Source of the DNA: Auraticoccus monumenti
GTDB taxonomy: Bacteria > Actinomycetota > Actinomycetes > Propionibacteriales > Propionibacteriaceae
Assembly (NCBI RefSeq): GCF_900101785.1
Contig: NZ_LT629688.1
Span: 1,178,001 to 1,242,000 of the forward strand
Direction of reading: 5' to 3'
DNA length: 64,000 bases
In this document: one piece after another, positions 1-64,000 of the stretch
Numbering within the stretch: the first letter of the stretch is position 1
Layout of the letters: each line of letters starts with the position of its first letter
The notes under the pieces: generated by a model
The model's input: only the letters and a program-made list of their open reading frames with translations
Databases searched by the model: none
What the model was told of the DNA's origin: nothing
Made by a program: the position numbers and the translations under genes

Positions 1-79
1 CGCGCTCCTCGACCCGGACGTGCTCCACGCCGTGCAGCACGCTCGCGCGCATCCGCTGCCCCTCCAGCTGGTCGGTCAT
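1..79 (-). CDS. Zinc-dependent alcohol dehydrogenase, N-terminal fragment
   Basis: Only the first 26 codons lie in the window; the gene runs off the left edge. After a short lead the peptide reads MRASVLHGVEHVRVEER, the usual opening of medium-chain zinc alcohol/formaldehyde dehydrogenases (first strand of the GroES-like domain). An ATG at 79 preceded by GGAGG-like bases is the likely start; the internal ATG at 52 matches where many family members begin. Substrate cannot be judged from this fragment. Confidence 0.6.
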   Translation of the reverse strand, partial: MTDQLEGQRMRASVLHGVEHVRVEER

Positions 80-151
80 CCTCGGCCCCTCCGTCGCGGT
101 CCTCGTGGTCGTCGGCAGGCTACCCCGCGCCGTCGTGCTGGTGGGCGGTGG

Positions 152-322
152 TCATGGTCGGCGGAGGGGCTCGAGGCCGGCGGCGCGCAGGGCCTCGTCC
201 AGCAGCCGGGCGCCCTCGGGCCCGAACCCGTGCTGGGCCAGCAGCCCCTCGGAGCTGGCGCCGGCCAGCGACTCCAGCGTCCGGTAGCCGGCCACCGTGC
301 GTGGACGTGTCCATACGAGCAC
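152..322 (-). CDS. Possible small helix-hairpin-helix protein or gene remnant
   Basis: A 56-residue reading frame from a GTG at 322. Its core (GYRTLESLAGAS, then LLAQHGFGPEGARLLDEAL, then AAGLEPL) has the layout of a helix-hairpin-helix unit: 'T-LE-LA', 'LL-HG-GP-A--LL-EAL', as in small actinobacterial proteins related to the RNA polymerase alpha C-terminal domain. Such units usually bind DNA without sequence specificity. The N-terminus looks wrong for the family and there is no clear ribosome site, so this may be the 3' remnant of a longer gene. It sits between the diverging alcohol dehydrogenase and acetyltransferase genes. Confidence 0.4.
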   Translation of the reverse strand: MLVWTRPRTVAGYRTLESLAGASSEGLLAQHGFGPEGARLLDEALRAAGLEPLRRP

Positions 323-457
323 ATCAGCCGTCCCAGGGACCTGAGGTGCCGGTATGAGCAGCCCGGCGCCGGGGCCACGGGCCGACCCTGCGCCGACGCC
401 GCCCGCACCGGCGAGAACCAGGTCGCGCGTCGGCGGCTCAGCCGGGAGGATCTGCGG

Positions 458-1423
458 GTGACCGAGTACCGCTGGGACCACCTGCACACCGCCGACGTCG
501 AGGCCTGGGCCGAGCTGACCAACACCCTGGCCCGGGTGGACGAGACCGAGGAGCACTACTCCGCCGACGACCTGGCCGAGGAGCTGGTGGAGACCGGCTT
601 CGACGCCCGCACCGACAGCGTCGCCGTCTGGGACGGGGAGCGGCTGGTGGGTTACGGCCAGCTCCGGGTCTCGATGCTCCCGGACCCGCAGGGACGCGTC
701 CGGTGCACCCTGAGCGGCGGCGTCCACCCCGACCACCGGGGCCGCGGGCTGGGACGGGAGCTGATGGACCGGCTGGAACGCCGCGCGGTGGAGCTGGCCG
801 CCGAGCGCCACCCCGGCCGCCCCGCCTACTGGCGGGCCAGCGGCGGCGTCCGCGACACCGCCTCCGTCCGCGCCCTGCTCGAGCACCGCGGGTACTCCGT
901 CGTCCGCTGGTTCAACGAGATGAAGCGCCCGCTGCCCGGGGAGCCGCTGGCCACCCCCGCCCCCGCCGGCGTCCGGCTGCTCCGCGGCGACGAGGCCGAC
1001 GCCGAGGCCGTCCGCGAGGCCCACAACCTCGCCTTCCGCGACCACTGGGGCTCCGCCCCGCAGACCCCCGAGGCCTGGCGCGACTTCTGGGGGTCCCGCA
1101 CCGCCCGGCACCACCTCTCCACCGTGGCCGTCGACGGCGACGGCGACGGCGACGAATCAGTACTGGGCTACGTGCTCTGCTCGCAGTGGGTGGAGCGGGA
1201 GCTCTACGTGGGCCTGGTCGGCACCGTGCCCGCCGCCCGCGGCCGCGGGGTGGCCCGCGCCGCGCTGGCCGAGACGATCCGGCGGGCGGGCGCGGCGGGG
1301 GAGCACGACGTGGTCGAGCTCGGGGTGGACAGCGCCAGCCCCACCGGCGCCACCCGGCTCTACGACGCGCTCGGGTTCAGCACCGCGCGCGTCAGCGCCG
1401 CCTACCAGCGCGACCCCGCCTGA
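458..1423 (+). CDS. Double-domain GNAT N-acetyltransferase
   Basis: 321 residues carrying two tandem GNAT folds. The first covers about residues 1-165, with the acetyl-CoA loop near HPDHRGRGLGRELM; the second covers about 170-320, with a second loop near PAARGRGVARAAL. Both show the R/Q-x-x-G-x-G/A pyrophosphate-binding signature. Such tandem proteins acetylate small amines or antibiotics; the substrate is not predictable. The GTG at 458 is chosen because GGGAGGA lies just upstream and the frame before it has no GNAT homology. It converges on the transglutaminase operon with only 6 bases between stops. Confidence 0.85.
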   Translation: MTEYRWDHLHTADVEAWAELTNTLARVDETEEHYSADDLAEELVETGFDARTDSVAVWDGERLVGYGQLRVSMLPDPQGRVRCTLSGGVHPDHRGRGLGRELMDRLERRAVELAAERHPGRPAYWRASGGVRDTASVRALLEHRGYSVVRWFNEMKRPLPGEPLATPAPAGVRLLRGDEADAEAVREAHNLAFRDHWGSAPQTPEAWRDFWGSRTARHHLSTVAVDGDGDGDESVLGYVLCSQWVERELYVGLVGTVPAARGRGVARAALAETIRRAGAAGEHDVVELGVDSASPTGATRLYDALGFSTARVSAAYQRDPA

Positions 1424-1429
1424 GCCGCC

Positions 1430-2287
1430 TCAGCCCAGCTGGGTGATGGTCACCGTGACGAACATCGACGACCCGCCGCCGGCGTAGGTGCCGCGCAGCG
1501 GGGGGACGTCGCCGTAGTCGCGGCCGTGCCCGACGCGGACGTAGCTCTCCCCGATCGGGGTCATCCCGGTGGGGTCGAAGGCCACCCACTCCCCGCACCA
1601 CCACTCCACCCACGAGTGGGACTCGCCCTGCACGGCCTCCCCGACCCGGGCCTCGGAGCCAGCGGGGTGCAGGTAGCCCGAGACGTAGCGTGCGGGCAGG
1701 CCCACCGAGCGCAGCGCACCCACGGCCACGTGGGAGAAGTCCTGGCAGACGCCCTGACCGAGCTCCCAGACGTCACGGGCGGAGCTGTTCACCTCGGTGG
1801 CACCGGAGGTGTAGGTGATCTGGTCGGCGATCAACGCGCAGACGTCCAGCCCGGCCAGCCGCGGCGGTGCGCCCGTGGTGCCGCGGGCGGCCTCGAGCAG
1901 GTCGGGGTGGGGCCGGGTGCGGTCGCCCACCTCGAGGAACTCGGCCAGCTCGTCGGTCACCTTCCTGGAGCGCACGGCATCCCAGTCGGCGTCGGTGTCG
2001 GGGACGTGGCGCCGCTCGGCCCAGTCCTCACCCACCACGTGGGTGTCGACCACGGCGGTGGAGCGCACGCTGAGACGCTGGTGCGGCTCGTGCAGCTCGA
2101 AGGTGGTCACCGCGGTGCCGAAGTAGTCGGTGCTGGAGTGGCTCCACGCGGTGGGCTCGATGGTGAGCCGGCTGCTCCACACCGTCTGGGTGGGGCCGTT
2201 GACCGGGGTCATCCGCGCCTGGTTGTAGGAGGCCCGGACGGGGGTGTCGTAGGAGAAGCCGGTGTGGTGCTCGATCTGCAGACGCAT
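1430..2287 (-). CDS. Transglutaminase-like cysteine protease family protein
   Basis: 285 residues: an N-terminal beta domain typical of bacterial transglutaminase-like proteins (IEHHTGFSYDTPVRASYNQA) followed by a transglutaminase core. The catalytic Cys lies in GQGVCQDFSHVAVGALR, the His in GESHSWVEWW and the Asp in VAFDPTG, giving a complete Cys-His-Asp triad. Last gene of a three-gene operon with the alpha-E and ATP-grasp genes. The preceding stop overlaps a GTG at 2293 (GTGA); the ATG two codons later matches the family start and is used here. The family is linked to peptide or isopeptide bond making or cleavage in a still poorly characterised pathway. Confidence 0.9.
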   Translation of the reverse strand: MRLQIEHHTGFSYDTPVRASYNQARMTPVNGPTQTVWSSRLTIEPTAWSHSSTDYFGTAVTTFELHEPHQRLSVRSTAVVDTHVVGEDWAERRHVPDTDADWDAVRSRKVTDELAEFLEVGDRTRPHPDLLEAARGTTGAPPRLAGLDVCALIADQITYTSGATEVNSSARDVWELGQGVCQDFSHVAVGALRSVGLPARYVSGYLHPAGSEARVGEAVQGESHSWVEWWCGEWVAFDPTGMTPIGESYVRVGHGRDYGDVPPLRGTYAGGGSSMFVTVTITQLG

Positions 2288-2289
2288 CG

Positions 2290-3231
2290 TCACAGGGTCC
2301 TCTCCGTGGTCCAGGCCGTGTCCTCGCTGGGGGCGAAGAAGGTCTGCGAGATCGACCGGGCCACCTCGTCGCAGGCCCGCTGCACCCCGCCCATCTCCTC
2401 GTGCAGCCCGGCCAGCAGGTCGTCGAAGGTGGCGTAGGCGAGCCGGGCCCGGAGCCGCCCGAGGGTGCGCAGGGCCGCGTCGCTGCGCTGCTCCACGGCC
2501 CGGGGACGCACCCCGCTGAGGGACTCCAGGCAGGTGATCGCAGTGTTCAGCCCGTGCATCACCGAGCGGGGGAAGCGCTCGTCCAGGATCAGGAACTCCG
2601 CCGCCTCCCGGTCGGCCCGGAACCCGCGGTAGGTGCGCAGGAACGCGTCGTGGGCGCCGCACCCGCGCAGCACCGCCGGCCACGGGGTGTTGGCCTGGGC
2701 CAGCGCGGCCGAGGCAACCATCCGCGAGGTCATGTCCGCCTGCTCCAGGCTGCGTCCCAGCCGCATGAACTGCCAGCCGTCGTCGCGCACCATCAGCTGC
2801 CCGGCCACGCCGTTGAACAGGGCGCTGCGCTCCCGGCACCAGTCCAGGAAGGTGTGCGCGCGGACCACCCCCACCCGGCCGGCCGGGAGCTGCCGCCAGG
2901 CGGTGTTGACCGACTCCCACAGCTCGGACGGGATCACCTCGCGGGCCCGGCGCGCGTTCTCCCGGGCCGAGCTCCAGCAGGACACGATGGACGCCGGTTC
3001 GCTGCGGTCCCAGCCCAGCCGCCGCAGCACCTCGGCGTGGTCCAGCACGCCGTCCTCAGCAGGCACCTCCAGACCCATCAGCGCGACCAGGTTGCGGCTG
3101 GAGTCGTGCTCGCCGATCCAGGGGTCCTCGGCGCGCAGCCGCAGGTGCACCTGGACTATGCGGGCGGTGTCGTCGGCGCGCTCGACGTAGCGCCCGATCC
3201 AGAACAGCGACTCCGCGATGCGGCTCAGCAC
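2290..3231 (-). CDS. Alpha-E domain protein
   Basis: 313 residues, almost all alpha-helical, opening with [20 protein letters not shown], the signature of the alpha-E (COG2307) family. A second signature, [18 protein letters not shown], in the C-terminal half suggests an internal duplication of the Glu/Arg-rich helix pair. Members always sit beside a circularly permuted ATP-grasp protein and a transglutaminase; a substrate-holding or enzymatic role has been proposed but not settled. The GTG start at 3231 overlaps the upstream stop by 7 bases, so the genes are probably translationally coupled. Confidence 0.9.
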
Positions 3232-4844
3232 CGGTCCACCCCCCTCTGCTGCTGCTGCTCCTGCTGGTTGCGGTGCTCGGTGGTGTCGGTGTGGTGCTGG
3301 CCGGGGGCGAGGAAGTCCTCCGCGTGGCCGCCACCGCCCACCGGCGGCTCGACGGCCTCGACGTCGTCGTCGAGCTCGTCCGCGCCGAGCGGCTGCGGGC
3401 CGCTGAGCACCCAGGTGTCCTTGCTGCCACCGCCCTGGCTGCTGTTGACCACCAGCTCGCCCTCCGGGAGCGCCACCCGGGTCAGCCCGCCGGGCAGCAC
3501 CCACACCTCGTCGCCGTCGTGCACGGCGAAGGGCCGGAGGTCGACGTGGCGCGGGGCCAGCCTCCCGTCGATCAGGGTCGGCACCGTGGACAGCTGCACC
3601 ATCGGCTGGGCGATCCAGCCGCGCGGGTCGGCCAGCACCTTGCGGCGCAGCTCCTCGAGCTGGCCGGCGCTGGCGAAGGGGCCGATCACGATCCCCTTGC
3701 CGCCGGAGCCGTCGACCGGCTTCACCACCAGCTCGTCCAGGCGGTCCAGCACCTCCTCGCGGGCCTCGTCCTCCTCCAACCGCCAGGTGTCGACGTTGGC
3801 GATGATCGGGTCCTCGCCGAGGTAGTAGCGGGTCAGGTCCGGGACGTAGGTGTAGATCAGCTTGTCGTCGGCGACCCCGTTGCCCAGCGCGTTGGCCAGC
3901 GTCACCCCGCCGGCCTGCACCGCGTTCACCAGCCCGGGGACGCCGAGCATGGAGTCGGGGCGGAAGTGCACCGGGTCGATGAAGTCGTCGTCGATGCGGC
4001 GGTAGATGACGTCCACCCGCTGCATGCCCTGGGTGGTGCGCATGTAGACCCGGCCGCGGCGGCACTCCAGGTCACGCCCCTCGACCAGCTCCACCCCCAT
4101 GGTGCGGGCCAGCAGGGTGTGCTCGAAGTAGGCGGAGTTGTAGACGCCCGGGGTCAGCACCACCACGGTGGGGTCGTCACGGCCCTCCGGGGCGGAGCGG
4201 CGCAGCGCCGACAGCAGCCGCTGGGCGTAGCCGGAGACGGGCCGGATCCGCTGCTGGGCGAAGGCCTCGGGCAGCGCGGAGGCCATCGCCGACCGGTTGG
4301 TCATCACGTAGGAGACGCCGCTGGGCACCCGGACGTTGTCCTCCAGCACGCGGAGGTCACCGTCGGGGGTGCGGATCAGGTCCACCCCGGCCACGTGCAC
4401 CCGGACGCCGTTCGGCGGGGTGATGCCGTGCACGGCGCGGTGGAAGTGGGTGGAGGTGGACAGCAGCCGACGGGGCACCACGCCGTCGGCGACCACGCGG
4501 GCCTCGGAGTAGACGTCGGCCAGGAACGCCTCGAGCACCTTGACCCGCTGCGCCACCCCGCGCTCGATCAGCTGCCACTCCGCGGCGTCGAGGATGCGGG
4601 GGATGACGTCCAGGGGGAAGGGCCGCTCGACGCCGCCGACGTCGAAGGTGACGCCGGCGGTGATGTAGTTGCTGGCCAGGGAGTCGGCGATGCTGCGGAT
4701 CTCGTCGGCCCCCAGCTGCTCCAGGGTCGTGAGCAGCGGTTGGTAGGCCCCCCGCACGTCGCCGTGGGCGGCCACCATCTCGTCGAAGGCGCGCCCGGCG
4801 GCGTACCCCTCGAGCAGCGCCGCGGAGTGCGTCAGGTCCGACAT
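3225..4844 (-). CDS. Circularly permuted ATP-grasp protein
   Basis: 539 residues of the COG2308 type. Family motifs seen: [18 protein letters not shown], the [16 protein letters not shown] segment with acidic metal-binding residues, and [13 protein letters not shown], the permuted ATP-binding glycine loop. ATP-grasp enzymes form amide or ester bonds through acyl phosphates; here a peptide ligase role is predicted from the family. The tail after about residue 490 is low-complexity (Asp/Glu, Gly, then His/Gln-rich) and probably disordered. First gene of the operon; the ATG lies 6 bases after a TAGGGT box, suggesting a leaderless transcript. Confidence 0.92.
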
Positions 4845-4850
4845 GGCTGA

Positions 4851-4856
4851 ACCCTA
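4851..4856 (-). promoter_or_regulatory. -10 box of a leaderless promoter for the ATP-grasp operon
   Basis: TAGGGT on the minus strand, 6 bases before the ATG at 4844. The spacing places the transcription start at or next to the start codon. No convincing -35 box is visible. Confidence 0.5.
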
Positions 4857-4987
4857 GCGGGGCGTCCGAGGAGGCGGTGGCCGTGCCGTGTGACGACTGG
4901 GTGACGGATCACGGGGCGTCCCGGCTCACAGGACGAGCGCCATCCCCACCACCAGCACGCCCGGCGGCGGGGCCGGCGGCCGTGGTC

Positions 4988-6043
4988 TCACGAGACCTCG
5001 CTCGCGGGGGCCGACCAGGTCCGGCAGTGCCCGAAGGAGCCCCAGCCGCGGTGGAAGCCGTCCAGCAGCCAGCGCTCGGTGGAGGCGGCGTCGCCGTGGT
5101 CGCGGCCGCCGGTGACGTCGTCGTTGTTCTCCCGCGCGAAGCGGCGCAGCGCGTCCGGGCTGTCCGGCGGCAGCTCCAGGGTGGCGGCCAGCAGGTTGAG
5201 CTGGACCCCGGCGAAGCAGGTCGCCTGCAGCTCCAGCCGCCGGGTCAGCTCGTGGCGCTCCGAGGCGTCGGCGGCCTCCCAGGCGGCGGCGTAGCGGCCG
5301 AAGACGCCGGTGGTCTGCTGCAGGTGGTGACCGAGCTCGTGGGCCAGGACCAGCCAGTAGCCGCGCTCCCAGCGGGCGTAGTTGAAGGCGGTGTCGTCGG
5401 TCAGCTCGTTGAGGTAGACCGTGGTGTCGGCGCTGCAGTAGAAGGCCGGGTGCTCCTCGGGGGTGATGGTGCCGCAGGGGGTGGTGACCTCCTCGTCGAA
5501 GGTGCTCACCCCGGGTGCCCGCAGCTCGAAGCCCAGCGCGGCCAGGTCGGGGCGGACGGCCTCCACCAGGCAGTCCAGCACCGCCTCGGCGTGCTCGGCC
5601 AGCTCCTGGTCCGGCACCGGGGGGACGTCCAGCGGTGCCTCCCGGCAGCTGCGGCTGGCCGGGACGTCGGTGACGGTGTACAGCCGGTTGTCCTGCAGCC
5701 CGGTGCCGTCGGCCTCCACCTCGGGCGCGGGCTCGTCGGGCCAGGCCGGCCCGGGGGCACCGCGACCGGGGCTCCCGACCGGGGTCGGCGGGCCGAGGGA
5801 GGAGGTGGCGGTGGGGGAGGGCCGCGGCGGCCCGGCGGGGCTCGGCGGGGACGCCGACGTCGCCGGGGGAGGAGCGGCCGGGGAGGACGGCTCCGTGGAC
5901 GCCGGCGGTGTCGAGGCCTGCGGGCCTCGCTGGGACAGCACCACGGCCAGGGCCACGGCCAGGACCAGGACGAGGGAGAGGACCGGGGTGACGACCGCGA
6001 CCACCAGCCACCCGCGGGTGCGGGAGGGGGCGGGCTGGTGCAT
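4988..6043 (-). CDS. Membrane-anchored neutral zinc metallopeptidase (YpfJ-like)
   Basis: 351 residues. One membrane segment at about 12-36 is followed by a Pro/Ser/Thr/Ala-rich linker (about 40-110), so the catalytic domain should lie outside the membrane. The HELGHH zinc motif is at about 235-240, in the context FNYARWERGYWLVLAHELGHH, as in the putative neutral zinc metallopeptidase family (YpfJ). Several Cys residues (about 133, 158, 190, 203) may form disulfides. Start ATG at 6043 follows GAGGAGGGG. It diverges from the lysyl-tRNA synthetase gene. Substrate unknown. Confidence 0.85.
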   Translation of the reverse strand: MHQPAPSRTRGWLVVAVVTPVLSLVLVLAVALAVVLSQRGPQASTPPASTEPSSPAAPPPATSASPPSPAGPPRPSPTATSSLGPPTPVGSPGRGAPGPAWPDEPAPEVEADGTGLQDNRLYTVTDVPASRSCREAPLDVPPVPDQELAEHAEAVLDCLVEAVRPDLAALGFELRAPGVSTFDEEVTTPCGTITPEEHPAFYCSADTTVYLNELTDDTAFNYARWERGYWLVLAHELGHHLQQTTGVFGRYAAAWEAADASERHELTRRLELQATCFAGVQLNLLAATLELPPDSPDALRRFARENNDDVTGGRDHGDAASTERWLLDGFHRGWGSFGHCRTWSAPASEVS

Positions 6044-6163
6044 CGCCCCTCCTCGGGTCGCGGGCTCCCGCGACGGTCCTCCGGCGGGCTCGGGCTACGG
6101 GTCGGCAGCATAGGCGGCGGGGGGTCCGGTGGATCGAGATCGACCCGTCACCGCGGCGGTGGC

Positions 6164-6169
6164 TACCCT
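6164..6169 (+). promoter_or_regulatory. -10 box of a leaderless promoter for the lysyl-tRNA synthetase
   Basis: TACCCT 6 bases before the GTG at 6176; no Shine-Dalgarno sequence fits between box and start, consistent with leaderless translation. Confidence 0.45.
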
Positions 6170-6175
6170 TCCCGG

Positions 6176-7714
6176 GTGAGCGCACAGACCCCCGACCGGC
6201 CGTCCGAGCAGATCCTCGACCTGCCCGAGCAGGTGCAGGTGCGCCGGGAGAAGCGGGCCCGGCTGGAGGAGGCCGGGCAGCCGGCCTACCCGGTCGCCGT
6301 CGCGCGCACCCACGCCCTGCACGACGTCCGCGAGCAGTGGGCCGACCTCGAGGCCGGTGAGGAGACCCAGGACGTGGTCTCCGTGGCCGGTCGCGTGGTC
6401 TTCGTCCGGAACACCGGCAAGCTCTGCTTCGCCACCCTGCAGGAGGGGTTCTCGCCCAGCCGGCCCGGCACCCGGCTGCAGGTGATGCTCTCCCTGGCCG
6501 AGGTCGGGGCCGACCGGCTGGCGGACTGGAAGGCCGACGTCGACCTGGGCGACCACGTCAGCGTCACCGGCCGGGTGGTCTGCTCCCGGCGCGGCGAGCT
6601 GTCGGTGATGGCCGGGGAGTGGTCGATGGCCTCGAAGGCGCTGCGCCCGATGCCGAACCTGCACAGCGAGCTGTCCGAGGAGACCCGGGTCCGGCAGCGC
6701 CACGCCGACCTGGTCGTCCGCGAGGAGGCCCGCGACCTGCTGCGCACCCGTGCCGCGATCACCCGCAGCATCCGCGAGACCCTGCACGGGCTGGACTACC
6801 TCGAGGTCGAGACCCCGGTGCTGCAGCTGGTGCACGGCGGGGCGACCGCCCGCCCCTTCGGCACCCACCTCAACGCGTTCGGCATCGACATGACGCTGCG
6901 GATCGCGCTCGAGCTCTACCTCAAGCGGGCCATGGTGGGCGGGGCGGAGCGGGTCTACGAGATGGGCCGCATCTTCCGCAACGAGGGCATCGACTCCTCC
7001 CACAGCGCCGAGTTCACGATGCTCGAGGCCTACGTGGCCTGGGGGGACCAGCGGACCGTCGCCGACCTCGTGCAGCGGCTCGTCCTCGACTGCGCGGACC
7101 TGCTCGGACGCCGTCAGGTGACCCACGTGGACGCCGAGGGCACCGAGCACACCATCGACCTGGACGGCGAGTGGCGCTGGCTCGGCGTCTACCCCGGGCT
7201 GTCGGAGCGGGTGGGTCGGGAGATCACGCCGCGGACCCCGGTGGCGGAGCTGCAGGCGCTCGCCGACGAGCACGAGGTCGAGCACGACGCGGCCTGGCCG
7301 GCGGACAAGCTGGTGATGGAGCTGTTCGGGGAGCTGGTGGAGCCGACGCTGATCCAGCCGACCTTCGTCTGCGACTACCCGCCGGCCGCCCAGCCGCTGG
7401 CCCGCCCGCACCGCAGCGACCCCGACCTGATCGAGGCGTGGGACCTGGTCATCGGCGGGATGGAGCGCGGTACCGGGTTCTCCGAGCTGATCGACCCGGT
7501 GATCCAGCGCGAGCGGCTCACCGCCCAGTCGCTGGCCGCGGCCGCCGGTGACGCCGAGGCGATGCAGCTGGACGAGGACTTCCTGGCCGCGCTGGAGTTC
7601 GGCGCCCCGCCGATGGGCGGGCTGGGGCTGGGGATCGACCGGCTGGTGATGCTGTTCACGGGGGTGGGGATCCGCGAGACGATCCTCTTCCCCCTCCTCA
7701 AGCCGGAGCAGTAA
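6176..7714 (+). CDS. lysS: Lysyl-tRNA synthetase, class II, LysX-type catalytic module
   Basis: 512 residues: an N-terminal OB-fold (about 60-165) and a class II synthetase core. Motif 2 (YEMGRIFRNEGIDSSH) is near residue 260 and motif 3 (GLGLGIDRLVMLFTGVGIRE) near 480. The region around PLARPHRSDPDLIEAWDLVI and GTGFSELIDPVIQRERL matches the synthetase half of LysX, the mycobacterial fusion that lysylates phosphatidylglycerol, more than housekeeping LysS, which has longer 'ANGYSELNDP' forms. The MprF-like membrane half of LysX is absent: upstream lies the divergent peptidase. It may therefore be the cell's lysine-tRNA ligase or a paralogue. GTG start chosen from promoter geometry and family length. 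Confidence 0.88.
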   Translation: MSAQTPDRPSEQILDLPEQVQVRREKRARLEEAGQPAYPVAVARTHALHDVREQWADLEAGEETQDVVSVAGRVVFVRNTGKLCFATLQEGFSPSRPGTRLQVMLSLAEVGADRLADWKADVDLGDHVSVTGRVVCSRRGELSVMAGEWSMASKALRPMPNLHSELSEETRVRQRHADLVVREEARDLLRTRAAITRSIRETLHGLDYLEVETPVLQLVHGGATARPFGTHLNAFGIDMTLRIALELYLKRAMVGGAERVYEMGRIFRNEGIDSSHSAEFTMLEAYVAWGDQRTVADLVQRLVLDCADLLGRRQVTHVDAEGTEHTIDLDGEWRWLGVYPGLSERVGREITPRTPVAELQALADEHEVEHDAAWPADKLVMELFGELVEPTLIQPTFVCDYPPAAQPLARPHRSDPDLIEAWDLVIGGMERGTGFSELIDPVIQRERLTAQSLAAAAGDAEAMQLDEDFLAALEFGAPPMGGLGLGIDRLVMLFTGVGIRETILFPLLKPEQ

Positions 7715-7753
7715 CCGGGGTCTGTGCTGTTGCGGTGGTCGTGGCTGGGTCCG

Positions 7754-8209
7754 GTGCGAGTGGGAGGCGGTGCTGTCCCGCCCGGCGAGCCTCCTCCTCG
7801 TTCCTCGGAGGAGTTCGCCAACGCCCGGCACTCCCCGACAGCACCGCCTCCCACCCGCACCTCGTGCCGGGGTGTCGCCCTGCTCGACCCGGGTGGGGAC
7901 GAGCCTTGCCGTGGGCGGTGCTGTTCCGGTCGGCGAGTCTCCTCCTCGTTCGTCGGAGGAGTTCAGCAACGCCCGGCACTCCCCGACAGCACCGCCTCCC
8001 ACCCGCACCTCGTGCCCGGGTGTCGCCCTGCTCGACCCGGGTGGGGGACGAGCCTCGGCGTGGGCGGTGCTGTTCCGGTCGGCGAGCCTCGTCCTCGTTC
8101 GTCGGAGGAGTTCGCCAACGCCCGACTCCCCGACAGCACCGCCTCCCACCCGCACCTCGTGCCGGGGTGTCGCCCTGCTCGACCCGGGTGGGGACGAGCC
8201 TTGCCGTGG
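7754..8209 (+). repeat. Three tandem 148-149 bp palindromic repeats
   Basis: Three near-identical units begin with GGCGGTGCTGT at 7766, 7914 and 8063. Inside each, ACAGCACCGCC returns in inverted orientation about 60-70 bases later. In the first unit the arms extend to 24 bases (7754-7777 with 7837-7860, one mismatch). A smaller hairpin, CTCCTC to GAGGAG, sits in each loop, and a conserved GTGTCGCCCTGCTCGACCCGGGTG box follows in every copy. The block is downstream of the lysyl-tRNA synthetase stop. Open frames cross it in several phases, but the symmetric inverted structure argues for a DNA or RNA element rather than protein. Confidence 0.85.
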
Positions 8210-8239
8210 GTCGGCTGGTTCGACGGGCGCGGCTGGATG

Positions 8240-8255
8240 ACGAGCTCGAGCTCGT
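8240..8255. promoter_or_regulatory. Perfect 16-bp palindrome, possible operator
   Basis: ACGAGCTCGAGCTCGT reads the same on both strands. It lies about 80 bases before the small HTH gene at 8337 and just after the tandem repeats. An operator for that gene is possible but unproven. Confidence 0.35.
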
Positions 8256-8336
8256 GGTCGCGGCCCTCGCGGCCACCCGGGGTGGGATGAGCCGCTCCAA
8301 GCGCGATGCTGGGGACGCCGAGACGAGGGGAGCTCG

Positions 8337-8639
8337 ATGGTGCGTGCTGAGGACGGAGACCGGCTGAGGGACCGGGTCGAGGCGCTGACGGCTGACCTCG
8401 ACCGCGCCAGCGAGCGGTTGCGGGAGCTGACCGACGAGATGGCCCGGGCGCGCTCGGCGGGTGCCGGCGTCGACGAGATCGCGGAGCGCGCGGGCGTCCC
8501 CCGCGACATCGTGGTCGGGATCCTGGAGGGCCGGGTGTACGTGACCCTGCAGGACGAGGCGCGGGAGTACGAGGCGCGGCAGGACGACGGTCCGCAGAGC
8601 ACCTGGATCATGACGTGGGCGGACCCGCCGGAGACCTGA
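8337..8639 (+). CDS. Small coiled-coil / helix-turn-helix protein
   Basis: 100 residues. The first half (about 8-40) is a charged heptad-like helix (RLRDRVEALTADLDRASERL). The middle, AGAGVDEIAERAGVPRDIVVGIL, resembles a helix-turn-helix or sigma-4-like element followed by a short strand (EGRVYVTLQDEA). The ATG at 8337 is preceded by GGGGAG at ideal distance. The layout suggests a small DNA-binding or adaptor protein; I do not recognise a named family. It stands alone, with the palindromic repeat region upstream and a gene-free stretch downstream. Confidence 0.65.
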   Translation: MVRAEDGDRLRDRVEALTADLDRASERLRELTDEMARARSAGAGVDEIAERAGVPRDIVVGILEGRVYVTLQDEAREYEARQDDGPQSTWIMTWADPPET

Positions 8640-8833
8640 GCGGTCCGAGGTGCAGGTGCGACCTCCCGGCTGCTGCCGCGCCACTCAGAGCGGTTGACAC
8701 GCCGACGACGAGGATCGAGCACCGTGTTCGGTGCCGGATCGTCACCGCTGCTGACCGTCGGTGGCGGACAGCCCGGTCCACCGAGGGGACAAGCGTCAGC
8801 GCGGAGGGTCGTCCTCGTCCGGCCGGACCCAGC

Positions 8834-8879
8834 CACCCGCACGACCCGCCTCACCCGCTTGACCCGCCTCACCCGCACG
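8834..8879 (+). repeat. Short 9-bp tandem repeat in a gene-free stretch
   Basis: About five units of ACCCGCCTC-like sequence in a row (ACCCGCACG, ACCCGCCTC, ACCCGCTTG, ACCCGCCTC, ACCCGCACG). It lies in the roughly 390-base interval 8640-9033 between convergent genes, in which I see nothing else: no supported reading frame, RNA gene or clear terminator. Confidence 0.5.
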
Positions 8880-9033
8880 TGCGCCGACACCCCGAGCACC
8901 TGCGCGCGAGTGCGCCCGGATCGTCACGGGGAAGGGCCGTCAGGCGACGATGTGAGCGCACTCGACCGGCGGCGTCGCGCCGGACCGGCGACGCGGAGGA
9001 CGGGCGACGCGGCGGACGGCTCACGGCCTGCGA

Positions 9034-9489
9034 TCAGGCCAGGGCCCGCTGGAGCAGGGCGGCGAGGGTCTGCTCCGCCTGGTCGGTCAGCTCGGTGACG
9101 GCGAACGAGGTGGGCCACGTGCCGCTGGCCTCGTCGAGGGCCGCCTCGGGGGTGACGCCGAACGTGGAATAGCGCTCCCCGTCGGCCTGGCCGCTGCGGA
9201 AGAAGCAGAGGACCTTGCCTTTGCGGGCCCAGGCGGGCTGGCCGTACCAGAGCTTCGGGGCCAGCTCGGGGGCGTTGGCGGTGACGAGCGCGTGGATGCG
9301 CTGGGCGGTGGTGCGGTCGGGCTCGGGCATCTGCTCGATCTTGTCCAGCAGGGCGGCCTCGTCAGCGGCGGCCCTGCCCCCGCGACCCCGTCCCGCCTCC
9401 TTCCTCAGCTCCGCTGCCCGCTCCTTCATGGCAGCACGCTCCCGCTCGGAGAAGGTGCCGTCGGTCGTGTCGTCGCTGGTCCTGGCCAT
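9034..9489 (-). CDS. DUF1801 / YdhG-like protein
   Basis: 151 residues. The C-terminal two thirds (about 55-150) carry the DUF1801 pattern: APELAPKLWYGQPAWARKGK, then CFFRSG and a strand-helix ending in LLQRAL. Some relatives are called iron chaperones, but the biochemical role is not established. The first 50 residues are a charged, Arg/Lys/Glu/Gly-rich helix outside the domain. ATG at 9489 follows GGGAGGACGCGGTG; a TAGCGT box about 45 bases upstream could be its -10 element. Confidence 0.75.
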   Translation of the reverse strand: MARTSDDTTDGTFSERERAAMKERAAELRKEAGRGRGGRAAADEAALLDKIEQMPEPDRTTAQRIHALVTANAPELAPKLWYGQPAWARKGKVLCFFRSGQADGERYSTFGVTPEAALDEASGTWPTSFAVTELTDQAEQTLAALLQRALA

Positions 9490-9650
9490 CACCGCGTCCT
9501 CCCGGTCGGTTCGTCTCGTACCGGAGACGCTAGCCAGGGCAGGCAGCGCCTGCTTCTCGATTCCTGACCTCCTGCCCGGCCCCGACGTCAGACCCCGGGA
9601 CGGCGACAGGGCCGGACGCTGGTGCGCCGGCCCTGTCGTGGTGGTGCGGG

Positions 9651-10811
9651 TCAGCTGGTGGCGGAGTCCTCGTCCTTGCTGCTGCTGGTGAGGAGGTGCT
9701 CCTTGATCTCGCGGACGCCCTCGGCGGTCCGGATGCCGGCCAGGGAGAACTCGAGGGAGACCCGGACCAGGGCGATGTAGATGACCACCGGGATCCAGCC
9801 GAAGACCAGGGCGACGACGCCCAGGCCCACGAGGCCGCCGGTGTCGGTGGAGAGGCCCGTGAGGATGAAGCTGATCGCGTAGCCGAGCCAGGCCAGCACC
9901 AGCAGGAGGGCCGCGCCGAGGTAGACGATCTTGACGATCGAGGGGGTGGCGTAGCTGGTGAAGGAGAAGTCCAGCAGCGACCTGAGCCCGCCGCCGGAGC
10001 GCCCCTTCCCGCCGCCGGGGCCGCCGGCCGCACCAGCGCCCTGGGACCACGGGGCCGCGGTCGCCGCGGTGCCGAACCCCTGCTGGCCGCCCTGGTCGCC
10101 GTAGCCGCCCTGGGCGTGGCCCTGCTGGCCGTAGTCCGCGCTCTGGCCGTAGCCCGCGGAGCCCTGCGGCGTGTAGCCGGCCGGTGTGTACCCGGCCGAG
10201 GGCTGGGACTGCGGGTACCCGGCCGAGCCCTGGGACTGCGGGTACCCGGCGGAGGCGGAGGACTGCGGGTAGCCGGTCGGCGCCTGGGGCTGGGCGGCCG
10301 AGGGCTGCGAGCCGGGCTGCTCACCCCACCCGCCCTGCGGCTGCTGCTCGCCCCAGCCGGTCGGCTGGGTCTGCCGGGTCTGGCCCGCGTCCCAGTCCGC
10401 CGAGGGCTGGCTCTGCGGCTGCTGCTCGCCCCACGACGGCTGCTGCTGGCCCTGCTCCCAGGCGTTCTGCGACTGGTCCCACGAGGCGGAGGAGGCGCTC
10501 GACGGCGGCGGTGCGGAGGGTGCCTGACTGTAGGGGTCGGGGTTCTGCCCGTACGGCTGCTGCCCGTAGCCCTGCTGCCCGTACTGCCCGTACTGCTCGG
10601 GAGAGCCGTAGGGCTGCTGGCCCTGCCCCTGGCCGTACGGCTGCCCGTACTGCTCGGGCGAGCCCGGCTGCTGCCCGTACTGCTCGGGCGAGCCCGGCTG
10701 CTGCCCGTACTGCTCGGGCGAGCCCGGCTGCTGCCCGTACTGCTCCTGCCCGGGCTGGGCCGGGTCGAAGCGGCGTGCACCGGGGTCGCGGCCCTGCTGA
10801 TCGTCAGACAT
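9651..10811 (-). CDS. DUF4282 membrane protein with long Gln/Pro/Gly/Tyr-rich N-terminus
   Basis: 386 residues. Residues 1 to about 265 are low complexity, rich in Q, P, G, S and Y, with YGQQPGSPEQ repeated three times near the start and looser SAGYPQSQ repeats later. Residues about 275-385 form the DUF4282 domain: LLDFSFTSYATPSIVKIVY, two membrane segments (about 297-320 and 330-355), and a C-terminal RVSLEFSLAGIRTAEGVREI. The disordered N-terminus is presumably cytoplasmic and could scaffold or phase-separate; function unknown. ATG at 10811 has AGGA at a good distance; ATG at 10820 is a weaker alternative. Confidence 0.85.
   Translation of the reverse strand: MSDDQQGRDPGARRFDPAQPGQEQYGQQPGSPEQYGQQPGSPEQYGQQPGSPEQYGQPYGQGQGQQPYGSPEQYGQYGQQGYGQQPYGQNPDPYSQAPSAPPPSSASSASWDQSQNAWEQGQQQPSWGEQQPQSQPSADWDAGQTRQTQPTGWGEQQPQGGWGEQPGSQPSAAQPQAPTGYPQSSASAGYPQSQGSAGYPQSQPSAGYTPAGYTPQGSAGYGQSADYGQQGHAQGGYGDQGGQQGFGTAATAAPWSQGAGAAGGPGGGKGRSGGGLRSLLDFSFTSYATPSIVKIVYLGAALLLVLAWLGYAISFILTGLSTDTGGLVGLGVVALVFGWIPVVIYIALVRVSLEFSLAGIRTAEGVREIKEHLLTSSSKDEDSATS
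10651..10740 (-). repeat. Three exact 30-bp coding repeats
   Basis: Three identical 30-base copies at 10651-10680, 10681-10710 and 10711-10740 encode the repeated decapeptide YGQQPGSPEQ of the DUF4282 protein. Exact identity, including third positions, indicates recent expansion by slippage or unequal exchange. Confidence 0.9.
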
Positions 10812-10880
10812 GCTGGCCATCCTGCCGTGAGCCGAGGTCAGAGACCACCCGACGCCCACCGCGGCGGCGGAGAGCCGTCG

Positions 10881-12737
10881 TCAGAAGGCGGACTCGGGCA
10901 GGTCCATCAGGTCCAGCGTGGTCGACTCGGCGATCTTCCGCTCGGCGGTCAGGTGCGGGAGCACCGTCTGCGCGAAGTGGCGGGCCGCGGCCACCTTGCC
11001 GGTGTAGAAGTCCGCGTCCTCGCCCGAGGCGCCCTCCTCGAGCCGCCGGGTCGCGACCTCCGCGCTCCGGAGCAGCAGCCAGGCGCAGACCACGTCGCCC
11101 AGGGCCATCAGCACCCGGGTGGTGTTCAACCCCACCTTGTAGACGTTGCGGACGTCGGACCCCTCGACCCTCGGGTCGGCCGACCGCAGGTGCTGGACAA
11201 GCAGCCCGACCATGGTCCCGGCGTCGCCCAGCGCCCGCTGCAGCATCGCCCGCTCCTCGGGCAGCGGCCCCGCCGTCTCGGCGAAGGCGCCGATCCGCGC
11301 CGACAGCCAGCCCAGCGCCGCGCCGTCGTCGCGGACGATCTTGCGGAAGAACAGGTCCTGGCCCTGGATCGCGGTGGTGCCCTCGTACAGGGTGTCGATC
11401 TTGGCGTCGCGGACGTACTGCTCCAGCGGGTAGTCGCTGAGGAAGCCCGAGCCGCCGAGGGTCTGCAGCGACTCCGTGCCGAGCACCACCCAGGAGCGCT
11501 CGGAGCCGTAGCCCTTGACCAGCGGCAGCAGCAGGTCGTTCACCCGCTCGGCCATCGGGTCCCGCCCGCCGCGGGAGGCGGCCAGCCAGACGTCGTCCTG
11601 GATCGAGGCGGTGAAGAGCACCAGCGAGCGCAGCGCCTCGGCCCACATCTTCTGGGTCATCAGCGAGCGGCGGACGTCGGGGTGGTGCGTGATGGTGACG
11701 CGCGGGGCGGTCCGGTCCCCGGCCCGGGTCAGGTCCGCGCCCTGGACGCGGGTGCGGGCGTACTCCAGCGCGTTGAGGTAGCCGGTGGAGAGGGTGGCGA
11801 TCGCCTTGGTGCCGACCATCATCCGCGCGTGCTCGATCACCTGGAACATCTGCGCGATGCCGTCGTGCACCTCGCCGAGCAGCCAGCCCCGGGCCGGGGT
11901 GCCGTCCGCGCCGAAGGTCATCTCGCAGGTGGTGGACACCTTGATGCCCATCTTCTTCTCGACGTTGGTGGCCCAGACGCCGTTGCGCTCACCGGTCAGC
12001 TCCCCGGTCTCGAGGTCGAAGTGGTGCTTGGGGACCATGAAGAGGCTGAGCCCCTTGGTGCCCGGGCCGCCGGCGCCCTCGACCCCGACCGGACGCGCCA
12101 GCACCAGGTGCAGGATGTTCTCGGTCAGGTCGTGCTCGCCGGAGGTGATGAAGCGCTTGACGCCCTCGATGTGCCAGGTCCCGTCCGGCTGGGGGAGGGC
12201 CCGGGTGCGGCCGGCGCCGACGTCGGAGCCGGCGTCGGGCTCGGTGAGGATCATGGTGGCGCCCCACTGCCGCTCGACCAGGTGGCGGGCCACCTGGCGG
12301 TCGCGCTCGGTGCCGTTGGCCCAGATGACCTGCCCGAACTTCGGTCCCGCGGCGTACATGTAGAGGGCCGGGTTGGCGCCCAGCACCTGCTCGAGGATCG
12401 CCCAGCGCAGCGACGGCGGGCAGTCGACGCCGCCCAGCTCGGCGGGCAGCTCGACCCGCCACCAGTCCGAGTCCATCCAGGTCTTGAAGGCCAGCTTGAC
12501 CGGCTCCGGCATGGTCACGGTGCGGGCCACGGGGTCGTAGCGGGGTGGGTTGCGGTCGCCCTCGGCGAAGGAGCCGGCGAGCTTGGTGGTGGCCAGCGCG
12601 ACCACCTCGGCCAGCATCGCCTCCGCCGTCTCGCGGTCCAGGTCCGCGGCCGGCCCGTGGCCCAGCACCGCCTCGCGACCCAGCAGCTCGAACAGGTTGA
12701 AGCTGGCGTCACGCAGGTTGGACTTGTAGTGGCTCAT
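10881..12737 (-). CDS. Acyl-CoA dehydrogenase, long form with C-terminal extension
   Basis: 618 residues, longer than the roughly 380-residue basic fold. Family segments: [21 protein letters not shown] (FAD/substrate loop), [20 protein letters not shown], a helical C-terminal domain with [36 protein letters not shown] cited in parts, and a final helical extension after about residue 470. This architecture matches the long acyl-CoA dehydrogenases (COG1960, FadE5-like) of actinobacteria that oxidise fatty acyl-CoA in the first step of beta-oxidation using FAD. ATG at 12737. Upstream lie two 16-bp palindromes that probably bind a regulator. It appears monocistronic. Confidence 0.9.
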
Positions 12738-12770
12738 CGCTGGGCACCCCTGGGTCGTGGACGGATCCCG

Positions 12771-12811
12771 GTTACCGGCCGGTAACTTACAGTCTGCTAC
12801 CGGCCGGTAGC
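12771..12811. promoter_or_regulatory. Pair of perfect 16-bp palindromes upstream of the acyl-CoA dehydrogenase
   Basis: GTTACCGGCCGGTAAC (12771-12786) and GCTACCGGCCGGTAGC (12796-12811) share the core TACCGGCCGGTA, and their centres are 25 bases apart. The form fits a TetR-type repressor dimer site, as is common for fatty-acid degradation genes. A TAAGTT box on the minus strand overlaps the gap between the palindromes, so binding would block transcription. No TetR gene lies in this window. Confidence 0.7.
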
Positions 12812-12854
12812 CCGAGACAACCCCTGTGGGCACCCGGGTGCGCCCGGACCCGGA

Positions 12855-13901
12855 TCAGGGGCGGTCGGGGTAGTCCAGCGTGGGCGGCACCACCGAGACG
12901 GAGTCGCCGTCGAAGGTGACCTCGCTCAGCCACATGGTGCGCCCGGGGTAGTCCGGGCCGACCTCGCCGGGGTACCACGCGTGGTAGACCATCCAGACCC
13001 GGCCGTCCTTCTCGAACAGTGCGCAGTGACCCGGGCCCGCCGCCACGTCGTTGCCGACCATGATCGGTTCCGGCGTCTTGGTGAACGGCCCCAGCGGGTC
13101 GTCGGCCACCGCGTGGCCCACCGCGTAGTCCGGCGAGGCGTAGGAGTTGGCGGAGTAGAACATGTGGAAGCGGCCCTCGTGCTCCCACAGGAACGGGCCC
13201 TCGACCAGCGTCCCCTCCCAGGGCAGGTCCTGCTTGAACAGCTGCCGGGGCTCGCCGACCAGCTCGGTACCGGACTCGTCGAGCTCCTGGACCGAGATCC
13301 AGGTGTCCACCCCGACCGCGTTGCCGTCGTTCTTCCAGTACAGGTAGCGGGTGCCGTCGCTGGTGGTGAAGGGGTGGGCGTCGATCGAGCCGCCCTGCTC
13401 CTCCTCGCAGACCAGCGGGTCCGGACGCTCGTCGACGTACGGCCCACCGGCCCGCTCGGCCACGGCGACCCCGACGCACTGGATCTCCGGGTCGGGCGCC
13501 CGGGTCGTGTAGTAGAGCAGGTAGCGGCCGTCGGAGTGCTTGATCGCCTCCGGCGCCCACACCTTGCCCGGGGAGCTCCAGGCCGGGAGGTCCGGCAGCG
13601 CGTCCGGGCCCTGGGACCAGGTCACCAGGTCCTCGCTGACCAGGGTCTGGGCGTTGCTGCCGTTGCCGTTGGTGGCGATGGCCAGGTAGCTGCCGTCCTC
13701 GGCGGTGATGATCATCGGGTCGGGGAAGTTCTGGTCGAAGATCGGGTTGGTGAAGCCCATGCTGCTCTCCTGCGCGGGGTCGGGGTCGGGGGTGGACGGG
13801 CCGCCGGCCGTGCCGCCCTGGCACCCGGCTGAGGTCAGCAGGGTCACCAGGGCGGCCACGACCAGCGCGACCCGGGCGGGCCGGCGCCGGAGGGAGGTCA
13901 C
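12855..13901 (-). CDS. Secreted GH43-family glycoside hydrolase lipoprotein
   Basis: 348 residues with a lipoprotein signal (LLTSAGC, Cys at about 27) and a single five-bladed beta-propeller GH43 domain. The likely catalytic base Asp is in FDQNFPDPMI, the pKa-modulating Asp in GGSIDAHPF and the acid Glu in LVEGPFLWEH. GH43 enzymes act as arabinofuranosidases, arabinanases or xylosidases. Last gene of the arabinoside operon, overlapping the preceding GH43 gene by 4 bases (GTGA). Membrane anchoring implies hydrolysis of oligosaccharides at the cell surface before uptake. Confidence 0.88.
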   Translation of the reverse strand: MTSLRRRPARVALVVAALVTLLTSAGCQGGTAGGPSTPDPDPAQESSMGFTNPIFDQNFPDPMIITAEDGSYLAIATNGNGSNAQTLVSEDLVTWSQGPDALPDLPAWSSPGKVWAPEAIKHSDGRYLLYYTTRAPDPEIQCVGVAVAERAGGPYVDERPDPLVCEEEQGGSIDAHPFTTSDGTRYLYWKNDGNAVGVDTWISVQELDESGTELVGEPRQLFKQDLPWEGTLVEGPFLWEHEGRFHMFYSANSYASPDYAVGHAVADDPLGPFTKTPEPIMVGNDVAAGPGHCALFEKDGRVWMVYHAWYPGEVGPDYPGRTMWLSEVTFDGDSVSVVPPTLDYPDRP

Positions 13902-16141
13902 CGGTTGCGGTCCCGGCGCTCGTAGAAGCGCAGGTGGTCGAAGACCGCGGTGGCGGCGGGGGTGTCCCCGCCGTGGGCCACCAGGCCGATCCGCGGCTCG
14001 GTGCCGGCCTCGAAGGTCCACACCGCGCCCCAGGTCCAGCTCCGGCCGTCGCGGCTGGTGCCGGCCCGGTACAGGTGCTCACCGGCCTCGTTGGTGCTGT
14101 GGGCCAGCCGCAGCCACACCGTCGGCGCCGGGGTGCCCACCAGCGCCCCGCCGAAGCTGGTGCGACCGTCCTCGGTGGCCACCAGCTCGCGGCCGAACTC
14201 GGTCTGGCGGGTGTTCCAGATGGCCACCGTGGAGAGCCGGGCGAAGTCGTCGTCCCCGGCGTAGGCCACGAGACCGGCCTGCTGGTAGTTGCGCACCTCG
14301 TCGGTGCCGAGGTCGAGGGTCACCTTGGTCTCGGCGATGTAGTCCCCGGCCGGGGCGTCGGCCAGCAGCACGCCGGCGTCGTTGCTCCCGCCGGTCAGGT
14401 CGGCGGCCTGCAGCGGCCAGCGCAGCGCACCGCCGGACACCGTCGCGTCGGGGTCCTCGCGGACCCAGTCCAGCGAGGTGCCGGGTCCGTCGAACTCCTC
14501 ACCGCCGATCAGCCGGCCGGTGCGGGGCTCGGGCGCCAGTCGGGCGTCCTCCTCGGCCAGCGGCCGCACGGTCACGTTGTCGACCAGCGCCCCGGTCGAG
14601 GAGAGCGCGACGGGCGCGCCGGGCAGCACCAGACCGCGGTGGCTGTGCCCCACCTCCGCGGAGGGGTCGTTGAGGTCGCTCTCGCTGAGGGAGGCCACCA
14701 CGTCGGAGCGGTCGACCTCGACGGTCAGCGTCTGCCAGCCGTCGCGGGCCGGGGCGTCGGTGCTGGTGGTGCGGACGTCGCGGCCGCGGGTGGTGGTCAC
14801 CGTGAGCGCGCCGTCGGCCCAGGTGACCGAGACGCCCATGCGGGCCCGACCCAGGTCGACCGTGAGCGGCTCGTCACCGCGGACGTCCATCCGCAGCCGC
14901 AGGGTGCGGGCGGGGGCGTCCTGACGGGTGCTGGCCGGGCCCTGCACCAGTGCGGTGCGCCCGGCCTGCGGGTCCACCGGGCCCGGGCGCAGGCCGCGGA
15001 AGCCTGCCGCCGCCGGGTCCTCGGGGGTGATCCCCAGCCCGGAGCCGGTGACGGGGGCGGGCTGCGGCTCGTCGCTCGGGCCGAGTCCGGCACGGGTGCG
15101 CGGCCAGCCGTCCACCCAGTCCAGCCGGTCCAGCAGCATCGGGCGCTCGTTGATGCCGAAGGGCTCGGTCAGCCAGGGGTCCTGGCGGTCGAGGGCGTGG
15201 TAGACGATGTGGTCCCGGCCGCTGGCGTCGGTGGCCACCGCGTGGTGGCCGGCGCCGATCCAGCGGTTCCCGTTCTGGGTGAGCACCACGGTGCCGCCGA
15301 CCCGGGAGTCCAGCAGCGAGATGCCGTCGGCGTCGACGAAGGGACCCAGCGGGGAGCGGGAGCGGCCGGCGAAGACGGAGTAGCCGGTGGTGGGTCCGGC
15401 GCAGCAGTTGGCCGCCGAGGCCATCAGGTAGTACCAGCCGTCGTGGCGGATGACGTAGCTGCCCTCGTAGCGGTTGTCGATGGCCACCTGGGTGGGCTCG
15501 CCCACAGCGGTCATCCCGTCCGCGGAGAGCTCGGTGACGTGCAGACCGCCGTAGTAGGAGCCGTAGTAGAGGTAGCGGCGCCCGTCTACGTCGGTGAGCT
15601 GGCTGGGGTCGTAGGTCCACAGGAACCCGTCGCCCTGGGGTCGGGGTGCGACCACGGGGGCGCCGGTGGGCGTCCACGGGCCGGTCGGGCTCGGGGCGGT
15701 GGCGGCACCGATGGCGGAGTCGTCCCCGGGGGCGGTGGTGTCGGTCACGGTGTAGTAGAGGACGTAGCGGCCGTCGACGTAGCGGATGTCGGGGGCCCAC
15801 AGCCCGGCGGTGGGGCTGGCGTAGGAGGGGCGGTTGTCCTCGTCGAAGACCGTGCCCTGGTACTCCCAGTCGACCCAGTCCCGGGTCCGGGCGACGTGCA
15901 TGACGCCCGGCTCGTCGCCCTCGCGCAGCGGGTCGGCGGTGGAGTAGGCGTACCAGAAGCCGTCCTTGCCCTGGATCACGGCCGGGTCGGCGAAGGTGTC
16001 GGCGAAGGAGGCGCTGATCGGGTTGCGGATCTCCTCGGTGCGGGGCGCGGCGTCGGCGGAGCCGACCGCGACCAGGCCGGCCGCGGCCAGCCCGCCGGCG
16101 GTGAGACCGGCGAGCAGCCGGCGGAGCGGGTAGGGGTTCAT
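13898..16141 (-). CDS. Secreted GH43 arabinanase/arabinofuranosidase-like enzyme with C-terminal beta domain
   Basis: 747 residues. Signal peptide (about 1-32, RRLLAGLTAGGLAAAGLVAVGSADA). The GH43 propeller is at about 38-345, with catalytic candidates Asp in TFADPAVI, Asp in TYDPSQLTDVDG and Glu in RYEGSYVI. A middle region of about 400-540 is beta-rich. The C-terminal domain of about 550-745 (GGEEFDGPGTSLDWVREDPDA; FDHLRFYERR) resembles GH43-associated concanavalin-like beta-sandwich domains (DUF1349-like). It probably attacks polymeric arabinan or arabinoxylan outside the cell. Start ATG at 16141; 49 bases separate it from the upstream permease gene. Confidence 0.88.
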   Translation of the reverse strand: MNPYPLRRLLAGLTAGGLAAAGLVAVGSADAAPRTEEIRNPISASFADTFADPAVIQGKDGFWYAYSTADPLREGDEPGVMHVARTRDWVDWEYQGTVFDEDNRPSYASPTAGLWAPDIRYVDGRYVLYYTVTDTTAPGDDSAIGAATAPSPTGPWTPTGAPVVAPRPQGDGFLWTYDPSQLTDVDGRRYLYYGSYYGGLHVTELSADGMTAVGEPTQVAIDNRYEGSYVIRHDGWYYLMASAANCCAGPTTGYSVFAGRSRSPLGPFVDADGISLLDSRVGGTVVLTQNGNRWIGAGHHAVATDASGRDHIVYHALDRQDPWLTEPFGINERPMLLDRLDWVDGWPRTRAGLGPSDEPQPAPVTGSGLGITPEDPAAAGFRGLRPGPVDPQAGRTALVQGPASTRQDAPARTLRLRMDVRGDEPLTVDLGRARMGVSVTWADGALTVTTTRGRDVRTTSTDAPARDGWQTLTVEVDRSDVVASLSESDLNDPSAEVGHSHRGLVLPGAPVALSSTGALVDNVTVRPLAEEDARLAPEPRTGRLIGGEEFDGPGTSLDWVREDPDATVSGGALRWPLQAADLTGGSNDAGVLLADAPAGDYIAETKVTLDLGTDEVRNYQQAGLVAYAGDDDFARLSTVAIWNTRQTEFGRELVATEDGRTSFGGALVGTPAPTVWLRLAHSTNEAGEHLYRAGTSRDGRSWTWGAVWTFEAGTEPRIGLVAHGGDTPAATAVFDHLRFYERRDRNR

Positions 16142-16190
16142 GGACGTCCTCGTCACATCGGTGGGTGGGGAGTGCGGGTGGTGCGGGCGG

Positions 16191-17111
16191 TCAGCCCTTG
16201 ATGCCGCTGCTGGCGGCACCCTCGATGACGTAGCGCTGCACGAAGGAGTAGAGGATCAGCACGGGGACGCTCGCGATGGCGGCGCCGGCCATGATCACCG
16301 GGTAGTCGGTCGTGTAGGCGCCCTGCAGCTTGCTGAGCCCGACGGGCAGGGTCAGCCGCTCGGGGGAGAACAGCACGTAGATCGGCCAGACGAAGTCGTT
16401 CCAGTTGGCCAGGAAGGACAGCACGGCCAGGGTGACCAGGGCCGGGCGGGCGTTGGGCAGCACGATGGAGCGGAAGATCCGGAACGGGCCCGCCCCGTCG
16501 ATCCGGGCGCTCTCCTCCAGCTCCAGCGGCAGCGCCGCGAAGAACTGCCGCATGAAGAAGACCCCGAAGGCACCCGCTGCGCCGGGCACGATCAGCGCCC
16601 ACAGCGTGTCCAGCCAGCCGAGCCGGTTGAGCATCAGGAAGTTCGGCATCAGGAAGATGAAGCCCGGCACGAACAGCGTGGAGATGATCAGCCCGAACAG
16701 CAGCTTCTTGAAGGGGAACTCCATCCGGGCCAGCGCGTAGCCGGCCATCGAGGACACCAGCAGCACCAGCAGCGCGTGGGCGGTGGCGGCCACGAAGGAG
16801 TTCGCCGCCCAGAGCAGCACCGGTGAGGAGTCGTCGCCGAAGAACAGCGTGTTGAACGCGGCCAGGCTCGGCTCGGCCGGGAAGAACGTCGGCGGCACGG
16901 TGCGGCTCTCGACGTTGCTCTTGAAGGCGGTGAGCAGCATCCAGGCCAGCGGGCCGATGAAGACCAGCGTCAGCAGGCTCATCACCACCCAGAAGAGCAC
17001 CTTCCCCGGCAGCGGCCTGCGCCCCCGGCCCGGGGCCTGGCGCGGGCTGACCGGGCTGTCACCGGTGGTACCACCGGGCAGGCGCTCGGTGGTCTCGGAG
17101 GTCGTCGTCAT
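16191..17111 (-). CDS. Carbohydrate ABC transporter permease, MalG/AraQ type
   Basis: 306 residues, six membrane segments, with the ABC permease EAA loop at ESARIDGAGPFRIFRSIVLP, which contacts the ATPase. The hydrophilic N-terminal 35 residues are cytoplasmic. Partner of the MalF-type gene, whose stop overlaps its start by 4 bases. No ATPase gene is present in the operon; CUT1 importers in actinobacteria commonly borrow a shared MsmK/MsiK-type ATPase. Confidence 0.92.
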   Translation of the reverse strand: MTTTSETTERLPGGTTGDSPVSPRQAPGRGRRPLPGKVLFWVVMSLLTLVFIGPLAWMLLTAFKSNVESRTVPPTFFPAEPSLAAFNTLFFGDDSSPVLLWAANSFVAATAHALLVLLVSSMAGYALARMEFPFKKLLFGLIISTLFVPGFIFLMPNFLMLNRLGWLDTLWALIVPGAAGAFGVFFMRQFFAALPLELEESARIDGAGPFRIFRSIVLPNARPALVTLAVLSFLANWNDFVWPIYVLFSPERLTLPVGLSKLQGAYTTDYPVIMAGAAIASVPVLILYSFVQRYVIEGAASSGIKG

Positions 17112-18082
17112 TTCCGCTCCTTGAGCAGACGGAAGTTGATGATGGAGACCACGGCCAGGAACACCGCGAGCAGGTAGCTCATCGCCGCCGCCTGGCCCAT
17201 CCGGTACTGGCTGAGCCCGAGCTCGGTGATCACGATGATCGCGGTCCGGGTGGAGTCACCGGGCCCGCCCTGGGTGATCAGGTAGCTCTGGCCGAACATG
17301 TTGGCGCTGGCCAGCACGGTCATGGTGATGACGAAGACCAGCACGGGTCGCAGCCCCGGGACGGTGATGAAGCGGAACTGCTGCCAGGCGGAGGCCCCGT
17401 CCAGCGAGGCCGCCTCGTACTGCTCGACGCCGATGTCACCGAGCCCGGCGAGGTAGATGATCGCGTTGAAGCCGATCGTCCACCACACGGTGACCGCGAC
17501 CAGGGAGATCCAGGCCCAGGGCTGCCCGGTCGTCCACGGGATGTCCGAGGGCAGACCGAGCAGACCCAGCAGGCCGTTGACCGCCCCGAAGGACGGGTCC
17601 AGCAGGTAGCGCCACATCAGGCCGATCACCGCCACGCCCAGCACGTACGGGGCGAAGAAGACCGCGCGGAAGAAGGTGCGGCCGGGGAACTTGCGGTGCA
17701 GCAGCACCGCGAGCCCCAGCGGGATCACCACCAGGAACGGGACGCTGGCCACGGTGAAGATGGCCGTCGCCTGCATGCCGTTCCAGAACGGCTCGAACTG
17801 CACCGAGGCCGGGTCGAACAGGGCGGTGTAGTTGTCCAGGCCGACGAACGGCTTCCCCTCCAGCAGGAAGTCCCAGTCGTGCAGGCTGATCCACAGGCCG
17901 TAGACGGCCGGGACCGCCACGAACACGACGAAGAGGACCAGGTACGGCAGCAGGAAGGCGTAGGGGGTGATCTTGGACCCGTGCACGCCGCCGAAGCGCA
18001 TCGAGTCCGCGGGTCCCGATGCGCTGCGCCCGGGTGCCGTTCCCGGCACCGGGCGCAGCGCCCCGTCTGTGGTGGCGCTCAT
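17108..18082 (-). CDS. Carbohydrate ABC transporter permease, MalF/AraP type
   Basis: 324 residues with six membrane segments and the EAA loop YEAASLDGASAWQQFRFITVP. Forms the membrane channel with the MalG-type protein for a mono- or oligosaccharide, presumably arabinose-containing given the flanking GH51 and GH43 genes. It lies 4 bases after the binding-protein stop. Confidence 0.92.
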   Translation of the reverse strand: MSATTDGALRPVPGTAPGRSASGPADSMRFGGVHGSKITPYAFLLPYLVLFVVFVAVPAVYGLWISLHDWDFLLEGKPFVGLDNYTALFDPASVQFEPFWNGMQATAIFTVASVPFLVVIPLGLAVLLHRKFPGRTFFRAVFFAPYVLGVAVIGLMWRYLLDPSFGAVNGLLGLLGLPSDIPWTTGQPWAWISLVAVTVWWTIGFNAIIYLAGLGDIGVEQYEAASLDGASAWQQFRFITVPGLRPVLVFVITMTVLASANMFGQSYLITQGGPGDSTRTAIIVITELGLSQYRMGQAAAMSYLLAVFLAVVSIINFRLLKERK

Positions 18083-18086
18083 GGCC

Positions 18087-19433
18087 TCAGCCGTACTTCT
18101 TCGAGTTGGCCTCGAGGATCTTGGTGGCCCGCCCGGCGGCGTCGGAGAGCGCGGCCTGGGGGGTCTTGCTCCCCAGCACGGCCTCGTTGAGGGCCTTGTC
18201 CCACTCGGTCATGGCGTCACCGATGCCGGCCACCGGCGGCAGGAAGTGCAGCACGTCGACCTGCTGGGCGAGGGCGGACTGCTCGGGCAGCGCCTGGAAC
18301 TCCGCGGACTCGCGGACCGAGGTGCGGGCGGGCACCTGACCGGCCTTGGCCCACTCCAGGGACTGCTGGCTGATCCAGTTGAGGAAGACCCGCGCGGCCT
18401 GGCTCTTGTTCTCGTCGGGGGTCTTCATGGTGGGGAGCACGAACTGGTGCGAGCCCGCCCAGGCCGCCGGGGTGCCGCCGATGTTGGGCAGCGGTGCGAC
18501 GCCCCACTCGAGCTCCTCCTGCTCCTTGAGGGTGTTGACGTTCCAGATGCCGTTCCAGTTGAACGCGGTCTTGCCGTTCTGCAGGGCGATCGCGTCGGCG
18601 TCCTGGGCGATCTTGGACGGCGAGTGCCCGTCCTTGATCAGGTTCACGTACCAGGTCATGGCCTCCACGCCGGGGGCGTCGGCCCAGGTGACACCGGTGG
18701 CGTCGGGGCTGAACAGGTCGCCGCCGAACTGCCACAGCAGCGCCTGGACGGTCATCGAGCCGGTGAAGGGGAACGGGGTGGCCCAGTGCCCTTCGACGCC
18801 CTTGCTCTTCAGGGTGTCCAGCGCGGTGCCGTAGGACTCGGCGTCGGTCGGCGGGGCCTCGGGGTCCAGGCCGGCGTCCTCCATCACCTTCTTGTTGTAG
18901 AAGAAGCCGAGCGGGTGGACGTCCAGCGGGATGGCGTAGCGCTGCTCGCGCCACAGGCCGGCCTGCCAGGGCACCGGCGCGAAGTCGGCCTCGGACAGAC
19001 CGAGACCGGTGGCCACGTCGTCCAGCGGCTGGATGACCTTGCGGGCGGCGTTGGTGGCCACGGAGTCCACGTGCATGATCGCGATCTCGGGACCCTTGCC
19101 CGCGGTCACGGCACTCGGCAGCTTGGCGTAGTAGTCCGCCCACTGCATCGTGTTCATGGTGACCTTGATGTTCTCGTTCTCGGTCTGGAACTTCTCGACC
19201 AGCTTCTTCATGATCGGGCCGTCACCACCGGTGAAGCCGTTCCAGAACTGGAGGGTGACCGGGGGGCCGTCGTAGCCGCTGGTCCCGCCGTCACCGGTGG
19301 GGGCCTGGCTGCTGCCGGGCACGCCCGCCGAGCCGGCGCCGCCGCACGCGGCCAGACCCAGCGCGGCCGCTGCTCCCAGCCCGCCGGTGAGCAGGCCCCG
19401 TCGGGTGAGTGCGGACATCGTCGTCGGAGACAT
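18087..19433 (-). CDS. Sugar ABC transporter substrate-binding lipoprotein
   Basis: 448 residues of the extracellular solute-binding family 1. The signal has an RR pair (LTRRGLLTGGLG) and a lipobox ending at Cys of about 30 (LGLAACGG), suggesting Tat export and lipid anchoring. The mature protein opens with VTLQFWNGFTGGDG, typical of CUT1 sugar-binding proteins. The stop of the GH51 gene and this ATG overlap as TGATG, and GGAAGGAACCACTG precedes the start. Likely captures arabinosides released by the GH43 enzymes. Confidence 0.92.
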   Translation of the reverse strand: MSPTTMSALTRRGLLTGGLGAAAALGLAACGGAGSAGVPGSSQAPTGDGGTSGYDGPPVTLQFWNGFTGGDGPIMKKLVEKFQTENENIKVTMNTMQWADYYAKLPSAVTAGKGPEIAIMHVDSVATNAARKVIQPLDDVATGLGLSEADFAPVPWQAGLWREQRYAIPLDVHPLGFFYNKKVMEDAGLDPEAPPTDAESYGTALDTLKSKGVEGHWATPFPFTGSMTVQALLWQFGGDLFSPDATGVTWADAPGVEAMTWYVNLIKDGHSPSKIAQDADAIALQNGKTAFNWNGIWNVNTLKEQEELEWGVAPLPNIGGTPAAWAGSHQFVLPTMKTPDENKSQAARVFLNWISQQSLEWAKAGQVPARTSVRESAEFQALPEQSALAQQVDVLHFLPPVAGIGDAMTEWDKALNEAVLGSKTPQAALSDAAGRATKILEANSKKYG

Positions 19434-21055
19434 CAGTGGTTCCTTCCATCGGTGGGCGATTCGTCGCGGGCCGACGATCGGTCGAGCGGGGCGGGGGTGG
19501 TGCTGGGGGCGGCGGAGAGCCGCAGGCAGTGCCAGGAGACCGCCGGCAGGGAGGCGGTCAGCCGGCCGTCGTCCAGGGTCGCGTCGCCCGGGCGCGGGAC
19601 GACCCGCTCGGGCTGGGCGGCGGTGTTGGTCGCGGCGGGGTCGGCGTCGGTGAGCACCAGGTGCTCCACCAGCGAGAGGTCGCCGAAGCGGGACAGGTCG
19701 AGGTCGAGGGTGAGGTCGCCGACGAGGCCGCGGTTGACGGCCAGCACGACCAGTTCCCCGGTGGTCTCGTCCCAGGTCGCCACCGTGTGCAGCTGGTCGA
19801 CCTCGCCGTAGCGCGCGGTGGCCACCAGCGGGGAGTCGACCGCCAGCCGGAGCACCGTGCCACGGGCGTGCCGGGCGGTGAGGGCGAAGGGGTGGAAGAT
19901 CGTCTGCCGCCAGGCCGGACCGCCGGGCTCGGTCATGATCGGGGCGATCACGTTGACCAGCTGGGCCTGGCAGGCCATCGAGACCCGGTCGGTGTGACGG
20001 AGCAGCGTGATCAGCAGGCTGCCGACCACCACGGCGTCGGTCAGGTCGTAGACGTCCTCGATCAGGGGTGCCACGTCGCGGATGTCCAGACCGAGCTCGC
20101 CGGGGAAGCGGGACTGGTACCAGACGTTCCACTCGTCGAAGCTGACGTCGATGCGCCGGTCCGAGCCGCGGACGGCGGCCACGTGGTCGGCGGTGGCCAC
20201 CACGGCGTCGATGAACCGCTCCATGTCCTCGGCGCTGGCCAGGAAGGAGTCGACGTCGCCGTCGACCGGCTCGTAGTAGGCGTGGGCGGAGATGTGGTCG
20301 ACCTGGTCGAAGGCCTGCTCCAGGACGACTCGCTCCCAGGTGCCGAAGGTGGGCATCGACCGGTTGCTCGAGCCGCAGGCGACCAGCTCGAGGGTCGGGT
20401 CGAAGCGCTTCATGGCCCGGCCGACCTCCTCGGCCACGCGGGCGTACTCCTCGGGGGTCTTGTGCCCCATCTGCCAGGGGCCGTCCATCTCGTTGCCCAG
20501 GCACCAGAGCCGGACGTCCCAGGGCTCGGTGCGGCCGTTGGCCACGCGGCGGTCGGCGGTGGCGAGGCCGGGCTCGGCGTTGGTGTACTGCAGCAGGTCC
20601 ACGGCCTCGGCCAGCCCGCGGGTGCCCAGGTTGACCGCCATCATCGGCTCGACGCCGATGCGCTCGCACCAGCCCAGGAAGTCGTCGGTGCCGACCTGGT
20701 TGGGCTCGATGGCCCGCCAGGCGAGGTCGAGGGTGACGGGGCGCTCCTCGCGCGGGCCGACGCCGTCCTCCCAGCGGTAGTTGGAGACGAAGTTGCCGCC
20801 GGGGTAGCGCACCATCGTGACGCCGAGCTCGTCGACCAGCCCGGCGACGTCAGCACGGAAGCCGTGCTCGTCGGCGGTGGGGTGGTCGGGCTCGTAGACG
20901 CCGGTGTAGACGCAGCGGCCCATGTGCTCCACGAAGGAGCCGAAGAGCCGGGGTCGGACCGGGGCGAGGACGAAGGCCGGGTCGGCCACCACCCTCGCGA
21001 GGGCGAGCTGGGGCGGCCGGGCGATCCCGGTCGTGGGCGATGGGGTGGTCTCCAC
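19433..21055 (-). CDS. GH51 alpha-L-arabinofuranosidase, intracellular
   Basis: 540 residues without a signal peptide. The family opening FGSFVEHMGRCVYTGVYEPDH is followed by a TIM barrel with the acid/base Glu in LWCLGNEMDGPWQMG (about residue 186) and the nucleophile Glu in VSFDEWNVWY (about 310), then a C-terminal beta domain. It removes terminal arabinofuranose from imported oligosaccharides. The GTG at 21055 is preferred over the ATG 7 codons upstream (21076) because GGAGAGG lies 5-6 bases before it. First gene of a six-gene operon, divergent from the LacI regulator. Confidence 0.92.
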   Translation of the reverse strand: METTPSPTTGIARPPQLALARVVADPAFVLAPVRPRLFGSFVEHMGRCVYTGVYEPDHPTADEHGFRADVAGLVDELGVTMVRYPGGNFVSNYRWEDGVGPREERPVTLDLAWRAIEPNQVGTDDFLGWCERIGVEPMMAVNLGTRGLAEAVDLLQYTNAEPGLATADRRVANGRTEPWDVRLWCLGNEMDGPWQMGHKTPEEYARVAEEVGRAMKRFDPTLELVACGSSNRSMPTFGTWERVVLEQAFDQVDHISAHAYYEPVDGDVDSFLASAEDMERFIDAVVATADHVAAVRGSDRRIDVSFDEWNVWYQSRFPGELGLDIRDVAPLIEDVYDLTDAVVVGSLLITLLRHTDRVSMACQAQLVNVIAPIMTEPGGPAWRQTIFHPFALTARHARGTVLRLAVDSPLVATARYGEVDQLHTVATWDETTGELVVLAVNRGLVGDLTLDLDLSRFGDLSLVEHLVLTDADPAATNTAAQPERVVPRPGDATLDDGRLTASLPAVSWHCLRLSAAPSTTPAPLDRSSARDESPTDGRNH

Positions 21056-21087
21056 CGTGTCCTCTCCGTCGAGCACGAGCCACGCCG

Positions 21088-21147
21088 TTTACAACGGTTG
21101 ACGTGGCCGGGTGAACCATTTCTACAACGGTTGACCTGCGTTGTAAA
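21088..21147. promoter_or_regulatory. LacI-type operator array between GH51 operon and regulator
   Basis: TACAACGGTTGAC occurs twice in direct orientation (21090-21102 and 21123-21135), 33 bases apart or about three helical turns. TTTACAACG (21088-21096) and CGTTGTAAA (21139-21147) form an outer inverted pair. A minus-strand promoter, TTTACA (21142-21147), 17-base gap, TAGAAA, overlaps the array, as does the plus-strand regulator promoter. This layout would let the LacI protein repress both directions and perhaps loop the DNA. Confidence 0.7.
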
Positions 21148-21158
21148 GCGGCTAGGCT
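21131..21158 (+). promoter_or_regulatory. Promoter of the lacI-family gene
   Basis: TTGACC (21131-21136), a 16-base gap, then TAGGCT (21153-21158). The -35 box overlaps the second TACAACGGTTGAC operator, implying autoregulation. Transcription should begin close to the ATG at 21166. Confidence 0.55.
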
Positions 21159-21165
21159 GCCCACC

Positions 21166-21201
21166 ATGGAACCGTCGAGGACCGGGCGGTCCGGCCGGTG
21201 A
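21166..21201 (+). CDS. Possible leaderless 11-residue upstream ORF (leader peptide)
   Basis: ATG 7 bases after the TAGGCT box opens MEPSRTGRSGR and stops at TGA 21199-21201, 16 bases before the lacI GTG and in a different frame. The geometry equals that of the leaderless genes elsewhere in the window. It may couple translation to the regulator or simply be chance; four of its 11 codons are Arg or Lys-like charged (Arg). Confidence 0.35.
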   Translation: MEPSRTGRSGR

Positions 21202-21217
21202 GCGGGGCGGTCTCGCC

Positions 21218-22318
21218 GTGACCGCGCGGTTGAAGGACGTCGCCGCCCGCGCCGGGGTCTCGGTGAAGACGGCCTCGAACGTGATCAACGACTACCCGCA
21301 CATCACCCCCGCCACCCGGGCCAAGGTCGAGGCGGCCATCCGCGAGCTGCGCTACCGGCCCAACGTCAGCGCGCGCCAGCTCAAGCACGGCAAGGCCGGC
21401 TTCCTGGCCCTGGCCGTGCCGGCCATGGAGTCGCCCTACTTCGCCGAGCTGGCCGCGCTGGTGAGCGCCGAGGCCACCCGCCGGGGCTACCTGATGCTGC
21501 TCGACACCACCGGTGCCGACGCCGAGGCCGAGCGGCTGGTGCTGGACGGCGTGCGCAGCCACCTGATCGACGGGGTGATCTTCTCCCCGCTGGCGCTGTC
21601 GGCCGAGGAGATCGCCGACCGGGCCGACCGGCTGCCGATGGTGCTGCTCGGGGAGCGGGGGGTGCCGCCGGGCTACGACCACGTCGCGGTCGACTCCGTG
21701 GCCGCGGCCCGCAGTGTCACCGAGCACCTCGTCTCGCTGGGTCGGCGCCGGGTGGCGGCGATCGGCCGGGAGTCGGTCCGCGGGACGGCGTCGGTGCGGC
21801 TGGACGGCTACCAGCAGGCGCTGGCCGCCGCCGGGCTGGCCCTGGCCCCCGAGCTGGTGCGCGGGGTCGCCCACTACGAGCGCGAGGACGGCCGGCGGGC
21901 CATGCACGAGCTGCTGGCGCTCCCCGACCCGCCGGACGCGGTCTTCTGCTTCAACGACCTCCTCGCCGTCGGTGCGCTGCGGGCCTGCGCCGAGGCCGGC
22001 GTCAGCGTCCCCGATCAGGTGGCGGTGGCCGGCTTCGACGACATCGCCGAAGGTCGTTACTCCACCCCGGCGCTGACCACGGTCGCGGCGGACCTGACCG
22101 TGCTGTGCCGGGAGGCGCTCCGGCTGCTGATCGCGCGGATCGAGAACGAGTCGACCGGGCCGGAGTCGGTCGAGGTGCCCTGGACCCTGCAGGTGCGCGA
22201 GAGCACGGTGGGTCGGGGTGGCCTGGTGACGGCGGGCGGGGTCGTGGCCGAGCCGTCGGCGTCCGGTGCCCTGGTGGGCGGCGGTGGCGGGAGCGGGACC
22301 GTCTCTGTTGGTGGTTGA
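21218..22318 (+). CDS. LacI-family transcriptional regulator of the arabinoside operon
   Basis: 366 residues. An N-terminal helix-turn-helix and hinge (ARLKDVAARAGVSVKTASNV, then YRPNVSARQLKHGK) precede a periplasmic-binding-like effector domain (about 60-335), with FNDLLAVGALRACAEAG and VAGFDDIAEGRYSTPALTT typical of the family. A Gly/Ser/Ala-rich tail of about 30 residues follows. GTG at 21218 lies close to where the domain begins. It is divergent from the GH51-ABC-GH43 operon, with operators in between, so arabinose or an arabino-oligosaccharide is the probable inducer. Confidence 0.92.
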   Translation: MTARLKDVAARAGVSVKTASNVINDYPHITPATRAKVEAAIRELRYRPNVSARQLKHGKAGFLALAVPAMESPYFAELAALVSAEATRRGYLMLLDTTGADAEAERLVLDGVRSHLIDGVIFSPLALSAEEIADRADRLPMVLLGERGVPPGYDHVAVDSVAAARSVTEHLVSLGRRRVAAIGRESVRGTASVRLDGYQQALAAAGLALAPELVRGVAHYEREDGRRAMHELLALPDPPDAVFCFNDLLAVGALRACAEAGVSVPDQVAVAGFDDIAEGRYSTPALTTVAADLTVLCREALRLLIARIENESTGPESVEVPWTLQVRESTVGRGGLVTAGGVVAEPSASGALVGGGGGSGTVSVGG

Positions 22319-22326
22319 CTGGTCCC

Positions 22327-23550
22327 GTGTCTGAATCGATTTTGAACGCGTCCCGGGTGGAGCTCGACCGGGCCGCCGTGGTGCGGTGGCGCAACGGCGT
22401 CTTCCTGGTGTTCCTGGCCACGGGGCTGACGTTCTCGTCCTGGGCGGCGCGGCTGCCGCGGGTCCGCGACGAGCTCGGCGCGACGACCGGCCAGATGGGT
22501 CTGGTGGTGCTGGCCATGGCCATCGGCTCGATCGTCGGGCTGGTCGCGAGCAGCCACGTGCTGGCCCGCTTCGGCTCCCAGCGGACGATGGCCTTCTTCT
22601 TCGCCCTGCTCGGGGCGGGGATGGTGGCCGCCGGGATGGGCGTGGAGCTGGTCAGCTACCCGCTGCTCGCGGCCGGCATGGTGCTGGCCGGGTTGGGCAT
22701 GGGCACCACCGACGTCGCGATGAACCTCAACGGCGCGGTGGCCGAGCGGGCGCTGGGTCGCACCGTGATGCCGCTGTTCCACGCGTTCTTCAGCTTCGGG
22801 ACCATGGGCGGGGCCGGCATCGGGGCGCTGGCCGAGCTGCTCGGGGTGGGTGTGGGCCCGCAGATGGCGGTGCTCGCCGTCGTGCTGGTGGCCGCGGTGC
22901 TGGTCGGCGTGCGCTGGACCCAGCACGAGAACAGCCTGGACACCCGGGCGGAGGCCGACGAGCCGGCGTCGACCGCGCGTGACCGGCTGGCCGTGTGGCG
23001 CCAGCCGGCCACCATCCTGATCGGCCTGATCGTGCTCGGGATGGCCCTCGCGGAGGGCAGCGCCAACGACTGGGTGGCGCTGGCCATGGTCGACGGCCAC
23101 CAGACCAGCAACGCCGTCGGCGGGGCCGGTCTGGTCGTCTTCGTGACGGCGATGACCGTCGGCCGGGTCGCGGGGGTGTGGGTGCTGGACCGCTTCGGCC
23201 GGGTGCCGGTGCTGCGGGCCACCGCGCTGGTGGCCTCGGTGGGGCTGGCCACCACGATCTTCTCCCCGTGGACGTCGCTCGCCTTCGTCGGCATCGCCCT
23301 GTGGGGGCTCGGCTCGTCGCTCGGGTTCCCGGTCGGCATGTCGGCCGCCGCCGACGACCCGCGCCAGGCCGCGGCCCGGGTCAGCGCCGTGGCCACCATC
23401 GGCTACGTCGCCTTCCTGGTCGGACCGCCGGTGATCGGGTTCCTCGGTGAGCAGGTCGGGATCCTGCACGCGCTTCTGGTGGTGCTGGTCCTGGTGGCCC
23501 TGGTGGCCTTCGTCGCACCGGCCGCGCGGGAGCAGTCGCTGGAGCGGTGA
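22327..23550 (+). CDS. MFS transporter, YbjJ/FucP-like
   Basis: 407 residues with about 12 membrane segments in two halves joined by a polar loop near residues 195-225. Seen are the early SSWAARLPRVRDELGATTGQMG helix and GMGTTDVAMNLNGAVAERALG, characteristic of YbjJ-like permeases. It follows the LacI gene by 8 bases on the same strand, so co-expression is likely; it could export or import a sugar or sugar acid. The GTG start at 22327 is the first in frame after the regulator stop. Confidence 0.85.
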   Translation: MSESILNASRVELDRAAVVRWRNGVFLVFLATGLTFSSWAARLPRVRDELGATTGQMGLVVLAMAIGSIVGLVASSHVLARFGSQRTMAFFFALLGAGMVAAGMGVELVSYPLLAAGMVLAGLGMGTTDVAMNLNGAVAERALGRTVMPLFHAFFSFGTMGGAGIGALAELLGVGVGPQMAVLAVVLVAAVLVGVRWTQHENSLDTRAEADEPASTARDRLAVWRQPATILIGLIVLGMALAEGSANDWVALAMVDGHQTSNAVGGAGLVVFVTAMTVGRVAGVWVLDRFGRVPVLRATALVASVGLATTIFSPWTSLAFVGIALWGLGSSLGFPVGMSAAADDPRQAAARVSAVATIGYVAFLVGPPVIGFLGEQVGILHALLVVLVLVALVAFVAPAAREQSLER

Positions 23551-24211
23551 GCCGGTCGCGGGACGCCATCTAAATGGGTCGGTGGCTGGCGGCGCGCCCA
23601 TCAGAGACGCCTTGAGCACTGTCCGCCAGGCATCGCGGGTTGCACTCGCGGCCCGGACCCGCTCTCCGCGGTCTACCGCGCGCGTCTCCTACCCCGTGGA
23701 ACCGGCTCCGGCGTTCGGCGCCCACCGGTTCCGACTGGGCGGAGCTGACGCGCGGCAGACGGCCCGTCTGGAGGCGCCCGCAGATGCAGCACCCGGTTTC
23801 GCAGGCCGTCGATGGCGATTCATCAGAGCCACAGTCGGCGGCCACGACCCCCTCGAACGGCCATCCGCCACGGCCGGGGTTGTGTCGGCTCCGGCGTGGG
23901 TGCCGTTTCGCCCCGTGGACCGCTGTGCCGACTGGCTCGCGGCCGGTCCTGACCCCAGGTGGCTCCATGTTGACCGCGCGTTCGGTCCATGGCGTGCAGC
24001 GGTCCTGGTGGACAGCTTCGTGTCGCCGTTCCCCTCACGGTCGGGTGGCCCTCTGGGCTCCAGCCCACGAGGGGCGACGCACCAGCCCTGTGTCCCGCGC
24101 TTCATGCCCGCCTTGGTACCCGGACGACGAGTCCGTCGGACCCGATGGCGGGCTGTGTGTACAACGACACCGTGAGACCGGTGGAGCCGCGGAAATGTCA
24201 GTGGCCGTCCG
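23551..24211. other. Gene-free interval of about 660 bases
   Basis: I find no supported gene here. Possible frames on both strands lack the G/C third-position bias of neighbouring genes and show no recognisable domain; base composition is visibly less GC-rich (TGTGTGTACAACGACACCG near 24157). No tRNA-like fold or strong terminator is evident. It may hold regulatory DNA or a decayed gene. Confidence 0.5.
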
Positions 24212-24217
24212 TAGATT
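24212..24217 (+). promoter_or_regulatory. -10 box of a leaderless promoter for the DUF222/HNH gene
   Basis: TAGATT 6 bases before the ATG at 24224, with no ribosome-binding sequence between. Confidence 0.5.
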
Positions 24218-24223
24218 CGGTAC

Positions 24224-25864
24224 ATGGACGCAGCTCAGGAGGTGCTTGCACGGGTGTCGCCGTTGATGGCCCCGGGTGCTGCGAGCACGCCTGACGCCAC
24301 CGGTGGGATTGCCGTCGATGCATCGCTGGTCCAGTCCTGGACGGAGCGTCTGACGACCACCACCGAGCTCGATGTCGAGCCCGCGGCGCTGGTCGATGTG
24401 ATCCGGGCGCTGGAGGTGCTGAAGTGCGCTGCCGAGGCGGTGCAGGCCGTCGCGGCCGCCGAGCTGGACCGGGAGACCCGCGCTGAGGAGGGGCGTCGCG
24501 GAGTCCCGGCCGCTCGGCAGGGGCGCGGTGTGGCCGCCCAGGTCGCCCTGGCGCGGCGGGAGTCACCCGCGCGGGGCCGGCAGCACCTCGGCCTGGCGCT
24601 CGTGCTGGACCGGGAGCTGCCCCACACCCTCGACGCGCTCCGGGCCGGGCGGATCTCCGAGTGGCGGGCGACCCTGCTGGCCCGGGAGACCGCCTGCCTG
24701 TCCCGGGAGCACCGCGCCGAGGTCGACCACGCCATGGCCGGGGACCCTGACCGGTTGGAGGCGATGGGTGAGGGGCAGCTGATCGCCGAGGCCCGCGCCC
24801 GTTCCTACCGCCTCGACCCCGAGGCCGCGGTGCAGCGACGCCGTCGCGCCGAGGCCGAGCGGCGGGTGAGCCTGCGACCGGCACCGGACACGATGAGCCA
24901 GCTCAGCGCCCTGCTCCCGGTGAAGGACGGGGTCGCGGTCCACGCCTTCCTGTGCCGGCAGGCCGACGCCGAGGTCGCCGCCGGTGACGGGCGTGGCCGC
25001 GGGCAGATCATGGCCGACACCCTCGTCGAACGGGTCCTGGGCACCAGCCGTGCGCACGACCGCTCCCACGGCGCCGCGCCGGATGACGTGCCGCACAGCC
25101 CGGACCCGGGTGGACGGTCCGAGGCGGAGGGCGAGCGCGGTCCGTCGTGTGCCAGCGGTGAGCCCGGCGGCGCGTACTCGCAGTGCGGTGAGCCCGGTGG
25201 CGCGTACACGCAGGCGGGTGAGCCGCGCGGGTCGTCGCAGCAGCGCGACAGCGAGACCGGTGGCGGCCAGAGCGCGACTCCTCGGTCGGGTGGGGGCAGC
25301 GGTGAGGCGAGCGCGGCGGAGACGTCGGTGATGATCCACCTCCTGGTCTCCGACACCGTCCTCCTCGGCGGGCCGGGCGCCGGTCACGTCGACGGCTACG
25401 GCCCCGTCCCCGCCGACCTCGCCCGCCAGCTCGCCACCACCGACCGCGCCTGGATCCGCCGCCTCTACACCACCCCCGGCACGGGCGAGCTGGTCGCCGC
25501 GGACAGCCGCGCCCGCCGCTACCCCGCCCGCCTGGCCCAGCTGATCCGACTCCGCGACCGGACCTGCCGCACCCCCTGGTGCGACGCCCCGATCCGGCAC
25601 ACCGACCACGTCGTCCCCGCCACCGACGGCGGCGCGACCTCGTTGGGCAACGGTCAAGGTCTGTGCGAGGCCTGCAACTACGCCAAGGAGTCACCCGGCT
25701 GGACCGCCCGACCACGCCCCGGCCCGCGCCACACCGTCCGCACCACCACACCCACCGGCCACGGCTACCAGTCCACGGCACCACCACCGCTCGACCCGGC
25801 GCTCCTCACGCCGATCGGTCCCCATCCGGGTGACGGTAAGGGCGGACACGCGCTCACCGCGTGA
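24224..25864 (+). CDS. DUF222 / HNH endonuclease-domain protein (13E12 family)
   Basis: 546 residues. The DUF222 helical domain covers about 25-265. A linker of about 280-365 is low complexity, with SGEPGGAYSQ / GEPGGAYTQ / GEPRGSSQQ repeats. The HNH nuclease domain lies near residue 447: CRTPWCDAPIRHTDHVVPA, then GGATSLGNGQGLCEACNYAK, with Cys pairs for structural zinc and the HNH His/Asn residues. Members are multicopy in actinobacterial genomes and thought to be DNases, possibly mobile; target unknown. The start is fixed by the TAGATT box. Confidence 0.88.
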   Translation: MDAAQEVLARVSPLMAPGAASTPDATGGIAVDASLVQSWTERLTTTTELDVEPAALVDVIRALEVLKCAAEAVQAVAAAELDRETRAEEGRRGVPAARQGRGVAAQVALARRESPARGRQHLGLALVLDRELPHTLDALRAGRISEWRATLLARETACLSREHRAEVDHAMAGDPDRLEAMGEGQLIAEARARSYRLDPEAAVQRRRRAEAERRVSLRPAPDTMSQLSALLPVKDGVAVHAFLCRQADAEVAAGDGRGRGQIMADTLVERVLGTSRAHDRSHGAAPDDVPHSPDPGGRSEAEGERGPSCASGEPGGAYSQCGEPGGAYTQAGEPRGSSQQRDSETGGGQSATPRSGGGSGEASAAETSVMIHLLVSDTVLLGGPGAGHVDGYGPVPADLARQLATTDRAWIRRLYTTPGTGELVAADSRARRYPARLAQLIRLRDRTCRTPWCDAPIRHTDHVVPATDGGATSLGNGQGLCEACNYAKESPGWTARPRPGPRHTVRTTTPTGHGYQSTAPPPLDPALLTPIGPHPGDGKGGHALTA

Positions 25865-25891
25865 CGGCGATGCACCACCCGGTGCAGCGAG

Positions 25892-25919
25892 CTGCCCACC
25901 GGTTCTGTCCGGTGGGCAG
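25892..25919 (+). terminator. Rho-independent-type hairpin after the HNH gene
   Basis: CTGCCCACCGG, loop TTCTGT, CCGGTGGGCAG: a perfect 11-bp stem 28 bases after the stop, without a T-run, as usual at this GC content. The following stretch, 25920-26243, shows nothing I can support. Confidence 0.75.
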
Positions 25920-26243
25920 GGGTGGCCTCGGGGCTGAGGCGTGTCAGGTTCCGGCCGGGAGGCCCCGGGCAGGAGCGGCTGAGCGCCCCGTGGGTGACGG
26001 CTGCCTCCCGGTGCGAACAGATGGATCAGCGACGCGCCGCGAGGAGTGACATCACGAGATGGGTGAGGCAGCAAGGGTCCGCAGCGCGCAGCGGCCGCTC
26101 CGCCGCCGGGGCTCGATCGTGTCGCGGTCGCCACTCCACACCGCTGGGGCTCAGCCGCGCCCCGGCTCGCGGGAACTGCGCCGGCAAGGGAGGCCCAGCT
26201 GGAGCGGGACGGCCGAGCCGGCGGCAGCAGCTCCTCCTCCGAC

Positions 26244-27440
26244 CTAGTGGCCGACGCGGTCGAGCAACCCGCGCTGGTGGAGGTTCCGGATGAGGGCACG
26301 CAGCCCGAACTCCCAGCGCGGGGCGGTCTCGGAGCGGGTGACGCGGTTCACCAGCGTGCCCAGCCGGGGGCTGGAGATGCGGACCACGTCCTCGAGGTGG
26401 TGGGTGAAGCCCATGCCGGGGTGGTCCCGGTCCTGGGTGGGGGAGAAGAGGGTGCCGGTGTAGAGCAGCACACCATCCGGGTACTGGTGCGCGTCCCCGA
26501 CGGTGTAGGCGGCCAGCTCGGCGACGTCGCGGGAGATCTGGCTCATGTCGCTCGTCCCGTCGAGGACGAAGCCGTCGTCGACACCGAGCACCTGCAGCCG
26601 CACCGCGGCGCCACGGACGTCGTCGAGGGTGAAGTCGTCGTCCAGCAGCCGCAGGAACGGTCCGGCCGCGGCGGAGGCGTTGTTGTCCTTCGCCCTGGGC
26701 AGCAGCAGCGCGGACCGGCCCTCGACGTCGCGGAGGTTGACGTCGTTGCCCAACGTCGCGCCCACGACCCGTCCGGTCGAGGTCACGGCCAGCGCCACCT
26801 CGGGCTCGGGGTTGTTCCAGCTCGACACCTCTGCCACCCCGACCTGCTGACCGCACCCCACCGCCGACAGCACCGGCGCCTTGGTGAACACCTCCGGGTC
26901 CGGGCCGAGCCCGACCTCGAGGTACTGCGACCACAGTCCACGCGACTGCAGGTCCGTCTTGAGCCGGGCCGCGTCCTCGCTGCCGGGACGCACCGCCGAG
27001 ACCTCGCGTCCGACGACCGCCTCCAGCTCACCACGCAGCCGGTCGGCCTGGGCGGGGTCGCCGCCGGCGCGCTCCTCGATCAGCCGCTCCATCAGCGAGC
27101 TGGCGAAGGTCACCCCGGCCGCCTTCAGCACCGACAGGTCGACCGGGGCCAGCAGCGTGGGTGACGCCGGATCGCCCGCGCCCTCGGCCAGCGAGGCGGC
27201 GAGCACGTCGGTCAGCGGCCACCCTCGCCCCGGCTCGGCCTGCCGCAGCGCAGCGACCGGGTCGGGCTGCTCGAGCAGGTCCGAGATGGTGGGGAAGCTC
27301 GCGGAGACGTCGACCAGCTCCTCACCGCGGACGGTGACGACGCAGGGTCCCGCGACCGCGGGGTCCAGCACCCGGCCCACCAGCGTGGCCCGGCCGACGT
27401 CGGTGGGAAGCAGGTCGGAGAGGTCGTCGAGGAGGTTCAT
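26244..27440 (-). CDS. Fumarylacetoacetate hydrolase (FAH) family enzyme
   Basis: 398 residues. The C-terminal half has the FAH fold: VGVAEVSSWNNPEPEVALAV (metal-binding Glu residues), GATLGNDVNLRDVEGRSALL, LGVDDGFVLDGTSDMSQISRD. This subgroup of about 390 residues includes sugar-acid enzymes such as 2-keto-3-deoxy-L-arabonate or -fuconate dehydratases/hydrolases; assignment within it is uncertain. It lies downstream of the RraA gene but beyond a strong terminator, so it probably has its own promoter. Start ATG at 27440. Confidence 0.8.
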   Translation of the reverse strand: MNLLDDLSDLLPTDVGRATLVGRVLDPAVAGPCVVTVRGEELVDVSASFPTISDLLEQPDPVAALRQAEPGRGWPLTDVLAASLAEGAGDPASPTLLAPVDLSVLKAAGVTFASSLMERLIEERAGGDPAQADRLRGELEAVVGREVSAVRPGSEDAARLKTDLQSRGLWSQYLEVGLGPDPEVFTKAPVLSAVGCGQQVGVAEVSSWNNPEPEVALAVTSTGRVVGATLGNDVNLRDVEGRSALLLPRAKDNNASAAAGPFLRLLDDDFTLDDVRGAAVRLQVLGVDDGFVLDGTSDMSQISRDVAELAAYTVGDAHQYPDGVLLYTGTLFSPTQDRDHPGMGFTHHLEDVVRISSPRLGTLVNRVTRSETAPRWEFGLRALIRNLHQRGLLDRVGH

Positions 27441-27544
27441 GGCGTCCTTGTCGGGTGGTGGGACGGGGGACAGGGGACCGGACCATCAGGCTCCCGGCGC
27501 AGAGGACGGCGCGTCGCACGGCCGGCGGTACCGGCCGCGAGGCC

Positions 27545-27607
27545 CACGTCGGCCGGGACGGGAGCGTCCGGCAGCGCACGTCCGCCCCTCACGTCGGCCG
27601 GGACGGG
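27545..27607. repeat. 18-bp direct repeat upstream of the FAH gene
   Basis: CACGTCGGCCGGGACGGG appears at 27545-27562 and 27590-27607, 45 bases apart, between the terminator and the FAH start. Could be a regulator site for that gene. Confidence 0.4.
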
Positions 27608-27618
27608 TGGGCCGGTGA

Positions 27619-27653
27619 CCGGGCACGGACGCACGTTCGGCGTCCGTGCCCGG
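27619..27653 (-). terminator. Strong terminator of the catabolic operon
   Basis: CCGGGCACGGACGC, loop ACGTTCG, GCGTCCGTGCCCGG: a perfect 14-bp stem starting 10 bases past the RraA stop. It closes the long operon that begins at 36118. Confidence 0.8.
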
Positions 27654-27663
27654 CCGGGCCGGG

Positions 27664-28440
27664 TCAGACGTTCGCGTACCAGGCCTCGACGGCCTCGACG
27701 TCGGTGCTGGCGTCGCCGGGGCGACCGAGCTTGTCGTAGTGGCGCTTGCGGGCCCGCATGTCGCTCAGCAGCACCGCCCGGGCGTGGGTGGCCACCTCCA
27801 CCGCGACCTCGCGGGGCACCACGACCACCCCGTCGTCGTCGGCGCCCACGACGTCGCCGGGGTTGACCTGGGTGCCGCCGCAGGCGATCTGCGTCTGCGC
27901 CTCGACGGCCTCGATCCGCCCGGGGATGATGGTGCGGCCGCGACGGCGGGCCACCACCGGTGTGCCCTGGGCCTCGAGCTCGCCGGTGTCACGGGCGTAG
28001 CCGTCGGTGATGATCCCGACCGCGCCGCCGACGATCGTGCCCATGGCGTTCTCCGAGCCCCAGAAGCCGACCTCGGGGCCGCCGCCGGAGTCCATCACCA
28101 CCACGTGGCCGGGGGTCAGGTCGTTGGGGAGGCGCTCGGCCGGGTACTTCTCGAACCAGAGCCGGTGGGCCGCGACGACGTCCTCGGTGCTGGTCAGCTT
28201 CCACATCGGCTTGTTGGAGGGGACGCAGCGCAGGGTGGCGGCCTCGCCGAAGAACTTCATGCCCCGCCAGAGCGGACGCACGTCGTGGTTCATCAGACCG
28301 ATGTTGAAGTAGCCGATGCCGTCCATGGCGTCGACGACGTCCACCACCCGGAGGAACTTGTACAACGTCCCGAGCTGGTCCGGGTCCGCCTGGGTGTAGG
28401 GCAGCTCCGGGGCCTGCTGGACGGGCAGGGTGTGGGTCAT
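27664..28440 (-). CDS. RraA-family protein (aldolase-like, dimethylmenaquinone methyltransferase superfamily)
   Basis: 258 residues. Core motif MGTIVGGAVGIITDGYARD carries the Gly-rich loop and Arg-Asp pair that bind substrate and divalent metal in 4-hydroxy-2-oxoglutarate-type aldolases (HMG/CHA aldolase, LigK). GTPVVARRRGRT and PGDVVGADDDGVVVVP follow as in the family. An N-terminal extension of about 60 residues, including YTQADPDQLGTLYKFLRVVDVVDAMDGIG, precedes the fold. Likely cleaves a hydroxy-oxo-acid to pyruvate or oxaloacetate in this cluster. Last gene of the operon. Confidence 0.85.
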   Translation of the reverse strand: MTHTLPVQQAPELPYTQADPDQLGTLYKFLRVVDVVDAMDGIGYFNIGLMNHDVRPLWRGMKFFGEAATLRCVPSNKPMWKLTSTEDVVAAHRLWFEKYPAERLPNDLTPGHVVVMDSGGGPEVGFWGSENAMGTIVGGAVGIITDGYARDTGELEAQGTPVVARRRGRTIIPGRIEAVEAQTQIACGGTQVNPGDVVGADDDGVVVVPREVAVEVATHARAVLLSDMRARKRHYDKLGRPGDASTDVEAVEAWYANV

Positions 28441-28531
28441 GGTGTGATCGCTCCTCGGTTGTGGTTGTGCGGTCGGCCCGGGCGGCGGGTGCCGGCGGGA
28501 CGTGGGGGTGACGCGGGTGCGCGTCGGTGGG

Positions 28532-29044
28532 TCAGGCGGACCCGGCGTGTCGCCGGGCCAGCTCGACGTAGGTCTCGGCGTTGGTGACGAGGTGCTCGCG
28601 CTCGGGGTCGGTGAGCTCGCGGCGTACCCGGGCGGGCAGCCCGAGCACCAGTGAGCCCGACGGGATCTCGACGTCCTCGGCCACCACCGCGCCGGCGCCG
28701 ATGATGACGTCGTCGCCGATGCGGGCCCGGTTGAGCACGATCGCGCCCATCCCGACCAGCACCCGGTCGCCGACCGTGCAGTTGTGCAGGACGGCCCGGT
28801 GGCCGACGGTGACCTGGCGGCCGAGGCGGACCCCGAGCCCGGGGTCGGCGTGCAGCACGCAGCCGTCCTGGACGTTGCTCCGCGGCCCGACCACGATGTC
28901 CTCACCGTCGCCGCGCAGGACGGCGCCGAACCAGACCGAGGCGTGCTCGGCCAGGCGGACCCGCCCCACCAGCGAGGCGGTCGGCGCGACCCAGGCGGTG
29001 GGGTCCACCTCCGGGTGGTGGCCTTCGAACCCGTGCAGGCTCAC
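28532..29044 (-). CDS. Gamma carbonic anhydrase-like hexapeptide-repeat protein
   Basis: 170 residues of left-handed beta-helix repeats (VGRVRLAEHASVWFGAV; VGDRVLVGMGAIVLNRARIG; VAEDVEIPSGSLVLG). Three His in NVQDGCVLHADPG and VTVGHRAVLHNC occupy the metal positions of gamma carbonic anhydrases, PaaY and CaiE. PaaY-type members act as thioesterases that rescue CoA, which would fit the CoA genes here. The GTG at 29044 overlaps the amidohydrolase stop (GTGA); a GTG at 29053 is an alternative. Confidence 0.85.
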   Translation of the reverse strand: MSLHGFEGHHPEVDPTAWVAPTASLVGRVRLAEHASVWFGAVLRGDGEDIVVGPRSNVQDGCVLHADPGLGVRLGRQVTVGHRAVLHNCTVGDRVLVGMGAIVLNRARIGDDVIIGAGAVVAEDVEIPSGSLVLGLPARVRRELTDPEREHLVTNAETYVELARRHAGSA

Positions 29045-29922
29045 CGTGACCACCGCCCCAGGTCGTACCAGCGCGTCGCGGTCCCGCCGAGCACCTCGGC
29101 CCGGTCGTCGGCGTCGGGGACCACCCGCTCCAGCACGGCCACCTGGTCCCGCCACAGCGTGCGGTAGTCCGTGCCGAGCTCGGAGACCGGCCAGTTGCTG
29201 GCCAGCATGGTCCGCTCCGGGCCGAACGCCTCCAGCACGACGCCGGCGACCTCGTCCAGCTGCTCGGGCTGCCAGTCCCAGCGCGAGACCACGTCCAGCC
29301 CCACCGACAGCTTGATCGCCACCCCGGGGGCGTCGGCCAGCCGGGCGATGTTGTCCCGCCACGGCTGGGCGGGCGCGCCGTCCAGCGGCGGCCGTGCCAG
29401 GTGGTCCACCACGATCCGCAGCCCCGGCACCTGCTCGGCCAGCTGCACCACCTGGGCGCACTGGACGTCGTCGAGCGGGACCACGTCCCAGGACAGCCCG
29501 GCGTCGGCCAGCTCGGTGAAGAGCTCGACGACGTCGTCGCCGGCCAGCCAGTCCAGCGGCTCACGACCGACCAGGCAGCGGACCCCGACCAGACGGGGGA
29601 GGTCCATCCGGGTCCGCTCCCGCCGCGCGGCGTCCGGGTCGCGCAGCGGCAGCCAGCCGACGACCCCGCGCACCGGCTCCAGCCGGCTCCAGCGGGCCAG
29701 CCGGTCGTTCTCCTCCGGTCCGTCCTCGGACTCCACCAGCACGGTGCCGTCGATCCCGAGCTCGACGGTCATCGTCGCCAGGTCCTCGGGACGGAAGTCG
29801 CGCACCAGGGCGCCGTGCCCGGGTCCGCGCCAGGGCTGCTCGCTCTCCCCGGCCACCCAGAAGTGCTGGTGGGCGTCGATGGTGGTGGTCGCGGGCGTCG
29901 GGTCCGCGGGTGCGGCGGTCAT
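29041..29922 (-). CDS. Amidohydrolase_2 family hydrolase, fuconolactonase-like
   Basis: 293 residues, COG3618. Metal-binding IDAHQHFW at about 15-22, then LVESEDGPEENDRLARWS, VRCLVGREPLDWL, IVVDHLARP and MLASNWPVSELGTDY complete the TIM-barrel active site. Relatives hydrolyse L-fucono-, L-rhamnono- or pyrone-dicarboxylate lactones. In this operon it probably opens a sugar lactone. Overlaps both neighbours by 4 bases. Confidence 0.85.
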   Translation of the reverse strand: MTAAPADPTPATTTIDAHQHFWVAGESEQPWRGPGHGALVRDFRPEDLATMTVELGIDGTVLVESEDGPEENDRLARWSRLEPVRGVVGWLPLRDPDAARRERTRMDLPRLVGVRCLVGREPLDWLAGDDVVELFTELADAGLSWDVVPLDDVQCAQVVQLAEQVPGLRIVVDHLARPPLDGAPAQPWRDNIARLADAPGVAIKLSVGLDVVSRWDWQPEQLDEVAGVVLEAFGPERTMLASNWPVSELGTDYRTLWRDQVAVLERVVPDADDRAEVLGGTATRWYDLGRWSR

Positions 29923-30725
29923 CGTCCCTCCCAGGAGGCCGGTCGTCGGGCGAGGAAGGCCTGGACGCCCTCGGCGAAGTCGGCGCTGCCGTAGCAGGCC
30001 CCCACCAGGTCGTCGCAGTCCGCCTCGGGGTCGTGGTCCAGTCGTCGGCTCGTCTGCTTCAACGCCCGGACGCTCAGCGGCGCACCGCCGGCGATCGTCC
30101 GGGCCAGCTCGGCGGCCACCGGACGCGGGTCGCTGCCGGCGGGGAGCAGCCGCGTGATGAACCCGCTGGGGGCCAGCTCGGCGGCGCTCACCAGGTCCGC
30201 GGCCAGCAGCAGCTGGTCGGTGCGGGCGGCCCCGAGACGGCGGCGCACCAACTCGACGGCGGAGGCGTCGATGCAGTTGCCCAGGGTCCGCGACACCGGG
30301 GCGCCGAACTGGACGTCCTCGGCGGCGACCACCAGGTCGCAGGCCGCGGCCAGCACCAGCCCGGCGCCGACCGCCAGCCCGGGCACCGCCGCGACCACCG
30401 GGACCGGCACCGCCTGCAGCGCCTCCAGCACCGCCCGCACCCGCTGCTCGTAGCGCAGCCCGGCATCGGCGTCGAAGCCGGGGAACTGGGCGATGTCGGT
30501 GCCGGCGGCGAAGGCGCGGTCCCCGGTCGAGGTCAGCACCACCGCCCGCACCCGCGGGTCACCGGCGACGTCCCGGGCGTGCTGCTCCAGCTCGTCGTAC
30601 ATCCGCCAGGTCAGGGCGTTGAGCTTGCGCGGGTGGTCCAGCCGGAGCGTGAGGACCGCCCCGTCCAGGGAGCTGCGCACCCCGTCGACGGCGTCCTCCC
30701 CGCCGACGGGCTCCTGGTCAGCCAC
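29919..30725 (-). CDS. Enoyl-CoA hydratase/isomerase family protein
   Basis: 268 residues with the crotonase fold: LRLDHPRKLNALTWRMYDEL, the oxyanion-hole segments FAAGTDIAQF and PGLAVGAGLVLAAACD, and a C-terminal helix bundle. I cannot place both catalytic glutamates of classical hydratases, so the reaction (hydration, isomerisation, thioester hydrolysis or C-C cleavage) is open. GTG at 30725 overlaps the CoA-transferase stop by 8 bases, implying coupling. Confidence 0.85.
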   Translation of the reverse strand: MADQEPVGGEDAVDGVRSSLDGAVLTLRLDHPRKLNALTWRMYDELEQHARDVAGDPRVRAVVLTSTGDRAFAAGTDIAQFPGFDADAGLRYEQRVRAVLEALQAVPVPVVAAVPGLAVGAGLVLAAACDLVVAAEDVQFGAPVSRTLGNCIDASAVELVRRRLGAARTDQLLLAADLVSAAELAPSGFITRLLPAGSDPRPVAAELARTIAGGAPLSVRALKQTSRRLDHDPEADCDDLVGACYGSADFAEGVQAFLARRPASWEGR

Positions 30726-31920
30726 GGACGGCCCCCTCGGCGAGCGACCCGGTGCCCGCCCCGGCCGCGGCCAGCAGGTCGTCGTGCTCCCCGAGCAGCG
30801 GGGCCGGACGGCGGACCGTGGCCGGGGTGCCGGAGAGCCGGACCGGGGAGGCCAGCACCTTGACCGTGCCCTCCACCGGGTGCTCGTAGCTGGTGACCGC
30901 ACCGCGCTCGGCGACGTGGGGGTCGGAGTCCAGCACGTAGGAGTAGTCCCGGATCGGTCCGGCCGGGACGCCGATCTCCAGCAGGGCCTCCACCCACTCG
31001 TCCACGGTCCGGGAGGAGAACAGCGGCGTGAGCTCGGCGACCAGCTCGTCGCGGTGGCGCATCCGCAGGGTGTTGGTGCTGTAGCGCGCGTCCTGCACCA
31101 GCTCCGGCACTCCCAGCACCTCGCACAGCCGGGACCACAGGCGCTCGTTGTTGGCGCCCACCGTCAGGTAGCCGTCGCTGGCCCGGAACGCCTGGTACGG
31201 GGCGGACATCCGGTTCGCCGACCCCAGCGCCGCCGGCGCCTCGCCGGTCGCCCAGTACTCGGTGGACTCCCACACCGACAGCGCCAGCGCGGACTCGAAC
31301 AGCGACACCTCCAGGTACTGCCCCTCCCCGGTGGCCAGCCGGGCCACGTAGGCGGTGAGGATGCCGAAGGCGGTGAACATGCCCGCCCCCAGGTCGGCCA
31401 CCGGCAGCCCGCACTTGACCGGGTCGCCGCCGGGCTCGCCGGTGATGCTCATCACCCCCGACATGCCCTGGGCGATCAGGTCGTACCCGGGGCGACGGGC
31501 GTACGGACCGGTCTGGCCGAAGCCGGAGATGCTGGCGTAGATCAGCGCCGGGTTGTGCTGCTTGAGGGTCTCGTAGTCGATGCCCAGCCGCGTCGTGACG
31601 CCCGGCCGGAAGTTCTCCACCACCACGTCGGCCTCGCCCACCATGGCGTAGAACCGCTCCCGCTGTGCCTCGTCCTTCAGGTCCAGCCGGACGCTGCGCT
31701 TGTTGCGGTTGAGGGCCAGGAAGGCCCGGGAGTCCTCCCCCCGGACGGCGTAGCCCCAGGAGGTGCGGGTCTGGTCCCCGCCGTCGGGGTTCTCGATCTT
31801 GACGACGTCGGCGCCCATGTCGGCCAGCATCATCGTGCAGTACGGGCCGGACATCACCTGGGTCAGGTCGAGCACCCGCATGCCGCTCAGGGCGCCGTCG
31901 GGCAGGTCGGACAAGGTCAT
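30718..31920 (-). CDS. Class III CoA-transferase (CaiB/BaiF/Frc family)
   Basis: 400 residues. Family segments: GMRVLDLTQVMSGPYCTMML, ADMGADVVKIENPDGGD, VRLDLKDEAQRERFY, YASISGFGQTGPYARRPGYDL. The catalytic Asp lies in CGLPVADLGAGMFTAF, where the aspartyl-CoA intermediate forms. It moves CoA from a donor acyl-CoA to a carboxylic acid. Start ATG at 31920. A hairpin separates it from the upstream binding-protein gene. Confidence 0.9.
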   Translation of the reverse strand: MTLSDLPDGALSGMRVLDLTQVMSGPYCTMMLADMGADVVKIENPDGGDQTRTSWGYAVRGEDSRAFLALNRNKRSVRLDLKDEAQRERFYAMVGEADVVVENFRPGVTTRLGIDYETLKQHNPALIYASISGFGQTGPYARRPGYDLIAQGMSGVMSITGEPGGDPVKCGLPVADLGAGMFTAFGILTAYVARLATGEGQYLEVSLFESALALSVWESTEYWATGEAPAALGSANRMSAPYQAFRASDGYLTVGANNERLWSRLCEVLGVPELVQDARYSTNTLRMRHRDELVAELTPLFSSRTVDEWVEALLEIGVPAGPIRDYSYVLDSDPHVAERGAVTSYEHPVEGTVKVLASPVRLSGTPATVRRPAPLLGEHDDLLAAAGAGTGSLAEGAVRG

Positions 31921-31947
31921 TCGGGCTCTCCTCGCGAAGGGGTTCGG

Positions 31948-31982
31948 TCCGGGCGGGCGGACGGTCGGGCCGCCCGCCCGGA
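31948..31982 (-). terminator. Intra-operon hairpin after the binding-protein gene
   Basis: TCCGGGCGGGCGG, loop ACGGTCGGG, CCGCCCGCCCGGA: a perfect 13-bp stem between the binding-protein stop (31997) and the CoA-transferase start. It may protect the transporter mRNA or attenuate transcription into the enzyme genes. Confidence 0.6.
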
Positions 31983-31996
31983 CGTCGACGGTGGGC

Positions 31997-33325
31997 TCAG
32001 CCGAGGCTGGCGTTGGTCTCGGTGAAGAAGGCGTCGACCGCCTCTTCCAGGGTCAGCCGTCCGAACGCGACCTCGTTGTAGTTGCGCGTGAAGGCCTGCT
32101 GGAACACCGCGTTGAAGCCGGGCGGGTAGTTCACCTTGGGCGGGTTGTCCTCGCTGATGGCCCGGTACTGCTCGAGCTCGTCGCGCTTGAGGTCGGGCAG
32201 CTCGGAGTCCTCGGCGGTCAGGGCGTCCAGCACCGCGGTGTTCGTGGGGGCGCCGTTGTCGGCGGCGAAGGTCACCCCGGCCTCGACGTCGTTGGTGAAG
32301 AAGTCGATGAACGCGGCCGCGGTGGGGACGTTCTCGCAGTTGGTGGAGATGCCGAAGCCGGAGGCCACCAGGATGTTGCCGATCCCGGCGGGTCCGTCGG
32401 GGTAGCGGGCGGCCTGGAGCTGTCCGGCGTCACGGCCCTCGAGGGTCTGCTGGGCCACGTAGAGGGAGTTGCCCGGGAGCACCCCGACCATCAACTGCCC
32501 GGTCGCCAGGTAGCCCTGGTCGGCCCCGGGTGGCTCCTCGGCGGACATGTCCGGAGGCAGGGCGACGCCCTCCTCCTGCAGCTTCAGCCAGGTGCCCCAG
32601 TACTCCTTGAGCTGGTCCTCGGTGAAGCCCAGCTTGCCCTCGGCGTCGAAGACCTCGATGCCCTGGCCCACGGCCCAGGCGTAGAAGGCGTTCTGCTCCT
32701 CGCCGCCGGCCGCCACCGCGTAGGTGCCCTCGGGCAGACCCTCCTGGGCGCTGCGCACGTACTCGAAGAACTGCTCCCAGTCCCAGCTCTCCGGAGGGGC
32801 GCCCGCGCCGGCCTCCTCGGCCAGGGTGGTGTTGATCATCAGGGCGTCCCAGGCGATGCCGTAGGGGATGAAGTACAGCTTGCCGTCGCTGCCCCGGCCA
32901 CCGTCGAGGACGGCGGCGGGGATCATGCTGGTGTCGATGGCCCCGGAGGCCACCATGTCGTCCAGCGGCTGCAGGGTCTGGCGCTTCACGTAGTCGTTGA
33001 CCTGGCGGTCCTGCATCTGCACCACGCAGGGGAGCGACCGGCTGGAGGCCTGCACGTTCAGCCGGTTGAAGTACTGCGCGTAGTCGGCGGACTGGGTCTC
33101 GGTGGTCACCTCGGGGTGGGCCTCGTTGAACTGCTCGATGACGGCGTTGGTCTTGGCGTTGCGGGACTCACCACCCCACCAGGCGACCTGGAGCGCGCCG
33201 CTGACCTCGCCCTGGCCGTCCGAGCTTTCCGCGGTTCCCTGGTTGAGGCACGCCGTGCTGGTGAGCGCGACGCCGAGCAGCAGCGCGACCCCGGTGAGGG
33301 TTCGGCGGCGACGTGGCTGGGTCAT
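31997..33325 (-). CDS. CUT1-type ABC substrate-binding lipoprotein of the second cluster
   Basis: 442 residues. Signal with lipobox (ALTSTACLNQ, Cys at about 26). Mature protein begins ALQVAWWGGESRNAKTNAVI, a family 1 sugar-binding protein. It supplies the two permeases transcribed just before it. The ligand is unknown; the enzymes downstream suggest a sugar acid, lactone or glycoside with a carboxyl group. ATG at 33325 is preceded by AAAGGACCTCCG. Confidence 0.9.
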   Translation of the reverse strand: MTQPRRRRTLTGVALLLGVALTSTACLNQGTAESSDGQGEVSGALQVAWWGGESRNAKTNAVIEQFNEAHPEVTTETQSADYAQYFNRLNVQASSRSLPCVVQMQDRQVNDYVKRQTLQPLDDMVASGAIDTSMIPAAVLDGGRGSDGKLYFIPYGIAWDALMINTTLAEEAGAGAPPESWDWEQFFEYVRSAQEGLPEGTYAVAAGGEEQNAFYAWAVGQGIEVFDAEGKLGFTEDQLKEYWGTWLKLQEEGVALPPDMSAEEPPGADQGYLATGQLMVGVLPGNSLYVAQQTLEGRDAGQLQAARYPDGPAGIGNILVASGFGISTNCENVPTAAAFIDFFTNDVEAGVTFAADNGAPTNTAVLDALTAEDSELPDLKRDELEQYRAISEDNPPKVNYPPGFNAVFQQAFTRNYNEVAFGRLTLEEAVDAFFTETNASLG

Positions 33326-33381
33326 GACGGAGGTCCTTTCGTCGAGGCGGCGTCGGTGCCGCCAGGTCTGGGTGGTGGTGC

Positions 33382-34302
33382 TCACTTGAGGCCGGTCGTG
33401 GCGATGCCCTCGACCAGCAGGCGTTGGGAGGCGATGAAGAAGCCGACGATGGGGGCCAGGGAGAGGGTGGCCATCGCGAAGAGGGTCCCGTAGGTGCTCT
33501 GGCCGGTCTGGTCGAGGAACGCGTTCAGCCCCAGCGAGACGGTCCAGAGATCGGAGCCGGGCAGGTACAGCAGCGGTCCCAGCAGGTCGTTCCAGGCCCA
33601 CACGAAGGTGAACATCGCGGTGGTGCCGATCGCCGGGAGCGACATCGGCATGATGATCCGCCAGAAGATGCCCCAGTGCCCGCAGCCGTCGATTCGGGCC
33701 GACTCGTCCAGCGACTTCGGCAGGGTGCGGATGAACTGCACCATCAGGAAGATGAAGAAGGCGTCGACGCCGAAGAAGTGCGGGACGGTCAGGGGCAGGT
33801 AGGTGTTCACCCAGCCCATCTGGTTGAAGATGATGTACTTCGGGATCAGCGTGACGTGCTGGGGCAGCAGCATGGTGGCGATCACCAGGCCGAACAGCAC
33901 CCGCTTGAAGGGGAACTCCAGCCGGGCGAAGGCGTAGGCGGTCAGCGAGCAGGCGAACAGGTTGCCCAGGATCTGACCGATCGTGATGATCGCGGAGTTG
34001 ACGAAGTAGCGGCTGAAGTTGAGGTTGCCCACCGACCAGCCGTCGACGTAGTTCTGCACCGTGTAGGTGTCGGAGAACAGGCTCAGGCCGGCGAAGGTCT
34101 GGTTGCCGGGCCGGAACGAGGCCCCGACCATCCACAGCACCGGGTAGAGCATCACCGCCAGGAAGCTGAGCAGCACGGCGTGCTTGATGATGCCCCGCAG
34201 CACCCGGTTGCCGGCGGGGCGCTGGGTGCGGGCGTCCCAGGGGCGTGGGGACCGGCCCGGGCGGACGCTGTCCGGCTGGGCGGGCGCGGTGGTCGTCGTC
34301 AT
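33382..34302 (-). CDS. Carbohydrate ABC transporter permease, MalG type
   Basis: 306 residues, six membrane segments, EAA loop DESARIDGCGHWGIFWRIIMP. Cytoplasmic N-terminal 35 residues are Pro/Arg-rich. Start overlaps the upstream permease stop by 4 bases. Only about a third of residues appear alike to the permease at 16191, so this is a distinct system. Confidence 0.92.
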   Translation of the reverse strand: MTTTTAPAQPDSVRPGRSPRPWDARTQRPAGNRVLRGIIKHAVLLSFLAVMLYPVLWMVGASFRPGNQTFAGLSLFSDTYTVQNYVDGWSVGNLNFSRYFVNSAIITIGQILGNLFACSLTAYAFARLEFPFKRVLFGLVIATMLLPQHVTLIPKYIIFNQMGWVNTYLPLTVPHFFGVDAFFIFLMVQFIRTLPKSLDESARIDGCGHWGIFWRIIMPMSLPAIGTTAMFTFVWAWNDLLGPLLYLPGSDLWTVSLGLNAFLDQTGQSTYGTLFAMATLSLAPIVGFFIASQRLLVEGIATTGLK

Positions 34303-35252
34303 GATTCGTCTCCGTAGTGGACCCAGTAGCGGGAGGAGCGGAAGAACACCGCGGTGACCACGGCGAGCGCGATCAGCAGCAGCCAGGCCATCGCCGAGGC
34401 GTAGCCCATCTGGAGCTGGGTGAAGCCGCGCTCGTAGAGGTAGAGGGTGTAGAAGAGGGTGGAGTCGACCGGCCCGCCGGTGCCCCCGCTGACGACGTAG
34501 GCGCCGGTGAAGGACTGGAAGGCGTTGATGGTGCCCATCAGCACGTTGAAGAACACCAGCGGCGTCATCAGCGGCAGCGTGATGGAGAAGAAGCGGCGCA
34601 CCTTGCTGGCACCGTCGACCTCGGCGGCCTCGAGCAGCTCCCGCGGGACCTGCCGCAGACCGGCGAGGAAGATGATCATGGTCGAGCCGAAGGCCCACAG
34701 GTTGAGGGTGATGATCGTGCCGAGGGCGCGGTCGGGGTCACCCACCCAGCTGCCCACCCCCTCGATGCCGAACAGCGCCGCGACGGAGTTGACCAGCCCG
34801 TCGGCCCCGAACACCTGGCGCCACAGGGCGGCGATCGCGACGCTGGCCCCCATCAGCGAGGGCAGGTAGAACAGGGCGCGGTAGCCGGTCAGGAACCTCA
34901 GCCGGCTGTTCAGCAGCAGGGCGACCAGCATGGCCACCACCTGCAGCAGCGGCACGAAGACCACCACGTAGGTGAGGGTGACGGTGACCGACTTCCAGAA
35001 CCGGGGGTCGTCACCCATGGCGGCGTAGTTGGCCAGGCCCACCCACTCCGGGCTGCTGAGCAGGTCGTAGCGGGTGAAGGAGAGGTAGAGCGAGTAGAGC
35101 ATCGGGCCGAAGGTGAACAGGACCATCCCGAGGAGCCAGGGGAGCAGGAAGAAGAAGGCGGCCAGGGTCTGGCCGCGTCCGCCGCCCCCGCTGCGCCGTC
35201 GCGGTGTCGTGGGTGGGGCCAGGACCGGCTCGACGGCCGTGGTCAGCGTCAT
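34299..35252 (-). CDS. Carbohydrate ABC transporter permease, MalF type
   Basis: 317 residues with six membrane segments and the EAA loop LEAAEVDGASKVRRFFSITLP. Channel partner of the next gene. Overlaps the oxidoreductase stop by 4 bases (ATGA), placing uptake and catabolism in one transcript. No ATPase gene is nearby. Confidence 0.92.
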   Translation of the reverse strand: MTLTTAVEPVLAPPTTPRRRSGGGGRGQTLAAFFFLLPWLLGMVLFTFGPMLYSLYLSFTRYDLLSSPEWVGLANYAAMGDDPRFWKSVTVTLTYVVVFVPLLQVVAMLVALLLNSRLRFLTGYRALFYLPSLMGASVAIAALWRQVFGADGLVNSVAALFGIEGVGSWVGDPDRALGTIITLNLWAFGSTMIIFLAGLRQVPRELLEAAEVDGASKVRRFFSITLPLMTPLVFFNVLMGTINAFQSFTGAYVVSGGTGGPVDSTLFYTLYLYERGFTQLQMGYASAMAWLLLIALAVVTAVFFRSSRYWVHYGDES

Positions 35253-36118
35253 CGGGTGCCTCCGTCGGTGGTGGTCTTGTGGTCGGCGTGCCGGCGGATC
35301 GCGCCGGGGAGCAGCTCGGCGGTGGTGCGCGCGGTCGGCAGCTCGAGGTCGTGGTCGCTGGCCACCCGGAGGGTCTCGGCGAGGTCCTTGACCCAGGGCC
35401 GGCCCTCCTCGGCCACGTCGCGCTCGTCGTAGTCGCGGCTGAGCCGGTCGTAGAAGCCCCAGGTCTCCACCGCCCAGGAGCGCGCCGTCCCGCCGGCCAG
35501 CGCCTCCAGCAGCACCGACTCCTCGACGCCGACCCGCCCGGCGAGGTCGACGGCCTCGTAGAGCGCGCCGAGCCCGGTGAAGAGGACGTACTGGTTGCAC
35601 AGCTTCACGACCGCGGCGGTGCCGGCGGGGCCGGTGACCACGGTGGAGCGGGCCAGTGCCGCGCAGTGCTCCCGCGCCCGCTCGACGTCGGCGTCGGCGC
35701 CGCCGAGCAGCACCAGCAGCTCACCGGCCTCGGCCGCGTCGGCGCCCCCACTGACCGGCGCCTCCACCAGCCCGATCCCGTGCTCGGCGCACAGCCGGGC
35801 CATCTCCTGCGCCGTACCGGGGGAGACCGTGCTGCTCAGCAGCACCAGACCGCCCTCGCCCATCCTGGCCGCGAGGCCGTCCGGCCCCTTCAGCACCGAG
35901 CGGACGGCGTCGTCGTCGGGGACGACCACCCACACCACGTCGCTGGCCGCGGCCAGGGAGGGGAGGTCGTCGGCGGGTGTGCAGCCGTCCTCGGCAGCCC
36001 GCTCCAGGGCGGCTGCGTCGGTGTCGTGGACCAGCACGGACCCTGGACGGGTGGCCAGCCGTCGAGCCATCGCGGCGCCCAGGTTGCCCAGGCCCACCAC
36101 GGCTGTGGTCGTCGTCAC
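35249..36118 (-). CDS. NAD(P)-dependent 3-hydroxyisobutyrate dehydrogenase-family oxidoreductase
   Basis: 289 residues. Rossmann motif VVGLGNLGAAMARRL at the N-terminus, substrate loop EAPVSGGADAAEAGEL, and catalytic Lys in AAVVKLCNQYVLF. The family oxidises or reduces beta-hydroxy acids (3-hydroxyisobutyrate, tartronate semialdehyde, threonate). First gene of the operon, from a GTG at 36118 preceded by GAGGAGGACG. The substrate is presumably a hydroxy acid from the imported compound. Confidence 0.87.
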   Translation of the reverse strand: MTTTTAVVGLGNLGAAMARRLATRPGSVLVHDTDAAALERAAEDGCTPADDLPSLAAASDVVWVVVPDDDAVRSVLKGPDGLAARMGEGGLVLLSSTVSPGTAQEMARLCAEHGIGLVEAPVSGGADAAEAGELLVLLGGADADVERAREHCAALARSTVVTGPAGTAAVVKLCNQYVLFTGLGALYEAVDLAGRVGVEESVLLEALAGGTARSWAVETWGFYDRLSRDYDERDVAEEGRPWVKDLAETLRVASDHDLELPTARTTAELLPGAIRRHADHKTTTDGGTR

Positions 36119-36160
36119 GAGCGTCCTCCTCGACTTCTCGTCCTGCGTCGGTGCAGTGGC

Positions 36161-36193
36161 TACTGTCTACAATAGTTAAAAGTCAGTAGTCAA
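36161..36193. promoter_or_regulatory. Promoter and GntR/FCD operator of the catabolic operon
   Basis: Minus-strand promoter TTGACT (36188-36193), 18-base gap, TAGACA (36164-36169). An inverted pair TACTG (36161-36165) and CAGTA (36184-36188) encloses AT-rich TCTACAATAGTTAAAAGT, the most AT-rich spot in the region. It fits a site for the divergent GntR regulator covering the promoter. Confidence 0.6.
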
Positions 36194-36320
36194 TGGGGTG
36201 GGACACTTCGTTCGAGGAGTGGGCAGAACGGGATCCCGCGCCGACAATGATCAACAGGCCTCCTGCACGCGGGGGCCCGGCCACGCAAGGGCGCGTCAGC
36301 GCTGACGACGAGGAGTCCAG

Positions 36321-37067
36321 ATGAGCACCGCCCCCGGTCCGGACAGCATCCAGGCCCCAAGTCTGGTCCAGCTCGCCGCCGAGTCGCTGCGCAAGATGAT
36401 CCTGGCCGGGGAGTACGCGCCGGGCGAGCGGCTGGCCGAGGAGCGGCTCACCGAGCGGCTGCAGATCAGCCGGCCGCCGCTGCGGGAGGCCATGCGGCTG
36501 CTGGAGAACGAGGGCTTCATCGTCACCCAGCCCCGCAAGGGCTCGCGCGTCACCACGCTGACCGACCGGGACGTCCACGAGATCCTCACGCTGCGCTCGG
36601 CGCTGGAGCGGCTGGCCTTCGAGCTCGGGGTCCCGGTGCCTGACCCCGCGCTGCTGGAGGCGCCCCGGGCTGCGGTCGCGGAGATGGAGGACTGCGCCCG
36701 CCGCGAGGACCGCGGTGGGCTGGTGCAGGCGGGCTACCGCTTCCACCGGGCCCTGGTGGGGATAGCCGACCACCGCCGGCTCTCGGAGAGCTACGCCTCC
36801 ATCCAGCGCCAGCAGCTGCTGTGCATGGCCCGGAACCTGGTGGTCCGGGAGGCCTACTACGAGGACCTGGAGCACCACGCGGCCCGGCACCGGGCGCTGC
36901 TGGAGAGCGTCGAGTCCGGCGACCGCGAGGCCGCGCTGGCCGAGCTGGCCGCCCACGGCGAGCAGTCCTTCGCCTCGGTGGCCCTGCCCCCGGAGCTCTA
37001 CCGCAGCTCCTTCGGCCGCACCCCCGACCGGCAGCTCCCAGGGGTGTCAGGCGGCGGCGGGATGTGA
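36321..37067 (+). CDS. GntR-family regulator, FadR/FCD subgroup
   Basis: 248 residues. Winged helix-turn-helix (about 15-85: GERLAEERLTERLQISRPPL, REAMRLLENEGFI) and an all-helical FCD effector domain (about 95-225) with His residues in YRFHRALVG and EHHAARHRALL positioned for metal binding. Such regulators sense carboxylates or sugar acids. ATG at 36321 follows GAGGAG. Divergent from the catabolic operon, so probably its repressor; the ligand may be its substrate or an intermediate. Confidence 0.92.
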   Translation: MSTAPGPDSIQAPSLVQLAAESLRKMILAGEYAPGERLAEERLTERLQISRPPLREAMRLLENEGFIVTQPRKGSRVTTLTDRDVHEILTLRSALERLAFELGVPVPDPALLEAPRAAVAEMEDCARREDRGGLVQAGYRFHRALVGIADHRRLSESYASIQRQQLLCMARNLVVREAYYEDLEHHAARHRALLESVESGDREAALAELAAHGEQSFASVALPPELYRSSFGRTPDRQLPGVSGGGGM

Positions 37068-37086
37068 GCGGGGCCGCCGCCGTCGC

Positions 37087-37629
37087 TCAGTCCAGGGCGC
37101 CCACGTGGGCCATCGCGGAGCGGATCAGCGCGCCGCGCCCACCCTCGAGCTCGGCGGTGACGGTCGGGCTGACGGCCTCCTCGGGGGAGAGCCAGGTCAG
37201 CTCCAGCGCGTCCTGACGCGGGTCGCAGCGACCGGCCACCGGGACCACGAAGACCAGCGAGACCGCGTGCTGGCGCTCGTCGGAGAACCGCCCCATCCCC
37301 GGCAGCGGGAAGTACTCGGCCACCGTGAACGGCGCCGGGCTGGCGGGCAGCCGCGGGAACGCCATCGGGCCCAGGTCCTTCTCCAGGTGGCGCAGCAGGG
37401 CCGCCCGCACCGTCTCGGCGTAGAGCACCCGGCCGGAGACGATGGTCCGCTTGAAGGAGCCGCCGGCGTCGGCCCGCAGCAGCAGCCCGACCTCGGTCAC
37501 CGACCCGTCGTCGGCCTGGCGCACCGGGATGGCCTCCACGTACAGCAGCGGCAGCCGGTGCCGCACGTGGGTCAGGTCCTCCTCCGACAGCCAGCCGGGG
37601 TGGGGGTCGGGAGTACCGAGGGAGCTCAT
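37087..37629 (-). CDS. NUDIX-like protein (DUF4916 type)
   Basis: 180 residues. Resembles actinobacterial DUF4916 proteins: YVEAIPVRQADDGSVTEVGL, VSGRVLYAETVRAALLRHLE, then AVSLVFVVPVAG and a C-terminal LTWLSPEEA. The NUDIX box is weak, so hydrolase activity is uncertain. ATG at 37629 lies 7 bases after TAGAAA, consistent with a leaderless message. Confidence 0.7.
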   Translation of the reverse strand: MSSLGTPDPHPGWLSEEDLTHVRHRLPLLYVEAIPVRQADDGSVTEVGLLLRADAGGSFKRTIVSGRVLYAETVRAALLRHLEKDLGPMAFPRLPASPAPFTVAEYFPLPGMGRFSDERQHAVSLVFVVPVAGRCDPRQDALELTWLSPEEAVSPTVTAELEGGRGALIRSAMAHVGALD

Positions 37630-37636
37630 GGGCTCT

Positions 37637-37642
37637 TTTCTA
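37637..37642 (-). promoter_or_regulatory. -10 box of a leaderless promoter for the NUDIX-like gene
   Basis: TAGAAA 7 bases before the ATG at 37629. Confidence 0.4.
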
Positions 37643-37675
37643 CCGGACGCCGCCGAACCGCCCCGCACGGCCGGC

Positions 37676-38272
37676 TCAGTCCGGACGGCGCAGGTCCAGC
37701 CGCTCGCCCAGGGTGAAGTAGGCGCTCGGCCCGCCGCCGCGCAGCACCGGGTCCGCGGCGGCGGTGTCGTAGACGCCGTCACCCAGCAGCTCCTCGTCGA
37801 TGTGCACGCCCACCACCTCGCCGAAGACCATCACCGCACCGGTGGGGCTGCCGTCGGCGCCGGTCAGCTCCAGCACCTGGCTCAGCCGGCACTCCATCGC
37901 CACCCGGGCCTCGGCCACCCTCGGCACCGACACCACCCGGCTGGGCGCCGGCGTCAGCCCCGCGGAGGCGAACTCGTCGACGTCCTGGCTCGTGGACGTC
38001 TGGTTCATCGCCTGCAGCAGCGGCCGGGTGACCAGGTTCCAGACGAACTCCCCGCACGCCTCGGCGTTGCGCGCCGAGTGCTTGCGGGAGGTGCTGGCGA
38101 AGCCGATCAGCGGCGGGGTGTAGCAGAAGGCGTTGAAGAAGCTGTACGGCGCCAGGTTGAGCGTGCCGTCCGCCGCGACCGAGGACACCCACCCGATCGG
38201 CCGCGGGGCCACCAGCGCGTTGAATGGGTCGTGCGGCAGCCGGTGGCCCAGCCGGGGCTCGTAGAAGTGCAT
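37676..38272 (-). CDS. Flavin reductase-family protein (FMN-binding split barrel)
   Basis: 198 residues. VAPRPIGWVSSVAADGTLNL and SFFNAFCYTPPLIGFAS are the FMN-binding segments of the DIM6/NTAB flavin reductase group; VAMECRLSQVLEL and VVGVHIDEELL follow. Probably reduces flavin with NAD(P)H or serves as a flavoprotein oxidoreductase. The start coincides with the stop of the PEBP gene (one-base overlap), so the two are co-transcribed. Confidence 0.87.
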   Translation of the reverse strand: MHFYEPRLGHRLPHDPFNALVAPRPIGWVSSVAADGTLNLAPYSFFNAFCYTPPLIGFASTSRKHSARNAEACGEFVWNLVTRPLLQAMNQTSTSQDVDEFASAGLTPAPSRVVSVPRVAEARVAMECRLSQVLELTGADGSPTGAVMVFGEVVGVHIDEELLGDGVYDTAAADPVLRGGGPSAYFTLGERLDLRRPD

Positions 38273-38787
38273 CAGACCGTGGTCTGGTACGTCCCGGTGA
38301 GCAGGGCGCGCCCGATCACGTGACCGAGGGTCATGAAGTGCACCGCCGCCGGCGTGGCCGAGGGGTCCAGCCCGGTGTCGGCGGTGTCCAGCGCGGTCAC
38401 CGCGAAGATGTAGCGGTGCGGACGGTCCCCGGGCGGCGGGGCGGCGCCGACGTAGCCGTCGGCCCCGGAGTCGTTGCGGACGGTGAAGGCGCCCTCCGGC
38501 AGCTCGCCGCCCCGCAGCGAGGTGACGTCACCGGGGACGCCGACCGCCACCCAGTGCCAGAAGCCGCTCGGGGTGGGCGCGTCGGGGTCGTAGCAGGTGA
38601 CCAGGAACGACTCCGTCCCCTCCGGCACGTCGGACCAGGCGAGGTCGGGGGCGGTGTTCCCGCCGTCCTGGGCCTGGGCGGGGTCCAGCGGCTCTCCCTC
38701 GCGGACGTGCGGGCTGGTCAGCGTGAACCTCGCCGTCTTCGGCAGCAGCGAGTACGGGTCGGGCGGGACAGGACGCTCCAGGCTCAT
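38272..38787 (-). CDS. YbhB/YbcL-family PEBP-like protein
   Basis: 171 residues. Phosphatidylethanolamine-binding-protein fold with the ligand pocket motif SFLVTCYDPDAPTPSGFWHW and PHRYIFAVTALD. Bacterial members are of unknown or inhibitory function. ATG at 38787 chosen because a TAGCGT box ends 7 bases before it; a GTG three codons upstream would fall inside that spacing. Confidence 0.85.
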   Translation of the reverse strand: MSLERPVPPDPYSLLPKTARFTLTSPHVREGEPLDPAQAQDGGNTAPDLAWSDVPEGTESFLVTCYDPDAPTPSGFWHWVAVGVPGDVTSLRGGELPEGAFTVRNDSGADGYVGAAPPPGDRPHRYIFAVTALDTADTGLDPSATPAAVHFMTLGHVIGRALLTGTYQTTV

Positions 38788-38794
38788 GCCCCGC

Positions 38795-38800
38795 ACGCTA
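38795..38800 (-). promoter_or_regulatory. -10 box of a leaderless promoter for the PEBP gene
   Basis: TAGCGT 7 bases before the ATG at 38787. Confidence 0.45.
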
Positions 38801-38833
38801 GTACCCGCACCGGCACCCGGCCGGGTGGGGGCA

Positions 38834-40009
38834 TCAGCCCGGGCGACGGCGCAGACCGAGCACCGCGGTCACCACCAGACCCGCCACCAGACCCCAGAAG
38901 GCGCCGCCGACGCCTCCGACCGTCAGCCCCGAGGCCGCCACCAGGAAGGTCACCGCCGCACCCTCGCGGTGACGCGGCTCGGTCAGGGCCTGGGCGCCCG
39001 CGGCGGCGAAGGTGGGGAGCAGCGCCAACCCCGCCAGGGTGCCGATGACGCCCGCCGGTGCGGCCTGGGCCAGCGACGTGGTGGCGGCGGAGAGCGGCAC
39101 GAACAGCAGGTAGGTCACCCCGCAGGAGACCCCGGCCAGCCAGCGCCGGCGGGTGTCCGCCCCGGCCTCCGGTCCGGCCGCGAGTGCGGCGGAGATGGCG
39201 GCCAGGTTGATGGCGTGCCCGCCGCCGAGCGCACCCACCGCGCCGGCCAGCCCGGTGTAGGCCATCACCGGCCGGAACGGCGGGGAGAAGCCGAAGCTGC
39301 CCAGCACGGCCAGCCCGGCCACGTTCTGGCTGGTCATCGTGACCAGGAACAGCGGCAGCCCGATCGAGACCGCGGTGACCAGGTCGGGGTCGGGGAGCAC
39401 CGGCACCAGCGTCGGCAGCAGCGGACCCTCGAGGCGGGCGAAGGAGCCGGTCACCGCCGTCACCACCAGCGCCGCGACCAGCACCGCCGGGATGGCCCAG
39501 CGCCGGCTCAGCCGCAGCGCCACCAGCCAGACCAGCACCAGCGGGGCGACCGTCCACGGCGACTGCACCAGGTCCAGGAACGGGCGCGCGCACAGCGGCA
39601 GCAGCACCCCGGCCAGCATGGCGCTGGCCAGCGGTGCGGGCACCGAGCGGACCAGCGTGGCCAGCGGGGCCACCAGCCCGCACAGGGCCAGCAGCAGCCC
39701 GCAGACCACGAACGCGCCCACCGCCGCCTCGAAGCCTCCCGCCGGAGCGGCCGCGGTGGCGAGCAGCGCGGCACCCGGCGTCGACCAGGCCATGGTCACC
39801 GGCGTCCGCGTCCGCCAGGAGAAGAGCAGGGTGCCCACGCCCATGGTCAGGCAGAGCACCATCAGCCCCGACGACGCCTGGGCCGCGGTGGCGCCGACCG
39901 CCAGCAGCCCGGTGAGCACCACGGGGAAGGAGCTCGTGAAGCCCACCAGGCCCGAGACGACCCCCGCCAGGAGGGGGGTCGAGGACGGGGTGGGAGGAGG
40001 GGGGCTCAC
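38834..40009 (-). CDS. benE: Benzoate/H+ symporter BenE-family transporter
   Basis: 391 residues with about 11-12 membrane segments. BenE features: GLVGFTSSFPVVLTGLLAVG at the start, TPVTMAWSTPGAALL, and LFLVTMTSQNVAGLAVLGSFG. The family imports benzoate with a proton; specificity is not proven here and no benzoate degradation genes lie in the window. GTG at 40009 is set by a TAGGTT box 7 bases upstream. Confidence 0.87.
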   Translation of the reverse strand: MSPPPPTPSSTPLLAGVVSGLVGFTSSFPVVLTGLLAVGATAAQASSGLMVLCLTMGVGTLLFSWRTRTPVTMAWSTPGAALLATAAAPAGGFEAAVGAFVVCGLLLALCGLVAPLATLVRSVPAPLASAMLAGVLLPLCARPFLDLVQSPWTVAPLVLVWLVALRLSRRWAIPAVLVAALVVTAVTGSFARLEGPLLPTLVPVLPDPDLVTAVSIGLPLFLVTMTSQNVAGLAVLGSFGFSPPFRPVMAYTGLAGAVGALGGGHAINLAAISAALAAGPEAGADTRRRWLAGVSCGVTYLLFVPLSAATTSLAQAAPAGVIGTLAGLALLPTFAAAGAQALTEPRHREGAAVTFLVAASGLTVGGVGGAFWGLVAGLVVTAVLGLRRRPG

Positions 40010-40016
40010 CGGCAGC

Positions 40017-40022
40017 AACCTA
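40017..40022 (-). promoter_or_regulatory. -10 box of a leaderless promoter for benE
   Basis: TAGGTT 7 bases before the GTG at 40009; decides between several in-frame upstream starts. Confidence 0.45.
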
Positions 40023-40143
40023 GGTCCTCGGGCGTCGGCGGCCGGGACGTCTCCGGGAGCGGGACCCGCCGATTGGCCTTTCCTGAAGGCGATGCTTAAG
40101 ATCCTCACGTCTTGTTCAGGTTCGTGGCATCTTCGGGGAGTGT

Positions 40144-41316
40144 GTGGTTGTGGTTCGAGCACGTCGTGCGATCAGGGAACCGCTGACCCCACGGGTGGTC
40201 CGCCGGCTGCCGCAGCTCGCCGCCGGGCTCGCCGCCCTCGCGCTGCTGGGTACCGCGGTCGGCGCCGAGGCGACCATCAGCAGCGGGGCCCCCGCCCTCG
40301 TCGCCGTCCCCGCTGCCCAGGTGGTGGCCCCTGCCGTCGAGGCTCCGGCCGCCCAGGTCGTCGACGACGCCCTCTCGGTCGCCGAGATCAGCCGCGCCGC
40401 CCAGCAGCGGGCGGCCGCCGAGGCGAAGAAGAAGGCCGAGGCCGACGAGAAGGCCGAGGCGAAGAAGAAGGCCGAGGCCGACAAGAAGGCCGAGGCCGAG
40501 AAGAAGACCAAGGAGAAGGCCGAGGCCGAGGCCGAGGCGAAGGCGCAGGCGGAGGAGAAGGCCGAGGCGGACAAGAAGGCCGCGGCGGAGCAGAAGGCCG
40601 CGGCCGAGAAGAAGGCCGCGGAGGACGCCGCCGCGTCGCGCGAGGAGCGGGCGTCGCGGTCGAGCGGACGAGCCGCCCTGGACGCCTCCCAGCTGGGTGC
40701 CGGTGCCGGGAAGCGATGGACCACCGTGGCCCTCAACGCCCGCTCCGCCCCCGACGCCGGTGCCGCGCTGGTGGACGTCCTCGACGCCGGTGACCAGCTG
40801 GCGATCACCGAGCGCACCTCCGGCAGCTGGCGCCAGGTCGAGCTGGGCGGCAAGGCCGCCTGGGTGGCCGAGAAGTACCTCGTCGACAGGCAGCCGAAGA
40901 AGGCGAGCGCCCCCGGTGGCGGTGCCAAGGCCGGCGTCTCCGGCGGTGCCTGCCCCAGCGGCTCGTCGGTGGAGGCGGGGCTGCAGCCTAACGCGGTGGC
41001 CGTGCACCGCGCCGTCTGCGCCGCCTTCCCCAGCATCACCAGCTACGGCGGCGTCCGGGCCGACTCGGTCCCCGGTCACCCCGAGGGCCGCGCGATCGAC
41101 GCGATGATCCCCAACTACTCCGGCTCGGGCAACGCCCTCGGCTGGCAGGTGGCCGAGTACGTCCGCGCCAACGCCTCCCGGCTGGGCGTCACCGAGGTGA
41201 TCTTCGACCAGAAGATCTGGACCACGCAGCGCTCCGGCGAGGGCTGGCGCTCGATGGGCAACCGCGGCGGCGACACCGCCAACCACCGCGACCACGTGCA
41301 CGTGACCGTCCGCTGA
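40144..41316 (+). CDS. Secreted SH3 / LAS-type peptidase-like protein with Ala-Lys-Glu coiled coil
   Basis: 390 residues. A basic N-terminus and hydrophobic stretch (about 24-45) act as signal or anchor. Residues of about 85-165 are a charged coiled coil of repeating A/E/K. An SH3b-like domain (about 190-250, LNARSAPDAGAALVDVLDAG) follows, then a C-terminal domain of about 120 residues (ARB_07466-like). The latter has GHPEGRAID (H-x6-D) near 310 and HRDHVHV near 385, the zinc-ligand pattern of LAS peptidases (M15). Probably binds and cuts peptidoglycan. GGGGAG precedes; the GTG at 40150 is an alternative start. Confidence 0.8.
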   Translation: MVVVRARRAIREPLTPRVVRRLPQLAAGLAALALLGTAVGAEATISSGAPALVAVPAAQVVAPAVEAPAAQVVDDALSVAEISRAAQQRAAAEAKKKAEADEKAEAKKKAEADKKAEAEKKTKEKAEAEAEAKAQAEEKAEADKKAAAEQKAAAEKKAAEDAAASREERASRSSGRAALDASQLGAGAGKRWTTVALNARSAPDAGAALVDVLDAGDQLAITERTSGSWRQVELGGKAAWVAEKYLVDRQPKKASAPGGGAKAGVSGGACPSGSSVEAGLQPNAVAVHRAVCAAFPSITSYGGVRADSVPGHPEGRAIDAMIPNYSGSGNALGWQVAEYVRANASRLGVTEVIFDQKIWTTQRSGEGWRSMGNRGGDTANHRDHVHVTVR

Positions 41317-41329
41317 CCCCCGCGGCCAG

Positions 41330-41356
41330 GCCCCCGACGTCCTCGACGTCGGGGGC
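41330..41356 (+). terminator. Hairpin terminator after the LAS peptidase gene
   Basis: GCCCCCGACGT, loop CCTCG, ACGTCGGGGGC: a perfect 11-bp stem 14 bases after the stop, followed by TTCGTCGTCC. Confidence 0.85.
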
Positions 41357-41505
41357 TTCGTCGTCCCTCAGACCTTCGCCCTCGATATCTCGTGAGACGG
41401 ATATCACCTCCGCGCAGGTCGTCGGAATACTGCACCGGCGAGTACAGTTACTCATATCGGGTCGCAGCCAGCGCCCCGGGAACCACTGAGGAAGAGGAAG
41501 TGCCC

Positions 41506-41676
41506 ATGTCCTTCGCGAAGGCAGCCACCAGCCGCCGTGAGGACGCCCGCGCCCGTCGCGCGGCCGCCCGTCACGCCCGGCTGATCAACAAGGCGATCGC
41601 CGGTGCTGACAGCCCGTCGATGCGCAACGACCTGATCATGGCCGCGCAGCGCCAGTACCCGCTGGGTCTGCGCTGA
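41506..41676 (+). CDS. Small basic actinobacterial protein of unknown function
   Basis: 56 residues, strongly basic in the first half (SRREDARARRAAARHARLI), ending QRQYPLGLR. ATG at 41506 follows GAGGAAG at ideal distance. It has its own upstream region with a TACAGT-like box near 41443, and terminators on both sides, so it is an independent transcription unit. I do not recognise the family; a nucleic-acid-binding role is possible from charge alone. Confidence 0.7.
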   Translation: MSFAKAATSRREDARARRAAARHARLINKAIAGADSPSMRNDLIMAAQRQYPLGLR

Positions 41677-41695
41677 CCACCTGATCGGCAGACCA

Positions 41696-41721
41696 GGCTC
41701 TCACCCGCACGGGTGGGAGCC
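41696..41721. terminator. Hairpin between the small ORF and the convergent dGTPase gene
   Basis: GGCTCTCACCC, loop GCAC, GGGTGGGAGCC: 11-bp stem with one G-T pair, followed by TTCGTCGTCC. Position between convergent genes suggests bidirectional termination. Confidence 0.75.
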
Positions 41722-41757
41722 TTCGTCGTCCCCGGGGCCGGTCCGCCCGACCGGACC

Positions 41758-43326
41758 TCAGACCCCGCCGGCCCAGAGCCGTCCGCCCGCGCCGTCCATC
41801 CGCATCCCCTGGTCGAAGGACTGCTCGTCGGTGAGAGAGGCCACGTAGTCGAGGATCCCGCGGCCCCGCGCCATCCGGGCGAGGCTCGCCTCGTCGGTCT
41901 GGTGGTCCAGCCACTCCGGGTGCTCGCGGGCCGTGCGCCGGTAGCCGGCGGCGGCCGTCTGCACCAGGTCGACCAGCCGCCGCGGGGCCCGTGGTGCGTC
42001 GTGGACGTCGGAGAGCCAGTCGTCGTAGCCGGTCACCAGCTGGGTCAGCGCCGCGGCCTGACCCCGCTGCTGCATGGCCAGGTCGGGACGGTTCAGCACG
42101 AAGTACTGGTGCACGAACTTGAGCACGCTGACCTGGTGCCAGGCCAGGGTCGAGAGGCTGACCGTCGAGCCCCGCACCGGCGGGTCGGCCACCAGCCGGA
42201 CCGAGGAGATCAGCCGGTCGATCCAGGAGCCGGTGAACCCGGAGATCGCGCGGTCGGCGGCCATCGAGCCGTCGTGGGGCACGGCCAGCACGCCGTCCAC
42301 GAACTCCTCCCCGATCGAGCCGACCGCCTCGGCGAAGGCGTCCTCGTCGAAGACCCAGGCGTCCTTGTCCACCAGCCGCCGCCGCAGCCGCTCCAGCCCG
42401 GTGCCGGGCCGCCGGGCCCGCTCGCGCAGCTCGGCGCCGTCGGTGGCGGCCAGCTCGCGCCGGTTGGTGGCCCACTCGCGCAGCTCGGCCGAGACCAGCG
42501 AGTACTGCAGCACCCCGGAGCGGTGGAAGTCCTCCAGGTCGTGCAGGGAGTAGGCGATGTCGTCGGCCAGGTCCATCACCGCGCACTCCAGGGTCTGGCG
42601 ACCCGGAGCCAGTCCGGGGAAGGCGCCGAGCACGTCCACCAGCTCGGCCAGGTCGGGGACGTAGGCGCTGAACTTGGCCGGCACCCCGCCGAGGGAGAGG
42701 TCCTCCGAGGGCGAGCGGCGGGGGCCGACGGCGGCACCACGCGGCGGCTCGGGCCAGCTGCTGGGGTGCGGGTCGGGCCAGTGGAAGCGTCCCCAGGGGT
42801 ACTTGAGCACCGCGGCACGGACCGCGGCGGTCAGGTTCAGCCCCTCGTCGCCGGGGCCCAGGACCTCCAGCTCGGTGATGATCCGGAACGTCTGCGCGTT
42901 GCCCTCGAAGCCGTCGCGCAGACCGAAGCGGGTCCGGGCCAGCCGGTCCAGCACCCGCTCGCCCAGGTGGCCGAAGGGCGGGTGGCCGAGGTCGTGGGCC
43001 ACCGCCGCGGCCTGGGTGACGACGTGGTCCAGTCCGCCGAGCCGGTCCAGCAGCTCCTGGTCGCTGCTGCTCCACAGCCCGACCGCGATCGCGCGGGCCA
43101 CCGCGGTGACCTTGATGGTGTGCGTGAGCCGGTTGTGCACCACGCCCGGGGTGGAGGCGGCGGTGACCACCTGGGTGACCTCGGCCAGCCGGGAGAAGGA
43201 GGGGGCGAACCGCAGCCGCTCGAGGTCGACCCGGAACTCCGACTCGTACCCGCTGGCCAGCGGCCGGGAGGACCGCGTCTCCGGACGGGCCCGGCGGACG
43301 CGCGCCTGCTGCCCCGACTCCTGCAC
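41758..43326 (-). CDS. dgt: Deoxyguanosinetriphosphate triphosphohydrolase (HD-domain dNTPase)
   Basis: 522 residues. HD-domain metal ligands: His in NRLTHTIKV (about 69), HD in AVAHDLGHPPFGH (about 111-112), and Asp in MDLADDIAYSLHD. GFEGNAQTFRI is the substrate-binding signature of dGTPases. Cleaves dNTP to nucleoside and triphosphate. The GTG at 43326 lies 6 bases after TAGCGT. Divergent from pgi with 79 bases between. Confidence 0.92.
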   Translation of the reverse strand: MQESGQQARVRRARPETRSSRPLASGYESEFRVDLERLRFAPSFSRLAEVTQVVTAASTPGVVHNRLTHTIKVTAVARAIAVGLWSSSDQELLDRLGGLDHVVTQAAAVAHDLGHPPFGHLGERVLDRLARTRFGLRDGFEGNAQTFRIITELEVLGPGDEGLNLTAAVRAAVLKYPWGRFHWPDPHPSSWPEPPRGAAVGPRRSPSEDLSLGGVPAKFSAYVPDLAELVDVLGAFPGLAPGRQTLECAVMDLADDIAYSLHDLEDFHRSGVLQYSLVSAELREWATNRRELAATDGAELRERARRPGTGLERLRRRLVDKDAWVFDEDAFAEAVGSIGEEFVDGVLAVPHDGSMAADRAISGFTGSWIDRLISSVRLVADPPVRGSTVSLSTLAWHQVSVLKFVHQYFVLNRPDLAMQQRGQAAALTQLVTGYDDWLSDVHDAPRAPRRLVDLVQTAAAGYRRTAREHPEWLDHQTDEASLARMARGRGILDYVASLTDEQSFDQGMRMDGAGGRLWAGGV

Positions 43327-43332
43327 AGCTGA

Positions 43333-43338
43333 ACGCTA
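43333..43338 (-). promoter_or_regulatory. -10 box of a leaderless promoter for dgt
   Basis: TAGCGT 6 bases before the GTG at 43326. Confidence 0.45.
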
Positions 43339-43393
43339 CACAGGCCGGCGCCCGGCGCGGCGATCTGCCCTCGAGGGAGCCGGTCGCCCTCGT

Positions 43394-43399
43394 TAGGCT
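43394..43399 (+). promoter_or_regulatory. -10 box of a leaderless promoter for pgi
   Basis: TAGGCT, then six cytosines, then the ATG at 43406; no ribosome-binding sequence could fit. Confidence 0.55.
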
Positions 43400-43405
43400 C
43401 CCCCC

Positions 43406-45061
43406 ATGGACACTCCCGTGGACGTCACCACCACCGCCGCCTGGGCCGGCCTCGCCGAGCTCGCGACCTCCCTCCAGCCGGACCTGCGCGGATGGTTCGC
43501 CGACGACCCCGAGCGCGCCGCCCGGTGGACCCTCGACGTGGCCGACCTGCACGTCGACCTGTCCAAGAACCTGCTCACCGCCGAGGTGCTGGAGGCCCTG
43601 GTGGCCCTGGGTCGGGAGGTGGGGCTGGAGCAGCGCCGCGACGCCATGCTGCGCGGGGACCGCATCAACGTCACCGAGGACCGCGCCGTGCTGCACACCG
43701 CACTCCGCCGCGCCGAGGGCGACTCCCTGGTGGTCGACGGGCAGGACGTGGTGGCCCAGGTGCACGCCGAGCTGGCCAAGGTCTACGCCTTCGCCGAGAA
43801 GGTGCGCAGCGGGGAGTGGACCGGGGTCACCGGCAAGCGGATCGAGACCGTGGTCAACATCGGCATCGGCGGCTCCGACCTCGGCCCGGTGATGGCCTAC
43901 GAGGCCCTCAAGCCCTACGTGCAGGACGGCCTGGAGTGCCGCTTCATCTCCAACATCGACCCCACCGACACCGGCGAGACGGTGGCCGACCTCGACCCCG
44001 AGACCACGCTGGTCATCGTGGCCTCGAAGACCTTCGGCACCCTGGAGACGCTGACCAACGCCCGGCTGGTGCGCACCTGGCTGCTGGACACCCTGCGTGA
44101 GCGCGGCGTCGAGTCCGAGGACACCGTGGCCCGCCACTTCGTCGCCGTCTCCACCGCCCTGGACAAGGTGGCCGACTTCGGCATCGACCCCGACAACGCC
44201 TTCGGCTTCTGGGACTGGGTCGGGGGCCGGTACTCGGTGGACTCCGCGATCGGGACGTCCCTGGCCGTGGCCATCGGCCGGGAGGGGTTCGCCGAGCTCC
44301 TGGCCGGCTTCCGCGCGGTCGACGAGCACTTCGCCGGCACCCCGCTGGAGCAGAACGTGCCGGCGCTGATGGGTCTGCTCAACTGCTTCTACGTCAACCA
44401 CCTCGGCGCGGAGAGCCACGCCGTGCTGCCCTACGCCCAGTACCTGCACCGGTTCCCGGCCTACCTGCAGCAGCTCACGATGGAGTCCAACGGCAAGGGT
44501 GTGCGCTGGGACGGCAGCCCGGTCGCCACCGGCACCGGCGAGGTGTTCTGGGGCGAGCCCGGCACCAACGGCCAGCACGCCTTCTACCAGCTGATCCACC
44601 AGGGCACCCGGCTCATCCCGGCCGACTTCATCGCCTTCGCCCAGACCGCGCACCCGCTGCGCGACGGCGACGCCGACGTGCACGAGCTGCTGCTGGCCAA
44701 CTTCTTCGCCCAGACCGCCGCGCTGGCCTTCGGGAAGACCGAGGAGGAGGTGCGCGCCGAGGGCACCGACGAGGCGGTCGTGCCGGCCCGGGTGTTCACC
44801 GGCAACCGCCCGACCACCTCGATCATGGCGCCGGCGCTGACCCCGTCGGTGCTCGGTCAGCTGATCGCGCTGTACGAGCACATCACCTTCACCCAGGGCG
44901 TCGTGTGGGGGATCGACTCCTTCGACCAGTGGGGGGTCGAGCTGGGCAAGAAGCTGGCCCAGGACCTCACCCCCGCGGTGGCCGGCGACGAGGACGCGCT
45001 CGCGGCCGCCGACGCCTCCACCCGGGGGCTGATCGAGTGGTACCGGGGCAAGCGTGCCTGA
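43406..45061 (+). CDS. pgi: Glucose-6-phosphate isomerase
   Basis: 551 residues, normal length. Phosphate-binding [20 protein letters not shown], catalytic Glu region [11 protein letters not shown]-like ([15 protein letters not shown]), and C-terminal [14 protein letters not shown] with the active-site Lys. Interconverts glucose-6-phosphate and fructose-6-phosphate in the cytoplasm. The ATG is fixed by the adjacent promoter box. The next gene overlaps its end by 8 bases. Confidence 0.95.
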
Positions 45062-45617
45062 CGGACCCAGGCCGGGCGTCGCCCCGCCGGAGCTCCCGCT
45101 GCGCACCGGTCGGCTGGTGCTGCGGCGCTACGAGGAGGGCGACGTCGACGCCGTCTGGGCCTACTACCGCGACGAGGAGGTCAACCGGTACCTCCTCACG
45201 GTGCCCTTCACCCGCGGCTACACCGAGACGGTGGTGGCCCAGCGGCGCGAGTCCGTCGTGCCCGGTCAGCCCGGGCGCACCCTTCCCCTCGTGGTCGAGC
45301 ACGAGGGGCAGGTGGTGGGTGACGTCGTGCTGACCCTGGACGAGCGCTGCGGCAAGGCCGAGCTCGGCTGGGTCTTCGCGCCGGCCGCCGGTGGTCGCGG
45401 GCTGGCCACGGAGGCCACCCGGGCCCTGGTCGACGTCGCCTTCGACCACTACGGCGTCCACCGGGTGCTGGCCCAGGCCGACGCCCGCAACACCGCCTCG
45501 GCCCGGCTCGCCCTGCGGCTCGGGATGCGGCAGGAGGCCCACCTGCGCCAGGACTGGTGGAGCAAGGGCGAGTGGACCGACACCCTGGTCTTCGGCCTGC
45601 TCCGCGACGAGCGCTGA
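45054..45617 (+). CDS. GNAT N-acetyltransferase (RimJ/RimL-like)
   Basis: 187 residues. [19 protein letters not shown] at the start and [20 protein letters not shown] (acetyl-CoA loop), then [20 protein letters not shown], mark the RimJ/RimL group (GNAT_3). Acetylates an amine or protein N-terminus. The GTG at 45054 overlaps pgi by 8 bases, implying co-transcription with it; a functional tie is not evident. Confidence 0.85.
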
Positions 45618-45634
45618 GCCCCCGCCGGGCCGGC

Positions 45635-46261
45635 TCAGCGGTCGGTCGACGGCCGGCGGCGGGTGAGGACGTCGCGGGCCAGCTTGAGCAGGGCGAACCG
45701 CTCCCGCAGGGCACCCTGACGCCAGACCCGGGTGCCCCGCACCGACTCGTCGCCCACCCCGACCGCGTCCAGCCCGAGCAGCCGGCAGGTGAGCAGCGCC
45801 CGCGGCAGGTGGTAGGTCTGGGACACCATCACCACCTGCCGGTGACCGTAGACGTGCACCGCCCGCCAGCAGGTGTCGTAGGTGTCGTAGCCGTGGGGGT
45901 CGACGGTGACGTCCGCCGCGGGGACGCCGGCGGCCACCAGCCAGTCCCGCATCGCGGTCGGCTCGGCGTGCGAGGCGGCCCGGCCGTCCCCGGAGACCAG
46001 CAGGGAGGCCACCCGGCCCCCGGCGTGCAGCCGGCGCGCCGTCTCCAGCCTCCCGCGCAGGAACCGCGACGGGCGTCCGTCGGCGTGCACCTGGGCGCCC
46101 AGCACCACCGCCACCCGGGTGCCGTCGAGCTCCTCGGGCCGCACCACGTCGGCGGCGCGGTGGTGCAGCGCCGTCTCGGCGCCCACCGCACCGACGAGGA
46201 CGAGACCGAGCGCGGCACCTCCCGCCCGACCGGCGCGACGACGGACGGCAGCAGACCTCAC
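45635..46261 (-). CDS. YdcF/SanA-family DUF218 membrane-anchored protein
   Basis: 208 residues. One N-terminal membrane segment (about 12-30), then the DUF218 fold: VAVVLGAQVHADGRPSRFL, LLVSGDGRAASHAEPTAMRDWL, VMVSQTYHLPRALLTCRLLG. SanA/ElyC relatives act in envelope integrity. The GTG at 46261 is chosen because TAGCCT ends 7 bases upstream. Convergent with the acetyltransferase gene. Confidence 0.82.
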   Translation of the reverse strand: MRSAAVRRRAGRAGGAALGLVLVGAVGAETALHHRAADVVRPEELDGTRVAVVLGAQVHADGRPSRFLRGRLETARRLHAGGRVASLLVSGDGRAASHAEPTAMRDWLVAAGVPAADVTVDPHGYDTYDTCWRAVHVYGHRQVVMVSQTYHLPRALLTCRLLGLDAVGVGDESVRGTRVWRQGALRERFALLKLARDVLTRRRPSTDR

Positions 46262-46268
46262 GCGGGTC

Positions 46269-46274
46269 AGGCTA
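46269..46274 (-). promoter_or_regulatory. -10 box of a leaderless promoter for the DUF218 gene
   Basis: TAGCCT 7 bases before the GTG at 46261. Confidence 0.4.
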
Positions 46275-46298
46275 CGGCCCGGGTGCCAGGATGGCGGC

Positions 46299-46838
46299 GT
46301 GCGCAGCGAACGGATCGGCTCAGCCATCGGTGCCGTCGGCGGGCTGGCTTTCGTGCTGGCCAACGCCTCCGCCCTGGGCAGCCCGCTGGACGTGGTGGCC
46401 CGGGTCCTCGGCGGTCTCCTCTTCCTGGCCGTGCTGGCCCTGGCGGTGGTCGGGGGCCGCGGCGACCGTGCCGAGGCGCCCCCCAGCCGTCGTCAGATCC
46501 GCACCTACGGCTTCAGCGTGCTGGGCATGGTGCTGGCCATCGCCGCCGGCGCGCGGCTGCTGACCTGGACCGGCTACGGCGACCTCGTCGTGCTGTGGGT
46601 GGTGCTGGTGGTCGGTCTGCACTTCCTGCCCTTCGCCCGGGCCTTCACCCAGCCGCTGTTCACCGTCCTCGGCTGGACCCTGGTCGCCCTCGCCCTGGTC
46701 GGCGCGGTGCTGGCCCTCGCCCTGCGCGACAGCGACCTGGCGGGGGTCACCGCGGTGGTGGCGGGCCTGGTGCTGCTGGTCACCTCGCTGTGGCCGGCGC
46801 TCACCCGCGGGCGGGGGAGGGCCCGTGCCCGAGGGTGA
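46299..46838 (+). CDS. Integral membrane protein of unknown function
   Basis: 179 residues with about six membrane segments (for example AIGAVGGLAFVLANASAL, FSVLGMVLAIAAGARLL, LFTVLGWTLVALALVGAVL) and a basic C-terminus. No catalytic motif seen. GTG at 46299 has CAGGA upstream. Its end overlaps the next gene by 14 bases, so the two are likely co-transcribed. Confidence 0.7.
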   Translation: MRSERIGSAIGAVGGLAFVLANASALGSPLDVVARVLGGLLFLAVLALAVVGGRGDRAEAPPSRRQIRTYGFSVLGMVLAIAAGARLLTWTGYGDLVVLWVVLVVGLHFLPFARAFTQPLFTVLGWTLVALALVGAVLALALRDSDLAGVTAVVAGLVLLVTSLWPALTRGRGRARARG

Positions 46839-47607
46839 CACCGTCTGGCTGGCCTGCCTGCGGCTGAACGCGGCGCTGGGCGGTAAGACCATCACCCGCA
46901 GCGAGTTCCGGGTCCCCCAGCTGGCCGGCACGGACCTGGTGGGCGACACCTGCACCGAGGTGGTGGCCCGCGGCAAGCACCAGCTGCTCCGTCTCGCCTC
47001 GGGCTGGACCCTGCACACCCACCTGCGGATGGAGGGCGGCTGGCGCTTCCGGGCCGCCGGCGAGCGGCTGCCCGGCCCGGCCGAGCAGATCCGGGTGGTG
47101 CTGGCCAGCGCCAGCCACACCTGCGTGGGCCTCCGCATCCCCGTGGTGGAGATGGTGCGGACCGACGCCGAGGACGAGGTCGTCGGCCACGTCGGCCCCG
47201 ACCTGCTGGACCCGGGCTTCGACGCCGCCGAGGCCGTCCGGCGGATCCTGCACCACCCCGGCCGGACGATCGGTGAGGCGCTGCTGGACCAGCGCAACCT
47301 GGCCGGGATCGGCACCCTCTACCGGGCCGAGACCCTCTTCCTCAGCGGGCTGCACCCGCGCCGCCCGGTGTCCGAGGTGCCCGACGTGGCGGCGGTGGTG
47401 GAACGGGCCCGTCGGCTGCTCGAGGCCAACAAGCTCCGGCCGGACCAGGTCACCACCGGGCTGCGGCGCCGGGGTGAGGAGCACTGGGTCTTCGAGCGTC
47501 CGGGCAAGCCCTGCCGCCGCTGCGGGACCCTCGTGGTGAGCGAGGAGTTCGGCACCGCGGGCCAGGAGCGTCGCAGCTACCACTGCCCACGCTGCCAGCC
47601 GCTCTGA
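46825..47607 (+). CDS. Fpg/Nei-family DNA glycosylase, Nei2-like
   Basis: 260 residues. PEGDTVWLAC after the initiator gives the catalytic N-terminal Pro and Glu of endonuclease VIII-type enzymes; the helix-two-turn-helix is QRNLAGIGTLYRAE, and a CxxC...CxxC zinc finger closes the protein (CRRC, then CPRC). It excises oxidised bases and cleaves at the abasic site. The GTG at 46825 encodes the methionine removed to expose Pro. Precedes the Mrp operon by 66 bases. Confidence 0.92.
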   Translation: MPEGDTVWLACLRLNAALGGKTITRSEFRVPQLAGTDLVGDTCTEVVARGKHQLLRLASGWTLHTHLRMEGGWRFRAAGERLPGPAEQIRVVLASASHTCVGLRIPVVEMVRTDAEDEVVGHVGPDLLDPGFDAAEAVRRILHHPGRTIGEALLDQRNLAGIGTLYRAETLFLSGLHPRRPVSEVPDVAAVVERARRLLEANKLRPDQVTTGLRRRGEEHWVFERPGKPCRRCGTLVVSEEFGTAGQERRSYHCPRCQPL

Positions 47608-47673
47608 CGTCGGCGACGGGTTGGTCGGACCCGTAGACTGCCCGCCCCGGCCGATTCCGACCAAGGGAGCCCT

Positions 47674-50553
47674 GTGACCTGGCTGCTGCTCGCCCACGTG
47701 GTGGCGGCGGTCGGTGCCCCCTGGCTGGTGCGTCTGCTGGGCCGCCGGGCCTTCCTCGTGCTGGCCGCCGCGCCGGCCGCCACCGCCGTCTGGGCCCTGA
47801 CCCAGACCGCGGCCGCCCACTCCGCGACGCCACCCCTCCAGTCCTGGACGTGGATCCCCAGCCTGTCGCTGGAGCTGAGCTTCGTGCTGGACCCGCTGGC
47901 CTGGCTGATGTGCCTGGTGGTCGGCGGCGTCGGGGCCGCGGTGCTGGTCTACTGCGCCTCCTACTTCGACTCCGACGAGCCCGGTCTGGGGCGCTTCGCG
48001 GGGTGCCTGACCGCCTTCGCGGGGGCGATGCTGGGTCTGGTCGGCACCGACGACCTGCTGGTGCTCTTCGTGTTCTGGGAAGCCACCACGGTCCTGTCGT
48101 TCCTGCTGATCGGGCACCGGCCGGAGACCAGGACCGCCCGCTCGGCGGCCACCGAGGCCCTGGTCGTCACCACCTTCGGCGGTCTGGCCATGCTGCTGGG
48201 CATCGTGCTGCTGGGGGAGACCGCCGGGACCTACCAGCTGAGCGAGATCCTGGCGGACCCGCCGCGGGGTCCGGTGGTCGAGGCCGCGGTGGTCCTCCTG
48301 CTGGTCGGGGCGCTGAGCAAGTCCGCCCAGGTGCCGTTCCACTTCTGGCTGCCCGGCGCGATGGCCGCCCCCACCCCGGTCAGCGCGTACCTGCACGCCG
48401 CCGCCATGGTGAAGGCCGGGATCTACCTGCTGGCCCGCCTCGCCCCCGGGTTCGCCGACACGTCCGTCTGGGCGCCGGTGGTGCTGTCGGTGGGTGGGCT
48501 GACGATGCTGATCGGCGCCTGGCGGGCCCTGCGCCAGCACGACCTCAAGCTGCTGCTCGCCTACGGCACCGTGAGCCAGCTCGGCTTCCTGACCGTCGTC
48601 GCCGGTGCCGGCTCCTACAACGGCGGTCTGACCGCGCTCACGCTGCTGCTGGCCCACGCCCTGTTCAAGGCCTGCCTGTTCCTGGTGGTCGGCACCATCG
48701 ACCACAGCACCGACACCCGCGACCTGCGGGAGCTCTCCGGGCTGTGGCGGCGGATGCCTGTGCTGCTGGTGGCCAGCGTGCTCGCGGCGGCGTCGATGGC
48801 CGGGGTCCCGCCGCTGCTGGGCTTCGTGTCCAAGGAGATGGCCTACGACACCTTCCTCACCCGGGCCGAGACCGGTGGCGGCTGGGACTGGGTGGTCCTC
48901 GGCGTGCTGGTGGCCGGCTCGGTGCTGACCTTCGCCTACAGCGCCCGGTTCGTCCGGGGCGCGTTCGGCACCCGCGAGGGCGTCGACCCGACCCCGGTCC
49001 TGCACCCACCGGGAGGGCCCACCGTGGTGGTGCCGGCGCTGCTCGCCGCCGCGTCGCTGCTGGCCGGTCCCGTCTCCACCCGGATCGAGCCCTACCTCGT
49101 CGGCTACGCCGAGACGATGCCCGCCGAGGAGCACGCGGTGCACCTGGGGCTGTGGCACGGGCTGTCCCCGGCCCTGGGGCTGTCCGCGCTGACCATCGTG
49201 CTCGGCGTGCTGCTGGTGCTGGTCCGCGGGCCCCTGGAGCGGGCCCAGCAACGGGTGCCGCGGGTGCCGGCGGCCGAGACCGGCTACCGGGTCATCATGC
49301 GGACCCTGGACCGGGTCTCCCTCGAGGTGACCGGTGCGGTGCAGCGCGGTTCGCTGCCGCTGTCGCTGGGTCTGATCCTGGGCACGCTGGTGGTGCTGGT
49401 GGGCACCACGCTGGTCCTCGGCGGGGTGACCTGGCCCAGCGAGGTGGTGTGGTGGGCCTCCCCGGCCGACATCGGCATCGCCGTGGTCGCCGTGGTGGCG
49501 GCCGTCGCCGCGGTCCGCTCCCGCCGGCGTCTGCGCGGCGTCTTCCTGGTGGGCGTCACCGGTTACGCCACCGCCCTGATCTTCCTGCTGCACGGAGCCC
49601 CCGACCTCGCCCTCACCCAGGTGCTGGTGGAGACGATCTCGCTGGTCGTCCTGGTCCTGGTGCTGCGCCGGTTCGGCGGACGGTTCAACGACGACCCGAG
49701 CCGCCGGCAGCGCGTCGTGCGCACCGTGATGGGGGTGGCGGTGGGCACCACGGTGACGCTGGTCGCCCTCAGCGCCAGCGCGGTGCGGCGCCACCCGCCG
49801 GCCTCGGAGGGGATGGACGTCAGCGCGGTCGACTTCGGCGGCGGCTACAACATCGTCAACGTCATCCTGGTCGACGCCCGGGCCTGGGACACCATGGGCG
49901 AGCTGTCGGTGGTGCTGGTGGCCGCCACCGGCATCGCCAGCCTGGTCTACGTCCGCGGCAGCGAGGTGCACGAGCACAACGAGCGGCTGCGTCAGGCCAG
50001 GGCCCGGCGCCGCAGCCACCCCCGGGCCACCAGCTGGCTGGCCGCGGGGGACCGGGTGCCGGCCGAGCGTCGCTCGGTGGCGCTGGAGGTCGTCACCCGG
50101 CTGGTCTTCCACACCATGGTGGTCTGGTCGGTCTACCTGCTGCTGTCGGGGCACAACCTGCCCGGCGGCGGGTTCGCCGCCGGTCTGGTGGCCGGGCTGG
50201 CGCTGACCGTCCGCTACCTGGCCGGCGGCCGCGCCGAGCTGCAGGCGGCGATGCCGGTCACCCCGGGTCTGCTGCTGGGCACCGGGCTGTTCCTCTCCGC
50301 CGGGTTCGGCTTCGTCTCCATCCTGTTCGGCGGCCGGGTGCTGCAGACCTGGATCTTCGACGTCCACGTCCCGCTGCTGGGCGAGCTCCACCTGGTCACC
50401 TCGGTGGTCTTCGACATCGGCGTCTACCTGGTGGTGGTCGGTCTGGTGCTGGACGTGCTGCGCAGCCTCGGCGGCCACCTGGACGTCCAGATCGAGGAGG
50501 ACCAGGCCACCCGACGGGGCGGCCGGCGGGCCCGGGCGGAGGTCACCCGGTGA
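47674..50553 (+). CDS. mrpA: Mrp Na+/H+ antiporter subunit A, fused with subunit B domain
   Basis: 959 residues, about 20 membrane segments. The N-terminal two thirds are NuoL-like (FWEATTVLSFLLIGHRPETR; VPFHFWLPGAMAAPTPVSAYLHAA; LAYGTVSQLGFLTVV), forming a cation/proton path. Residues of about 800-935 are an MnhB domain (FHTMVVWSVYLLLSGHNLPG). The fusion explains the absence of a separate mrpB. GTG at 47674 after AAGGGAG; a TAGACT box lies at about 47633. First gene of mrpA(B)-C-D-E-F-G. Confidence 0.95.
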   Translation: MTWLLLAHVVAAVGAPWLVRLLGRRAFLVLAAAPAATAVWALTQTAAAHSATPPLQSWTWIPSLSLELSFVLDPLAWLMCLVVGGVGAAVLVYCASYFDSDEPGLGRFAGCLTAFAGAMLGLVGTDDLLVLFVFWEATTVLSFLLIGHRPETRTARSAATEALVVTTFGGLAMLLGIVLLGETAGTYQLSEILADPPRGPVVEAAVVLLLVGALSKSAQVPFHFWLPGAMAAPTPVSAYLHAAAMVKAGIYLLARLAPGFADTSVWAPVVLSVGGLTMLIGAWRALRQHDLKLLLAYGTVSQLGFLTVVAGAGSYNGGLTALTLLLAHALFKACLFLVVGTIDHSTDTRDLRELSGLWRRMPVLLVASVLAAASMAGVPPLLGFVSKEMAYDTFLTRAETGGGWDWVVLGVLVAGSVLTFAYSARFVRGAFGTREGVDPTPVLHPPGGPTVVVPALLAAASLLAGPVSTRIEPYLVGYAETMPAEEHAVHLGLWHGLSPALGLSALTIVLGVLLVLVRGPLERAQQRVPRVPAAETGYRVIMRTLDRVSLEVTGAVQRGSLPLSLGLILGTLVVLVGTTLVLGGVTWPSEVVWWASPADIGIAVVAVVAAVAAVRSRRRLRGVFLVGVTGYATALIFLLHGAPDLALTQVLVETISLVVLVLVLRRFGGRFNDDPSRRQRVVRTVMGVAVGTTVTLVALSASAVRRHPPASEGMDVSAVDFGGGYNIVNVILVDARAWDTMGELSVVLVAATGIASLVYVRGSEVHEHNERLRQARARRRSHPRATSWLAAGDRVPAERRSVALEVVTRLVFHTMVVWSVYLLLSGHNLPGGGFAAGLVAGLALTVRYLAGGRAELQAAMPVTPGLLLGTGLFLSAGFGFVSILFGGRVLQTWIFDVHVPLLGELHLVTSVVFDIGVYLVVVGLVLDVLRSLGGHLDVQIEEDQATRRGGRRARAEVTR

Positions 50554-50990
50554 GCCCCGACGTCCTGCTCTGCGTGCTGGCCGGGGTCCTGGTCGGCTGC
50601 GGTGTGCACCTGCTGCTGGCCCGCAGCGTGGTCCGCGCCCTGCTCGGGTTCCTGATCCTGGGCAACGGCATCAACCTGCTGTTCGTGGTGGCCGCCGGCC
50701 CGCGCGGACGGGCCCCCATCGTCGGGATGGGTGGTGAGGGGCCGATGTCGGACCCGCTGCCGCAGGCCATGTCGCTGACCGCCATCGTCATCACCCTGGC
50801 CATGACCGGCTTCGTGCTCGCCCTGGCCCACCGGGGCTGGCAGCTCGGGCGCAGCGACGTCGTCGAGGACGACCCCGAGGACGCCCGGATCGGGCTGCGG
50901 GCCCTGGAGAACGACATGTCCGAGAGTGACTTCCACGGTGGCATCGAGGCCGAGCCCGACACCGACGACGACCCGGGAGGTGCCCGGTGA
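50550..50990 (+). CDS. mrpC: Mrp antiporter subunit C
   Basis: 146 residues, NuoK-like with three membrane segments (FLILGNGINLLFVVAAG; LTAIVITLAMTGFVLALAH) and an acidic C-terminal tail of about 40 residues that extends past the usual subunit. Start overlaps mrpA by 4 bases (GTGA). Confidence 0.93.
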   Translation: MSPDVLLCVLAGVLVGCGVHLLLARSVVRALLGFLILGNGINLLFVVAAGPRGRAPIVGMGGEGPMSDPLPQAMSLTAIVITLAMTGFVLALAHRGWQLGRSDVVEDDPEDARIGLRALENDMSESDFHGGIEAEPDTDDDPGGAR

Positions 50991-52579
50991 CGGTCGAGGA
51001 GTGGATGCTGGACCTGGTGCCGCTGCCGGTGCTGCTGCCCCTGGTGGGCGCCGGTCTGGCGCTGGTGGTGCGCAACCGCACCCGGCTGCAGCGGGCGGTG
51101 TCGGTGGTCACGCTGACCTGCGTGCTGGTGATCAGCGGGGTGCTGCTCTGGGGTGCGGACCACCTCGGCACCCAGGTGGTGCAGGTGGGCGGCTGGGTGC
51201 CGCCGCAGGGGATCACTCTGGTCGTGGACCGGTTGTCGGCGCTGATGGTGGTGGTCGCGGTCGTGGTCACCTTCGGGGTGCTGCTGTACGCGATCGGCCA
51301 GGGGCGCGGGGCGATGGACCGCGAGAGCGGGGCCCGTCGGGGCGACCGCGACTCGATCACCAGCGCGCCGGTGCCGATCTTCCACCCGACGCTGCTGGTG
51401 CTGCTGGCGGGGGTGTCGACCACCTTCATCTCCGGCGACCTGTTCCACATGTACGTCGGCTTCGAGATGCTGCTGGCGGCCAGCTTCGTGCTGCTGACCC
51501 TCGGCGGCAGCGCGGACCGGGTCCGTGCGGGGATGTCCTACGTCTTCGTCTCGCTGGTCTCCAGCTCGATCTTCTTGATCGCGCTCGCCATGGTCTACGC
51601 CGCCACCGGGACGGTGAACCTGGCCCAGCTGTCGGTCCGGATCGCCGAGATCCCCGCCGGCACGAGCCTGCTGCTGCAGCTGCTGCTGCTGACCGGGTTC
51701 GCGGTCAAGGCCGCGGTGTTCCCGATGTCGGGCTGGCTCCCGGACGCCTACCCCACCGCACCGGCACCGGTCACCGCCGTCTTCGCCGGCCTGCTGACCA
51801 AGGTCGGCGTCTACGCGATGATCCGCACCCAGACGCTGCTGTTCCCCGGCAGCCCGCTGCAGACGCTGCTGCTGTGGGCGGCGCTGCTCACCATGCTGGT
51901 GGGGATCCTCGGCGCCGTCGCCCAGGACGACCTCAAGCGGATGTTGTCCTTCACGCTGGTCAGCCACATCGGCTACATGGTGCTGGGCATCGGGCTGGGC
52001 TCGGTCACCGGTCTGAGCGCCGCCATCTTCTACGTGGCCCACCACATCACCATCCAGACCACCCTGTTCCTGGTGGCGGGGCTGGTGGAGCGCCGGGCCG
52101 GGAGCACGTCGATGGCCCGGCTGGGTGGCCTGGCCCGGATGTCGCCGCTGCTGGCGGTGCTGTTCTTCCTGCCCGCCTTCAACCTCGCCGGCATCCCGCC
52201 GTTCTCGGGCTTCCTGGCCAAGGTCGGGCTGCTCCAGGCCGGCGCCCAGCAGGGCGGCGGGCTGGTGATGGTGGTCCTGGCCGGGTCGGTGCTGACCAGC
52301 CTGCTCACCCTCTACGCCGTCAGCCGGGTCTGGACCAGGGCCTTCTGGCGGACGCCGGCCGTGGCGGCGATCACCGAGGAGAACCGGCTGGAGCGGCGCT
52401 ACGAGCGGATGCACGCGATGGCCCCGGGGGTCGTGCTGCCCACCGCGGCGCTGGTGCTGGTGGGCGTGGGGCTGACCCTGGTGGCCGGACCCCTGTTCGG
52501 GATCACCGACCGGGCCGCCGCGGACCTGCTGGCCCCCGCCGGGTACGTCCGGGCCGTCTTCGGGGACGTGGTCCCGTGA
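50987..52579 (+). CDS. mrpD: Mrp antiporter subunit D
   Basis: 530 residues, NuoM/NuoN-like with about 14 membrane segments. Typical pieces: FISGDLFHMYVGFEMLLAAS, the charged-Lys helix GFAVKAAVFPMSGWLPDAYP, LKRMLSFTLVSHIGYMVLG. Works with subunit A in cation/proton exchange. Overlaps mrpC by 4 bases. Confidence 0.94.
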   Translation: MTVEEWMLDLVPLPVLLPLVGAGLALVVRNRTRLQRAVSVVTLTCVLVISGVLLWGADHLGTQVVQVGGWVPPQGITLVVDRLSALMVVVAVVVTFGVLLYAIGQGRGAMDRESGARRGDRDSITSAPVPIFHPTLLVLLAGVSTTFISGDLFHMYVGFEMLLAASFVLLTLGGSADRVRAGMSYVFVSLVSSSIFLIALAMVYAATGTVNLAQLSVRIAEIPAGTSLLLQLLLLTGFAVKAAVFPMSGWLPDAYPTAPAPVTAVFAGLLTKVGVYAMIRTQTLLFPGSPLQTLLLWAALLTMLVGILGAVAQDDLKRMLSFTLVSHIGYMVLGIGLGSVTGLSAAIFYVAHHITIQTTLFLVAGLVERRAGSTSMARLGGLARMSPLLAVLFFLPAFNLAGIPPFSGFLAKVGLLQAGAQQGGGLVMVVLAGSVLTSLLTLYAVSRVWTRAFWRTPAVAAITEENRLERRYERMHAMAPGVVLPTAALVLVGVGLTLVAGPLFGITDRAAADLLAPAGYVRAVFGDVVP

Positions 52580-53076
52580 TCCGCGAACGCGTCCAGCCGG
52601 CGCCGCTGGTCTTCCTGACGGTGATCTGGGTGTGCCTGTGGGGGGAGCTCACCCTGATGCTGGTGGTCGGCGGGCTGCTGCTGTCGGCCCTGGTGCTGCT
52701 GCTGTTCCCGCTGCCCCGGCTGACCCTCGGTCTGCGCCCCAGCCCGGTGGGGCTCGCGGTGCTGGTGCTGACCTTCGTCACCGACCTCGTGCGGGCCTCG
52801 ATCCAGGTGGCCTGGCTGGCGGTGCGTCCCGGCCCCCCGCCGACCGGCTCGGAGGTCGAGGTGGAGCTGCACACCGACAACGACCTCGCCCGGACCATGA
52901 CCAGCGGCATCACCATCCTGGTGCCCGGCACCGTCGTGGTCGACCTGACCGGGCGCCGGCTGAGGATGCACGTGATCGACGTGCACACCGACGAGGGGCG
53001 CGCCGCCGCCGCCGCCCGGGTGCTGCAGACCGAGCGCCGGGTGCTGCGGGCCTTCGGTCTGGAGGGGTCGCGATGA
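52576..53076 (+). CDS. mrpE: Mrp antiporter subunit E
   Basis: 166 residues: two or three N-terminal membrane segments and a small cytoplasmic domain with SGITILVPGTVVVDLTGRRL and MHVIDVHTDEG, both hallmarks of MnhE. GTG at 52576 overlaps the mrpD stop by 4 bases. Confidence 0.93.
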   Translation: MIRERVQPAPLVFLTVIWVCLWGELTLMLVVGGLLLSALVLLLFPLPRLTLGLRPSPVGLAVLVLTFVTDLVRASIQVAWLAVRPGPPPTGSEVEVELHTDNDLARTMTSGITILVPGTVVVDLTGRRLRMHVIDVHTDEGRAAAAARVLQTERRVLRAFGLEGSR

Positions 53077-53528
53077 GCCTGCAGGACGTCCTGGTCGGCT
53101 TCTGCACGGCGGTGCTGGTGGCCTCGGCCACGCTGGTGCTGATCCGGATCATCCGCGGGCCGTCGGTGCTGGACCGCACCGTGGCCAGCGAGGTGATGAT
53201 CTCGATCATCGTCTGCGCCCTCGGTCTGGAGGCGGCGGTCAACCGCCACTCGACCACCCTGCCGATCCTGGTCTCGCTGTCGCTGCTGGGCTTCGTGGGG
53301 TCGGTGGCGATCGCCCGCTTCGTGGCCCGCGACCACGACCGCGGCACCGACGAGCCGTCGCCGCGGAACTTCCTGGGACGCTCGGGGGAGGACGCGCCGG
53401 CACGCGCTCTCGGCGCCGACGACGCGATGCCGGTGCAGGGTCCCGAGCCCGGGGCGCCACCCCGACGCCTGGCGGACGACCGGGTCCTGGACAGACCTGA
53501 CGACGCGGGGGGTCGGGAGCGTGGTTGA
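53073..53528 (+). CDS. mrpF: Mrp antiporter subunit F
   Basis: 151 residues; three membrane segments in the first 90 (IRGPSVLDRTVASEVMISII, LPILVSLSLLGFVGSVAIAR) match MnhF. The hydrophilic tail of about 60 residues (Asp/Arg/Pro-rich) is longer than in most homologues, which are about 90 residues. Overlaps both neighbours. Confidence 0.92.
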   Translation: MSLQDVLVGFCTAVLVASATLVLIRIIRGPSVLDRTVASEVMISIIVCALGLEAAVNRHSTTLPILVSLSLLGFVGSVAIARFVARDHDRGTDEPSPRNFLGRSGEDAPARALGADDAMPVQGPEPGAPPRRLADDRVLDRPDDAGGRERG

Positions 53529-53937
53529 GCAGGTGCTGGACGTCGCCGGGCTGGTCTGCCTGGTGCTGGGGTCGCTGCTGTGCCTGCTGGCCGCCGTCGG
53601 GCTGCTGCGCTTCCCCGACCTGCTGACCCGGATGCACGCCGGGACCAAGCCGCAGGTCCTCGGTCTGCTGCTGGTGCTGCTGGGGGTCGGGCTCCGGCTG
53701 AGGACCGGCATCGACATGGGGATGATCGTGCTGATCGGGCTGTTCCAGCTGTTCACCGTGCCGGTGGCCGCGCAGATGGTCGCCCGTGCCGCCCACCGCA
53801 CCGGTCAGGACGTCGGTGACGGCCTCCCCGTGCGGGGGCAGGGCGGGCGGCCCGAGGACGACGACGCGCCGGCGGTGCTTCCCGCGGAGGAGACGCCCAG
53901 CGACGAGACCGACCGGCCGGGCGGCGACCTGCGCTGA
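53521..53937 (+). CDS. mrpG: Mrp antiporter subunit G
   Basis: 138 residues with three membrane segments; GLLRFPDLLTRMHAGTKPQV is the MnhG signature. Last gene of the operon. A charged tail of about 50 residues again extends the usual core. The whole complex expels Na+ (or K+) in exchange for protons and supports alkali and salt tolerance. Confidence 0.93.
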   Translation: MVEQVLDVAGLVCLVLGSLLCLLAAVGLLRFPDLLTRMHAGTKPQVLGLLLVLLGVGLRLRTGIDMGMIVLIGLFQLFTVPVAAQMVARAAHRTGQDVGDGLPVRGQGGRPEDDDAPAVLPAEETPSDETDRPGGDLR

Positions 53938-54020
53938 CACCGGGCCGTGGCGTGTCCGGGGCCGTGCCGTTGGGTCGCCTGCCCTCCGGCCGGTCGCGGT
54001 AGAGTGCCGTCGCCCTCCGC

Positions 54021-54045
54021 CCGGGCCGCCTCCGGGGCGGCCCGG
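54021..54045 (+). terminator. Hairpin between mrpG and the pantothenate operon
   Basis: CCGGGCCGCC, loop TCCGG, GGCGGCCCGG: a 10-bp stem ending 23 bases before the pan start. It may end the mrp transcript or lie in the pan leader, since a TAGAGT box at 54000-54005 sits before it. Confidence 0.5.
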
Positions 54046-54068
54046 CCCGACGACCGACAGGTGGCCCG

Positions 54069-55814
54069 ATGGAGCCCGACCCCACCGCGTCCGCGCACGC
54101 CGTCGCCGTGGTGGGACCCGGTCGGGCCGGGACCACGCTGGCCTCCGCCCTGGCTGCTGCCGGTCACCGGGTGGTCGGTCCGCTGGGCCGGGAGGACGCG
54201 CTGGGTGACCTCGACGTCGACCTCGTGCTGCTCTGCGTGCCGGACGCGGTGATCTCCTCGGTGGCCCGGTCCCTGCCCCGACGGGACGGACGCCTGGTCG
54301 GGCACGTCTCCGGCGCCACCCCGCTCACCGCCCTCGGCGACCACGAGGCCCTCTCGCTGCACCCGCTGACCACCATCCCCCGGGAGGGGGCCGACCTCAC
54401 CGGCGTCACCGCTGCGGTGGCCGGCAGCACGCCGCGCGCGCTCGAGGTGGCCACCCGGCTGGCCGGCGACGTGGGGATGTCACCGGTCTCGGTGGCCGAG
54501 GAGGACCGGGCCGCCTACCACGCCGCCGCCTGCGTCGCCTCCAACTTCCTGGTCACCCTGGAGGGCGCGGCCGAGGCGCTGGCGGCGACGGCCGGGCTGT
54601 CCCGCGAGCGGCTGGTCCCGCTGGTCCGGGCGACCGTGGAGTCCTGGGCCGAGCGGGGACCGGAGCGGGCGCTGACCGGCCCGATCGCCCGGGGCGACGA
54701 GCAGACCGTGGCCGGGCACCGGGCCGCCGTGGCCGAGCGCCTGCCGGAGCACCTGGGCCTCTTCGACGCCCTGGCGGCTGCCACCAGGACGCTGGCCGGA
54801 CGTCCGGCACCCGACCCCACCCCCGCCACCGACGCGCCGTCCCGGCCGCCGATGCGCACCGTCACCACGGTGGCCGAGCTGCGCGCCGGGCTCGCCGCGG
54901 CCCGTCGTGCCGGCCGCTCCATCGGGCTGGTCCCCACCATGGGTGCCCTGCACGAGGGGCACCTCACCCTGGTCCGCACCGCCGCCGAGCAGTGCGAGGA
55001 GGTGGTGGTCTCGCTGTTCGTGAACCCCACCCAGTTCGACGACGCCGGTGACCTGGCCGCCTACCCCCGCGACGAGGCCCGCGACGCCGAGCTCGCCGCG
55101 GCGGCCGGCGCCAGCTGGCTCTTCGCCCCCTCCGCCGACGTGGTCTACCCTCCCGGCTTCGCCACCCGCGTCTCGGTGTCGGGGGTGAGCGAGCCGCTGG
55201 AGGGTGAGCACCGCGGGGCCCTGCACTTCGACGGGGTGGCGCTGGTGGTCACCAAGCTGTTCTCCATGGTCGGTGCCGACGTCGCCTTCTTCGGCCAGAA
55301 GGACGCCCAGCAGGTGGCGGTGGTCCGCCGGGTGGCCACCGACCTCGACCTGCCCACCCGGATCGAGACGGTGCCCACCGTCCGTGAGCCCGACGGCTTG
55401 GCCATGTCCAGCCGCAACGTGCGGCTCGCCCCGGAGGACCGGGTGCGGGCGCTGGCCCTGCGCCACGGCCTGGACGCGGTCCGTGACGCCCTCCTCGACG
55501 GCGCCGGCACCGAGCGCGCGGTCGCCACCGGTCGCTCGGTGATGCGGGACGTGGGCGTCGAGCCCGAGTACCTGGCGGTCGTCGACCCCAGCACGTTCAC
55601 GCCCCGCGACGCCCTGTCCGACCATCCGGTGCTGGTCGCCGTGGCCGCGCGGGTCGGGCCGGTGCGGCTGATCGACAACGAGCTCGTCGGGCCGGTCACG
55701 GGAACAGCCGGGCGGCCCACCGGCGTTGACCCGGACGCCGACGTGGCCGACCTCGTGAGCGACCACACCGGACCCACGGGCGCCACCCCGGCGCCCCGCA
55801 CCACAGGGGAGTGA
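54069..55814 (+). CDS. panC: Fusion of PanG-like/DUF2520 oxidoreductase with pantothenate synthetase PanC
   Basis: 581 residues in one uninterrupted frame. Residues 1 to about 240 are a Rossmann protein with [20 protein letters not shown] and [11 protein letters not shown], then a DUF2520 helical domain; this family (PanG-like) is proposed to act as ketopantoate reductase. A Pro/Thr/Ala linker of about 240-260 leads to PanC from Met262: [16 protein letters not shown] (HIGH-like), [16 protein letters not shown] and MSSRNVRL bind ATP, pantoate and beta-alanine. PanC joins pantoate and beta-alanine. In relatives the two are separate adjacent genes. No Shine-Dalgarno precedes the internal ATG at 54852. 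Confidence 0.9.
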
Positions 55815-56209
55815 CCGTGCAGCGGACCATGCTGAAGTCGAAGATCCACCGCGCCACCATCACCGACTCCGACCTGCACTACGTCGGCTCGATCACCATC
55901 GACCCCGACCTGCTGGAGGCCGCGGACATCCTCGAGCACGAGCAGGTGGCCGTGGTCGACGTCGACAACGGCGCCCGCTTCGAGACCTACACGATCGCCG
56001 GTGAACGCGGGTCCGGGGTGGTCAAGGTCAACGGCGCCGCGGCCCGGCTGGTCCACCGCGGGGACACGGTCATCGTGATCAGCTACGGCGTCTACGACCG
56101 GGCCGACCTGGAGACCTACGAGCCGAGGGTGGTCCACGTCGAGCGCGGCACCAACGCGGTCATCGAGGTCGACGCCGCCGTGGACCGGCTGCTCACCGAG
56201 GCGCGCTGA
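55811..56209 (+). CDS. panD: Aspartate 1-decarboxylase precursor
   Basis: 132 residues. The self-cleaving Gly-Ser at about 26-27 in [10 protein letters not shown] yields the pyruvoyl cofactor; [18 protein letters not shown] and [11 protein letters not shown]-like [14 protein letters not shown] are family marks. Makes beta-alanine for the PanC step. The GTG overlaps the panC stop by 4 bases, so stoichiometric coupling is likely. Confidence 0.94.
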
Positions 56210-57106
56210 GTGTCCAGCCACCCGTCCACCCGCCCGGCCCCGGGAGACCGGCGGCCGGTGACGCTGCCCGACCTCGCCCTGGCCAAGGCCGAGGGACGTC
56301 CGGTGGTGATGGTCACCGCCTACGACTTCCCCAGCGCCCGCGCCGCCGAGGAGGCCGGCGTCGACGTGGTGCTGGTGGGTGACTCCGGGGCGATGACGGT
56401 TCTCGGGCTGCCCAGCACCGTCGGGGTCGAGGTGGAGGAGATGCTGGTGCTGGCCCGCGCGGTCCGGCGCGGTCTGGCCGCCCCGCTGCTGGTGTGCGAC
56501 CTGCCCTTCGGCTCCTACGAGGCCTCCGACGCCCAGGCCGTGACCACCGCCGTCCGCTTCGTCAAGGAGGCCGGCGCCGACGCGGTCAAGCTCGAGGGCG
56601 GCAGCATCACGCCGCTGTCCCGGGTGCGGGCGATCCTGGCCGCCGGGATCCCGGTGATGGGACACGTCGGCCTCACCCCCCAGACCGCCACCGCGCTCGG
56701 CGGCTACCGGGCGCAGGGACGCGACGCCGTCACCGCCCGGCGGATCATGGACGAGGCCCTCGCCCTGCAGCAGGCCGGCTGCTTCTCCGTGGTGCTCGAG
56801 GCGGTGCCCAGCCAGCTGACCGAGCTGCTCGCGCCCCGGCTGGATGACACCCTGGTGATCGGCATCGGCGCCGGTCCGGCCACCGACGGCCAGGTGCTGG
56901 TCTTCCACGACCTGCTGGGCATCCGGGAGGGCAGGGGCGCCAGGTTCGTGCAGCGCTACGCCGACCTGCAGGACGCCATGACCGCCGGCGTCCGGGCCTA
57001 CGCCGAGGACGTCCGCGCCCGTCGCTACCCCGGCCCCGAGCACGGCTACTCGATGTCCGCCGACCAGCTCAGCGCCCTCCGGGACGACCTGCCCCGCGTC
57101 ACCTGA
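56210..57106 (+). CDS. panB: Ketopantoate hydroxymethyltransferase
   Basis: 298 residues. VMVTAYDFPSARAAEEAGVD and VGDSGAMTVLG hold Mg2+ and ketoisovalerate; ADAVKLEGG, GHVGLTPQTATALGGYRAQG and CFSVVLEAVPSQL (catalytic Glu) complete the barrel. Adds a hydroxymethyl group from methylene-THF to give ketopantoate, the substrate for the PanG-like domain two genes upstream. The GTG directly follows the panD stop. Confidence 0.94.
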   Translation: MSSHPSTRPAPGDRRPVTLPDLALAKAEGRPVVMVTAYDFPSARAAEEAGVDVVLVGDSGAMTVLGLPSTVGVEVEEMLVLARAVRRGLAAPLLVCDLPFGSYEASDAQAVTTAVRFVKEAGADAVKLEGGSITPLSRVRAILAAGIPVMGHVGLTPQTATALGGYRAQGRDAVTARRIMDEALALQQAGCFSVVLEAVPSQLTELLAPRLDDTLVIGIGAGPATDGQVLVFHDLLGIREGRGARFVQRYADLQDAMTAGVRAYAEDVRARRYPGPEHGYSMSADQLSALRDDLPRVT

Positions 57107-57126
57107 CCCACGCCCGGCGCGGCGAC

Positions 57127-57160
57127 CGACGTCCCGCCGCGTACTCGCGGCGAGACGTCG
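57127..57160 (+). terminator. Terminator of the pantothenate operon
   Basis: Two nested stems: CGACGTC (57127-57133) with GACGTCG (57154-57160), and inside them CGCCGCG (57135-57141), loop TACT, CGCGGCG (57146-57152). It begins 21 bases after the panB stop. The rest of 57161-57306 holds the PadR control region. Confidence 0.75.
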
Positions 57161-57259
57161 ATGGCCGGCGTCGGAGTGGCTGTCCCGTCCGTCCGAGCCG
57201 TCCTGCTCGCGCCCCGCACTCGCCTCGCTGGACCCCTTGCGTCGCCGGTACTCAGTGTT

Positions 57260-57291
57260 ACTATCTACTGGTACCTAGCAGAACTATCTAC
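57260..57291 (+). promoter_or_regulatory. Repeated element upstream of the PadR operon
   Basis: ACTATCTAC occurs twice (57260-57268, 57283-57291), 23 bases apart, flanking TGGTACCTAG, in an unusually AT-rich patch directly before the PadR ribosome site GGAAGGAG. Likely promoter and PadR operator; exact -10/-35 boxes are uncertain. Confidence 0.55.
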
Positions 57292-57306
57292 CGGAAGGAG
57301 TCCGCG

Positions 57307-57660
57307 GTGGGCGGGCAGGAGACGCAGATGCTCAAGGGTGTCCTGGAGGGCATCGTCCTGGGGATCCTCTCGGGTCGACCCGCCTACGGCTACGAGATCA
57401 CGGCGTGGCTGCGGGACCAGGGCTTCACCGACATCGCCGAGGGCACCGTCTACGCGCTGCTCGTGAGGGTCGAGCAGCGCGGCCTCGTCGACGTCGAGAA
57501 GGTCCCGTCGGAGAAGGGGCCACCGCGGAAGGTCTACTCCCTCAACGCACAGGGTCGGGCTTATCTCGACGAGTTCTGGAGGACCTGGAGCTTCCTCAGC
57601 GAACGGCTGGAACAGCTCCACCACCACACCGACCACACCGACGGAGGAGCAGGAGCATGA
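57307..57660 (+). CDS. PadR-family transcriptional regulator
   Basis: 117 residues. Winged helix: MLKGVLEGIVLGILSGRPAY, GYEITAWLRDQG, DIAEGTVYALLVRVEQRGLV, then KVYSLNAQGRAYLDEF. PadR proteins repress efflux or detoxification genes and release on drug binding. GTG at 57307 is 6 bases after GGAAGGAG. First gene of an operon with DUF1048 and an ABC exporter; its stop overlaps the next start (ATGA). Confidence 0.93.
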   Translation: MGGQETQMLKGVLEGIVLGILSGRPAYGYEITAWLRDQGFTDIAEGTVYALLVRVEQRGLVDVEKVPSEKGPPRKVYSLNAQGRAYLDEFWRTWSFLSERLEQLHHHTDHTDGGAGA

Positions 57661-58046
57661 GCATGGTCGCAGGATGGATCGAGCACGTCACCGGGTCGTT
57701 CGAGGACAAGAAGCGCTGGCGCCGGTACAAGGCCCGCAAGGAGGAGCTCCCCCCGAGCTACCGCACCGCGATCGACGGCATCGAGCGGTACCTGATGTAC
57801 CGGGGGGCGATCTCCAAGGGGGACGTGCTGATGACGATGTGCGAGGACCTGGCCGACCTCGTCGAGCAGGCCGCCGCCGACCAGACGCCCGTCCGCGACG
57901 TCGTCGGCGAGGACCCGGTGGAGTTCGCCGAGACCTTCATCGCGAACTACGCCGACGGCCAGTGGATCGACAAGGAGCGCAGGCGCCTGACCGACGCCAT
58001 CGACCAGGCCGCCGAGCAGGAGCACGGGCGCGGAGGGCCGGCATGA
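57657..58046 (+). CDS. DUF1048 family protein
   Basis: 129 residues, mostly helical: WIEHVTGSFEDKKRWRRYKA, YRTAIDGIERYLMY, LADLVEQAAADQTPVRDVVG, FIANYADGQWIDKERRRL. DUF1048 proteins commonly sit between PadR regulators and ABC exporters; their role is unknown. An adaptor or second sensor for the exporter is possible. Confidence 0.88.
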   Translation: MSMVAGWIEHVTGSFEDKKRWRRYKARKEELPPSYRTAIDGIERYLMYRGAISKGDVLMTMCEDLADLVEQAAADQTPVRDVVGEDPVEFAETFIANYADGQWIDKERRRLTDAIDQAAEQEHGRGGPA

Positions 58047-58861
58047 CCACCAGCGACGGACCCGCGATCCGGGTCCGGGGCCTGACCAAGTCCTTCGGGG
58101 AGCTGCCGGTGCTCCGGGGCGTCGACCTCGACGTCGCGCGGGGCAGCATCGTCGCCCTGCTCGGCTCCAACGGCGCGGGCAAGACCACCCTGGTGCGCAT
58201 CCTGTCGACGCTGCTCAGGCAGGACGCCGGCACCGCCACCGTGCACGGCTTCGACGTCGCCACGCAGCCCGGGGACGTCCGGGAGTCCATCAGCCTGACC
58301 GGCCAGTTCGCCGCGGTCGACGAGGTCCTCACCGGACGGGAGAACCTGGTGCTGGTGGCCAGGCTCCGCCACGTGCCGGACCCCGGCGCCGTCGCCGACG
58401 AGCTGCTCGACCGGTTCTCCCTCACCGACGCAGGGAGCCGGCGAGCCGCCACCTACTCCGGCGGGATGCGACGCCGGCTCGACATCGCGATGAGCCTGAT
58501 CGGCGGCCCGCCGGTCATCTTCCTCGACGAGCCGACCACCGGACTGGACCCGCAGGCGCGGGCGGAGGTGTGGCAGACGGTGCAGGCCCTGGCCGACGGC
58601 GGCACCACCGTGCTGCTGACCACCCAGTACCTCGACGAGGCCGAGCACCTGGCCGACCGGATCGCCATCCTGCACGAGGGGACGATCATCTCCGAGGGCA
58701 CCCTCGCCGAGCTCAAGCAGCTCCTGCCACCCGCCACCGTCGAGTACGTCGAGAAGCAGCCCTCCCTGGAGGACGTCTTCCTGGCCCTCGTCGGCGGCAC
58801 CCGACCCACCCGCGACGACCACGCCGACCGCGCCCGCGCGGCGGCGGAGGAGACCCGATGA
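58043..58861 (+). CDS. ABC transporter ATPase, DrrA type
   Basis: 272 residues. Walker A GSNGAGKTT (41-49), signature ATYSGGMRRRLDIAM, Walker B VIFLDEPTTGLDPQ and the H-loop region TTVLLTTQYLDEAEHLADR. The C-terminal 40 residues (VEYVEKQPSLEDVFLAL) match DrrA-like multidrug/antibiotic exporters. Overlaps neighbours by 4 bases. Confidence 0.94.
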   Translation: MTTSDGPAIRVRGLTKSFGELPVLRGVDLDVARGSIVALLGSNGAGKTTLVRILSTLLRQDAGTATVHGFDVATQPGDVRESISLTGQFAAVDEVLTGRENLVLVARLRHVPDPGAVADELLDRFSLTDAGSRRAATYSGGMRRRLDIAMSLIGGPPVIFLDEPTTGLDPQARAEVWQTVQALADGGTTVLLTTQYLDEAEHLADRIAILHEGTIISEGTLAELKQLLPPATVEYVEKQPSLEDVFLALVGGTRPTRDDHADRARAAAEETR

Positions 58862-59622
58862 GCACCTCCGTCCTCGGCGACACCGGCGTCCTGACCGGCC
58901 GCTCGCTGCGCCACGTCCTGCGCAGCCCCGACACCATCGTCACCACCGCGATCACCCCGGTGGCGCTGATGCTGCTCTTCGTCTACGTCCTCGGCGGGGC
59001 GATCGAGACCGGGCAGTCGGGGTCCTACGTGAACTACATGCTGCCCGGCATCCTGCTGATCACCATCGCCTCCGGCATCGCCTACACCGCCTACCGGCTG
59101 TTCCTGGACCTGCAGGGCGGCATCTTCGAACGGTTCCAGTCCATGCCGGTGGCGCGGTCCAGCGTGCTCTGGGCCCACGTCCTCACCTCCCTGGTCGCCA
59201 ACCTCGTCTCGCTCGCCGTCGTGGTCGGCGTCGCCCTGCTGATGGGGTTCCGCACCGGCGCCTCGCCGCTGGCCTGGCTCGCGGTGGGAGGTCTGCTGGG
59301 CCTGTTCACCCTCGCCCTCACCTGGCTCGCGGTGATCGCCGGGCTGGCGGCCAAGAGCGTCGACGGCGCCAGCGCCTTCAGCTACCCGCTGATCTTCCTG
59401 CCCTTCATCAGCTCCGCCTTCGTGCCCACCGACTCGATGCCCGGCCCGGTGGCCTGGTTCGCCGAGCACCAGCCGGTGACGGCGGTCGTGGACACCATCC
59501 GGGCACTGTTCTCCGAGCAGCCGGTGGGCGATGCCATCTGGGTGGCGCTGGCCTGGCTGGTCGGGGTGCTCGTCCTGGCCTACACCCTGGCGATCCTCAG
59601 CTACCGCCGCCGCACCCGCTGA
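58858..59622 (+). CDS. ABC-2 type transporter permease, DrrB type
   Basis: 254 residues with six membrane segments; LPGILLITIASGIAYTAYRL, GIFERFQSMPVARSSVLWAH and FVPTDSMPGPVAWFAEHQPV are typical of DrrB. Forms the exporter with the preceding ATPase. The substrate is presumably a hydrophobic drug or lipid. Last gene of the operon. Confidence 0.93.
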   Translation: MSTSVLGDTGVLTGRSLRHVLRSPDTIVTTAITPVALMLLFVYVLGGAIETGQSGSYVNYMLPGILLITIASGIAYTAYRLFLDLQGGIFERFQSMPVARSSVLWAHVLTSLVANLVSLAVVVGVALLMGFRTGASPLAWLAVGGLLGLFTLALTWLAVIAGLAAKSVDGASAFSYPLIFLPFISSAFVPTDSMPGPVAWFAEHQPVTAVVDTIRALFSEQPVGDAIWVALAWLVGVLVLAYTLAILSYRRRTR

Positions 59623-59626
59623 GGTC

Positions 59627-59673
59627 CCGGCGCCGGCCACGTCGACCCCCCTGGGGGACGTGGCCGGCGCCGG
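59627..59673. terminator. Long perfect hairpin between the ABC operon and convergent C39 gene
   Basis: A 17-bp perfect stem (59627-59643 with 59657-59673) carries a 13-base loop that itself contains CCCCC/GGGG. Starts 5 bases after the permease stop and probably terminates both directions. Confidence 0.85.
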
Positions 59674-59718
59674 CGCGTGCTCCTGGAGCCGGCCGGGGTC
59701 AGCGCCCGGCCGGACCGC

Positions 59719-60987
59719 TCACCAGTTGCCGGGTGAGGAGGGCAGTGCCCGTCCGCGCGGGGCGATCACGTAGACCAGGCCGCCGGACCCGAGCAGCCAG
59801 GCCTTCTCGAACTGGCTGCGCCGGTAGGTGACCCGGACCTGGGAGTTGGACGCCTTGAGGTGCGAGGCGGGGTCGTTCACCACCACGTCACCCTTGCTGG
59901 TGAACCCGACGACCACGAGCAGGTGCCCGGCGGTGCTGTAGCCGGCGCCGGCCATGTCGGCGGAGCGGAACGACACCGAGGCGACCAGCGGCAGCCCGGC
60001 GGCGATGAAGGTCTCCGCCTCCCGCAGCGAGTGCAGCCGGGTCGCGAAGGCGTCCGCGCCCCGGGTGCCGGCGTAGGCGGTGCTCATCGGCCAGTTGCCG
60101 GTGCCCTTGTAGGTGTGGTCGTAGGCGCCGCGGGCGGCGTGGTCGACCTGGGGGTTGGTGTGGCCGCTCCCCACCCAGGCGGTGGTCGAGGAGCTCGGGC
60201 CGAGCTTGTGGTAGTCCAGCACCATCGCCACCGAGGTGGGGGAGCACCAGGCCTCACCGCCGCCGCCGTACCTCGGCGAGTGACCGACGTGCAGCTGCTG
60301 GGAGTAGGTGGGCACGCCGAGGGTGCGCACCGCCTTCCCGGTGGGGGCGGAGGTGGTGATGCTGGTCCGGTCCGGGATGGCCGAGGTCATCACGTGCAGG
60401 CTGCGGGCCTCGAGCCGGCCGGTGGTGCCGCGCAGACGCATCAGCCGCACCTGCACCCGGTAGCTCTTGAAGGCGATCCGGTCGGCGGTGACCAGGGTGT
60501 CGGTCGCCACGGTGGCGTGCCGGTCGCCCTGGCCGTCCACCGAGGTGCGGCGGATGTCGGAGGTGCCGTCGCCGCTGGCCCAGCGACCCATCACGTACCA
60601 CTTGCTGGTGACGCCGCCGGTGGTCACTCCCTGCACCCGGACCTCGACCCAGGTGCCCGCGGCGGTCCAGGCGTCCCAGGAGGCGATCAGCTCCTTGGTC
60701 ACCCCCGGGCTCTTCAGCGGCCCGGTCCAGGTGGCGACGTCGTAGCTGCGGCGGGTGCCGGTGTGCGGGTCGGTGTAGGTGGTGGTGGAGGTGCCGCGGG
60801 AGAACTTCAGGGCGCCGCCGGCGACGGTGGTGCCGGAGTGCGTGCCGGTCCGCCACTGGCTGTCGGTGGTCCAGCGGTCCAGGGTGATCCGGTCGGCGGC
60901 GGAGGCCTCGAGCGGGAAGGCGCTGAGCGCGGCTGCGCCGGCGGTCACGCCGAGCAGCAGGGAGGGGAGGATGCGTCGGGGGAGCAT
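59719..60987 (-). CDS. Secreted C39-like cysteine peptidase with N-terminal beta domain
   Basis: 422 residues. Signal peptide (about 1-30). An N-terminal beta-sandwich region of about 35-215 (WTGPLKSPGVTKELIASWDA; WVEVRVQGVT) resembles a carbohydrate- or surface-binding jelly roll. The C-terminal C39_2-like domain has Cys in GGEAWCSPTSVAMVLDYH, His in AGHLLVVVGF and Asn/Asp in VVVNDPASHL. Relatives are exported hydrolases of unknown substrate. TAGGGT lies 5 bases before the ATG at 60987. Confidence 0.87.
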   Translation of the reverse strand: MLPRRILPSLLLGVTAGAAALSAFPLEASAADRITLDRWTTDSQWRTGTHSGTTVAGGALKFSRGTSTTTYTDPHTGTRRSYDVATWTGPLKSPGVTKELIASWDAWTAAGTWVEVRVQGVTTGGVTSKWYVMGRWASGDGTSDIRRTSVDGQGDRHATVATDTLVTADRIAFKSYRVQVRLMRLRGTTGRLEARSLHVMTSAIPDRTSITTSAPTGKAVRTLGVPTYSQQLHVGHSPRYGGGGEAWCSPTSVAMVLDYHKLGPSSSTTAWVGSGHTNPQVDHAARGAYDHTYKGTGNWPMSTAYAGTRGADAFATRLHSLREAETFIAAGLPLVASVSFRSADMAGAGYSTAGHLLVVVGFTSKGDVVVNDPASHLKASNSQVRVTYRRSQFEKAWLLGSGGLVYVIAPRGRALPSSPGNW

Positions 60988-60992
60988 GCTGC

Positions 60993-60998
60993 ACCCTA
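60993..60998 (-). promoter_or_regulatory. -10 box of a leaderless promoter for the C39 gene
   Basis: TAGGGT, five bases GCAGC, then ATG at 60987. Confidence 0.5.
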
Positions 60999-61083
60999 GG
61001 ACGTCGTCGCGAGCGCCGTAAGTGCCGGATCCTCAGGTCTGGAGTTCTGCTCGAGAGTTGGACGGTTGGCTGGCACGACGCAG

Positions 61084-61122
61084 CGACGCCGCCCACCCCC
61101 GGTGCACGGGTGGACGGCGTCG
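61084..61122 (-). terminator. Terminator after the aldo/keto reductase gene
   Basis: CGACGCCGCCCACC pairs with GGGTGG-A-CGGCGTCG around a 10-base loop: about 14 paired bases with one bulged A, starting 8 bases past the stop at 61130. Confidence 0.7.
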
Positions 61123-61129
61123 GAGTCGC

Positions 61130-61939
61130 TCAGAGGGAGTCGGGGTCCCCGCCGGTGCGCTCGCCGCGCTCCAGGCCGTCGATGGCCGCGACGTCCTCGG
61201 CGGTCAGCTCGAAGTCGAAGAGCCGGAAGTTCTCCTGGATGCGCGAGGGGGTCACCGACTTCGGGAAGACGATGTAGCCCTTCTGCAGGTGCCAGCGCAG
61301 GATGACCTGCGCCGGGGTCCGGTCCAGGCGCTCGGCCAGGTCGGTGACCACCTGCTGCTCCAGGTCGCCGCGACCCAGGGGCGTCCAGGACTCGATCTCG
61401 ATGCCGTGGCTGCGGATGCCCTCGATGACCTCGGCCTGGCCGAAGGTCGGGTGCACCTCGATCTGGTCCACCACCGGGACGACGCCGGTGGCGTCGATGA
61501 TGTCGCTCAGGTGGTGGGGGAGGTAGTTCGAGACGCCGATGCTGGTGGTCAGACCCTGCTCCTTGGCGCGGATCATGCCCTCCCACGCCTTGACGTGGGT
61601 GCCCTCCTGCAGCGGCCAGTGCACCAGGTACAGGTCGACGCGGTCCAGACCGAGGCGGTCGAGGCTCTCCTGCAGCGCGACCTCGGGGTCGGCGTGGCGC
61701 TTGTTGCTCAGCTTGGTGGTGACGTAGATCTCGTCACGGGAGAGGCCGGACTCGGCGATCGCACGGCCGACGCCCTCCTCGTTGCCGTACATCTGGGCGG
61801 TGTCGATGTGGCGGTACCCGGCCTCGAGGGCAGCGCTGACGGAGGGGACGATGTCCTCGTCGGCGATCTGCCAGACCCCGAAACCGAGCTGGGGGATGGT
61901 GGTGCCGTCGTTGAGGCTGACGTTGGGGACCTGGGTCAT
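61130..61939 (-). CDS. Aldo/keto reductase
   Basis: 269 residues. TIM barrel with the catalytic tetrad: Asp in YRHIDTAQMYGNEEGVG together with its Tyr, Lys in VTTKLSNKRH, His in YLVHWPLQ; NADPH-binding at the C-terminus (FPKSVTPSRIQENF). Closest in layout to 2,5-diketo-D-gluconate reductase-type AKR5 enzymes. AGGAGG is 7 bases before the ATG at 61939, which is therefore preferred to the ATG two codons upstream. Confidence 0.93.
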   Translation of the reverse strand: MTQVPNVSLNDGTTIPQLGFGVWQIADEDIVPSVSAALEAGYRHIDTAQMYGNEEGVGRAIAESGLSRDEIYVTTKLSNKRHADPEVALQESLDRLGLDRVDLYLVHWPLQEGTHVKAWEGMIRAKEQGLTTSIGVSNYLPHHLSDIIDATGVVPVVDQIEVHPTFGQAEVIEGIRSHGIEIESWTPLGRGDLEQQVVTDLAERLDRTPAQVILRWHLQKGYIVFPKSVTPSRIQENFRLFDFELTAEDVAAIDGLERGERTGGDPDSL

Positions 61940-62035
61940 GTGCATTCCTCCTGATGGTGCGGTCGATACGTCCTGAACCCTTTCAGAGCGCTCCTGTCCG
62001 CTGTACCCCGGGGGCGGGGGCCTACGCGCCCCCGG

Positions 62036-63223
62036 TCACGCGTCGCGGACGAAGACGATGCCGTCGGGGTCGTCGAGGTGGGTCGGGTCCAGCGGCGCGT
62101 AGCCGAACCAGGGGGACACCCGCCGCACCACGCCGTCCAGGTGGGGGACCAGCCGGGCCGGGTCGACGACGTGGCGGTCCCCGGGCAGCGCGTGCAGCAG
62201 GCCCTCCAGCGTGTCCGGTGGTGGGGCGTCCACGCCGTGGTCGGCGATGGTGCCCACCGCCGTGGCCAGGTGCGCGTACCCCTCGCCCAGCCGGGTGGCC
62301 GTGATCGCCCCGGCGCTCCACCACCCGAGCGGCTGCCCGCCCATCATCATGCTGCTGCGGTGCCGCTGCAGGTGGGCGGCGTGGGTGTGCACCAGCGTCG
62401 GGCCGCGCTCGGCCAGGGCGAGCAGGTTGGCGGCCATCATCGCGTCCCGCAGCGCGCACAGCCGGGCCAGCCGCTGCGGGGACGGGTCGGCCATGGCCGC
62501 GTGGTAGCGCAGCAGCCCGGCGGCCGTGCGGGCGTGCAGGCGGGCGCGGTCCCCGTCCTCGGGGGAGGACGTGGCCAGCAGGTGGGGGGCCTCGGTGTCG
62601 AGGAGGGTGGTCAGGTCGTCGGTGAGCAGACGCAGCTCCGCCACCTCGGGGTTGGTGCCCACCGAGCGGGACGGGTCGAACATGGCGGCGGGCTCGGTCC
62701 ACCGCTCGTCCGGCCCGAGCAGGCGGTCCAGGTCCGACGCGTCGCAGGGGAGCAGCTCGGTGTCCAGCCGCGCGGCCAGGTGGTCGTGGAGCGCCGTGAG
62801 GGCACCCCGCGGGCTGGCGGCGGCGGCCATCTCGAGGGGCCCGTCCACGCCGGCGAAGCGGACCTGCTCCGCCGGCGCCCGGCCGGCGTTGTGGGCGCGC
62901 ATCCAGCGCACCAGGTCGCGGTTGGCGGGGGAGGTGCCCCAGCCGTGGCTGAAGCCGTGCTCGACCACGTCGTCGAGGTCACCGGCGCCGGAGGTGACGT
63001 GCTCGTCCACCAGCAGACCGGTCAGGCAGTCGCTCTCGACGGCGATCGTCCGGTAACCCTCCTGCTCGACGAGCTGGCGGAAGAGGTCGTTGCGCACCCG
63101 GAGCAGGGCGTCGGAGCCGTGGGTCGGCTCGCCCAGCCCGAGCAGACGCGGACGGCCGCCCAGCAGAGCCGTCACGGCGCCGGCGTCGAGGGTGGGGGTG
63201 ACTTCGGCGGGAGGAAGAGGCAT
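62036..63223 (-). CDS. Erythromycin esterase-family protein
   Basis: 395 residues. LLGLGEPTHGSDALLRVR contains the Glu (about 32) and His (about 35), and RTIAVESD another Glu (about 63), matching the E-x-x-H...E active site of the Ere/succinoglycan biosynthesis family. THAAHLQRHRSSMMMGG carries a second conserved His region. Ere enzymes hydrolyse macrolide lactones, but most relatives are untested, so substrate is open. Divergent from a MerR-type regulator with 58 bases between. TACCGT lies 7 bases before the ATG. Confidence 0.85.
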   Translation of the reverse strand: MPLPPAEVTPTLDAGAVTALLGGRPRLLGLGEPTHGSDALLRVRNDLFRQLVEQEGYRTIAVESDCLTGLLVDEHVTSGAGDLDDVVEHGFSHGWGTSPANRDLVRWMRAHNAGRAPAEQVRFAGVDGPLEMAAAASPRGALTALHDHLAARLDTELLPCDASDLDRLLGPDERWTEPAAMFDPSRSVGTNPEVAELRLLTDDLTTLLDTEAPHLLATSSPEDGDRARLHARTAAGLLRYHAAMADPSPQRLARLCALRDAMMAANLLALAERGPTLVHTHAAHLQRHRSSMMMGGQPLGWWSAGAITATRLGEGYAHLATAVGTIADHGVDAPPPDTLEGLLHALPGDRHVVDPARLVPHLDGVVRRVSPWFGYAPLDPTHLDDPDGIVFVRDA

Positions 63224-63230
63224 GCCTTCG

Positions 63231-63236
63231 ACGGTA
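63231..63236 (-). promoter_or_regulatory. -10 box candidate for the esterase-family gene
   Basis: TACCGT 7 bases before the ATG at 63223. In the remaining intergenic space GTTGAACC and GTTGAGACC repeat (about 63239-63259), a possible regulator site serving both directions. Confidence 0.4.
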
Positions 63237-63281
63237 TCGTTGAACCTACGGTTGAGACCTCAGCCCGAGAAAGGGGCACCG

Positions 63282-64000
63282 GTGAGCCGAAAGCCTCAAA
63301 CAGGGGAGCGCCTGCGGCCGGTGGACCTGGCTCGCGAGCACGGTCTGTCCACCCAGGCGATCCGCAACTACGAGGCGGCCGGCATCCTCCCGCCCGCCGA
63401 CCGGACCGAGCACGGTCACCGCACCTACACCCCGCTGCACGCCGACGCCCTGCACGCCTTCCTGGCCCTGGTCCCGGGTCACGGCCACCAGCGGGCCGCC
63501 GACCTCCTGCGGGCGGTGCACCGGGACGCGACCGGGGAGGCCCTGCGGCTCCTGGACGAGAGCCACGCCCAGCTGCTGGAGGACCGCCGCACGCTCGCGG
63601 CGGTCGAGGCGGCGCTCGCCGGCCTGGGTCCGGTTCCGCAGGGCCGCGGGGACACCTTCGTCGGTCCTCTGGCCAGCAGGCTCGGTCTCCGTCCGGCGAC
63701 CCTGCGCAAGTGGGAGCGCGCCGGCCTGCTCCGGCCGGAACGCGACCGCCGGACGGGCTACCGGGTCTACCACCCGGCTGACGTGCGGGACGCCCAGCTG
63801 GTGCACCAGCTGCGTCGCGGCGGGTACCTGCTGCGGCAGATCGCGCCGGTCCTGGACCAGGTCCGCTCCGCCGGGGGCGTGGCCCCGCTGGAGTCCGTGC
63901 TGCGCGACTGGCACCTCCGCCTGACCGCCCGTGGCCGGTCGATGCTCGGCGGCGCCGCCGCGCTGGACGCCTACCTCGACCGCCGCGGGGACCGGGCTCC
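63282..64000 (+). CDS. MerR-family regulator with two helix-turn-helix domains, 3' end outside window
   Basis: At least 239 residues; the gene is cut by the right edge. The first MerR HTH is at about 11-60 (RPVDLAREHGLSTQAIRNYE, GHRTYTPLHADALHAF) and the second at about 125-180 (LASRLGLRPATLRKWERAGL, TGYRVYHPADVRDAQLVHQL). Such two-HTH proteins are called TioE-like. GTG at 63282 follows GAAAGGGG. Divergent from the erythromycin-esterase-family gene, which it probably controls. Confidence 0.85.
   Translation, partial: MSRKPQTGERLRPVDLAREHGLSTQAIRNYEAAGILPPADRTEHGHRTYTPLHADALHAFLALVPGHGHQRAADLLRAVHRDATGEALRLLDESHAQLLEDRRTLAAVEAALAGLGPVPQGRGDTFVGPLASRLGLRPATLRKWERAGLLRPERDRRTGYRVYHPADVRDAQLVHQLRRGGYLLRQIAPVLDQVRSAGGVAPLESVLRDWHLRLTARGRSMLGGAAALDAYLDRRGDRA

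Follow-up and report, generated by a model that had tools for sequence, protein, structure and literature searches.

A conserved gene set of Auraticoccus monumenti that joins a sugar-type importer to CoA-transferase, crotonase-fold, lactonase-like and RraA genes, and its possible role in acidic-sugar breakdown

Which compound is taken up, and by what chemistry is it broken down, when a sugar-type importer is encoded together with a CoA-transferase, a crotonase-fold protein, a lactonase-like amidohydrolase and an RraA-type protein? Such a set of nine minus-strand genes with a divergent regulator was predicted in the window, the whole stretch of 64,000 nucleotides analysed here, and all of them are open frames in which the named families are matched by profiles (Table 1). 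The genes were said to be tightly spaced with most of them overlapping by 4–8 bases; the spacing is tight, but the uniformity was overstated, since four of the eight junctions have such an overlap, a fifth overlaps by 13 bases (by 4 if an alternative GTG is the start), and the remaining three are gaps of 56, 76 and 91 bases. The predicted span has the right position but is slightly short, as the FAH gene was left out. This gene overlaps the RraA gene by 4 bases in a relative of the same genus (L032) and therefore belongs to the unit, and in L054 it overlaps the gamma-carbonic-anhydrase-like gene by 4 bases.

Table 1. Features of the locus, with positions in the window.
Feature	Position	Strand	Basis
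GntR/FCD-type transcriptional regulator	36321..37067	+	PF00392 and PF07729; divergent
Putative operator palindrome CTACTGTCTACAATAG, 16 bp	36160..36175	.	Consensus CTATTGTnnACAATAG; core k-mer common to 7/7 promoter groups
Operon genes, nine	27664..36118	-	Open frames confirmed; named families matched by profile
Beta-hydroxyacid dehydrogenase (HIBADH / tartronate-semialdehyde-reductase superfamily)	35249..36118	-	PF03446 (NAD_binding_2), PF14833 (NAD_binding_11)
ABC importer permease, MalF type	34299..35252	-	PF00528 (BPD_transp_1)
ABC importer permease, MalG type	33382..34302	-	PF00528 (BPD_transp_1); UgpE/MalG models under cut-off
Solute-binding lipoprotein	31997..33325	-	PF01547 (SBP_bac_1); YesO the nearest solved structures
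Class III CoA-transferase, catalytic Asp176	30718..31920	-	PF02515 (CoA_transf_3), 453 bits
Crotonase-fold protein without either hydratase glutamate	29919..30725	-	PF00378 (ECH_1)
Fuconolactonase-like amidohydrolase	29041..29922	-	PF04909 (Amidohydro_2)
Gamma-carbonic-anhydrase/PaaY/CaiE-like hexapeptide protein	28532..29053	-	PF00132 (Hexapep)
RraA-family protein, long form, Arg150-Asp151	27664..28440	-	PF03737 (RraA-like)
Inverted repeat, perfect 14 bp, loop 7, terminator-like	27619..27653	-	Fold z -5.1
FAH-family protein, probable 2-keto-3-deoxypentonate dehydratase relative	26244..27440	-	9kkt and 2q18 matches; pathway member

The gene set is real and has been conserved repeatedly in bacteria, and the gene order, on whose conservation the original prediction had been made to depend, is largely kept across relatives. 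Within the order, among 245 genomes, the set is present in all 13 with a CoA-transferase of at least 65% identity, and for the relatives at this level in 12 out of 12, with one contig ending inside the crotonase gene. It was found in none of the eight lower-scoring loci of the order that were read (CoA-transferase at most 51%), which are not strictly the next eight by rank. G647, G673 and G676 are further carriers, and those with names include Streptomyces, Cellulomonas, Phytoactinopolyspora, Devosia and two Microvirga plasmids. The operon is absent from G448 (CoA-transferase 61%), and in Streptomyces nanshensis L057 (62%) the importer, dehydrogenase, amidohydrolase and RraA genes are absent from a stretch with only 3 kb on one side, so the rule that the transferase indicates the operon cannot be extended below 65%. 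CoA genes also occur without a MalFG importer in alphaproteobacteria, as would be expected if the importer and the dehydrogenase were one unit and the CoA genes another, brought together by chance, but the set is kept across genera and families, mostly with the same order and overlaps, and its members occur together again in Devosia and Microvirga, which makes a chance neighbourhood extremely improbable. The MalF permease shares 54–88% identity with its actinobacterial and Devosia counterparts and 37–38% with those of Microvirga, and the crotonase gene is displaced from its usual place in G160 and G647. Four alphaproteobacterial clusters (L063, L065, L066 and L170) contain the CoA-transferase, crotonase, dehydrogenase and amidohydrolase genes with no match to RraA or the importer, and RraA is thus not obligatory there. 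In relatives, the limits of genes and the counts of neighbours come from a home-made gene caller, transporters of unannotated loci were typed partly by visual inspection, and L053 and L159 are one genome. A DUF5060/apiosidase-like hydrolase adjoins the Devosia copy; an apiose route was considered on this account and rejected, as a single search of open-access papers gave no link between apiose and CoA-transferases.

In those complete actinobacterial copies that were read, an orthologue of the regulator again lies divergent to the operon. The site of the regulator was predicted to lie over the operon promoter, in agreement with the palindrome found there, which is located at the operon promoter in 10/10 genomes scanned. 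All six exact matches in these genomes are at the operon promoter and none is found elsewhere. The pattern gives 24 sites in total, 14 of them away from the operon in five genomes (one with one mismatch and 13 with two), against 10 sites for the reversed pattern used as a control, and a wider regulon of this operator was rejected. The 14-bp repeat predicted after the RraA gene is exact, and the 61-base stretch around it has a folding energy of -43.5 kcal/mol against a shuffle mean of -28.4. It is not followed by a T-run and was therefore missed by a scan for T-run terminators; the terminator and promoter scan of the locus gave nothing informative.

The top sequence match of the binding protein is YesO from B. 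subtilis, a rhamnogalacturonan-binding protein (E=3.7e-31). Structure comparison agrees, with VIA Z of 42.1–42.6 to YesO (24% identity), 40.3 to 4ovj and at most 37.2 to all other rows, and one entry, 5z6b, is by its title YesO with a rhamnogalacturonan trisaccharide.

The catalytic Asp predicted for the CoA-transferase is Asp176, which aligns with Asp169 of CaiB and is Asp in all 20 aligned rows, placing the protein in class III. Its best solved relative is 9br7, a succinate-hydroxymethylglutarate CoA-transferase (E=6.6e-87), and its relatives are named for the dicarboxylates hydroxymethylglutarate, glutarate, mesaconate and oxalate. The crotonase-fold protein scores 269.5 bits to PRK06144 (cut-off 272), and its predicted model (pLDDT 93.2) confirms the crotonase fold, having Z of 29–32 to crotonases with no preference in the structure comparison for any one function. 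Enoyl-CoA hydratase requires two catalytic glutamates, which we take to be E144 and E164 of the rat enzyme, and the operon protein has Val at both positions where 5zai and CaiD carry Glu. Both are absent in 23/23 rows from 22 operon loci, and neither in these nor in the 56 rows with a T(L/I/V)GN motif, which count one contig of 5,984 bases twice (as L033 and L052), is E, D or Q found at either column; outside the motif, Glu occurs at the first position in L050, L094 and L169. The absence of both residues suggests that the crotonase probably catalyses a CoA-thioester reaction other than hydration, and it counts against simple dehydration and hydration alike. The original prediction had the imported acid activated with CoA, hydrated and split; the sugar-type importer, lactonase-like, CoA-transferase and RraA genes do constitute one conserved, locally regulated unit, but the hydration does not agree with the missing glutamates.

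The CoA-transferase/crotonase pair is a separate module, much wider than the operon. This had been overlooked, as had the membership of the FAH gene and the likeness to the CaiB/CaiD/CaiE trio, which is a distant one on direct comparison. The pair is also found almost alone beside a transporter gene of carboxylate type, which suggests that its product can enter central metabolism directly and fits a lyase or a decarboxylase better. In the latter case the crotonase would be a malonyl-type CoA decarboxylase like ScpB (MMCD) of E. coli, and the operon would make a 1,1-dicarboxylate or beta-carboxy acid that is activated by the transferase and loses CO2. Decarboxylation of the MMCD type needs an oxyanion hole and no base, in keeping with the missing glutamates, and the dicarboxylate names of the transferase relatives and the nearly solitary pairs with their carboxylate-type transporters point the same way, as do a BLASTP score of 91 bits to ScpB vs 84 to CaiD and the annotated scpB-scpC arrangement, in which a CoA-transferase is located next to a crotonase decarboxylase. 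ScpB, however, carries Glu at the first of the two positions and is without the conserved PIARTLGNC segment, and such a scheme has no easy place for RraA, FAH or the lactonase-like gene, so we regard a decarboxylase as unlikely, if still a serious candidate. A retro-aldol lyase, which would release glycolyl-CoA and a shorter aldehyde from a 2,3-dihydroxyacyl-CoA (aldonyl- or tetronyl-CoA), appears improbable. Near the wider pair, a GlcD/YdiJ-like oxidase family is found in 7/50 loci and a glyoxylate-transaminase-like family in 6/50 (representatives under cut-offs), and Fe-ADH with aldehyde dehydrogenase in 3/50 and in a Sphingobium plasmid, all enzyme types for which glycolate, glyoxylate or glycolaldehyde could be a substrate, but these are raw counts from a set with the same duplicated contig and six loci picked by hand irrespective of motif. 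The GlcD-like and transaminase-like genes are absent from the stretches of the operon copies, and RraA and FAH would require another source of 2-keto-3-deoxy acid.

By its scores the amidohydrolase is a relative of L-fucono-1,5-lactonase and not an equivalog, with 119 bits to this nearest model (cut-off 400) and E=1.4e-18 to 4dlf. The hexapeptide protein is under all cut-offs, with 162 of 250 bits for gamma-CA, 132.5 of 319.6 for PaaY and 108 for CaiE. Its His-rich segments are conserved in five rows, its gene was not found in the stretches of 9/9 f2 and 4/4 g2 copies, and it is an accessory protein, perhaps a thioesterase. Residues 109–231 of the RraA protein align to residues 82–205 of the HMG/CHA aldolase 3noj in a register that fits R150-D151, and this Arg-Asp, invariant in 21 aligned rows, corresponds to the active-site pair described as Arg-123/Asp-124 for the class II pyruvate aldolase of P. 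putida (PMC5065237). An amidohydrolase-RraA fusion in L162 was rejected as Rosetta-stone evidence because the ribosome-binding site and ATG of RraA are kept inside the continuous frame. The FAH protein matches 9kkt (E=1.4e-118), which gives the family name only, and 2q18, a 2-keto-3-deoxy-D-arabinonate dehydratase (E=5.6e-20 over 190 residues), its sole named relative in the structure set. The dehydrogenase scores 140.9 bits to the HIBADH model and 133.7 to the GarR type (cut-off 397), both under cut-offs. For the window protein and its counterparts in two actinobacterial copies, the scores do not tell HIBADH, threonate dehydrogenase and tartronate semialdehyde reductase apart; in the alphaproteobacterial L056 and L066 tartronate semialdehyde reductase is best, with 204–207 vs 150–159 bits for HIBADH, also under cut-off.

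Our preferred, and tentative, reading is that of a self-contained catabolic operon in which an acidic sugar or lactone would be broken down via a CoA loop replacing a dehydratase. The substrate, which most likely resembles an aldarate or an aldonate and may arrive as a short glycoside, would be taken up by the YesO-like binding protein with MalF/MalG, and a lactone would be opened by the amidohydrolase. The class III transferase would move CoA from an acyl-CoA to the sugar acid, the crotonase would convert the acyl-CoA, and CoA would then be handed back, so that the loop would stand in for the sugar-acid dehydratase; among the operon genes no aldonate/aldarate dehydratase family of Pfam is matched. 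A 2-keto-3-deoxy acid product would pass to RraA, acting as a pyruvate-type aldolase or as a dehydratase/decarboxylase, and to FAH where present, and the HIBADH-type enzyme would be a semialdehyde reductase like GarR; we infer the substrate class, the order of steps, the crotonase reaction and the direction of the dehydrogenase. Against this reading count the absent glutamates, the four clusters without RraA, the lack of a uronate or aldose dehydrogenase among the operon genes, the ambiguous dehydrogenase type, the near-solitary pairs and the displaced crotonase in G160 and G647. In agreement with the original prediction, no described route with this gene set was found in open-access full text by searches of which some were directed at individual components, and a description may exist elsewhere; an ascorbate/2-carboxy-lyxonate route was also considered and set aside, no such operon being named among the papers that an open-access search listed.

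Non-phosphorylative sugar-acid routes are thought to depend on a few dehydratase families. It is conceivable, though doubtful, that the operon represents another way into sugar-acid catabolism, where a class III transferase and a crotonase without the glutamates, using recycled CoA, replace an EDD/IlvD, enolase or GarD-type dehydratase, and that this two-gene module is plugged into various carboxylate pathways in many phyla, serving acid catabolism as a general tool that has so far gone unrecognised and that has a new crotonase chemistry. If so, a lactonase/RraA/FAH operon with the CoA pair at the dehydratase's place, conserved from Actinomycetota through Devosia to the plasmids of Microvirga, would represent another chemistry for the same task, and a function would be indicated both for the large PRK06144-like subfamily that lacks the glutamates and carries the enoyl-CoA hydratase annotation and for its partner CaiB/BaiF transferases.

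In the galactarate/glucarate route of E. coli (garD-garL-garR, with garP) an aldolase yields a semialdehyde that is reduced by a beta-hydroxyacid dehydrogenase, and the HIBADH-type protein of the operon is 28% (27.9%) identical to GarR over 265 residues. By BLASTP the operon has no meaningful GarD or GarL match and a one-to-one galactarate operon was rejected; RraA is found in place of GarL, the CoA-transferase and crotonase in place of the dehydratase, and an ABC importer in place of GarP. The scpABC genes of E. coli likewise have a crotonase-fold enzyme adjoining a CoA-transferase by annotation, but the operon crotonase is 26% identical to ScpB, the operon has no mutase, and ScpC belongs to a CoA-transferase class different from class III. 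A CoA-transferase, a crotonase-fold protein and a CaiE-like hexapeptide protein are grouped in the annotated caiABCDE operon of E. coli, and a beta-hydroxy acid might be dehydrated reversibly or epimerised in the same manner, but direct comparison makes a carnitine-like system very improbable and it was rejected: identities are only 27% to CaiB, 29% to CaiD and 36% to CaiE, CaiD has Glu at both positions and the window crotonase at neither, and CaiA and CaiC have no counterpart by family (no ligase or acyl-CoA dehydrogenase among the operon genes). The CaiE-like gene is also missing from most copies, and the operon adds a sugar-type importer, a lactonase-like protein and RraA. FlDet from Flavobacterium sp. 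UMI-01, a dehydratase/decarboxylase and a precedent for the RraA step, converts 2-keto-3-deoxy-D-glucarate to alpha-ketoglutaric semialdehyde, and although the section describing it mentions no CoA step, it is by that description an RraA-family protein of acidic-sugar breakdown, with 237 residues to the 258 of the operon protein (PMC8563752).

The original prediction placed nine minus-strand genes here, encoding a HIBADH-type dehydrogenase, MalF, MalG, a binding lipoprotein, a class III CoA-transferase, a crotonase-fold protein, an amidohydrolase, a gamma-carbonic-anhydrase-like protein and RraA, with a divergent GntR/FCD regulator, and all ten are found as open frames with family matches in a genome that is a single contig of 4.46 Mb. 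The terminator-like repeat claimed after RraA is likewise located as a perfect 14-bp inverted repeat. From HIBADH to RraA the junctions are -4, -4, +56, +76, -8, -4, -13 and +91 bases. The neighbouring FAH-family gene, separated from RraA by +223 bases, is also a member of the operon, because FAH genes overlap or adjoin operon genes in relatives: in one of the same genus (locus L032) FAH and RraA overlap by 4 bases and an overlapping D-2-hydroxyacid dehydrogenase comes next, in Streptomyces triticirhizae (L054) the 4-base overlap is between FAH and the gamma-carbonic-anhydrase-like gene, with a dehydrogenase from the same family as the L032 enzyme coming next, and L053 and L055 have a shorter FAH and a D-2-hydroxyacid dehydrogenase adjoining the regulator. 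The window FAH has no such dehydrogenase beside it, and the best match to the L032 enzyme in its own genome (55%) lies at about 2.85 Mb.

Coordinates of the operon, its neighbours and related loci
Locus	Position	Strand	Feature
Window	27664-36118	-	Operon as originally predicted
Window	27619-27653		Inverted repeat after RraA
Window	26244-27440	-	FAH-family gene
Window	16191-19418		Other MalF/MalG-type importer, 32-34% to the operon importer, with adjoining lipoprotein-like frame; a 547-aa frame and a LacI-like regulator come next (labels by eye)
L165 (own genome)	8892-12471		60% FAH paralogue, D-2-hydroxyacid dehydrogenase, aldehyde dehydrogenase; part of a further sugar-type cluster that includes a KDPG-type aldolase
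L034	13045-19036		Alpha-L-rhamnosidase and opposite-strand importer adjoining the operon
L043	6191-7653		Second RraA adjoining second or relocated crotonase
L055	16335-17910		Second RraA adjoining second or relocated crotonase
L163	16398-17926		Second RraA adjoining second or relocated crotonase
L162 (genome G673)	11495-13159		Amidohydrolase and RraA in one continuous 554-aa frame
L173	11803-15701		After the Microvirga ossetica copy: mandelate-racemase-type enolase (Pfam), L-idonate 5-dehydrogenase and SDR (annotation)
L060 (Devosia subaequoris)	6131-9829		Transferase/crotonase pair adjoining a cyanuric acid amidohydrolase (above family cut-off) and an amidase

Across 245 genomes of the order the CoA-transferase matches form an upper group of 13, the window among them, with identities of at least 65%, and a lower group whose best member reaches only 51%. 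The importer, dehydrogenase, transferase and crotonase are present in all 12 of the other high-group contexts, every one of which was read, and the regulator, amidohydrolase and RraA in 11; in the twelfth (genome G207) the contig stops within the crotonase gene. Dehydrogenase, importer, amidohydrolase and RraA have no match in any of the eight lower-group contexts read, and the gene set, whose conservation had been proposed as a check, is thus kept in the high group and absent from these eight. The crotonase is placed after RraA in genome G160, rather than between transferase and amidohydrolase, and in G647 it is found beyond the regulator, together with a second RraA. The paired second or relocated copies in L043, L055 and L163 suggest that RraA and crotonase act together. 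The continuous frame in L162 might be a fusion, a read-through or a sequence error, all three being possible since the ribosome-binding site and ATG of RraA are kept.

Matches were obtained in 7 of 197 genomes of the family, with the operon in all three that were newly read, and in 3 of 394 of the class (window counted), one of which, G448 (61%), is without the operon; the distribution is thus sporadic. Species identified as carriers are Phytoactinopolyspora halotolerans, S. triticirhizae, Cellulomonas aerilata and Devosia geojensis. Two Microvirga plasmids hold the regulator, dehydrogenase, amidohydrolase, RraA, permeases, transferase and crotonase; the M. ossetica annotation adds a sugar binding protein and UgpC, and the binding protein is unmatched by tblastn in M. 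lotononidis, where the record is unannotated in that region. Transferase, crotonase, dehydrogenase and amidohydrolase also occur together in L063, L065, L066 and a Roseinatronobacter plasmid (L170), four loci with no importer or RraA match whose surroundings include transporter genes of the TRAP type or of other carboxylate types.

The palindrome CTATTGTnnACAATAG was built from k-mers common to seven of seven promoter groups, and a scan of ten genomes with up to two mismatches finds it at the operon promoter in all ten, as expected for a pattern derived from the same promoters. Exact copies exist in six of the ten, one each and always at the operon. Since no exact copy lies elsewhere in the scanned genomes, the site looks like the mark of a private regulon of the operon; in the window genome there is one further similar site, with two mismatches.

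Hydration by the crotonase-fold protein, as originally proposed, is not borne out. Both hydratase glutamates are replaced by Val in the window protein, compared with 5zai and CaiD, and in a 67-row alignment both columns are free of Glu, Asp and Gln in all 23 operon rows (22 loci) and in all 56 rows with a T(L/I/V)GN motif; L050, L094 and L169, which lack the motif, have Glu at the first column. A passage in Price et al. (PMC9007349) takes missing equivalent residues as an argument that a 'hydratase' was something else. The predicted structure is a plain crotonase fold, which together with the missing glutamates makes the protein a CoA-thioester enzyme that probably catalyses a reaction other than hydration.

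As to the substrate, the nearest match of the binding protein is YesO, both in sequence (E=3.7e-31) and in structure (Z 42.1-42.6, followed by 4ovj at 40.3 and all others at 37.2 or below), and entry 5z6b shows YesO together with a rhamnogalacturonan trisaccharide. This trisaccharide includes a uronic acid. The amidohydrolase is nearest to L-fuconolactonase, RraA has the Arg-Asp of HMG/CHA aldolase, and FAH is related to 2-keto-3-deoxy-D-arabinonate dehydratase; the RraA-family enzyme FlDet acts on 2-keto-3-deoxy-D-glucarate (PMC8563752). Judged by these relationships, binding protein, amidohydrolase, RraA and FAH point to a 2-keto-3-deoxy sugar acid as the probable compound. In one group of copies (f2) a GH78-type alpha-L-rhamnosidase and an opposite-strand importer adjoin the operon in six of nine genomes (one representative scanned, L034), an apiosidase-like gene adjoins the Devosia copy and a weak GH5 match the Cellulomonas copy, none of the three types with an obvious signal peptide by eye.

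Although the clues indicate such an acid, the aldonate and aldarate dehydratase families (Pfam) have no match among the operon genes, and transferase and crotonase would therefore fill the place of the missing dehydratase. The reading for the operon as a whole that is ranked first, if tentatively and at rather less than even chances, is that the transferase adds CoA to the sugar acid, the Glu-less crotonase converts the ester and CoA is handed on. Serious rivals are that the crotonase is a decarboxylase or a retro-aldol lyase, and here the transferase/crotonase pair itself is informative, being far more widespread than the operon. It is found, mostly Glu-less, in L067, L174, L175 and about 30 more loci from many phyla, accompanied by transporters of various kinds, and several of the neighbouring genes code for enzymes of the glycolate/glyoxylate type. 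In Polynucleobacter (L067, neighbours by clustering) and on a Comamonadaceae and a Paraburkholderia plasmid its surroundings contain hardly more than a transporter or substrate-binding gene, plus a regulator on the two plasmids, and since it is almost alone there the two steps may be enough in these three loci. Of 50 pair loci, 7 contain a GlcD/YdiJ-like oxidase and 6 a glyoxylate-transaminase-like protein (representatives scanned), and none of these loci is an operon copy. Such neighbours and the lone pair favour decarboxylation or retro-aldol cleavage.

No description of this gene set was found in the open-access full-text literature, where some queries concerned single parts. Within the literature so searched the combination, the regulator site and the spread are not described, the individual gene families are known, and we file the operon as a non-phosphorylative sugar-acid operon carrying a CoA module.
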